A stretch of 32,779 nt of DNA from Thiocystis minor (lineage in GTDB: Bacteria; Pseudomonadota; Gammaproteobacteria; Chromatiales; Chromatiaceae). Below the pieces are notes generated by a model that searched no databases, was not told where the DNA came from, and saw only the letters and a list, made by a program, of their open reading frames with translations. Of this stretch, positions 1 through 32,779 are shown one piece after another. The stretch's first letter is position 1; each line of letters opens with the position of its first letter. The position numbers and the translations under genes are program-made. The DNA lies in contig NZ_NHSQ01000135.1 of the NCBI RefSeq assembly GCF_016653465.1, forward strand, positions 1 through 32,779, written 5' to 3'.

Positions 1-279
1 GAAGTTCAACTCGGTGGTGTCCTGCACGCACAGCACCACCGGCTGGCTCGCCATGCGTTCGCGCGTGCATTGGCGATGCGGTTCCAGGATATCCATCCAC
101 TCGAACGTCTCCTGGGACAGAAAGCGATACGCCGCCTGGGTCTCCGCCCAACCATGACACGCACCCGGAATGCTCGCCGTGGGTCGCTCGGCCAGACGCT
201 CCACCAATTGAACCACCCGCCGATCGCGGCGCGCGTCGCCCAGAGCGATCCCGCGAAATTCGTCTTCTGCCCAGCCCAT
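1..279 (-). CDS. IS4-family (Tn5-like) transposase, N-terminal fragment cut by window edge
   Basis: The minus frame beginning at an ATG at 279 gives 93 residues and is still open at base 1. It starts MGWAEDEFRGIALGD, continues through RRVVQLVERLAERPTASIP and HGWAETQAAYRFL, and reaches VLCVQDTTELNF at the edge. This is the N-terminal DNA-binding region of Tn5/IS50-type IS4 transposases followed by the first catalytic Asp (the D of QDTTEL, residue 87). A GGGGA ribosome site lies just upstream of the ATG. The remaining catalytic core lies outside the window, so I cannot say whether the transposase is intact. The gene follows, on the same strand, the truncated SBD gene, which suggests the insertion sequence landed in that gene. 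Family assignment is firm; the subgroup is not. Confidence 0.85.
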   Translation of the reverse strand, partial: MGWAEDEFRGIALGDARRDRRVVQLVERLAERPTASIPGACHGWAETQAAYRFLSQETFEWMDILEPHRQCTRERMASQPVVLCVQDTTELNF

Positions 280-441
280 GCGATCCCCAATGAACGTGAA
301 TGCTCAAACCTATTTTACCCGCACACGGGGAGTTGTGTGTAATGGGATGCGTTAATCCCTGCTTAACCCACCACCGTGTGATATGCGCGGTTTCTGAGCC
401 GATCAATCCAATTTCTTTCGTATCTGTAGCCATAGAGTCAT
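1..441 (-). mobile_element. One end of an IS4-family insertion sequence (inner boundary approximate)
   Basis: From the transposase start (279) to about 441 there is no gene. Similarity of the upstream gene to SBD proteins ends near 437-441. There, on the minus strand, the sequence TGACTCT occurs, resembling the outer end of IS50 (CTGACTCT), so I place the element's end there. A degenerate inverted repeat lies at 343-370 (TGGG..GTTAA facing TTAACCCA). The other end and any target duplication lie outside the window, so the boundary is an inference. Confidence 0.5.
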
Positions 442-892
442 CTCTTAAAAGTAGAGCCCTGCGGATTCGAGTGCGCCTTTCTTCTGTAAAAAATTTATTT
501 AACAAATCATCTGAAATCGACAATACTATATTTTTATCCGTCAGAAACATATCATACAAATCAAGATTGAACCCTCCTAAAATCTGTTCGTTAAGTTCGC
601 CGATCAATACGTCACCGGAAGCGGTTTTCGTCAATAACTCAAAACCATTAACCTCCCAAATATTATCACTCACCAAACGAGCAAACGGATATTGAAGATG
701 AAGCGGTTGATCAGAAAACGGAACCATCCTTGACGCTTCCTCATAACATCGAAAAGATGCCAGCCTCTCTTTCCCATGAAAACAACGTGCAAGCGCAATC
801 AATAAAAGAGCAGGCTTGTTAATCGAATAAAAGCCACCTTGTTTGTGAACTCGTATAGACAGAAAAGCAGAACGAACAACCTTTCTATCCAT
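437..892 (-). pseudogene. SBD-type phosphorothioated-DNA-binding restriction protein, truncated after its reader domain
   Basis: The minus frame opens with ATG at 892, only 2 bases after the sspD stop, so it belongs to the same operon. It stays open past the window edge, but family-like sequence lasts only about 152 residues. Visible motifs are NKPALLLIALARC (residues ~25-37), LQYPFARLVSDNIWEV (~67-81), GELNEQILGGFNLDLY (~98-113) and a C-terminal FFTEERRTRIRRALLL. From memory this order (KPLLLLLALGR, YPFxRL, WEV, GGF) matches the sulfur-binding domain of McrA-like HNH endonucleases that recognise phosphorothioate DNA. The HNH nuclease part expected downstream is absent and is replaced by the insertion sequence. 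The coding DNA is strikingly AT-rich compared with sspABC. As it stands it could encode only a DNA reader without nuclease, fused to a tail read from the IS. Family call is likely but unproven. Confidence 0.68.
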
Positions 893-894
893 GG

Positions 895-1698
895 CTACAA
901 GAAACAAACAAGACAGGCTTCGTCGTCGCCATGGTTTGAATATTCATCGAAAAGCTTTTTCTTGGGTTTTCTATCTTCTTTATCCTGCTGAATTTTTGCA
1001 TTCGCAAGTATCTCGTCAGCCCGAGCGAGCATATCGTCAAGATTTTCACCTTGAGACCAAGTGTGTTGACGACCTGCATCACGGTGAAATTGTTCATACT
1101 CCCTGGCCTTATCAAAAAGCGCGGGATATTTCCGAGCGAGCTTTACCCATTCATCTTTTCGTTGAAAGAAACAAAAATAACATCCAGAACGGCTTCTCCA
1201 TTCATAATATTTTGGCATTCCTAAACCGGAAGAATTCAAAATGTCTTCCACCATATCGCGCGTAATGCCATCTTCGATAAACGGATATCTAGCCGAAATG
1301 TTTGGCTTTGTTGATAAATAACCTTGTCGATGTTGCTCATCGGCACGAATTGCAACGTAAGTAATCGCCGTATCACTTCCAACATATTCTTCAAAAGGTC
1401 GAATTTTTAGTTCTGAAGTACACCATCGCGTCTTTGCTGTAGGCAAGAAATTCCCATTAAGCTGAAGATAAAACTCAAAGCTTTTTTTCGCATTCAACCG
1501 CACAATCGGCTTCCCAAGATAATCCTCCAGCAAATCGACAAACTCCAGCGTTTCCGGCAATTCGGCTCCGGTATCGGCAAAGAAGTATTCCATTTCCGGA
1601 ATCCGGTCGCGCAGATAAATCGCAAGCGCGGAGCTATCCTTGCCACCGGAAAGCCCCAAAAGATGACGCACTGGGCGCTTTGAATTGGTTTCAGTCAT
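895..1698 (-). CDS. sspD: SspD, PAPS-reductase-family (DndC-like) ATP pyrophosphatase of DNA phosphorothioation
   Basis: This 267-aa protein carries the PP-loop SGGKDSS at residues 17-23, which activates a phosphate by adenylation in the PAPS-reductase/adenine-nucleotide alpha-hydrolase superfamily. Two CxxC pairs (C173/C176 in GCYFC and C262/C265 at the extreme C-terminus) plus C93 (RWCTSELK) could hold an iron-sulfur cluster, as in DndC. I chose the ATG at 1698: the frame is open upstream to 1821, but those 41 codons are translated repeat hairpins. In the Ssp pathway SspD is the sulfur-insertion partner of the desulfurase SspA. It lies behind the other ssp genes on the same strand, separated by two small genes and a repeat, and its stop is 2 bases from the SBD gene. 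It is AT-richer than sspABC. A bona fide assimilatory PAPS reductase is unlikely given the neighbours and the cysteine pattern. Confidence 0.82.
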   Translation of the reverse strand: MTETNSKRPVRHLLGLSGGKDSSALAIYLRDRIPEMEYFFADTGAELPETLEFVDLLEDYLGKPIVRLNAKKSFEFYLQLNGNFLPTAKTRWCTSELKIRPFEEYVGSDTAITYVAIRADEQHRQGYLSTKPNISARYPFIEDGITRDMVEDILNSSGLGMPKYYEWRSRSGCYFCFFQRKDEWVKLARKYPALFDKAREYEQFHRDAGRQHTWSQGENLDDMLARADEILANAKIQQDKEDRKPKKKLFDEYSNHGDDEACLVCFL

Positions 1699-1732
1699 GC
1701 GATTATTCCTCTTGGCCTGTCTCGTTGGCTCG

Positions 1733-1837
1733 TTCCCACGCTCCAGCGTGGGAATGCCATCGCACCGCTCCAGTGGTGCGTATCGGTGACGCGACGCTGG
1801 AGCGTCGCGATGTGCTCCCACGCCGGAGCGTGGGAGC
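1733..1837. repeat. Cluster of four GC-rich hairpins, dispersed intergenic repeat type
   Basis: Four palindromes follow one another: 1733-1754 (TTCCCACGCTCCAGCGTGGG plus two bases), 1761-1780, 1791-1808 and 1814-1837. Each has a core related to GCTCC/GGAGC, and the outer two repeat the CCCACGC..GCGTGGG theme. From memory this CTCGTTCCCACGCTCC unit is common between genes of Chromatiaceae and related bacteria. Here it sits upstream of sspD within the ssp transcription unit, where the folded RNA could affect stability or polarity. Confidence 0.85.
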
Positions 1838-1870
1838 TAGAGAAACGCGCTGATTCGACCTTCGGTTTCT

Positions 1871-2086
1871 CTATTCGTGATCCTGAGTTCGCCTTGCTTT
1901 GATCTCCGCGATGATTTGCCTTGCCGTCATCTCTTTGAATAGAGAGTCACGTTCAGCAGTGTCATTCCCATTTCCAACACGGAACTGACTTAAGAAACGG
2001 ATGGTATCGACGACACCGATTTCTTTCACCAATACATCTTTGGCTCGCTGGTTGATTTCCGATATAGGATGAATACGTGTCGTCAT
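1871..2086 (-). CDS. Small unknown protein (71 aa) between sspC and sspD
   Basis: The product reads MTTRIHPISEINQRAKDV and then VKEIGVVDTIRFLSQF, ending KEMTARQIIAEIKARRTQ. I recall similar 60-75-aa proteins (GVVDTIRFLNQF and a terminal EIK.RR) in cyanobacteria and gammaproteobacteria, without known function. The ATG at 2086 is preferred over the longer frame from 2146 because the conserved part begins at MTTRIHP. It has no signal peptide or membrane segment. It follows the 57-aa gene by 86 bases on the same strand and may be paired with it. Whether it belongs functionally to the phosphorothioation system or is a passenger cannot be told from sequence. Confidence 0.65.
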   Translation of the reverse strand: MTTRIHPISEINQRAKDVLVKEIGVVDTIRFLSQFRVGNGNDTAERDSLFKEMTARQIIAEIKARRTQDHE

Positions 2087-2172
2087 TTTAAGTGATTTCC
2101 GGGAAAGATATGAATTCCATTTTATACATCCCAGATCCGCCGACATCCTGTTGGCGGAATTGCCAGAATGCC

Positions 2173-2346
2173 TTAGGCAACATGACGCTCGGCAGGCTTG
2201 CGTGGCGGCCGAGTGATCATGGTTCGACCTGATGACGTTTGCTTCTGACGAATGTCTTCACAGATTGCATGAAGATCATCGTTAAATTTCTTTGCGCATT
2301 CGTCTCGAAGGCGATGAATCTCTTCAACGATGGGATCACGCCACAT
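2173..2346 (-). CDS. Small unknown protein (57 aa) just downstream of sspC
   Basis: An ATG at 2346 opens a 57-codon frame: MWRDPIVEEIHRLRDEC, then FNDDLHAICEDIRQKQ, then SSGRTMITRPPRKP and a TAA. Its opening WRDPIVEEIHRLRDE and the FNxDLHAICEDIR stretch match, from memory, a widespread family of tiny proteins in cyanobacteria and gammaproteobacteria with no assigned role. It looks helical and charged, with a basic tail. It starts 30 bases after the sspC stop on the same strand, so it is likely cotranscribed with the ssp genes. It and the 71-aa gene may form an independent two-gene unit inserted between sspC and sspD. Confidence 0.65.
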   Translation of the reverse strand: MWRDPIVEEIHRLRDECAKKFNDDLHAICEDIRQKQTSSGRTMITRPPRKPAERHVA

Positions 2347-2376
2347 CGATTAGCCCTCCATCAATTCAAGTGAATT

Positions 2377-5300
2377 TCATGACTTGCTTTCAAACTCATG
2401 CTCGGACATGCGTTCAAATAATGCCGCGACCACCGCGAGCCGCGTCGTTTCATCGAGATCCGCCAATCCCTCGGCGATGCTGGCCGCCTTGCGCGCGGCG
2501 CTCTGGCGCTGTTCGGACGAGAGCTGAATGACCCGGCTGATCTCGCCCTGTTTGGCATCCACCCGTTTCAACAGGATCGTGCCATTGAGGCGCGTGGCGT
2601 CGGGCATGGCGAGCCGTAGCTTTTCGAGATCCCTGAGCTGGGCGCTGAGTTCATGCAGTCGCAATTCGGCGGCGAGCCGCGTTTCCTCGCGCCATTTGGC
2701 CGGCGGCGACTTGCCGATCAGGGTCGCGACCGATTCCAGCCAGGCGTCATCGGTCCGCTGCGCCGGATCGCTGAGACGCCGGATCAGCGCGCCCAGTCCC
2801 ATGCGGTCGGGGGTATAGCGGTCCAGGCCGCGATAGCGTTCGATCACGGCGAGGCGCAGATCGCCGAGGCTGGCGGTGTCGGTGTCCAGCAAGGCGGTGC
2901 CGAGCTGTTGCCGCCAGCCGTCGAGCAGCGCGGGATAGGCGTTTTTCAGCTCGTGTAGCGCCTTGACCAATGCCTGGATGAAGCGCTCGGCGAGCGCGGG
3001 ATCGGCGGCGGCGAAGGTCTCCGCCGTGAAGCCGCAGGCGGCGGGCAAGGCGTCGAACAGCAGGACGCCGGGGCTGCGGGCCTGTCGGAAGGCGGCGCGC
3101 ACGCGCTCGGCCTCCGGGCTGAGTCCGGCGCAATGCAAACTGTAGTCGGGCAGGTCGGCGATAAAGCGCACCAGCGGGCGGACAATATCGAGCAGCGTGG
3201 CATCCTGACGCACCTGACCGACGACCGAGCGGATGTAGCGGTCGAAGAGTTCGCCGCGCAGTCCGGTGATCGCGAAGCGTTCGAGCGCGAACAGTGCCGG
3301 TCGGCGGCACAGCAGTTCGACCTGCTCGATGGTCAGTTCGTCGCAGAAGACGCCTTCCTGATAGAGCGCGACCTCGCGCCGGCTGGCCAGCAGATAGGCG
3401 ACGATCAGCACCGGCAGCGGTCCCAGTTTGGCGCCATAGGGCGGGCGTTGCAGCCGCTCATGGAGCGCGGTCAGGGCGACGTGAGCGCCGCCCGATTCGC
3501 CGAGCATGTCGGTAATCGCCTGCCACAGCGGGCGCAACCGGCAGGGATCGGACGCCGGCGGCGGATGGAAACCGAAACGTCCGTCCACCTCGCGATGCAG
3601 GCCGCTTTCTTTCAGGACCGAGAGATAGAGGCTCTTTTCCGCCGGGGTCTTGGCGATCCCGAGATCGGGCTGGTCGGCGGCGGTCAGCATGGCCGCGAGC
3701 AGTCGCTTGCGTCCGGTATTGGCGCTGGCCGAGGGTTGATCGCGGTTGATCAGTTCGTTGCGCAGGCGCGGCGCTTGCGGATAACAGCGGGTGTCGACCC
3801 ACTGCGAGAGCTGGCGTTGGAGATCGCGCCGGTCGCGCACCGGGCGTTCGTCGCCGCCCCAGAACCAGGTCAGGGTCTCGGGCGCGTCCAGCAGGGTGCG
3901 AATGAGTTGGGCGGTTTCGCGCTCGGCATGCGCGAGCCAGGCGCGATGCTCGCGCTGGGCGACGGGGTCTTGATGGAGCGCGGCGTGTCGCTTGGGCAAT
4001 TCCTGCAAGGCCATCCATGCGACGACGGCTTCGCGGAGGCTGTCGGTGAACCCGCAGCGCGCGACGACCGCGCGGGCGGGCATGTCGTCCAGCGGCGGAT
4101 CTTCGTGCTCCTCGGCCAGATAGAACCAGAGACGCAGTTCGCCGCCCTCCTCCGCCGTGGGTGGCCAGCGGTCGCGGGCGATAAAGGTCGGGAGGAAACT
4201 GCGCAGGGCGCCGGTGAGGATGGTGGAGCGGCGCGCGACGATGGGCTTGAAGGGCGCGATGCGATTGAGGATGTCGACCAGCGGCAGGTTGATCTGTTCG
4301 GCGATGGCTTCCTGGAGCGCGCCGCGCAGATCGAAATCGCTGCCGGCCCAGACGCGGTATTCCTGACTGTAGTGGCGGAACTGGATGATCGAAGCGGCTT
4401 CGAGCCGCGCCAGCAGGCTGTCGAGCGCGTCGCCGAAGAGGTTGGCGAGCAGGGCCGGGCTGGCCTTGAGTCCGCGTTGCGCGCCGATCAGGTTGAGCAG
4501 GCCGAGGGTTTTCAGGAGCTTGACGGCGGCATCGTCGGGCGTGGCGTCGAAGCGTTCGAGGGCGGTGATGACTTCGACCCAGCGGTGGGCGGTGAGCGGG
4601 TCGGAGAAGCCGGCGGTCTGGTTGAGGATGAAATAGTCGTACAGCTCCCAGGGCTCGATCCAGTCGCCCATGGAAAGCTGGCCGAGTCGTTCGGTCAGTC
4701 CGAAGGGCTCGCGGCTGCCCAGGTAGGAAAACAGGGTGCGCTCGTTCTGCGCCACTTTTTGACAGAGGACCGGCAGGATCAGCAGGGTCAAGGGGTGCAG
4801 CGGGTAACAGCGCGCGAACAGCCGCCGCGCCTGCGCCGGATCGAGCCCCAGCGGGAGCGCGCCCTCTGCGTCGAGCGTGGCGGTCGCGGTCGCCAGTTGG
4901 TCGGTCAGGTCGGCGGTCAGGTCGCCCTCGCGCGCGAAGGCCGCGGCGACGATGCGCAAGGCTTGTTCGGCGGGTTCGAGAAAGGCGATCGCGCCAAAGC
5001 GACCCTGGATCTTTTGCCATTCCTCGCGCAGTGTTTTGCTCAGACGGTGGCTGTAGTGCTCGAAGGCTTGATGGAGCATGACCACCAGATGCAGCGGCGC
5101 GGCGCTCGGTTCCTGCGCTTGCTCGGCCAGCAGTTGCAGCAGATGGATCTCGCGGTGCTGGGGGTGATAGGACTCGTATTCGAGAAATTTGCCGAGTTCG
5201 TCGATTTCGATCAGGAGTCCGTCGCCGCCCTGTTGCGACCACACGCGCTGCACCTGCCGGATCAGGGCCAATACTCGGTCCATCGGATGGCACGGTTCGG

Positions 5301-5769
5301 CGGCGTCGAGAATCTCCTTGATCAGCAGCGAGCCCAAGCTGCGTTTTTGGGCCGCCGCGCCGAGCGCCAGCAGAAACTGGCGCGTCAGCGAGTCGGGGAT
5401 GCCGTTGATTTGGATCGTCAAAAATCCGCGCGCGCCTTTCAATGCGTGCTGAAAGCGGTCGGCCAACGGCGGGCTATGCGTGCGCAGGATGGCGAGCGCG
5501 GCCTGATGGGCGGGCGTCTGCTCCGTGTTCACGAGCGCGGACAGGAAGAGTCCGAACGCGGATTTCCCGGTGCCGTAGGGGCCGATGAGCGCCTGGGCGC
5601 GTCCGCCGGTCTCCTGCTCCAGTCCGTCGAGAATCTGGGCGAGCGCCTGAAGCGCCCGCGAGGTGGGCAGATAGGCTTGAATCAGTTCCAGGCGGTCGCA
5701 GTCGCGCGGCAGGTTGATCGAGCGGGTATAGGCGCCCTGGATGCGGATGCATTGGTCTAGCGAGGTCAT
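2377..5769 (-). CDS. sspC: SspC, large P-loop ATPase of DNA phosphorothioation
   Basis: This 1130-aa protein has a Walker A GPYGTGKS at residues 63-70 and a Walker B LLIEIDE at 185-191 followed by LGKFLEYE. The rest is a long, mostly helical leucine/arginine-rich region with no motif I can name, so its body is family-level unknown. Its ATG overlaps the sspB stop in an ATGA junction (5766-5769), indicating translational coupling. A large ATPase directly behind a DUF4007 protein and a cysteine desulfurase, with a PAPS-reductase homologue downstream, matches the published order sspA-B-C-D for single-strand phosphorothioate modification. In that system SspC is thought to supply ATP-driven work for sulfur insertion. 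It resembles BREX/Pgl-type ATPases in layout, but the neighbours do not fit BREX. GC content is very high, unlike sspD. Confidence 0.8.
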   Translation of the reverse strand: MTSLDQCIRIQGAYTRSINLPRDCDRLELIQAYLPTSRALQALAQILDGLEQETGGRAQALIGPYGTGKSAFGLFLSALVNTEQTPAHQAALAILRTHSPPLADRFQHALKGARGFLTIQINGIPDSLTRQFLLALGAAAQKRSLGSLLIKEILDAAEPCHPMDRVLALIRQVQRVWSQQGGDGLLIEIDELGKFLEYESYHPQHREIHLLQLLAEQAQEPSAAPLHLVVMLHQAFEHYSHRLSKTLREEWQKIQGRFGAIAFLEPAEQALRIVAAAFAREGDLTADLTDQLATATATLDAEGALPLGLDPAQARRLFARCYPLHPLTLLILPVLCQKVAQNERTLFSYLGSREPFGLTERLGQLSMGDWIEPWELYDYFILNQTAGFSDPLTAHRWVEVITALERFDATPDDAAVKLLKTLGLLNLIGAQRGLKASPALLANLFGDALDSLLARLEAASIIQFRHYSQEYRVWAGSDFDLRGALQEAIAEQINLPLVDILNRIAPFKPIVARRSTILTGALRSFLPTFIARDRWPPTAEEGGELRLWFYLAEEHEDPPLDDMPARAVVARCGFTDSLREAVVAWMALQELPKRHAALHQDPVAQREHRAWLAHAERETAQLIRTLLDAPETLTWFWGGDERPVRDRRDLQRQLSQWVDTRCYPQAPRLRNELINRDQPSASANTGRKRLLAAMLTAADQPDLGIAKTPAEKSLYLSVLKESGLHREVDGRFGFHPPPASDPCRLRPLWQAITDMLGESGGAHVALTALHERLQRPPYGAKLGPLPVLIVAYLLASRREVALYQEGVFCDELTIEQVELLCRRPALFALERFAITGLRGELFDRYIRSVVGQVRQDATLLDIVRPLVRFIADLPDYSLHCAGLSPEAERVRAAFRQARSPGVLLFDALPAACGFTAETFAAADPALAERFIQALVKALHELKNAYPALLDGWRQQLGTALLDTDTASLGDLRLAVIERYRGLDRYTPDRMGLGALIRRLSDPAQRTDDAWLESVATLIGKSPPAKWREETRLAAELRLHELSAQLRDLEKLRLAMPDATRLNGTILLKRVDAKQGEISRVIQLSSEQRQSAARKAASIAEGLADLDETTRLAVVAALFERMSEHEFESKS

Positions 5770-6665
5770 GCCGTCTGGCTCCCGTAGTGCGTGCGGAGCA
5801 GGTCAAGCGGATCTTCGAGCGCGCCGCGCCGGTAGAGCTGATGGACGCCGGCGGTATCGCGCAGTTCGTAACTTCGTGGGTAAAGGTCCATGAGCTGTCC
5901 GAGGCTGTGCATCAGCCCTTCCTCGCTGAGCCGAAAGATCGCCCCCGGCGCGGCCCACTGGTCGCCGCCCTGGAGCAGGGATCGGATGGGCAGCGCCGGC
6001 TGATCGGGATCGGCCCGGAAGCGTTGCGCGAGCGCGAAATGCAGGGCGACGGGCGGCAGAAAGGCGCGGATCAGGCGCGGACTGCGGTACTGGCGCCCGG
6101 CGTCGACCTCGATGAGTTGCAGATGCGCGAGCGGGGAATCCAGGTGATCGTCGCCGCGCTCGACCTGGGGCGCATACATGCGCAGCAGGGTGGAGATGTC
6201 GGATTTCAGGGTGCTGTGCGAGCGGCGCGCCTTGAGTTCTTTCGCGACGAATTCGCTCAAGGCTTGCAGCGCCTCCTGTTCCTGAAAGCGCGGCATGGCG
6301 AAGCGGTCGAAGAACCAGAAAAAGCCGGTGGCCATCTCGGGGTTGGAGGCAATCAGCCAATGGAGGATCCAGAGCGTGGCCTCGTCTTCGAGATAGCGGT
6401 CGCCTGTCTCGCCCAACAAGACCTCGCCCAGTGCGGTAGGCGTGCCGATGCCGTCGGCGAATTCGACGATGCCGGTGACTTGCAGCCAATATTGAATGGC
6501 GTTCGCCATGTTGCGGCCAACGCCCAGATCCACCATCGCCTGCTCGGGACGGGTGAACAGGTCCGGGGTTTTCTGGATGGTCTCGAATCCCTTGGTCAAC
6601 CAGCCGTAGCGCAGCGGAAAGGTTTCGTGGCGTCCGAAGGTGGTTTTATTGCGATTGAGCTTCAA
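5766..6665 (-). CDS. sspB: SspB, DUF4007 protein, probable DNA-nicking component of phosphorothioation
   Basis: The 299-aa product opens with KTTFGRHETFPLRYGWLTKG (residues 7-26), the hallmark of the DUF4007 family, followed by DLFTRPEQAMVDLGVGRNM and, later, DEATLWILHWLIASNP. In the Ssp system the DUF4007 protein SspB was reported to nick DNA, which could open the strand for sulfur insertion; that role is assigned here by family and neighbourhood. The start is a TTG at 6665; no in-frame ATG precedes the conserved region, and an upstream GTG/CTG start cannot be excluded. It lies 78 bases after sspA, and its stop overlaps the sspC start. No frameshift or missing segment is seen. Confidence 0.82.
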   Translation of the reverse strand: MKLNRNKTTFGRHETFPLRYGWLTKGFETIQKTPDLFTRPEQAMVDLGVGRNMANAIQYWLQVTGIVEFADGIGTPTALGEVLLGETGDRYLEDEATLWILHWLIASNPEMATGFFWFFDRFAMPRFQEQEALQALSEFVAKELKARRSHSTLKSDISTLLRMYAPQVERGDDHLDSPLAHLQLIEVDAGRQYRSPRLIRAFLPPVALHFALAQRFRADPDQPALPIRSLLQGGDQWAAPGAIFRLSEEGLMHSLGQLMDLYPRSYELRDTAGVHQLYRRGALEDPLDLLRTHYGSQTA

Positions 6666-6743
6666 TGAAATGGCGTCCAGTGCGCGGGGGTTGTCGGTGC
6701 ATGGGGGACGGCGACCCCAGACGGGGATTCCGAACGACGCGGC

Positions 6744-7967
6744 TCATGAGGAACGCCGGGGGCTTTGCGGGGTAGTGGTCTGCATCGCGGTCGACGTCAG
6801 CGCGCGCATGCGCTGCACTGCCGCGACGATGCTGTTGACTGCGGCGGAGACTTCATCGACGGTTTGGTAACGGCTAAAACTGACACGCACCGCGCCATTG
6901 AGGGCGTCGCCTTCCACGCCCATTGTCCGCAAGACGGCGGACGGTTCGACGGTGCCGGACGCACAGGCGGACCCGGAGGCGATAGCAAGGTCGGGCGCAA
7001 GTTGGTTGATCAGCGCATCGCTGCCGATCCCGTCGATGGAGAGATTGACGATGTAGGGCGAACTCCGCGCGGGATCGCCGTGTACTCGATAGGTCAGATG
7101 GGCGGCGAGCTGTTCCAGAAACTGGCGCTTCAATTGCGCGACCCATGCCAGATCGGTCTCCCGACGGCGCGCCGCCAGTGTCAGCGCGCGACTCAGACCG
7201 ATGATCTGATGCGTGGGGAGTGTGCCGGGACGCAGGCCGAATTCCTGCCCGCCGCCATACATCAGCGGCTGTAGCCGGAGCTGACGGCGGTTGCGGACGA
7301 TCAGACAACCGATTCCTTTGGGTCCATGAAATTTGTGAGCCGAGAGCGCGAGCAGATCAATGGGAGTCTTTTCAAGATCGATGGCAAATTTCCCGGCGGA
7401 TTGCGCGGCGTCGACATGCAGAAGCATGCCGACCTCGGAGGCCAACGCCGCCATCTCGTCGATGGGCTGCATAACGCCGGTTTCGTTGTTGATGTGCTGG
7501 ATGGAGATCAACAGGGTGTCCGTCCGCACGGCCTGCCGCACCGTCTCGGGTTCGATCCAGCCGGCGCGGTTGGGCGGGAGACGGGTAATCTCGAAGCCGT
7601 CGCGTTCGAGTGCGGCGCAGCAGGCCAGAACGGATTGATGTTCGATGGCCGAGACGATCAGATGCCGCCCCTGGTCGACATGGGCGCGCGCCACGCCTTG
7701 CAGGGCCAGATTGTTGGCTTCGGTGGCGCCGGAGGTAAAAATGACCTCGTCGGATTCGCAGCCGAATTCGGCGGCAATCTCGGCGCGGGCGGCGCCAACG
7801 ACCGCCGCCGCGCGCTGACCTAGCCAGTGAGCCGTTGAGGAGGGATTTGCGTCAACGCCTTGAAGATGCGCGACCATGCGCACCAGCACCTCGGGCGCCA
7901 GCGCGGTGGCGGCGGCGTTGTCGAAATAGAGAGGGCCGGGCGCATGTCGTTCCTGATTCGTCACCAC
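6744..7967 (-). CDS. sspA: SspA, cysteine desulfurase (DndA/NifS/IscS family)
   Basis: This 407-aa PLP enzyme takes sulfur from L-cysteine as a persulfide. Key residues are visible: H110 in SAIEHQSV, the PLP lysine K212 in SAHKFHGPKG, D186/Q189 in HVDAAQSAGK, and the catalytic C335 in ASGSACASG followed by VLRTMG. The GTG at 7967 (or the next codon, also GTG) is preceded by GGAGAGG, a good ribosome site. It is the first gene of the minus-strand unit sspABC. The position directly before a DUF4007 gene, and the absence of iscU/iscR/hscBA, argue that it serves DNA phosphorothioation rather than housekeeping Fe-S assembly, though moonlighting is possible. Confidence 0.85.
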   Translation of the reverse strand: MVTNQERHAPGPLYFDNAAATALAPEVLVRMVAHLQGVDANPSSTAHWLGQRAAAVVGAARAEIAAEFGCESDEVIFTSGATEANNLALQGVARAHVDQGRHLIVSAIEHQSVLACCAALERDGFEITRLPPNRAGWIEPETVRQAVRTDTLLISIQHINNETGVMQPIDEMAALASEVGMLLHVDAAQSAGKFAIDLEKTPIDLLALSAHKFHGPKGIGCLIVRNRRQLRLQPLMYGGGQEFGLRPGTLPTHQIIGLSRALTLAARRRETDLAWVAQLKRQFLEQLAAHLTYRVHGDPARSSPYIVNLSIDGIGSDALINQLAPDLAIASGSACASGTVEPSAVLRTMGVEGDALNGAVRVSFSRYQTVDEVSAAVNSIVAAVQRMRALTSTAMQTTTPQSPRRSS

Positions 7968-8170
7968 GTAACCCTCTCCGTCATCAATGTGACGTCCAAG
8001 ACGATCACGCCTCTTCAGAAGCGTGGGTGCGTCTATCGAACCCTACCGGTCGGGCAGCTTACCACCCTCGCACAGGACTCCTGATTGATTTCCGACAATC
8101 CGACGATCTTTTCATGACACGGATAGTCGTTGCGCGAGAGCTGGATCGCGATGCGCCGGAGACCTGTCTA
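7968..8170 (-). other. Noncoding leader upstream of the ssp operon
   Basis: This 203-base gap separates the uup stop from the sspA start, both on the minus strand. It presumably holds the ssp promoter. I see no convincing sigma70 pair, no rho-independent terminator for uup and no strong operator palindrome, so transcription may also enter from uup. Confidence 0.5.
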
Positions 8171-10072
8171 TCACCGCCCCTCCAGCGTCTCCCAACGGGC
8201 ATACGCCTCCTCCAGCGCCGCGTCCACGACCTCCAGCCGGGCCTTGACTTTCGCGACCTCGCCCCCGTCCGCCTGATAGAGCGCGGGATCGGCCATGCGC
8301 GCGTGGAGATCCGACTGTTCCTGCTCCAGCGACTCGATGCGCGCCGGCAGTTCGGCCAGTTCGCGGGTTTCCTTGAAACTCAACTTGTCCGCGCCGCGCT
8401 TGGGCTTGGCGGTCTCCGGGCCGGATTCCGCGGGTTTCGGCTTGGTCTCGGCGGGTCGGACAGGGGCGACCGGGGCTGGACGCTGGCGCAACCAGTCCTC
8501 GTAACCGCCGACGTAATCGTTCACCCGCCCGTCGCCCTCGAACACCAGGGTGCTGGTGACGACATTGTCCAGCATGACGCGGTCATGACTGACCAGCAGC
8601 AGGGTGCCGGCGAATTGCACCAGTAACTCCTCCAGCAATTCGAGCGTCTCGGTGTCGAGATCGTTGGTCGGCTCGTCGAGCACCAGCAGATTGGCCGGGC
8701 GGGTGAACAGCTTGGCCAGCAGCAGTCGATTGCGCTCGCCGCCGGACAAGGCATTGACCGGCTGGCGCGCGCGCTCGGGCGTGAAGAGGAAATCCTTAAG
8801 GTACGAGAGGACGTGCCGCGATTGACCATCGATCTCGATCTGATCGCTGCCGCCGGCCACGTTGTCCTGCACGCTCTTTTCCAGATCGAGCTGGGCGCGC
8901 AATTGGTCGAAATAGGCGACCTGCAGATTGGTGCCGCGCTGGATGCGTCCGCCTTGGGGCTCCAGATCGCCCAGCAGCAGCTTGAGCAGGGTGCTCTTGC
9001 CGACGCCGTTGGGGCCGATGATGCCGATCTTGTCGCCGCGCAGAATCAGGGTGCTGAAGTCGCGGATGACCGGTTGGTCGCTCCAGCCGTAGGTCACGCC
9101 CTCGGCCTCCACCACCAGTTTGCCCGAACGCTCCGCGTCGCTCACCCGAAGGCGCGCGGTGCCCTGTTGCTCGCGCCGCTCGCGCCGCTCCTCGCGTAGC
9201 GCCTTGAGCGCGCGCACCCGGCCCTCGTTGCGGGTTCGCCGCGCCTTGACGCCCTGACGGATCCACACCTCCTCCTCGGCCAGTTTACGGTCGAATTGCT
9301 CGACCGCCATCGACTCGGCGTGCAGACGCTCTTCGCGGCGGCGCAGATAGTTGGCGTAGTCGCCGGGCCAGTCGGTGATGCGCCCGCGATCGATTTCCAG
9401 AATCCGGGTCGCGACCCGTTGCAGAAAGCGCCGATCATGGGTGACGAATAGCAGCGAACCGGGAAAATCCAGCAGAAACTCTTCGAGCCAATTGATGGAT
9501 TCGATATCCAGATGGTTGGTCGGCTCGTCGAGCAGCAGCAGATCGGGCTCGATGACGAGCGCGCGGGCCAGCAGCACGCGGCGTTGAAGACCGCCCGAGA
9601 GCGACTGGAACTGGGCTTCGGCATCCAGCCCGAGCCGCGTGATGACCCGCTCGGTGCGCCGCTCGATCTCCCAGCCGTTGCGGTCTTCCAACTGCTGCTG
9701 AACGCGCGCCAAGCGGTCAAGTTCGCCCTCGCTGGCACTGGCGCCGAGACCATGGGACAGCCTGAAATATTCCTGCACCAAACCGCCAAGGTCGCCCAGT
9801 CCATCCGCGACCACCTCGAAGACCGTGGCGTCAGTCTGTTCGCGCGGAATCTCCTGGGCCAGCTTGGCGATGGTCACGCCCTGCACGACCCGGACCTGGC
9901 CGCCGTCGGCCTGGATCTCGCCGGCGATGATGCGCAGCAGCGTGGATTTGCCGGCTCCGTTGCGGCCGATCAAACAGATCCGCTCGCCCCGGTCGATGGT
10001 CAAGGTGACATCCTCCAACAGCGGCGGCTGACCATAGGAGAGGGAGATCGAATCGAGATTGAGCAGTGGCAT
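8171..10072 (-). CDS. uup: ABC-F ATPase, Uup type
   Basis: This 633-aa soluble protein has two ATP-binding cassettes: Walker A GRNGAGKST (residues 36-44), signature LSGGLQRR and LLLLDEPTNHLD (~178-189); then Walker A GPNGVGKST (353-361), signature LSGGERNR and LVLDEPTNDLD. Between them is the arginine-rich interdomain linker (EEVWIRQGVKARRTRNEGR) typical of ABC-F proteins. A C-terminal extension with a charged region and a coiled-coil-like segment (SLEQEQSDLHARMADPALY) matches the DNA-binding coiled coil of Uup. ABC-F proteins act on ribosomes; Uup also affects transposon excision and branched-DNA metabolism. The ATG at 10072 has AAGGAAA upstream. It is divergent from the FNR-like regulator. 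Uup is chosen over EttA/YheS because of the C-terminal domain and LSGGLQRR. Confidence 0.9.
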   Translation of the reverse strand: MPLLNLDSISLSYGQPPLLEDVTLTIDRGERICLIGRNGAGKSTLLRIIAGEIQADGGQVRVVQGVTIAKLAQEIPREQTDATVFEVVADGLGDLGGLVQEYFRLSHGLGASASEGELDRLARVQQQLEDRNGWEIERRTERVITRLGLDAEAQFQSLSGGLQRRVLLARALVIEPDLLLLDEPTNHLDIESINWLEEFLLDFPGSLLFVTHDRRFLQRVATRILEIDRGRITDWPGDYANYLRRREERLHAESMAVEQFDRKLAEEEVWIRQGVKARRTRNEGRVRALKALREERRERREQQGTARLRVSDAERSGKLVVEAEGVTYGWSDQPVIRDFSTLILRGDKIGIIGPNGVGKSTLLKLLLGDLEPQGGRIQRGTNLQVAYFDQLRAQLDLEKSVQDNVAGGSDQIEIDGQSRHVLSYLKDFLFTPERARQPVNALSGGERNRLLLAKLFTRPANLLVLDEPTNDLDTETLELLEELLVQFAGTLLLVSHDRVMLDNVVTSTLVFEGDGRVNDYVGGYEDWLRQRPAPVAPVRPAETKPKPAESGPETAKPKRGADKLSFKETRELAELPARIESLEQEQSDLHARMADPALYQADGGEVAKVKARLEVVDAALEEAYARWETLEGR

Positions 10073-10140
10073 CGGGTTTCCTTAGGGGTAAGCACGGGCG
10101 ACGCCATCCGGTTGCGTCCGAACGGCGGTGCATGACTGAT

Positions 10141-10169
10141 TTGCGATTTCGCAATGAGGCGATGATAAT
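10141..10169 (+). promoter_or_regulatory. Predicted promoter of the FNR-like gene with an overlapping palindrome
   Basis: TTGCGA at 10141-10146 and GATAAT at 10164-10169 are separated by 17 bases, a good sigma70-like pair. The -35 is part of a 14-base palindrome TTGCG-ATTT-CGCAA (10141-10154), which has the 5-4-5 geometry of CRP/FNR family sites. It may be an autoregulatory operator; this is inference. Confidence 0.5.
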
Positions 10170-10261
10170 TGTTTCTCTACACGCCTGATCCGGCAAATAG
10201 GGCATCCTGCACCTGACATGCCCGCAGGCAGACTCGGTTTTTCAGGAATGACCTTAACCCG

Positions 10262-10969
10262 ATGGCGAAAAGTGTGACATTACGGGATGCCTGGTCCGGC
10301 GAGGCAAACTGCCAAAATTGCTCGCTCCGAACCTCGGTTCTCTTTGCTGGGCTGCAAGAGTCCGACTTCGAGCGCATTCACGACCCCATCGACCAGTTCA
10401 CGCTGAAGCCTGGGACGAGCCTCTACCGTGCCGGCGACACCGGCGACCACATGTTCACGGTCCGCGCCGGTGCCCTGAAGCTGGTCCAGTATCTGCCGGA
10501 CGGGAGTCAGCGCATCGTGCGCATCGTGCGCGCGACCGACGTGCTGGGCCTGGAGGCAATTCTTGACGATGCCTACCACCATGATGCGATCGCGCTGCAT
10601 GTCACCGAAGTCTGCCGCTTTCCGGCGCGGCTGGTGCGTGACCTGGGACGCGAAAACCCGGACCTGCATCACGAACTCATGACGCGCTGGCAACGTGCCT
10701 TGACCGAGGCCGATGCCTGGCTGACCGAACTCTCCACCGGCGCGGCGCGCCAACGGGTCGCGCGCCTGCTGCTGCGCCTGGTACTGGATCGCGAAACCAG
10801 CGAGTGTAACCTCTTCAGCCGCGAGGACATGGGCGCCATGCTCGGCGTGACCACCGAAACCACCAGCCGCACCATCGCCGAATTCAAGCGTCAGAGTCTC
10901 TTGGTCGAAACCGCGCCCAACCTTTTTTTGCTCGATATTCCCAATCTGCGCCGCATTGCCGAGGATTGA
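10262..10969 (+). CDS. CRP/FNR-family transcription regulator, FNR-like
   Basis: The 235-aa product has an N-terminal cysteine pair (ANCQNCSLR, C17 and C20), a cyclic-nucleotide-binding-like beta barrel (about 35-130, with AGDTGDHMFTVRAGALKL), a dimer helix, and a C-terminal winged helix with FSREDMGAMLGVTTETTSRTIAEF. The E..SR pattern in TTETTSR is that of the FNR recognition helix for TTGAT half sites. A cysteine equivalent to FNR C122 is present (C118, EVCRFP), but the residue matching FNR C29 is a valine (V26). Only three of four cluster ligands are therefore seen, making a normal oxygen-sensing 4Fe-4S cluster uncertain. It is divergent from uup and precedes the DUF6858/NifX-like genes and cydABX, all plausible low-oxygen targets. 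I do not give a gene name because it could be Fnr, Anr or a divergent relative. Confidence 0.88.
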   Translation: MAKSVTLRDAWSGEANCQNCSLRTSVLFAGLQESDFERIHDPIDQFTLKPGTSLYRAGDTGDHMFTVRAGALKLVQYLPDGSQRIVRIVRATDVLGLEAILDDAYHHDAIALHVTEVCRFPARLVRDLGRENPDLHHELMTRWQRALTEADAWLTELSTGAARQRVARLLLRLVLDRETSECNLFSREDMGAMLGVTTETTSRTIAEFKRQSLLVETAPNLFLLDIPNLRRIAED

Positions 10970-10996
10970 CGCCATTCCGTCTCCGGGATGTTGAGT

Positions 10997-11010
10997 TTGA
11001 CTGATTTCAA
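10997..11010 (+). promoter_or_regulatory. FNR-type binding site upstream of the DUF6858 gene
   Basis: TTGAC-TGAT-TTCAA matches the FNR consensus TTGAT-N4-ATCAA in geometry and in 8 of 10 half-site bases. It lies 128 bases before the ATG at 11138. If centred at -41.5 it would place transcription start near 11045, with a weak TACTCT at 11033-11038 as the -10. The neighbouring regulator is an obvious candidate binder. Confidence 0.55.
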
Positions 11011-11137
11011 TGCCGCGCGCCGGAACAACTCGTACTCTCCATCTGTTTTGTCGCTCACGGCCGCGAGTTCATCCACAACCGCCGGCGACAGGAACGAGGT
11101 AACCGCCAGAATCCAATCGTCGTCGATGGAGATCGTC

Positions 11138-11545
11138 ATGAAACAAAGCCTCACGCTCGCGGAATACCCGCTGTTCACCCTGGAGATCGAGCGCGAGGAG
11201 ACCCGTTTCGATTCGGTCGACGCGATCTGCGCCTATTTCCGGGCCTGTATCGAGTCGCATCGCGGGGCGGAGTTCATCGCCGAGTTCGACCATTACGCGC
11301 ACACCAAATCCCTCCCGGAAGGCCAGATCGGCGAAGGGATTCTCGCCGCCAAGAATGTCGTTTTCTGTCTGGGAATCGCACTACCGAATCCGCATCTTCT
11401 CGCCGACCGCCCGAGATCCATTGGCGTCGCCGAGACCGATCAGGGTTTCCTGATTACCTTTCTGGAAGCCCCCATGCCGGTGGTCAACGCCGCCATGGAA
11501 GACTGGGCGCTGGGACTCTGCGACCGACCGCGGACGGCAACCTGA
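11138..11545 (+). CDS. DUF6858-type small protein of unknown function
   Basis: The 135-aa product begins MKQSLTLAEYPLFTLEI and contains DAICAYFRACIESH, AEFDHYAHTKSLPEGQI, AAKNVVFCLGIALPNP and RPRSIGVAETDQGFLITF. From memory this pattern belongs to the DUF6858 family, without known activity. I chose the ATG at 11138 because GGAG lies 8 bases upstream and family similarity starts there; the frame is open back to 10988 but that part overlaps the FNR-type site. No signal peptide is seen. It is followed 31 bases later by the NifX-like gene, so the two probably form an operon, perhaps controlled by the adjacent FNR-like protein. Confidence 0.72.
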   Translation: MKQSLTLAEYPLFTLEIEREETRFDSVDAICAYFRACIESHRGAEFIAEFDHYAHTKSLPEGQIGEGILAAKNVVFCLGIALPNPHLLADRPRSIGVAETDQGFLITFLEAPMPVVNAAMEDWALGLCDRPRTAT

Positions 11546-11576
11546 CTCTTCAACCCTTCAGCCCTGGAACCACCCC

Positions 11577-11972
11577 ATGCGCATCGCCGTCACCAGCCAG
11601 AACTTTCGCACCATCACCGGCCATGCCGGCAAGAGCAGACGCTTTCTCATCCTGGAAGCCGATGGCGTGAGCGCCCCGGTGGAGATCGACCGGCTGGATC
11701 TGCCCATGGACCTGTCGCTGCACGACTATCATGGCGACGATCATCCGCTGTTCGAGCTGCAACTCGACGCCATTGTCACCCAGGGCGCGGGCCAGGGCTT
11801 CATCCAGCGGCTGTCGCGTCATGGCATCCGGGTGCATACGACCAGCGCCACCGATCCAGTCGAGGCCGTCAACGCCATCGCGACGGGGAAAGCGCTGCCC
11901 GTCGCCGCGCCGCATGACCACGACCACGCACCTGACCGTCCGCGCATGACGCTCTCCCCCGACACGCATTGA
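11577..11972 (+). CDS. NifX/NafY-like dinitrogenase iron-molybdenum cofactor-binding domain protein
   Basis: The 131-aa protein opens MRIAVTSQNFRTITGHAGK and has GAGQGFIQRLSRHGIRVHT followed by DPVEAVNAIATGKAL, the fold signature of the NifB-C/NifX/NafY domain, which binds FeMo-co precursors or related metal clusters. The C-terminus is histidine-rich (APHDHDHAPD), suggesting extra metal binding. Its ATG at 11577 has only a weak GGAA ribosome site. No nif genes are nearby, so it may serve another metallocluster or act as a stand-alone accessory protein. It lies between the DUF6858 gene and cydA. Confidence 0.78.
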   Translation: MRIAVTSQNFRTITGHAGKSRRFLILEADGVSAPVEIDRLDLPMDLSLHDYHGDDHPLFELQLDAIVTQGAGQGFIQRLSRHGIRVHTTSATDPVEAVNAIATGKALPVAAPHDHDHAPDRPRMTLSPDTH

Positions 11973-12222
11973 TCTCGCCCCGAGCAGCAGCCACCCGGAA
12001 CCCCCGACGATGCGAGTCGTTTTGATGGGGGTATAAAAAGATGCTGCGCTACACTTTGCTTCGGGTCATTCCTGACAACTCCGTTATGGCTTACCCTCTC
12101 GCGGTGGAACATCCGGCATGACGCGCGAGACGCCGCGCCAAACACAGGCTCGGCGCTACACAAACACCGCCGGATCGTGACTTATCTCTCTTACTTGACG
12201 GCTTGGATCAGGAGAATCGTTC
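11973..12222 (+). promoter_or_regulatory. Region upstream of cydA
   Basis: This 250-base noncoding stretch must hold the cyd promoter. A TATAAA at 12032-12037 lies just after an FNR-like half site TTGAT at 12022-12026, but there is no good -35 and no second half site, so I propose only an activated promoter here. AGGAGA about 8 bases before the cydA ATG is a clear ribosome site. Confidence 0.35.
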
Positions 12223-13827
12223 ATGCTCGACAGCGCCATGGTTGAACTCTCGCGATGGCAGTTCGCCAGTACCGCGATGTATCACTTCCTGTTCGTTCCC
12301 CTGACACTGGGGCTCTCCTGGATCCTGGTGATCATGGAAAGCGTCTATGTCATGACCGGACGGGAAATCTACCGTGACATGACCAAGTTCTGGGGCAAAC
12401 TCTTCGGTATTAACTTTGCCCTCGGGGTGACCACCGGACTCACGATGGAGTTCCAGTTCGGCACCAACTGGGCCTATTACAGCCACTATGTCGGGGATGT
12501 CTTCGGCGCCCCGCTCGCCATCGAGGGTCTGATGGCGTTCTTCCTGGAGTCCACCTTCATCGGGCTCTTCTTCCTCGGCTGGGAGCGCCTGTCCAAGCGT
12601 CAGCATCTGGCCGTCACCTTCCTGATGGCCTTTGGCTCGAACCTCTCCGCGCTCTGGATTCTGATCGCCAACGGCTGGATGCAGAATCCGGTCGGCTCCG
12701 AATTCAGTTTCGAGACCATGCGCATGGAAATGACCAGCTTCGGCGAACTGCTGATGAACCCGGTCGCTCAGGTCAAGTTCGTGCACACCGTCGCCGCCGG
12801 CTATGTGACCGCCACCATGTTCGTGCTCGGCATCAGCGCCTGGTACATGCTGAAGGGACGCGATCTGGCCTTTGCCAAACGCTCCTTCTCGGTCGCCGTC
12901 GGTTTCGGACTGGCATCGATCCTCTCGGTCATCCTGCTCGGCGACGAGTCCGGCTACGAGGTGGGCGACATCCAGCGGGTGAAGCTCGCAGCGATCGAGG
13001 CCGAATGGGAGACCGAGAAGGCGCCCGCCGCCTTCACCATCTACGGCAACCCGAGCAACGAGGACGAGGAGACGCACAATGCCATCAAGGTGCCCTGGCT
13101 GCTCGGACTGATCGCCACCCGCTCGCTCGACACCGAGGTCAAGGGACTGAAAGACCTGATGGTCGATCACGAGGTGCGCATTCGCAGCGGCATGGTCGCC
13201 TATGAATACCTGGAGCGTCTGCGCAGCGGCGAGGACACCCCCGGCAACCGCGCCAGCTTCGAGGATCATAAGGACGATCTGGGCTATGGCCTGCTGTTGA
13301 AGCCCTATACCGAGAATCCGGCCCAGGCCACCGAGGAACAGATCCAGATGGCGGTCAAGGATTCCATCCCCGAAGTCGCGCCCATCTTCTGGGCCTTCCG
13401 GGTCATGGTCGGGGCCGGCGTCTGGATGCTGCTGCTGTTGGTGCTTGGTTTCTACTACAACGCCAAGCGCGTGATTCAGGAGAAACGCTGGCTGCTGCGT
13501 CTGTTCCTGTGGAGCATCCCGGTGCCCTGGCTCGCGGTCGAAACCGGCTGGTTCGTCGCCGAATTCGGACGGCAACCCTGGGCCATCGGCGAGGTGCTTC
13601 CGACCAGTATCGCCGCGTCGAGCCTGACCGCCACCGACCTCGTCATCAGTATGTCCGGCTTTCTCCTCTTCTATACGGTGCTCTTTATCATCGAGATGTT
13701 CCTGATGGTCAAATTCGCCCGTCAGGGACCAAGCTCGCTACATACCGGGCGTTATCATCACGAGTGCGATACCGGCCACGCAGGCGGCATGACACCCGCG
13801 ACGGCCCCTCAGAAACAGGCTGACTAG
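12223..13827 (+). CDS. cydA: Cytochrome bd oxidase subunit I
   Basis: The 534-aa membrane protein holds the three hemes and oxidises quinol while reducing oxygen to water. Heme ligands expected for CydA are visible: H21 in [14 protein letters not shown], the histidine of [13 protein letters not shown] (heme b558), and the methionine of [11 protein letters not shown]. The quinol-binding Q-loop follows [24 protein letters not shown] with conserved Lys/Glu. Length is slightly above that of the E. coli subunit (522), with a soluble C-terminal tail containing YHHECDTGH. It begins the cydA-cydB-cydX operon (cydB 11 bases downstream). It supports respiration at low oxygen, consistent with the FNR-like gene upstream. 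Confidence 0.97.
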
Positions 13828-13838
13828 CCCCGGAGCTT

Positions 13839-14987
13839 TTGACCATGATTCTTGATTACGAAACGCTGAAATTTATCTGGTGGGTGCTGGTCGGCGTGCT
13901 CTTCATCGGCTTTGCCGTCACCGACGGCATGGACATGGGCGTCGGCACGCTGCTGCCGTTCCTGGGCAAGACCGACGACGAACGGCGCGTCATCATCAAC
14001 ACCATCGGCCCGCACTGGGACGGCAACCAGGTCTGGCTTATCACCGCCGGCGGCGCGATCTTCGCCGCCTGGCCGCTGGTCTACGCGGCGGCCTTCTCGG
14101 GCTTCTACTTCGCCATGCTGCTGGCGCTGTTCGCGCTCTTCTTCCGGCCGGTCGGCTTCGACTACCGCAGCAAGATCGAGGATAAACGCTGGCGCAACGC
14201 CTGGGACTGGGGACTGTTCGTCGGCGGCGCCGTGCCCGCGCTGGTGTTCGGAATCGCCTTCGGCAATCTGCTCCAGGGGGTTCCTTTCCATTTGGATAAC
14301 TTCCTGCGGCCCTTCTACAGCGGCGGTTTCTTTGGTCTGCTGAATCCCTTTGCCCTGCTTGCCGGTCTGATCAGTCTCGGCATGCTGACCATGCACGGCG
14401 CGATCTGGCTGCAGCTGCGCACCGCCGATCCGATCGCGTCACGGGCCAAGGTCTGGGCCAAGAAGGTCGGGTTGGCGACCATCGTCGGCTTTGCCATCGC
14501 GGGCGTGTGGATGAGTCTGGGCATCGAGGGGTTCCGGGTGGTGTCGGAGCATGTGCCCAACGCCACCCCCAACCCGCTGGATAAAGAGGTCATACAGGAG
14601 GCCGGTGCCTGGCTTGCGAACTACGGTAACCATCCCTGGACGCTGATTTTTCCGCTGCTGGGTTTCGCTGGACTGGGGCTTGGCATCCTGGGGTCGATGT
14701 CCGATCGCCCCGGACTTGGGCTGGTCGCGAGCAGTCTGGGGCTGACCGGGGTGATCATGACCGCGGGCGCGGCCATGTTCCCCTTCATCATGCCGTCGAG
14801 CACCAACCCGAACAGCAGCCTGATCGCCTGGGACGCCGTCTCCAGTCACCTGACGCTCACCGTCATGTTCTGGGCCGCGGTGATCTTTATCCCGCTGATT
14901 CTCGCCTACACCACCTGGACCTACGCCAAGATGTGGCGGCGGGTGACGGTGGAAGAGATCCAGGCGCAGGATCATCTGGCGTATTAA
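13839..14987 (+). CDS. cydB: Cytochrome bd oxidase subunit II
   Basis: The 382-aa protein matches CydB in length and landmarks: the N-terminal LKFIWWVLVGVLFIGFAVTD, the GMDMGVGTLLPFLGKTDDERR segment, IGPHWDGNQVWLITAGGAIF, and many hydrophobic helices. CydB has no heme of its own; it pairs with CydA to form the inner-membrane quinol oxidase. It follows cydA closely and is followed by cydX after 109 bases. No anomalies seen. Confidence 0.97.
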   Translation: MTMILDYETLKFIWWVLVGVLFIGFAVTDGMDMGVGTLLPFLGKTDDERRVIINTIGPHWDGNQVWLITAGGAIFAAWPLVYAAAFSGFYFAMLLALFALFFRPVGFDYRSKIEDKRWRNAWDWGLFVGGAVPALVFGIAFGNLLQGVPFHLDNFLRPFYSGGFFGLLNPFALLAGLISLGMLTMHGAIWLQLRTADPIASRAKVWAKKVGLATIVGFAIAGVWMSLGIEGFRVVSEHVPNATPNPLDKEVIQEAGAWLANYGNHPWTLIFPLLGFAGLGLGILGSMSDRPGLGLVASSLGLTGVIMTAGAAMFPFIMPSSTNPNSSLIAWDAVSSHLTLTVMFWAAVIFIPLILAYTTWTYAKMWRRVTVEEIQAQDHLAY

Positions 14988-15096
14988 TCCGCGTCCGGAC
15001 CGATCCGCGCGGTCGCGAGCCGTCGCCCGCAACCGCGCGATCACCCAAGCCGCGTCAGCCAAGATTTATTGACGACCGAATCGAGAGGAACATTCC

Positions 15097-15213
15097 ATGT
15101 GGTATTTCGCCTGGCTCTTAGGCGTCTTTCTGGCACTAGCCCTCGGAATCATCAACGTGATGTGGTATGAATCCGAACAGTGCATGGGCATGAACGACGA
15201 CCAACCGACTTGA
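15097..15213 (+). CDS. cydX: CydX, small subunit of cytochrome bd oxidase
   Basis: A 38-aa frame starting MWYFAWLLGVFLALALGII, with a single membrane helix and the diagnostic N-terminal MWYFAW of CydX, which stabilises the hemes of the CydAB complex. It lies 109 bases after cydB and has a GAGAGGAA ribosome site 6 bases before the ATG. The C-terminal tail (ESEQCMGMNDDQPT) is polar and slightly longer than in E. coli. A terminator follows immediately. Confidence 0.93.
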   Translation: MWYFAWLLGVFLALALGIINVMWYESEQCMGMNDDQPT

Positions 15214-15233
15214 CCCGTCCTTGACCGAGATAG

Positions 15234-15262
15234 AAAAAACGCGGCTTCTGGCCGCGTTTTTT
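15234..15262 (+). terminator. Rho-independent terminator after cydX
   Basis: A 12-base-pair perfect stem (AAAAAACGCGGC pairing with GCCGCGTTTTTT) with a 5-base loop starts 20 bases after the cydX stop. A-tract and T-tract flank the GC core, so it could work in both directions. Confidence 0.95.
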
Positions 15263-15321
15263 ATTGGGACGATGAAAGCGTTCAAGCGCTTTCCGAGAAA
15301 CGCGATGTTTCGGAAAATATT

Positions 15322-15446
15322 GCGACGGGGTGAATACCCCGTCGCGCTATCGTTGTTCTTGCTTACGTTGTTCTTGCTTACGTTGTCGTTGTCGTTGTCG
15401 TTGTCGTCATCATTCTTCGATTCGACAACGAAAGCGACAACGAAAG
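15322..15446. repeat. Hairpin followed by direct repeats, including a CGTTGT hexamer array
   Basis: A perfect 10-bp hairpin (GCGACGGGGT/ACCCCGTCGC, 15322-15345) precedes two copies of a 15-base unit CGTTGTTCTTGCTTA (15351-15380), four CGTTGT hexamers (15381-15404) and, inverted, two copies of the 12-base unit CGACAACGAAAG (15423-15446). The arms can fold onto each other. A related hexamer array recurs at 25654-25728. No coding role is apparent; the surrounding 15263-15502 has no gene. Confidence 0.9.
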
Positions 15447-15502
15447 CGAGAGTCCTGACAAGGCGCATGCCCCGTCCGGCCATGTTATTTTCCGGGAGTT
15501 TC

Positions 15503-16180
15503 CTAACCCGCCGTGATCGGCACAATGATGATATCGACCCGGCGATTCAGACGCCGACCCGCTTCGGTCTCATTGCTCGCGACCGGCTTGTTCATGCCAA
15601 ACCCGGCGGACGCGATGCGTTCCTGATAGACGCCAGAGCCGGTGAGATAATTCTCGACCGATCCAGCGCGGCGCTCCGACAGAAGCTGATTATGCTCGGC
15701 CGATCCGGTGCTGTCGGTATGACCCGCGACCGCCAGCTCGGTCTTGCCATACTCGTTCACGATGGCGGCGATCTTGTCCATGGTGCTGTAGAAACCGGGC
15801 TTGATCCGGTCCGAATCCACCTCGAAGGCGGTCTCGCCCGTCATGCCCACCAGCAGTTCGTCGTTGGGCAATTTCTGCACCCGAATCATGCCGCTGGCAA
15901 TCTCGTCGGCTAACTCCTTCTGGAAATCCTTGTGCTGCTGCTCCATGTAGGCGCCGACCATGCCGCCCGCCAGGGCGCCGCCAATGGCGCCAATCAGGGC
16001 GCCGCGTCCCGCGTTGGCGCCCAGCGAGCCGATGAGCGCCCCGGCGGCGGCGCCGGTCGCGGTGCCGATGGCCGCGCCCCGGCCGGTCTGGGACATGCCC
16101 GAACCGTCGGCGGCGCAACCGGTAATGAGGACGGCCACGGTTGCCGCGACAGCAATACGTTTGGAAAAATTGGCTTTCAT
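15503..16180 (-). CDS. OmpA-family outer-membrane lipoprotein with glycine-zipper segment
   Basis: The 225-aa product starts with a lipoprotein signal peptide (lipobox LITGC, cysteine at 22). A glycine-rich membrane-like segment follows (GAAIGTATGAAAGALIGSLG and GALIGAIGGALAGGMVGAYM). The last ~110 residues are an OmpA C-terminal peptidoglycan-binding domain with AGHTDSTGSAEHNQLLSERR and GRRLNRRVDIIIVP. It resembles YiaD-type proteins tethering the outer membrane to the cell wall. It is convergent with cydX and has its own transcription; upstream GGAG lies close to the ATG at 16180. Confidence 0.93.
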   Translation of the reverse strand: MKANFSKRIAVAATVAVLITGCAADGSGMSQTGRGAAIGTATGAAAGALIGSLGANAGRGALIGAIGGALAGGMVGAYMEQQHKDFQKELADEIASGMIRVQKLPNDELLVGMTGETAFEVDSDRIKPGFYSTMDKIAAIVNEYGKTELAVAGHTDSTGSAEHNQLLSERRAGSVENYLTGSGVYQERIASAGFGMNKPVASNETEAGRRLNRRVDIIIVPITAG

Positions 16181-16447
16181 TCGAGACTCCTTGCGGGATG
16201 GACAGCGAAGATCGCGCCAGCCGCTCCAGTCAAAAACCGGGACCTCTCCGAAGCTCGGACCCCCGGTTCATGGCGGCTTGGCTGACATGATGTACTGGGT
16301 GCCGATCATACCAGAGCATCCCACGCAGTCGGATCATCGAGATTCGGAAACCCGGTGGTTGCACCCTCGACTCACAGGGGCCTTGCATATCGAGACCTCG
16401 GACATCAATTGGACGAATACCGCGCCGACATTCTCCGAGGAGCCCGA

Positions 16448-17020
16448 GTGACCCGCATCATCACGAACTTGATCGCCTTCCAGATTGGCTGGTTCGCCTG
16501 CGTGCTCGGCGGCGCTAACAGACTGCCCTGGGTCGGTGTCGGCGTCGTCGCGCTCGTGGCGGGGCTGCACCTGTCGCAGTCGCGCCACCCCCGGCGAGAG
16601 TCGGCGCTTCTGCTGACGATCGGTCTCCTCGGCGCCGTCTGGGACAGTCTGCTGGTCCGCTTCGGGTTCCTCGACTACCCCTCCGGCATGCTTCTGCCCT
16701 GGCTCGCGCCAGTCTGGATCATCGCCATGTGGATCGCCTTCGCGACGACCCTGAACGTTTCGCTGGGATGGCTGAAAGACCGCTGGTTTCTCGCGACCGT
16801 ACTCGGTGCCGTGGGCGGTCCGCTGGCCTACTACGCCGGCCACAAGCTGGGCGGGGTGCAATTCCCCGATCTCTTCGTCGGCATGGCCGTGCTGGCCGGC
16901 GGCTGGTCGTTCCTGATGCCTTTGTCGGCCTGGATCGCGAAGAAGATCGACGACGTTGACTGGTCAGAACCCGGTCCATCCGAAGCATCGAACCTTGATG
17001 GAGAGTACCGGCATGTTTGA
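16448..17020 (+). CDS. DUF2878 family inner-membrane protein
   Basis: The 190-aa protein has about five to six hydrophobic helices and the motifs NLIAFQIGWFACVLGG, LGAVWDSLLVRFGFLDYPSG and LAPVWIIAMWIAFATTLN, characteristic of DUF2878. The start is a GTG at 16448 with GAGGAG just upstream; the open frame extends to 16355 but that part is not family-like. It overlaps the next gene by 8 bases. In other gammaproteobacteria DUF2878 genes cluster with cyclopropane fatty-acid synthase, DUF1295 and lipocalin genes, suggesting membrane lipid modification; the exact function is unknown. Confidence 0.82.
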   Translation: MTRIITNLIAFQIGWFACVLGGANRLPWVGVGVVALVAGLHLSQSRHPRRESALLLTIGLLGAVWDSLLVRFGFLDYPSGMLLPWLAPVWIIAMWIAFATTLNVSLGWLKDRWFLATVLGAVGGPLAYYAGHKLGGVQFPDLFVGMAVLAGGWSFLMPLSAWIAKKIDDVDWSEPGPSEASNLDGEYRHV

Positions 17021-17798
17021 TCTCCAGATCTATAGCCTCGGCCTGGCCGCGGCCCTGACGCTTGGGCTTAGCGGCTGGATCGCGAGCCTCCCGCTGAAGG
17101 ATGTCAGCATCGTCGACTCGCTCTGGTCGCTGTTTTTCCTGCTGATGGGTGGGATCTATCTGCTGCTCGCCCCCGCGTGGGGAACGCGTGCGCTGCTGGT
17201 CTTTGCCTTGACGGCCATCTGGGCGATCCGCTTGAGCGCCTTCATTACCCGTCGCAACCATGGTCATGGCGAGGATCGACGCTATCAGGCGATCCGCGCC
17301 GATCACGAGCCAGGCTTCTGGTGGAAAAGCATTTATATCGTCTTCGGTCTTCAGGCGCTGCTGGCCTGGGTGATCTCGCTGCCGCTGCTGGCCGCCTTGC
17401 TGGGTCGGTCGCCGCTGGGCTGGCTCGATGCCGTGGCCCTGGGGCTCTGGCTGGTCGGTTTTTTCTTCGAGGCGGTGGGCGACCGACAACTCGCCGAGTT
17501 CAAAGCGCGTCCCGAGAACCGGGGGCAGGTCATGGATCGGGGGCTCTGGCGCTATACCCGTCACCCGAACTACTTCGGCGAAGCCTGCCTCTGGTGGGGA
17601 TTTTTTCTTTTCGCGCTGGCCGCGGGCGGCTGGTGGTCCATTCTCGCGCCCATCCTCATGACCTTCCTGCTGTTGCGGGTCTCTGGCGTCTCGCTGCTGG
17701 AAAAAGACATCCAGGAACGCCGGCCCGCCTACCGGAACTACATCGAGCGCACCAACGCCTTCTTTCCTGGGCCGCCCCGGCGCTCCAGCGAAGGTTGA
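17013..17798 (+). CDS. DUF1295 family membrane protein, steroid-reductase/ICMT-like fold
   Basis: The 261-aa membrane protein has DVSIVDSLWSLFFLL, a cytoplasmic loop RRNHGHGEDRRYQAIRADHE, and the C-terminal DRGLWRYTRHPNYFGEACLWWG with ERTNAFFPGPP. The RxTRHPNYFGE signature is that of DUF1295 and isoprenylcysteine methyltransferase/steroid 5-alpha-reductase relatives, which use NAD(P)H or SAM at this site. The ATG at 17013 has GGAGAG 8 bases before it and overlaps the DUF2878 stop, showing translational coupling; longer frame starts at 16956 are less likely. Substrate unknown, probably a lipid. Confidence 0.88.
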   Translation: MFDLQIYSLGLAAALTLGLSGWIASLPLKDVSIVDSLWSLFFLLMGGIYLLLAPAWGTRALLVFALTAIWAIRLSAFITRRNHGHGEDRRYQAIRADHEPGFWWKSIYIVFGLQALLAWVISLPLLAALLGRSPLGWLDAVALGLWLVGFFFEAVGDRQLAEFKARPENRGQVMDRGLWRYTRHPNYFGEACLWWGFFLFALAAGGWWSILAPILMTFLLLRVSGVSLLEKDIQERRPAYRNYIERTNAFFPGPPRRSSEG

Positions 17799-17843
17799 GC
17801 CTTGGCCGAATCACGGCTTTCATGTTTCAACCGGAGGAGTGCG

Positions 17844-18383
17844 ATGCAACGCATCCTGGCTCTAACCATCGTCGCATTTCTGCTCGCCCTGACGAGCGCC
17901 TGTACCGAGGAAGGGGGTTCACCAATGAAGACGGTCAGTCACGTCGATCTCGAAAGCTTCATGGGCGACTGGTATGTCATCGCCAACATCCCGACCTTCA
18001 TCGAGAAGGGCGCCCATAATGCCGTCGAATCCTATGCCCTGAATGACGACGGATCGATCGCAACGACCTTCACGTTCAACCAGGATGCCTTCGATGGCCC
18101 GGCGAAGACCTATCGTCCCACCGGATTCGTGCGCGATCCCTCATCGAACGCACTCTGGGGCATGCAATTCCTCTGGCCCTTCAAGGCGGATTATCGCATC
18201 GTCTGGCTGGAACCGGATTACAGCATCACCGTCATCGCCCGCGCCAAACGCGATTATGTCTGGATCATGGCCCGACAGCCCCGAATTGCCGACGACAAAT
18301 ACGCCGAGATTCTCAACTTCATCGGCAAGCTCGGCTACGACACCGATCAAGTCGAAAAGGTACCCCAGCACTGGCCCGAGTGA
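17844..18383 (+). CDS. blc: Bacterial lipocalin (Blc-like) outer-membrane lipoprotein
   Basis: The 179-aa protein starts with a lipoprotein signal (LALTSAC lipobox, cysteine about 20) and has the lipocalin signature DLESFMGDWYVIANIPTF, followed by YALNDDGSI, WPFKADYRIVWLEPDY and IMARQPRI. Blc-type lipocalins bind lysophospholipids or fatty acids at the outer membrane. GGAGGAG precedes the ATG at 17844. It follows the DUF1295 gene by 45 bases, completing a probable three-gene lipid/envelope operon. It runs head-on into the exosortase gene with only 7 bases between the two stops. Confidence 0.92.
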   Translation: MQRILALTIVAFLLALTSACTEEGGSPMKTVSHVDLESFMGDWYVIANIPTFIEKGAHNAVESYALNDDGSIATTFTFNQDAFDGPAKTYRPTGFVRDPSSNALWGMQFLWPFKADYRIVWLEPDYSITVIARAKRDYVWIMARQPRIADDKYAEILNFIGKLGYDTDQVEKVPQHWPE

Positions 18384-18396
18384 GAGGATGTCACTC
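18378..18396. other. Short hairpin holding both convergent stop codons
   Basis: GAGTGA and TCACTC form a 6-bp stem around a 7-base loop; each arm contains the TGA stop of one of the two converging genes. There is no T-tract, so it is not a standard terminator, but it may help separate the converging transcripts. Confidence 0.5.
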
Positions 18397-19989
18397 CGGA
18401 ACAAAGCGCTGGAGTGGCTTTTCAATGATCCTGACAAAATCGGACAAGAGGGCGTCCTTCTCCTCCAGATTGGCGCCGACAGGGACTTTCGTCGTCAATC
18501 TGACGAGAGCCCCATCGGTACGGTTCCGTGTCACGGCGTCCCAGAATAGATTCCATTTCACCAGATATTCATTGGTCATGATACGACCACGCTGCTGGAA
18601 CCAATAATAAACCAGTTGACGTTCGTCTCCCATCTGAATCAAGGAGCGGTTGACGCGGACTGGCTGACCGTCAAATCCGCTCGTATCGATTTCAAGTTGA
18701 GAAAATTCCTGCATACGCCAACCGCCTCCTGGCAGACAACTTTTCGGAGAATGCACTGAAGCGCCCTTGCGCTGAGATGCATAATAGGCAACGTATAGAT
18801 TGATCGCATCGCCGACCCCGTTCACGTAATCGGACAGAAGATAGTCATCGAATTTAAGCGCGTCGACATAGATCCTTTCCAACCGATCGGGTCGCCCGCG
18901 CCATTCGCCAATATCTCTTGGGAAGAAGACAAATTCAACTCGCCCGGGAATGATTTCCTCTCGCTGAGGCAATACGTATGAGACGGTCATCACCGCCAGC
19001 AGGAGTGGAAGCACCAGATAAAAGGACAAGGGTATGCTTTGCGCATGAACCCTGGCGTTCGCAGGCAGCGGATCCGGACCTTCAATGGCGAAAGCCTCCC
19101 GCAACGTTAAACGATCCCGCCCGATCTTCGCAAGCAGCCACATCTCAAGCACTAGGATCGCGGCGCAGGCCATGAAGACGATCCACCCCTCGAAATCATG
19201 GATGAACCCCTCGGCCATGCCTACTCCGCCATAATTAACAAGCACTCCGATCACGCCGATCCGAAAGCTGTTCATGAAGACGGTAATGGGTATCGTCGAG
19301 AGAAACAGCACGACCTTCTTCCACAACGCCCCCTTGAATAAAACCGCGGCAATAAAACCGAGGGCCGTCAAAGGGAAAAGATAACGCAGACCGCTGCATG
19401 CCTCGACAACCTGAAGTTGATAAGTACCGAGATCGATGACATTGCCTTCAAGGAAAACCGTGATTCCAAATAGACGAATCACCATCACCCCTAACTGAGA
19501 CGAAATCAATTGCAGATCTGAGGAAAGATTATTGTAAAGAAAGCTGGGCAGGGGCACTGTAAAGAAAAGCAGAACATACGCCGGGATGATCAATCGAAAA
19601 GCACGCCAGCCCATGAACGAGAGAAGTACGCCGCCCAGGGTGATGAGAAACCCATATTGGATCACCGTATAGAGTGTGCCCAATTCTCCGGCAATATAGA
19701 TAAAAAGACCGAAGAGCGTGACCAGCAGACCAATCCAACTCGCCTGAAACCGCATCTGCGCCAGCGCACTGGATTTCTGCCAAACGAAGAACGCGGATAC
19801 GAGCGGAAGCATATAACCATGGCTATACTCTTCGCTCTCCCAGGCAGCGACCATGCTTTTCAATCCATCGGAAAAAATAAAGACCAGTATCCCAACTGCC
19901 GAAACAACAAGAGACCATTGCCATGGTTTTATTTTCCAAAGAACGTCGATCGCGGGCGAAGTCTGTTCCTCATTCCTTGACAGCGACAT
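18391..19989 (-). CDS. Exosortase fused to an EpsI domain (XrtD-like)
   Basis: This 532-aa membrane protein has about eight helices with the exosortase catalytic triad: C198 in [15 protein letters not shown]243 in [16 protein letters not shown] and H264 in FIHDFEGW. From about residue 330 it continues into an EpsI/DUF3485 domain ([44 protein letters not shown]). Exosortases cleave PEP-CTERM-type sorting tails; a fused EpsI suggests XrtD or a close class. I prefer the ATG at 19989 because GAGG lies 8 bases upstream; the longer frame starts at 20040. It is AT-richer than its neighbours, suggesting transfer. No CTERM substrate is visible here. It lies 80 bases behind cimA on the same strand. Confidence 0.86.
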
Positions 19990-20069
19990 GAACATTACCT
20001 CATTGGTGATTTGAAACTGGCATTGGCGAAAAGCTTCCATCCAAAGTCAGTGACAACATTCTGATCGGC

Positions 20070-21656
20070 TTAACGCAAAACCTGCTCTGCCGCCGCTGGC
20101 GGGTTATCGGCAATTCGCTGTTCGCTCAGAACCCGATGCATCAGAATATTGAGCATGCGTAGCGTCGCCGCAATCGCGGCGAACACCTGGTTGGCGTGAA
20201 CGCCACGAGTGCGCAGTTCGCCATGCCCGGTGTCCCAGGTAATGCTGCACTCGGTCAAGGCATCGGTACGTCCGCCTCGGGGAATCCTCACTTCGTAGTT
20301 CAGCAGCGACGGCAGAGTCAGACCGCGCCGTTTCACGACCTTCGACAGTGCACTCACGAAGGCGTCGAAGCCGCCGTTGCCGCTACCGACGGCGGTGTAG
20401 ATCTCGTTGTCCAGACGCAGCCGGATACTGGCGGTCGATTCGAGATCCAGTGTCGAGGCCACCGAACAGGCCAGCAGTTCGGCGTGATTGTAATCCTGAC
20501 TCTCCAGTACCTCGGCGATAATGAAGGGCAGATCCTCGGTAGTGATGCTCTTCTTGGAGTCGCCCAACTCGACGATGCGCTTGAGCACCTTGCGCTGATT
20601 CTCGTCCGACAATTCGATATCGAGACGTTCCAGATTCTTGGCGAGCGACGCCTTGCCGGCCAGCTTGCCGAGCGCATAGTTGCGCCGCCGGGCGAAGCGC
20701 TCGGGCGACAGTCGGCTGTGGTAGAGGCTGCCCTTCTTGTCCCCGTCGGCATGAATGCCGGCGGTTTGGGTGAAAACATCGGCGCCGACGATGGGCGCGT
20801 TGTCGGCGATCCGCTTGCCGGAAAAATATTCGACCAGTTCGCTGACCCGCGCTAGATGCGTCTCGTCGATCCCGATCTCGAACCCGAGTTGATCGCGTAG
20901 ATTGACCGCGATCTCGGCCAGCGAGGCATTGCCGGCGCGCTCGCCCAGACAATTGACGGTGCAGTGCACCGCCGCCGCACCGGCCTGGGCCGCGGCGAGC
21001 ACATTGGCGGTGGCGAGTCCGTAATCGTTGTGCGGATGGAAGTCGAATTGCAGACCGGGAAAACGCCCAACCATGTCCGAAATCGCGGCGAACACCCGTT
21101 CCGGGGTCATGACACCGAGCGTATCCGGCAGCATGAAGTGACCGATCCCGCACTCGGCGAGCCGCTCGACCAACTCGAAGACATAGGCTGGACAATCGCG
21201 GTAGCCGTTGGACCAGTCCTCCAGATAGAGGTTGACGGCCAGCCCGCGGTCCAGCGCCAGCGCGATGGTCTCGCGCACGTCGGCGACATGGCCGTCGAGC
21301 GTCTTGCCCAACTGACCGTGGCAGTGCTTTTCGCTCCCCTTGGCGAGCAGGTTGATGACCCGCCCGCCGGCGCCCTGGATCCAGTCGACGCTGAGGCCGT
21401 GATCGACGAACCCCAACACCTCGACGCGCTCCGCCAGCCCGCGTTCCTCGGCCCACTGGACGATCCGCGACACCGCGTCGGCCTCGCCGGAGGACACACG
21501 CGCCGAGGCCACCTCGATGCGGTCGACCCGCACCAGCTCCAGCAACGCCTTGGCGATATTGACCTTCTCGTCCGGCGAAAAAGACACGCCCTGAGTCTGC
21601 TCGCCGTCGCGTAGCGTGGTATCCAGAATGCGCACGTAGCGGCCAGTCTCGGTCAT
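20070..21656 (-). CDS. cimA: Citramalate synthase (CimA, isopropylmalate-synthase superfamily)
   Basis: The 528-aa protein carries the HMGL-like catalytic barrel: ILDTTLRDGEQTQGVSFSPD (N-terminal, with catalytic R and D), LYLEDWSNGYRDCP, FDFHPHNDYGLA (metal-binding His), CLGERAGNASL and FTQTAGIHADGDKKGSLY. The C-terminal ~120 residues form the LeuA-type allosteric domain (GSGNGGFDAFVSAL, YEVRIPRGGRTDALTE). By recall it is closest to Leptospira-type CimA, which condenses pyruvate and acetyl-CoA to citramalate for isoleucine. The ATG at 21656 is chosen; the frame is open to 21851, but the extra 65 codons are repeat sequence. It follows thrC. A LeuA paralogue remains possible, since the two differ at few residues. 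Confidence 0.8.
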   Translation of the reverse strand: MTETGRYVRILDTTLRDGEQTQGVSFSPDEKVNIAKALLELVRVDRIEVASARVSSGEADAVSRIVQWAEERGLAERVEVLGFVDHGLSVDWIQGAGGRVINLLAKGSEKHCHGQLGKTLDGHVADVRETIALALDRGLAVNLYLEDWSNGYRDCPAYVFELVERLAECGIGHFMLPDTLGVMTPERVFAAISDMVGRFPGLQFDFHPHNDYGLATANVLAAAQAGAAAVHCTVNCLGERAGNASLAEIAVNLRDQLGFEIGIDETHLARVSELVEYFSGKRIADNAPIVGADVFTQTAGIHADGDKKGSLYHSRLSPERFARRRNYALGKLAGKASLAKNLERLDIELSDENQRKVLKRIVELGDSKKSITTEDLPFIIAEVLESQDYNHAELLACSVASTLDLESTASIRLRLDNEIYTAVGSGNGGFDAFVSALSKVVKRRGLTLPSLLNYEVRIPRGGRTDALTECSITWDTGHGELRTRGVHANQVFAAIAATLRMLNILMHRVLSEQRIADNPPAAAEQVLR

Positions 21657-21696
21657 AACATGGATCTCATTGAAAACAGTTTGAACAATTGTCGCC

Positions 21697-21765
21697 CCTG
21701 GGAGCGCCACCCCTGGGAGCGCCGACTTGCAGTCGGCCCTGGGGCGTCCGGCTTGTAGCCGGACG
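21697..21765. repeat. Intergenic palindromic repeat between thrC and cimA
   Basis: A duplicated 14-base unit CCCCTGGGAGCGCC is followed by two hairpins: 21721-21737 (GCCGACTTGCAGTCGGC) and 21745-21765 (CGTCCGGC..GCCGGACG). It ends one base from the thrC stop (21767-21769), so it may stabilise or attenuate the thrC-cimA transcript. The type is a dispersed repeat family by appearance. Confidence 0.8.
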
Positions 21766-21766
21766 T

Positions 21767-23170
21767 TCAGACATTCCCGCCCGCCAAGGCGCCAAGCGTC
21801 GCTTCGAGATGATCCTTGACGGCCCCGACCGTCGCCTCCAATTCGGCGCAACGCACCTCCTTCTCCATCAACCCCCGCAGCGCCGGCGGCGGCGGCGCCT
21901 CCTGCCCGATCGCCGCAGTCACCGCCGCGTTGAACTTGGCGGGATGGGCCGTCGCGAGACAGACGACGCCGTCCCGACCGCCAGCCGCCCGTACCCCCAC
22001 CGCCGTATGCGGGCAGAGGATATAACCGCTAGCCGCGTGCGTGGCGCGGATCTGCTCCAGGGTTTCGGGATCGCTCACCGCCACGGCGTCGAAGTCCGAG
22101 CGGACCTGCACCTGCCGCTCGGGCTCGATCTCCAGCCGGCCAGTCGCTTGCAGATCGGCCAGCAATGCGCGTATCCGAGCCGTGTCCCCATCGTGCAGAA
22201 AATAGAGATAGCGCTCGAAGTTGGATGCGATCTGAATATCCATCGCCGGACTCAGGGTCTGGTACACCGTCTCCCCGACGGCGTAGACGCCAGTGTGCAC
22301 GAAGCGCGTCAGGATGTCGTTCCGGTTGGTGGCGATGATCAGACGCTCGATCGGCAGCCCCATCCGCTTGGCGAGATAACCGGCGAAAACATCGCCGAAG
22401 TTGCCGGTGGGCACCGCGAAACTGACGCGCCGCGCGGGATCGCCGCCGCTGATCCGGCCCCAGGCATAAAAGTAGTAAACCGTCTGGGCTAAAATCCGCG
22501 CCCAATTGATCGAGTTGACCGCCCCGAGGCGATAGGCGGACTTGAAGGGCAGATCGTTGAACAGCGCCTTGACGATATTCTGGGCGTCGTCGAAGGTTCC
22601 GCGCACGGCGAGATTGTGCACATTGGCATCCAGCACCGTGGTCATCTGCCGTTCCTGGATCGGCGAGACCCGGCCCTTGGGGTGCAGGATGAAGATCTGG
22701 ATGCGCTGCTTGCCGCGCACGCTGTCGATGGCCGCCGACCCGGTATCGCCGGAGGTCGCGCCAACGATGTTGAGCGAACCGCCGTCGCGGGCCAGCAGAG
22801 ACTCGAACAGATTCCCCAGAAACTGCAACGCCACGTCCTTGAAGGCGGCGGTGGGTCCGTGGAAAAGTTCGAGAATCCGGACGCCGCCGGCGTCCACCAC
22901 CGGCGTCACCTCGGGGTGCGAGAAGGTCGCGTAGGAGGCGTCGATCAGCGCGCGCAGATCCGCGCGCGGGATCTCGTCGCCGACAAAGGGCGTCATCACC
23001 TCCAGTGCCAGTTCCTGGAAGCGCAGCCCCGACCACGCACGCAAGGTGCCGGTATCGATTTGGGGAATGTCGGCGGGCACCAGTAGCCCGCCATCGGTGG
23101 CGAGCCCCATCATGACCGCGTCCGTGAAACCGACGGGGGCGATTCCGCCCCGTGTGCTCAGATAATGCAT
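21767..23170 (-). CDS. thrC: Threonine synthase
   Basis: The 467-aa PLP enzyme converts O-phosphohomoserine to threonine. It starts MHYLSTRGGIAPVGFTDAV, with the PLP lysine K111 in FHGPTAAFKDVALQFLG, the phosphate-binding GATSGDTGSAA, and PTGNFGDVFAGYLAKRMG. Length and layout match the type found in gammaproteobacteria. The ATG is at 23170, with a weak AGAGAA upstream. It is divergent from the symporter genes and is followed by cimA. No homoserine genes are adjacent, so thrAB must lie elsewhere. Confidence 0.95.
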   Translation of the reverse strand: MHYLSTRGGIAPVGFTDAVMMGLATDGGLLVPADIPQIDTGTLRAWSGLRFQELALEVMTPFVGDEIPRADLRALIDASYATFSHPEVTPVVDAGGVRILELFHGPTAAFKDVALQFLGNLFESLLARDGGSLNIVGATSGDTGSAAIDSVRGKQRIQIFILHPKGRVSPIQERQMTTVLDANVHNLAVRGTFDDAQNIVKALFNDLPFKSAYRLGAVNSINWARILAQTVYYFYAWGRISGGDPARRVSFAVPTGNFGDVFAGYLAKRMGLPIERLIIATNRNDILTRFVHTGVYAVGETVYQTLSPAMDIQIASNFERYLYFLHDGDTARIRALLADLQATGRLEIEPERQVQVRSDFDAVAVSDPETLEQIRATHAASGYILCPHTAVGVRAAGGRDGVVCLATAHPAKFNAAVTAAIGQEAPPPPALRGLMEKEVRCAELEATVGAVKDHLEATLGALAGGNV

Positions 23171-23547
23171 GCTGTTCTCTGTGCTGTAATAACGATCGGG
23201 TTGTCCAGGCAGCCGTCTGGCGTTTAGCCGGCCAGAGTAAAAAACCCGGCACCGATTGGCAACCGATGTCCGCGAATGATCGACCCGAAATCCATTTCAT
23301 TCGCCCGCCGGCCTTTCAAGCGAACCACCGCGCCTCCCGCGTCAATGTCCCCGATCGCGTCTCGGTCATTGACAGCATGCCAAAGGTGCCCAGAGAATGC
23401 CCCGAGCCGCCACGCTGGCGGTCAACGCGAATGGAAGAATCATCACTAAGAATGGCTCATTGCCCGCCTTGCCAGCAAGGCGCAATCATCGCCCAATCAA
23501 CACGCCATTCCCGCTCACTAAAAAAACCGATACGGAGTGACAACGCC
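23171..23547. promoter_or_regulatory. Divergent intergenic region between thrC and the symporter pair
   Basis: This 377-base gap has no supported gene. A plus-strand TTGACA (23369-23374) with GAGAAT 18 bases later is a possible promoter for the DUF4212 gene. A hairpin CGCCTTGCCAGCAAGGCG lies near 23467-23484. The thrC promoter must be here too but I cannot fix it. Confidence 0.35.
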
Positions 23548-23805
23548 ATGACGCCCGATAAACGTTCGGACTACTGGAGGGCGAACCTGCGCCTCCTCAC
23601 TGTCCTCTTGATCATCTGGTTCATCGTCTCGTTTGGGTTCGGTATCCTGCTCGTCGAACCGCTGAACGCCATCTCGCTCGGCGGCTATCCGCTCGGCTTC
23701 TGGTTCGCTCAACAGGGTTCGATCTACATTTTCGTCGTGCTCATCTTCGTCTATGCGGCACTGATGAGTTGGCTCGACAAAAAATTCGACGTCGAAGAAG
23801 ACTAA
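23548..23805 (+). CDS. DUF4212 small subunit of sodium:solute symporter
   Basis: The 85-aa protein opens MTPDKRSDYWRANLRLLTVL and has two membrane helices (LLIIWFIVSFGFGILLV and FVVLIFVYAALMSWLD) with the GFWFAQQGSIYIFVVLIF motif of DUF4212. This subunit accompanies VC_2705-type symporters. GGAGTG precedes the ATG at 23548; longer frame starts upstream are not supported. It is 12 bases from the large-subunit gene, so the two are cotranscribed. Confidence 0.93.
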   Translation: MTPDKRSDYWRANLRLLTVLLIIWFIVSFGFGILLVEPLNAISLGGYPLGFWFAQQGSIYIFVVLIFVYAALMSWLDKKFDVEED

Positions 23806-23817
23806 GGAGCGCACACC

Positions 23818-25617
23818 ATGACTGAACTTGAAATGTGGAGTTACGGCGTGGTCGGCGCGACCTTCGCGCTCTATATCGGCATCGCGATCTGGGCGCGCGC
23901 GGCGACCACCAGCGAATTCTATGTCGCCGGCGGCGGCATCCATCCGGTCGCCAACGGCATGGCCACCGCGGCCGACTGGATGTCGGCGGCTTCCTTCATC
24001 TCCATGGCCGGCATGATCGCCTTCGGCGGCTATGGCGGCTCGGTCTTTCTGATGGGCTGGACCGGCGGCTATGTGCTGCTGGCGCTCCTGCTGGCGCCGT
24101 ATCTGCGCAAATTCGGCAAATTCACGGTGCCGGAATTCATCGGCGACCGCTATTACTCGCAATCCGCGCGCGTAGTGGCTGTCATCTGTCTGATTCTCGC
24201 CTCGGTCACCTATGTCATTGGCCAAATGACCGGTGTCGGCGTGGCCTTCTCCCGCTTCCTCGGCGTCTCCTACGAGATGGGCATTCTGGTCGGCATGGGC
24301 ATCGTCGCCGTCTACGCGATCCTGGGCGGCATGAAAGGCATCACCTACACCCAGATCGCGCAATATATCGTGCTGATCGTCGCCTATACGGTTCCGGCCG
24401 TCTTCATCGCGCTAACCCTCACCGGTGTCGCCATCCCGCAGATCGGCCTCGGCGGAACTTACATCGGCGACGACAGCGGTCTCTCATTGCTCGCCAAGCT
24501 CGACCAGGTGGTAACCGATCTCGGTTTCAAGGAATACACCACCCAGGTCATGGGCAGTTCGCTCAACATGTTCGTCTATACCCTGTCGCTGATGATCGGC
24601 ACCGCCGGTCTGCCCCACGTCATCATCCGTTTCTTCACCGTCCCCAAGGTCAAGGATGCCCGTTACTCGGCGGGCTGGGCACTGGTCTTCATCGCGCTGC
24701 TCTACACCACGGCCCCCGCGGTCGGCGCCATGGCGCGTCTGAACCTGATGGATACCATCCAGATCGGCCCAGTCGGCAGCGAGACCGGCAATCTGGTCTA
24801 TGACGAGCGCCCGGAGTGGTTCAAGCGCTGGGAGACCACCGGGCTGCTCAAGTTCGAGGACAAGAACAACGACGGCCGCATTCAGTACTACAACGACGCT
24901 AATCCGGACTTTGCCGACAAGGCCGAGGAATTCGGCTGGAAAGGCAACGAGATGGTGACGGTCAACAACGACATCATGGTGCTGGCCAATCCGGAGATCG
25001 CGAATCTGCCGGCCTGGGTCATCGCGCTGGTGGTCGCCGGCGGTCTCGCCGCGGCGCTCTCCACCGCAGCCGGTCTGCTGCTGGCCATCTCCTCGTCGAT
25101 CTCGCACGACCTGCTCAAGGGCGTGATGATGCCGAAGATCTCGGAGAAGAGCGAACTCATGGCCGGGCGGCTGGCCATGATCGGCGCTATCGTACTGGCC
25201 GGCTATCTGGGTCTGAATCCACCGGGATTCGCGGCCGGAACGGTCGCTATCGCCTTCGGTCTGGCGGCCTCGTCGATCTTCCCGGCGATCATGCTGGGTA
25301 TCTTCTCGAAGCGGACCAATAATCTCGGGGCGATCGTCGGAATGATCACCGGCGTAACGGTGACCCTGCTGTATGTGTTCCAGCACAAGGGGATCTTCTT
25401 CGTCAAGGGCACCGAGTTCCTGATGCCCGAACTCGGGATGGGCGCCAACTGGTTCCTCGGTATCACGCCCGAGGCCTTCGGCGCGGTGGGCGCGCTGGCG
25501 AACTTCGTGGCCGCCATCCTGGTCTCCACGCTCACCGCGCCGCCTCCGGAGCACATTCAGCATCTGGTCGAGGATGTGCGGATTCCGCGAGGTTCGGGAG
25601 TCGCGACCGGCCACTAG
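23818..25617 (+). CDS. Sodium:solute symporter large subunit, VC_2705/ActP-like family
   Basis: The 599-aa protein has at least 12 hydrophobic helices in the SSS fold: ATTSEFYVAGGGIHPVANGM, ATAADWMSAASFISMAGMIAF (core sodium-site region) and GGMKGITYTQIAQYIVL. It has a long soluble insert near residues 325-400 (ERPEWFKRWETTGLLKFEDK) before ANLPAWVIALVVAGGLAAAL. The insert contains an EF-hand-like loop DKNNDGRIQYYN (348-359). Related ActP proteins carry acetate/short monocarboxylates, but the substrate here is not proven. It is paired with DUF4212 upstream and ends before a hexamer repeat and a terminator. Confidence 0.92.
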   Translation: MTELEMWSYGVVGATFALYIGIAIWARAATTSEFYVAGGGIHPVANGMATAADWMSAASFISMAGMIAFGGYGGSVFLMGWTGGYVLLALLLAPYLRKFGKFTVPEFIGDRYYSQSARVVAVICLILASVTYVIGQMTGVGVAFSRFLGVSYEMGILVGMGIVAVYAILGGMKGITYTQIAQYIVLIVAYTVPAVFIALTLTGVAIPQIGLGGTYIGDDSGLSLLAKLDQVVTDLGFKEYTTQVMGSSLNMFVYTLSLMIGTAGLPHVIIRFFTVPKVKDARYSAGWALVFIALLYTTAPAVGAMARLNLMDTIQIGPVGSETGNLVYDERPEWFKRWETTGLLKFEDKNNDGRIQYYNDANPDFADKAEEFGWKGNEMVTVNNDIMVLANPEIANLPAWVIALVVAGGLAAALSTAAGLLLAISSSISHDLLKGVMMPKISEKSELMAGRLAMIGAIVLAGYLGLNPPGFAAGTVAIAFGLAASSIFPAIMLGIFSKRTNNLGAIVGMITGVTVTLLYVFQHKGIFFVKGTEFLMPELGMGANWFLGITPEAFGAVGALANFVAAILVSTLTAPPPEHIQHLVEDVRIPRGSGVATGH

Positions 25618-25652
25618 TGCTTCACTGCTCAAGTTCCGAGACCGGGGCCTCC

Positions 25653-25728
<76 letters not shown>

Positions 25729-25795
25729 CCTGAGACGGTCTTGGGACTTTCGCGCAGTTGCATTAGACCAAATCCCCCGACCAATGCGATCGATC

Positions 25796-25818
25796 AGCCC
25801 CGCCCATGCGGGGCTTTT
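25796..25818 (+). terminator. Rho-independent terminator after the symporter genes
   Basis: AGCCCCGC (25796-25803) and GCGGGGCT (25808-25815) form an 8-bp stem with a CCAT loop, followed by TTTT. It ends the symporter transcript ahead of the gcv promoter. Confidence 0.8.
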
Positions 25819-25875
25819 CATTGCCGCCTCGCGCAGAATCGACGCGCGCGCCGCTCATCCTGTCGATACCACGGC

Positions 25876-25904
25876 TGGAAATCCCGGCGTCTCGCGCTTA
25901 TAGT
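25876..25904 (+). promoter_or_regulatory. Predicted promoter of the glycine-cleavage operon
   Basis: TGGAAA (25876-25881) and TATAGT (25899-25904) are 17 bases apart. The predicted start near 25911 falls just before the riboswitch. Both boxes match 4-5 of 6 consensus bases. Confidence 0.6.
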
Positions 25905-25916
25905 GCGGCCTCGTGT

Positions 25917-26195
25917 CATGTCCCGTGGGAGAGGTCGGCGTTCCGGCGCCGACGCCGAAGGCGCAACACCGCCCGGAATCGCTCAGGCAAACGGACCGCG
26001 GGGACGACGACCGACTCTGGAGAGCGGTGCCGGCTGATGTTTCAGTCGGCGCCCACCGACGGGGCAGCGGCGGAATACGGGTTAGTCAACGGCCGTTGCC
26101 GACCGTTCGTGGTGAGCTTGTCGAACCATGAATGACCGGTGAAGGCGGCTCCCCCGGTCTCCCGTCCGCAAACTCTCAGGTTCAGGACAGAGGGG
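25917..26195 (+). ncRNA. Tandem glycine riboswitch (two aptamers) upstream of gcvT
   Basis: Aptamer 1 (about 25917-26008) has GTGGGAGAG, CGCCGAAGGCGCAA, GCTCAGGCAAACGGACC and a closing GGGGAC that pairs with GTCCC at its start. After a short linker, aptamer 2 begins CTCTGGAGAG (26015-26024), has a hairpin 26027-26052 and a variant core CACCGACGGGGCA, and ends AAACTCTCAGGTTCAGGACAGAGGGG (26170 to 26195). Between the two halves of aptamer 2 there is a ~100-base insertion in place of the usual short variable stem. These are the established elements of glycine riboswitches that switch on gcv genes when glycine is plentiful. Two core bases of aptamer 2 differ from consensus. The leader from 26196 to the gcvT ATG includes a GC-rich hairpin (GGCC/GGCC, about 26240-26256) without a T-tract, so control may be at translation. 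Confidence 0.9.
26101..26140. repeat. REP-like dispersed repeat inside the second riboswitch aptamer
   Basis: The segment ACCGTTCGTGGTGAGC followed by TTGTCGAACCATGAA is, from memory, a very common short intergenic repeat of proteobacteria (translated as VRQAHHER or WFDKLTTNG in misannotated proteins). GTTCG and CGAAC form its ends. It lies in the extra arm of aptamer 2. No second copy was noticed elsewhere in this window. Confidence 0.75.
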
Positions 26196-26286
26196 CGACG
26201 CCGCGAGCCATGAGCTTTCGGCCTCGTTTTCGTTGTCGCCGGCCGCCAGGCCGGGGCGATGCCCGACAAGTCCTGCGGAGAGTCGA

Positions 26287-27384
26287 ATGGGATTGCGTAC
26301 CCCCCTGTTTTCGGAACACGAGCGTCTCGGCGCCCGCCTCGTTCCCTTTGGCGGCTGGGACATGCCGCTGCACTACGGTTCACAGATCGAGGAGCATCAC
26401 GCCGTGCGACGCGGCGCGGGCCTGTTCGATGTCTCGCACATGCGGCCCGTGGATATCGATGGTCCAGGCGCCCTGCCCTTTCTGCGTTTCCTGCTGGCGA
26501 ACGATGTCGCCAGACTCCAATCCCCCGGCAAGGCGCTCTATAGCTGCATGCTCAACGCGCAGGGCGGCGTGGTCGACGATCTCATCGTCTATGCCCGCAG
26601 CCCGGATCGCTATCGCCTGGTCGTCAACGCTGGCACCGCGGACAAGGACATCGCCTGGATGACGGCTCGGTGCGCGGGCTTCGAGGTCGTCATCCAGCCT
26701 CGCGCCGATCTGGCGATGATCGCCGTGCAAGGCCCCGAGGCACGCGCCAGGGCCGAGCCGCGGCTTCCCGCTGCGGTCCGCGCGAACGCCATGCGACTTC
26801 AGCCCTTCTTCGCTGCCGAGGGCGATGGCTGGTTCGTCGGTCGCACCGGCTATACCGGCGAGGACGGTTTCGAGATCATGCTCCCAGGCGAGCAGGCCGC
26901 CGGTCTCTGGCAGGCGCTGCTGGCCGCCGGGGTGCATCCCTGCGGACTCGGCGCTCGCGATACCCTGCGCCTGGAGGCCGGCATGAACCTGTACGGTCAG
27001 GACATGGACGACACCGTCGGTCCGCTGGAATCCGGGCTGGGCTGGACCGTCGCCTGGGAGCCCGCCGAGCGTGACTTTATCGGACGCGCGGCGCTGACCG
27101 GACTGCACGATGATCCCGCGCGGCGCGCCTTCGTCGGTCTGCTGTTGACTGGACCTGGGATCATCCGCAACCATCTGAAGGTGCTGAGCAACAGCGTGGA
27201 GATGGGCGAGATCACCTCCGGCGGTTTCTCGCCGACCCTGGAGCGCTCCATCGCGTTCGCGCGGGTCGCCCCCGGATTGGGCGCGACCTGCGAGGTGGAG
27301 ATTCGCGGCAAGCCGGTGTCGGCGCGCGTCGTCAAGCCGCCTTTCGTGCGCCACGGCAAGATCCTCGTCGACCGTTTAACCTAA
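26287..27384 (+). CDS. gcvT: Glycine cleavage system T protein (aminomethyltransferase)
   Basis: The 365-aa protein transfers the methylene group from GcvH-bound aminomethyl to tetrahydrofolate, releasing ammonia. Landmarks: [20 protein letters not shown] at the N-terminus, [38 protein letters not shown] (folate region) and [20 protein letters not shown]. Length is normal. The ATG at 26287 has GGAGAG upstream; longer in-frame starts from 26233 lie in the leader. It is the first gene of gcvT-gcvH-gcvPA-tpx-gcvPB-dgkA and is under the glycine riboswitch. Confidence 0.95.
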
Positions 27385-27404
27385 ACAGCCCGGAGAACTG
27401 AACC

Positions 27405-27797
27405 ATGAGCAACGTCCCGAGTGACCTGAAATACACCAAATCGCACGAATGGGTGCGCGACAATGCCGACGGCACCGTCACCGTCGGCATCACCGACCAC
27501 GCCCAGGAAGCCTTGGGCGACATCGTCTTCGTGGAGGCCCCGGAGTCTGGCCGCGAGGTGGATGCCGACGAAGCCACCGCCGTGGTGGAATCGGTCAAGG
27601 CCGCCTCTGACATCTACTCCCCGCTGGCCGGCGAGATCGTCGAATCCAACGACCTGCTGACCGACACCCCGGATGCCATCAATACCAGCCCTTACGATGA
27701 AGGCTGGATCTTCCGTCTCGCCCCGAGCGACATGGCCGCGCTCGACGGCCTGCTCGATGCCGCCGCCTACGAAAAGGTCGTCGAAGACGAAGCCTGA
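27405..27797 (+). CDS. gcvH: Glycine cleavage system H protein (lipoyl carrier)
   Basis: The 130-aa protein shuttles the aminomethyl group between P, T and L proteins on a lipoyl arm. The lipoylated lysine is K65 in [14 protein letters not shown], in the standard ESVKA motif. It starts [22 protein letters not shown] precedes the ATG at 27405, and the gene lies 20 bases after gcvT. A palindromic element begins at its stop codon. No anomalies. Confidence 0.96.
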
Positions 27798-27887
27798 TTA
27801 AACCGCGTCCAACACGCCCGGGCGTTGTTTGCGTACTGACTTCTGCCTCGCGTCAATCCACGCTCGACGTGGTTGACGCGGTTTAAT
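27797..27887. repeat. 91-bp palindromic element with 13-bp terminal inverted repeats
   Basis: ATTAAACCGCGTC (27797-27809) is matched exactly by the inverted GACGCGGTTTAAT (27875-27887). Inside are a hairpin CAACACGCCCGGGCGTTG (27810-27827) and a second (27850-27879) built on GCGTCAA..TTGACGC. The left end abuts the gcvH stop and the right end lies 15 bases before the gcvPA ATG. It looks like a MITE or REP element inserted in the operon. Confidence 0.8.
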
Positions 27888-27902
27888 ACCGGATCGCCTC
27901 TT

Positions 27903-29303
27903 ATGCCTTTTGTACCCCACACCGCCGATGACATCGCCGCGATGCTCGCGACCATTGGCGTCGATGCCATCGACGATCTGTTCGACGAGATCCCGCCCGC
28001 GTTGCGGATCGGCGAACTGGCGTCCATCCCCGCCGGGATGGCGGAGATGGACATCGCCCGTCTGATGCAGGCGCGCGCCCGCGCGGACGGTCAGCCGGTC
28101 TGCTTCATCGGCGCGGGCGCCTACGATCATCACATCCCGGCCGCGGTCTGGCAGATCGCGGCCCGCGGCGAGTTTTACAGCGCCTACACGCCCTATCAGG
28201 CCGAGGCGAGTCAGGGCACGCTGCAGGTACTCTATGAGTTCCAGTCGATGATGACCGCGCTCACCGGGCTGGATGTCTCCAATGCCTCGCTCTATGACGG
28301 CGCGTCGGCGCTGGCCGAGGCGGTGCTGATGGCGGTCCGCGCCAATCGCAAGACCAAGTCGACGAAAGTCTTGGTGCCGCGCGCGCTGCATCCGGCCTAC
28401 CGGCGCACGGTGCGCGGGATCGTCGAGGCGCAGGGGATCGAGCTAGTCGAAGCCTCGTTTGACCCCACGCGCGGCCAAACGACGGTCGAGCAACTGGAGG
28501 CCAGCGTCGGCGGCGATGAATTCGCCGCCGTGATCGTCAACCAGCCCAATTTTTTCGGCGTGCTCGAAGACGTGGACGCCCTGACCAACTGGGCGCATGC
28601 CCGCCACGCACTGGTCATCGCCGTCGTCAACCCGATCGCCCTAGCGTTGCTCTCGCCGCCCGGCGACTGGGGCGGCGCGGGCGCGGATATCGCCTGCGGC
28701 GAGGCCCAACCGCTCGGGATGCCGCTCTCCTCGGGCGGACCCTATGCAGGCTTCCTCTGCTGCAAGCAGGAATTCGTGCGCCAGTTGCCCGGTCGCATCG
28801 CCGGACGGACCTTGGATCTGGACGGCAAGCCCGGTTTCGCCCTGACGCTTCAGGCGCGCGAGCAGCATATCCGGCGCGGCAAGGCGACTTCCAATATCTG
28901 TACCAATCAGGGACTTTTGGTCACGGCGGCGACCATCCACCTCGCTATCCTCGGGGCCGAGGGTCTGGAACGGGTCGCGGCCACCTGTCACGCCAACACC
29001 CGGAAGCTCGCCGACCTGCTGTGCGAGATCCCCGGCGTCGAACCCCTGTTCGACCGGCCTGTCTTTCACGAACAGACGCTGCGTCTGCCCGCGCCAACCG
29101 CCGATCTGCTGCGCTCGCTGGCGGCGCACAATGTATTGGGCGGATTCGATCTGAGTCCGGACTACCCCGAATTGGGCCAAGCCCTCTTGATTTGCGCGAC
29201 CGAACTCCGCACGGAAGAGGAGATGCGCGGCTATGCCGACAAGCTAGCGCGCATCGTCGCCACCCGGACCCAGGCAAAATGCCCGGTCGAACCGAAATTC
29301 TGA
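27903..29303 (+). CDS. gcvPA: Glycine dehydrogenase (decarboxylating) subunit 1
   Basis: The 466-aa protein is the N-terminal-half subunit of the split P protein: [68 protein letters not shown] and [12 protein letters not shown]. It lacks the PLP lysine, which sits in GcvPB, as expected for a two-subunit enzyme. The ATG at 27903 follows the palindromic element with only a weak ribosome site, so translation may depend on coupling or on the RNA fold. Downstream comes tpx. The TTG at 27873 falls inside the element and is less likely. Confidence 0.95.
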
Positions 29304-29325
29304 ACCCACCAACCCGGAGACTCAC

Positions 29326-29823
29326 ATGGCCCAAACCGCACTCCAAGGCAACCCCGTCAACCTCAGCGGCGACCTGCCCGCCATCGGCGGCACGGCCCCC
29401 GACTTCAAGCTGGTCGACAAAGATCTGGCCGACAAAACGCTTGCCGATTTCGCCGGCAAGAAGAAGCTGCTGAACATCGTGCCCAGTCTGGACACCCCGG
29501 TCTGCGCGACCTCCACCAAGAAATTCAACGCCGCCATCGCCGGAAAGGCCGATGCCGTCGCGCTAGTGATCTCGGCCGATTTGCCCTTCGCGATGGGCCG
29601 TTTCTGCGGTGCCGAGGGAATCGAGAACGTCATCGGTCTGTCGATGATGCGCTCGCGCAACTTCGCCAAAGACTATGGCGTGCTGATCGAGGACGGCCCG
29701 CTCGCCGGCATCACCGCCCGTGCGGTTGTCGTCCTGGATGCGGACAATAAGGTGGTCTACACCCAACTGGTGCCCGAGATCACCGAGGAACCGGATTACG
29801 ACGCGGCCCTAGCCGCCCTGTAG
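29326..29823 (+). CDS. tpx: Thiol peroxidase (Tpx-type atypical 2-Cys peroxiredoxin)
   Basis: The 165-aa protein reduces hydroperoxides using thioredoxin. The peroxidatic C60 is in [14 protein letters not shown] and the resolving C94 is in [12 protein letters not shown], at the spacing of E. coli Tpx. GGAGA precedes the ATG at 29326. It lies between the two P-subunit genes, 22 bases after gcvPA, so it is likely cotranscribed with them. The placement is unusual but may protect the lipoyl/thiol chemistry of the glycine-cleavage complex; that is inference. Confidence 0.95.
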
Positions 29824-29831
29824 CCCCATCG

Positions 29832-29912
29832 GTAGGATGGGCAAAGCGAAGCGTGCCCATCTTCAAACCTCGGAGCGTAAAGGATGGGCACGCTTCGCTT
29901 TGCCCATCCTAC
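29832..29912. repeat. Perfect 30-bp inverted repeat between tpx and gcvPB
   Basis: Arm one (29832-29861) begins GTAGGATGGGCAAAGCG and is exactly reverse-complementary to arm two (29883-29912); the spacer is 21 bases. From memory this GGATGGGCAAAGCG unit is a common dispersed intergenic repeat. The RNA would form a very stable stem just before the gcvPB start. Confidence 0.9.
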
Positions 29913-29934
29913 GTATTGGATAACCCCTATCGCC

Positions 29935-31410
29935 ATGCTGATCCACGACCAATCCCGCCCCGGCCGCCGGGCCACCGCCCAGGCGCCGCTGCATTCGCTT
30001 GCGGCGACCGATATCCCCGAGGGGCTGCGCCGACGCGTGCCTCCGAAGCTGCCGGAGGTCTCCGAGATGCAGGCGGTGCGTCACTACACCCGGTTGTCGC
30101 AGAAGAACTTCTCGATCGACACCCATTTCTACCCGCTCGGCTCCTGCACCATGAAGTACAACCCGCGGGCCTGTCACAGTCTCGCCTCGCTGCCAGGCTT
30201 CCTCACCCGCCACCCGCTGGCGCCGGACAGCCACGGCCAGGGCGTTCTCGCCTGTCTCCACGAGCTTCAGGAAATGCTCAAAGAGATCACCGGCATGCAC
30301 GCGGTCTCGCTGGCCCCCTCCGCTGGCGCCCAGGGCGAATTCGCCGGGGTCGCCATGATTCGCGCCTATCACCAGGCGCGCGGCGATCATGCACGCACCG
30401 AAATCTTGGTCCCCGATGCCGCGCATGGCACCAACCCCGCCTCGGCGGCGATGTGCGGTTTCAAGGTCCGCGAGATTCCCACCGGCGCCGATGGCGATGT
30501 CGATCTCGCGGCGCTGAACGCGGCGGTCGGCCCCCAGACCGCCGGCATCATGCTCACCAATCCGAGCACGGTCGGCGTCTTCGACCGGAACATCCAGGCC
30601 ATCGCCCGCACGGTGCATGCCGCCGGCGGTCTGCTCTATTACGATGGGGCCAATCTCAACGCCATCCTCGGCAAGGTTCGGCCGGGCGACATGGGTTTCG
30701 ATGTCATCCACATGAATCTGCACAAGACCTTTTCCACCCCACATGGCGGCGGCGGTCCGGGCGCGGGTCCGGTCGGCGTCTCGCAGCGGCTGGAGCCCTA
30801 TCTGCCGGTTCCGCTGGTCGCTTTCGATGGGGACGACTACCGCTGGCTGGCGGAAGACGAACGCCCCGACAGCATCGGTCGGCTGACCGCGTTCGGCGGC
30901 AACATGGGCATCCTGCTGCGGGCCTATGTCTACGCCCGCATGCTGGGCCGCGAGGGCATGGGACGGGTCGCCGACTTCGCCACCCTGAACGCCAACTATC
31001 TGATGGCACGCTTGAAATCGGCCGGTTTCGAGGCCGCCTATCCAGAGCGTCGCGCCAGTCACGAATTCATCGTCACGCTCAAGCGCGAGTCGAAAGAATT
31101 GGGCGTCAACGCCATGGATTTCGCCAAGCGTCTACTCGATTACGGCTATCACGCCCCGACCACCTATTTTCCGCTGCTGGTGCCCGAGTGTCTGCTGATC
31201 GAGCCCACCGAAACCGAAACCAAGGAGGAACTGGACGGCTTCATCGAGGCCCTGATCGCGATCCGCCGCGAGGCCGTTGAAGACCCGGAGAAACTCAAGG
31301 GCGCGCCCTATACCCTGCCGGTTCGCCGGCTCGACGACGTGCGCGCGGCCCGTCTGCTGGATCTAGCCTGGAAGCCTGGGTCAAACGAGGTCCAAGATGG
31401 CCAACAATAA
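29935..31410 (+). CDS. gcvPB: Glycine dehydrogenase (decarboxylating) subunit 2
   Basis: The 491-aa C-terminal-half P subunit holds the PLP lysine K264 in [20 protein letters not shown]. Other landmarks: [42 protein letters not shown] and [19 protein letters not shown]. With GcvPA it decarboxylates glycine and loads GcvH. I chose the ATG at 29935; the longer frame from 29884 reads the hairpin arm. It overlaps dgkA by 14 bases. Confidence 0.96.
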
Positions 31411-31765
31411 CGCCAAGGGCTGGCGCCGTGTGATCCATGCCTTTGGCTATTCGATGAAAGGACTGAAGGCCTGTTTTGAGTTGGAGGAAGCCTTTCGCCA
31501 GGAGGTCTTTCTGCTGATCCCCCTGGTTCCGCTGGCGCTGTGGCTCGGCGAAACGCCGGTGGAGCGGGCGATTCTGGTCGGTAGTCTGCTGATCGTGCCG
31601 ATCGTGGAACTGCTGAACTCGGCCATCGAGGCCAACGTCGACCGCGTCGGCCTGGAGCGTCACGAGTTATCCGGACGGGCCAAGGACATCGCCTCCGCGG
31701 CGGTCTTTTCCAGCATCGCCTTTTGTCTGGTGAACTGGGGGCTGATCCTGATCCCGAAACTCTAA
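31397..31765 (+). CDS. dgkA: Diacylglycerol kinase (DgkA type)
   Basis: The 122-aa three-helix membrane enzyme phosphorylates diacylglycerol, recycling it into phospholipid synthesis. The catalytic segment [20 protein letters not shown] carries the conserved Glu, Asn and Glu. N-terminal [22 protein letters not shown] and length match E. coli DgkA. GAGG precedes the ATG, and the gene begins inside the end of gcvPB, so it is translationally coupled to the gcv operon. No terminator is visible after it. Confidence 0.95.
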
Positions 31766-31871
31766 TCGTCATTTCCCCGCAAGCTTCCGAGTGTCCATTC
31801 GCGATCCGTTCAAGCGGGCCTCTACATGGATATATCGGCGAGGCTGTCGCGCACCCGATAAAATCGACTAA

Positions 31872-32144
<273 letters not shown>

Positions 32145-32149
32145 TCCGC

Positions 32150-32575
32150 ATGAGCTACCTGCTGGACACCAATATCCTTATCGCCCTCAGTAAACCGGTG
32201 CGCAACCCGGCACTGGCACTTTGGCTACAGCGGTGCCCGGCCAGCGATCTCGTGCTGTCCTCCGTGGTGCTGGCCGAGATCGAATACGGGATCGCCAAAA
32301 GCGCACGCCAGGCACACAACCGCCAGGTGTTCGACGAGATCATCGCGGGCTTTCAGGTCGCGAACTTCGATCAGGCGGCGTCCCGCTGTTATGGGCCGCT
32401 ACGCGCCGAACTAGAGCGACGTGGCCAGCTGATCGGCCCCAATGATCTGATGATCGCCGCCCACGCGCTGGCGCTCGATCTCACGCTCGTGACCGATAAC
32501 ACCGATGAGTTCTCGCGCGTCGCTGGCCTGCGGGTGGAGAACTGGGTGCGGCAGACGCCAGCGAGATCACCCTAA
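32150..32575 (+). CDS. vapC: PIN-domain toxin, VapC family
   Basis: The 141-aa protein has the PIN ribonuclease acid residues: D in YLLDTNILIAL, E in VVLAEIEYGIAKS, D in GPNDLMIAAHAL and D in LVTDNTDEFSRV. PIN toxins cut tRNA or rRNA and are held inactive by the antitoxin. The ATG at 32150 is preferred over the TTG at 32141. No terminator is seen after it. The sequence from 32576 to the partial frame at 32687 has no supported gene. Confidence 0.92.
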   Translation: MSYLLDTNILIALSKPVRNPALALWLQRCPASDLVLSSVVLAEIEYGIAKSARQAHNRQVFDEIIAGFQVANFDQAASRCYGPLRAELERRGQLIGPNDLMIAAHALALDLTLVTDNTDEFSRVAGLRVENWVRQTPARSP

Positions 32576-32686
32576 GCTAACCCAAGTTTAACGCCTCAGA
32601 TTATTTCTCTTTTAAGATCATCCGCTTACAGCGGAAAAAATCGCTCAGTGGCACTACATTCGTGAAATTTTGTGAAACCGGACGAT

Positions 32687-32779
32687 TCAGACAATCATTT
32701 TCTGTATCCCTCCCGGGCTGGGATCGCTGCCCAGCGCCTGGATGATCGCCAGCTGCGCCGGCTCGGCGCGGGTCGCCTT
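32687..32779 (-). CDS. C-terminal fragment of an unidentified protein, cut by window edge
   Basis: The minus frame is open from the edge (32779) to a TGA at 32687: 30 residues reading KATRAEPAQLAIIQALGSD and ending GGIQKMIV. The composition looks coding. The pattern is reminiscent of transposase C-termini, but I cannot name the family from this fragment. Only the part inside the window is seen. Confidence 0.4.
   Translation of the reverse strand, partial: KATRAEPAQLAIIQALGSDPSPGGIQKMIV

Follow-up and report, generated by a model that had tools for sequence, protein, structure and literature searches.

An insertion sequence (IS) at the left end of the window, the whole stretch of 32,779 nucleotides analysed here, interrupts a gene that almost certainly encodes a sulfur-binding domain (SBD) fused to DUF4007, a probable reader of phosphorothioate (PT) DNA. 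On balance, and with appreciable doubt, we favour the view that this gene, whose front half lies in the window, is the first of a BREX type 4-like module located directly behind a complete sspABCD PT writer, and that it acts through the mechanism proposed below. The features on which this reading rests are listed in Table 1. Papers given by PMC number are cited from excerpts of their text.

Table 1. Position, strand and supporting evidence of the features discussed (window coordinates unless a contig is given)
Feature	Position	Strand	Evidence or remark
IS4/Tn5-type insertion sequence, one end, cut by the contig edge	1..349	-	PF14706, NF049926, NF033590, genome copies
Transposase start within the IS	1-279	-	Tnp_DNA_bind PF14706, E 2.1e-25
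9-bp target-site duplication of the IS	350..358	.	same 9 bases at the other IS end, C101:128-136
Predicted SBD-DUF4007 reader gene, 5' part, 181 codons	350..892	-	NF045808, solved-SBD profile match, IS end
Predicted SBD within the reader gene	about 452-871	-	followed by a linker and some 18 opening positions of DUF4007
sspD, PAPS-reductase-like sulfur transferase	895..1698	-	PADLOC SspD, E 1.2e-105 (ORF 895-1821)
sspC, ATPase	2377..5769	-	PADLOC SspC, bits 1237
sspB, DUF4007	5766..6665	-	PADLOC SspB 1.5e-75; PF13182 3.8e-77
sspA, cysteine desulfurase	6744..7967	-	PADLOC SspA 3.3e-132
Predicted reader gene, 3' part	C101:128-919	+	263 codons and stop

A probable reader gene divided between two contigs

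The window is an entire contig (C135) of a genome assembled in 198 contigs. On its minus strand, the sspD stop codon (897-895) is followed two bases further by an ATG (892-890), which opens the new frame announced in the preliminary description, and the SBD motifs reported there are present in it (NKPALLLIALAR, YPFARL, WEV and GGF). As had also been described, this frame is open as far as the contig edge; the gene itself runs from 892 to 350 and meets the IS at 349, and position 437, where the earlier account had placed its limit, is neither a stop nor a border and lies 87 bases short of 350. The encoded protein matches a single named NCBIfam model, NF045808 ('phosphorothioated DNA-binding restriction endonuclease'; E 1.4e-11, model positions 5-150 of 284), a model matched by all of the 13 aligned SBD sequences. 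Furthermore, a 13-sequence profile that includes the window protein reaches the SBD of ScoMcrA (5zmo, E 1.7e-17) and that of SprMcrA (7cc9, E 4.5e-9). Because of the NF045808 match and these two profile matches, the frame is taken, by sequence comparison, to hold a real SBD, so that the earlier SBD call stands and so does the HMM comparison with ScoMcrA that had been put forward for it. As a lone query, the window protein reaches 5zmo at E 0.06 only and, at E 1, returns nothing from Pfam, and its AlphaFold2 model, computed from the single sequence without alignment, has a mean pLDDT of 35.

The interrupting element has the transposase, the inverted ends and the 9-bp duplication of the IS4/IS50 type. 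When positions 1-1200 of the window were compared with its own genome, 40 matches were scored, beginning with the window itself, and the scan of 18 own-genome stretches revealed two complete IS copies, one of 1415 and one of 1417 bp, both bordered by a perfect 9-bp duplication. Since both complete copies have such duplications, the bases at 350-358 were expected again at the other flank of the interrupting copy. A genome search with this 9-mer joined to the other IS end returned one exact place (C101:113-136) and one other with two mismatches. Contig C101 starts with the IS end, continues with the same nine bases (128-136) and then with a frame open up to 919. Read from 128, this frame opens on GGATTAACG in the phase of the window part, which closes on the same letters and whose 181 codons (350-892) are whole and end on the duplicated nine bases. 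These observations argue strongly that C101 and C135 flank one and the same IS copy. The IS4-type interruption read earlier from the window is thus corroborated by the Tnp_DNA_bind match, the genome copies and the duplication.

The C101 half matches SspB in PADLOC (E 8.9e-9), has no Pfam family match at E 0.1 and no HNH match. Its identity is 54% to the DUF4007 part of an SBD-DUF4007 protein of 460 residues (Pfam DUF4007, E 2.1e-17) that is unbroken in G147, a MAG of an uncultured Thiocystis, and the two pieces, searched apart, land on this protein at 8-164 (window) and 195-460 (C101). The DUF4007 model is covered at 20-290 by the C101 piece and at 2-19 by the last 18 residues of the window tail, the latter in register and not significant alone. 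This tail, MATDTKEIGLIGSETAHITRWW, was left unaligned to DUF4007 by MAFFT; the possibility that an HNH domain begins in it was considered and set aside because by eye it resembles the start of DUF4007 and its register immediately precedes that of the C101 piece. The preliminary description had seen in this gene the restriction arm of the operon, an SBD endonuclease with its nuclease half replaced by the IS. That part of the description does not hold, as the recovered half is DUF4007 (SspB-like) and as the SBD homologues found behind sspD are SBD-DUF4007 or SBD-SspF proteins. The truncation itself withstood comparison with IS-free relatives: uninterrupted homologues continue, none of them ending at the same residue, and G147 carries the unbroken SBD-DUF4007 gene in the same gene order.

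The module behind sspABCD and its relatives

SspA, SspB, SspC and SspD are all present at full length (PADLOC, with near-full profile coverage), and a second profile annotation, whose profiles include the window's own proteins, agrees. The coupling of the SBD to sspD noted previously is therefore borne out, the SBD lying behind a complete sspABCD operon. On C101, the reader is followed in order by a 161-residue protein of no known family, a BrxC-like ATPase of 1256 residues (SspC/BrxC-like, 6e-43), a PglZ and a BrxL (1.7e-106), the PglZ being weak with both PADLOC (1e-3) and Pfam (4e-3) and beneath the curated cut-off. With profiles built from G147 and G441, these four genes are of full length; the reader gene is the only one cut by an IS at this locus.

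In G147, the intact SBD-DUF4007 gene has the same neighbours in the same order. G441 also has an intact gene and the same order, but with a 116-residue ORF in between and with sspD split by an insert; the ORF found between the sspD parts (L071:12296-13876), just upstream of the intact SBD-DUF4007 gene, resembles that of an IS66-type transposase. In the order to which the organism belongs, 23 of 210 genomes match the SBD-DUF4007 profile; read row by row, eight of them have this DUF4007, 12 an SBD-SspF or an SBD alone, and three a protein of SBD-HNH length. The profile is matched by 27 of the 151 genomes of G441's family, by 9 of 369 genomes in the class sample and by 3 of 398 in the phylum sample, the own genome being counted, and with so few matches in the last two the abundance is known for the own order and G441's family only. 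A scan of genome contigs gave one locus, that of G147, and a scan of viral contigs with the SBD alignment gave 31 stretches that fit the pattern, none of which was confirmed. Among plasmids, SBD-DUF4007 yielded a single record, whose annotation reads PT-DNA restriction endonuclease, and SBD-SspF yielded eight, each of the nine covering less than 80% of the query.

A set of 32 annotated loci was assembled from 31 retrieved stretches, less two of the SspF type, together with G147, G441 and the window joined to C101; it leaves out some places in G441's family without this DUF4007 (for instance G1044:C199, G986 and G1030). The SBD is fused and intact in nine loci, encoded with DUF4007 as separate ORFs in three (L125, L130 and L144, one of them through a single in-frame stop), broken in six (this window, L123, L124, the near-copies L137 and L146, and L128, beside a contig edge) and not detected in 14, so that it does not appear essential to the module. 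When fragments are counted, sspD is found upstream in 30 loci, and downstream come the small gene in 30, BrxC in 29, PglZ in 25 and BrxL in 23. Eighteen of the 23 absences fall at contig ends (sspD 2/2, BrxC 2/3, PglZ 6/7, BrxL 8/9); both absences of the small gene (L132 and L135) are away from contig ends.

In L137 (5267-6716) and L146, some 1.4 kb of inserted DNA, with an open frame of 260 residues that resembles an IS1-type transposase, interrupts the SBD, a further IS-like hit on this reader gene. The breaks of the reader gene were examined for an excess, and none is claimed, because breaks also occur in sspD (L071, L132) and BrxC (L123, L128, L132, L141) and because many of the genomes are in many contigs. 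In L058, BrxL is followed by a third DUF4007 protein and an SspC-like ATPase of 1524 residues (12704-13714 and 14705-19279), and an ORF of about 350 residues occurs there in three tandem near-copies (9682-12755; PVDDYDSPWKAAVTHAFPEFLAFYFP and the like). A lookalike of this third type of DUF4007 follows SspH in relatives such as L048 and L073.

The SBD clade and its two settings

In relatives, SspF is the fusion partner of the SBD that comes immediately after sspD, and SspG and SspH follow. Within the own order, SspF is present in 14 of 210 genomes, with nine open SBD-SspF fusions, one frame-shifted fusion, one separate SBD gene, two cases without SBD and one that is cut. A tree of 37 SBDs, from which fragments under 120 positions were dropped, sets 29 Ssp-linked SBDs apart from eight others (100/99). 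No ssp operon was found around these eight; seven of them carry HNH_2, and the eighth (L042) has no Pfam match at E 0.01. The Ssp-linked SBDs lie at most 120 nt behind sspD or its end in 27 cases out of 29, the two exceptions being one at a contig edge and L053, with no sspD in 1.9 kb. By the starred branches of this tree, the SBD must have entered or left the DUF4007 setting at least five times. The window SBD falls within the SspF-fused SBDs (97/92), its nearest neighbour being that of G496 (95/83), while its DUF4007 groups with those of the own order (100/100), which points to different histories for the two domains. In the DUF4007 tree, which keeps 31 rows after a single short one was dropped, the SBD label changes at least seven times over the starred branches, and its clustering is weak, as 43 of 500 shuffles were as low.

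We raise the idea, on which our confidence is evenly divided, that the SBD clade of Ssp operons is an exchangeable reader of the self mark, swapped between two effector modules unrelated to each other, SspFGH and the BREX-4-like BrxC/PglZ/BrxL, in which reading the host's PT would steer or switch the effector, opposite to the type IV SBD nucleases, whose target is PT-DNA.

The sulfur pocket of ScoMcrA comprises H116, R117, Y164, P165 and A168, of which A168 was called less conserved, and the substitution P165N abolished binding (PMC6224610). At these positions, the alignment gives N, K, Y, P and R for the window SBD, so that 117, 164 and 165 are as published or accepted (R/K117) and 116 and 168 are changed. 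Among the 29 Ssp-linked SBDs, K117 is counted in 29, Y164 in 27, P165 in 20 and A165 in nine; N at 116 is found in the window SBD and two others. All nine SBDs with A165 have Y116, eight of them in the DUF4007 setting and one in the SspF setting. In this A165 group the critical residue is changed, and its members may have another way of reading the mark or none.

Proposed mechanism, competing explanations and known systems

The mechanism that we propose for the SBD-DUF4007 reader, and that we hold to be about evenly balanced between right and wrong, is as follows. SspABCD would mark host DNA with PT and the SBD would bind this mark; the DUF4007 part, which would have an SspB/BrxA-like DNA-binding fold, would couple PT reading to BrxC, PglZ and BrxL; and these effectors would act on DNA without the mark, following the logic of SspE and SspFGH, rather than cut PT-DNA. 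In SspE, PT binding switches the effector, which then acts on unmarked DNA (PMC9646914), and SspFGH inflicts damage on DNA that lacks the mark and becomes toxic when the writer is missing (PMC8092258). Furthermore, SBD-HNH genes are near dnd writers in less than 3.6% of cases (PMC7461809). Since the SBD of this clade is nearly always beside a PT writer and SBD-HNH genes are rarely so, it should read self DNA and not cut PT. In the present strain, the IS would part the SBD from nearly all of DUF4007 while the writer and the effectors are kept, and PT reading is probably uncoupled. A system defused by a transposon, as the preliminary description proposed, is plausible; the small gene, BrxC, PglZ and BrxL are intact on C101, and the SBD and DUF4007 are separate in 3 of the 32 loci, both of which weigh against taking it as settled.

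The main rival, which we regard as unlikely, makes SBD-DUF4007 and the second BrxC a maintenance-type second writer that would read existing PT and direct further sulfur insertion with SspD, leaving defence to PglZ and BrxL. A role in writing is possible because DUF4007 and BrxC-like proteins are also parts of the writer (SspB and SspC); BREX type 4 (brxPCZL) is counted among the PT-making gene families (PMC11931770); DUF4007, BrxC and PAPS reductase are common to BREX-4 and Ssp (PMC12839542); and the module, which has no PAPS reductase of its own, comes directly after sspD. However, the full sspB and sspC already present would render a second pair redundant, and the same SBD clade is also carried by SspF, a restriction component.

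Less probable still is a split gene that continues to work, the SBD and a slightly shortened DUF4007 being made as two proteins. Such a state would resemble the three loci with separate ORFs, and an ORF on C101 (65-919) starts inside the IS and runs through the remaining DUF4007, but the cut falls inside DUF4007, of which model positions 20-290 are left on C101, and not at the domain border as in the relatives. We find it highly improbable that the SBD was once carried by SspF in an SspFGH system before the IS arrived and that the C101 match is a repeat accident: the place of the window SBD in the tree would suit such an origin, but the nine duplicated bases agree exactly and keep the phase, their only other place having two mismatches, the gene order is the same as in G147, and the search of the own genome returned the SBD alone for SspF and nothing for SspG, an empty search that by itself proves little. 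Finally, hardly any credit can be given to the reading, suggested by the name of NF045808, that the IS took the place of the nuclease half of an SBD-HNH-type restriction endonuclease. The NF045808 match is limited to the first part of the model, the recovered half is DUF4007-like, and the HNH_2-carrying SBD proteins form their own clade. No more than one further place in the genome matches NF045808 (L009, C113:18517-18891, NF045808 positions 151-276), a decayed HNH stretch unrelated to the window gene; it was rejected as the lost half because it lies mid-contig, contains one internal TAG and has no IS end of this kind in the surrounding 18 kb, the other flank having been found on C101.

The SBD-DUF4007 module, as we read it, resembles BREX type 4 (brxPCZL) as a PT-linked defence with DUF4007, BrxC, PglZ (a weak match here) and BrxL. 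In BREX type 4, however, DUF4007 often forms one protein with BrxP, a PAPS reductase (PMC12839542). That fusion is absent here, the partner of DUF4007 being the SBD; SspD has a gene of its own, and the module is preceded by a full sspABC. With SspABCD-SspFGH it shares the writer and, in relatives, the SBD clade fused to SspF directly behind sspD, but its effector is BrxC/PglZ/BrxL and not SspFGH; the excerpts of PMC8092258 hold no mention of an SBD on SspF. The type IV enzymes with SBD-HNH or SBD-SRA-HNH architecture (ScoMcrA, SprMcrA, EcoWI) have in common with it an SBD, in which three of the five sulfur-pocket positions (117, 164 and 165) are as published or accepted; unlike them, it has no HNH, it is accompanied by a PT writer instead of lying apart from one, and its SBD belongs to a separate clade. 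As in SspABCD-SspE, a PT reader would be coupled to an effector thought to act on unmodified DNA, but in SspE it is the protein's own N-terminal domain, by way of a hydrophobic patch, that reads PT, and not an SBD (PMC9646914).

In the excerpted literature, the SBD appears in PMC12839542, and likewise in PMC10853773, only as the wHTH of HNH proteins. The sulfur-binding domain is mentioned together with BREX in PMC9646914 and the SBD together with SspF in PMC9239176; three of SspC, SspD, PglZ and BrxC are mentioned together in PMC12839542 and PMC12707154, and DUF4007 and 'phosphorothio', among others, in PMC8713573. SspBCD together with PglZ or BrxL was not found among the matches listed, nor did the excerpts name an arrangement of Ssp writer, SBD-DUF4007 and BrxC/PglZ/BrxL, which we provisionally consider as new to the literature. 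They also gave no explanation of how SspFGH and BREX-4 tell PT-marked self from phage DNA. A dedicated SBD reader directly behind sspD, on either effector, would explain this in a definite way that binding assays could probe, and the natural loci described above supply fused, split, missing and IS-broken readers. Moreover, genes named 'PT-DNA-binding restriction endonuclease' from the SBD alone may be no endonucleases.

Elsewhere in the window, the ORFs at 31881-32575 look like an antitoxin-PIN toxin pair.
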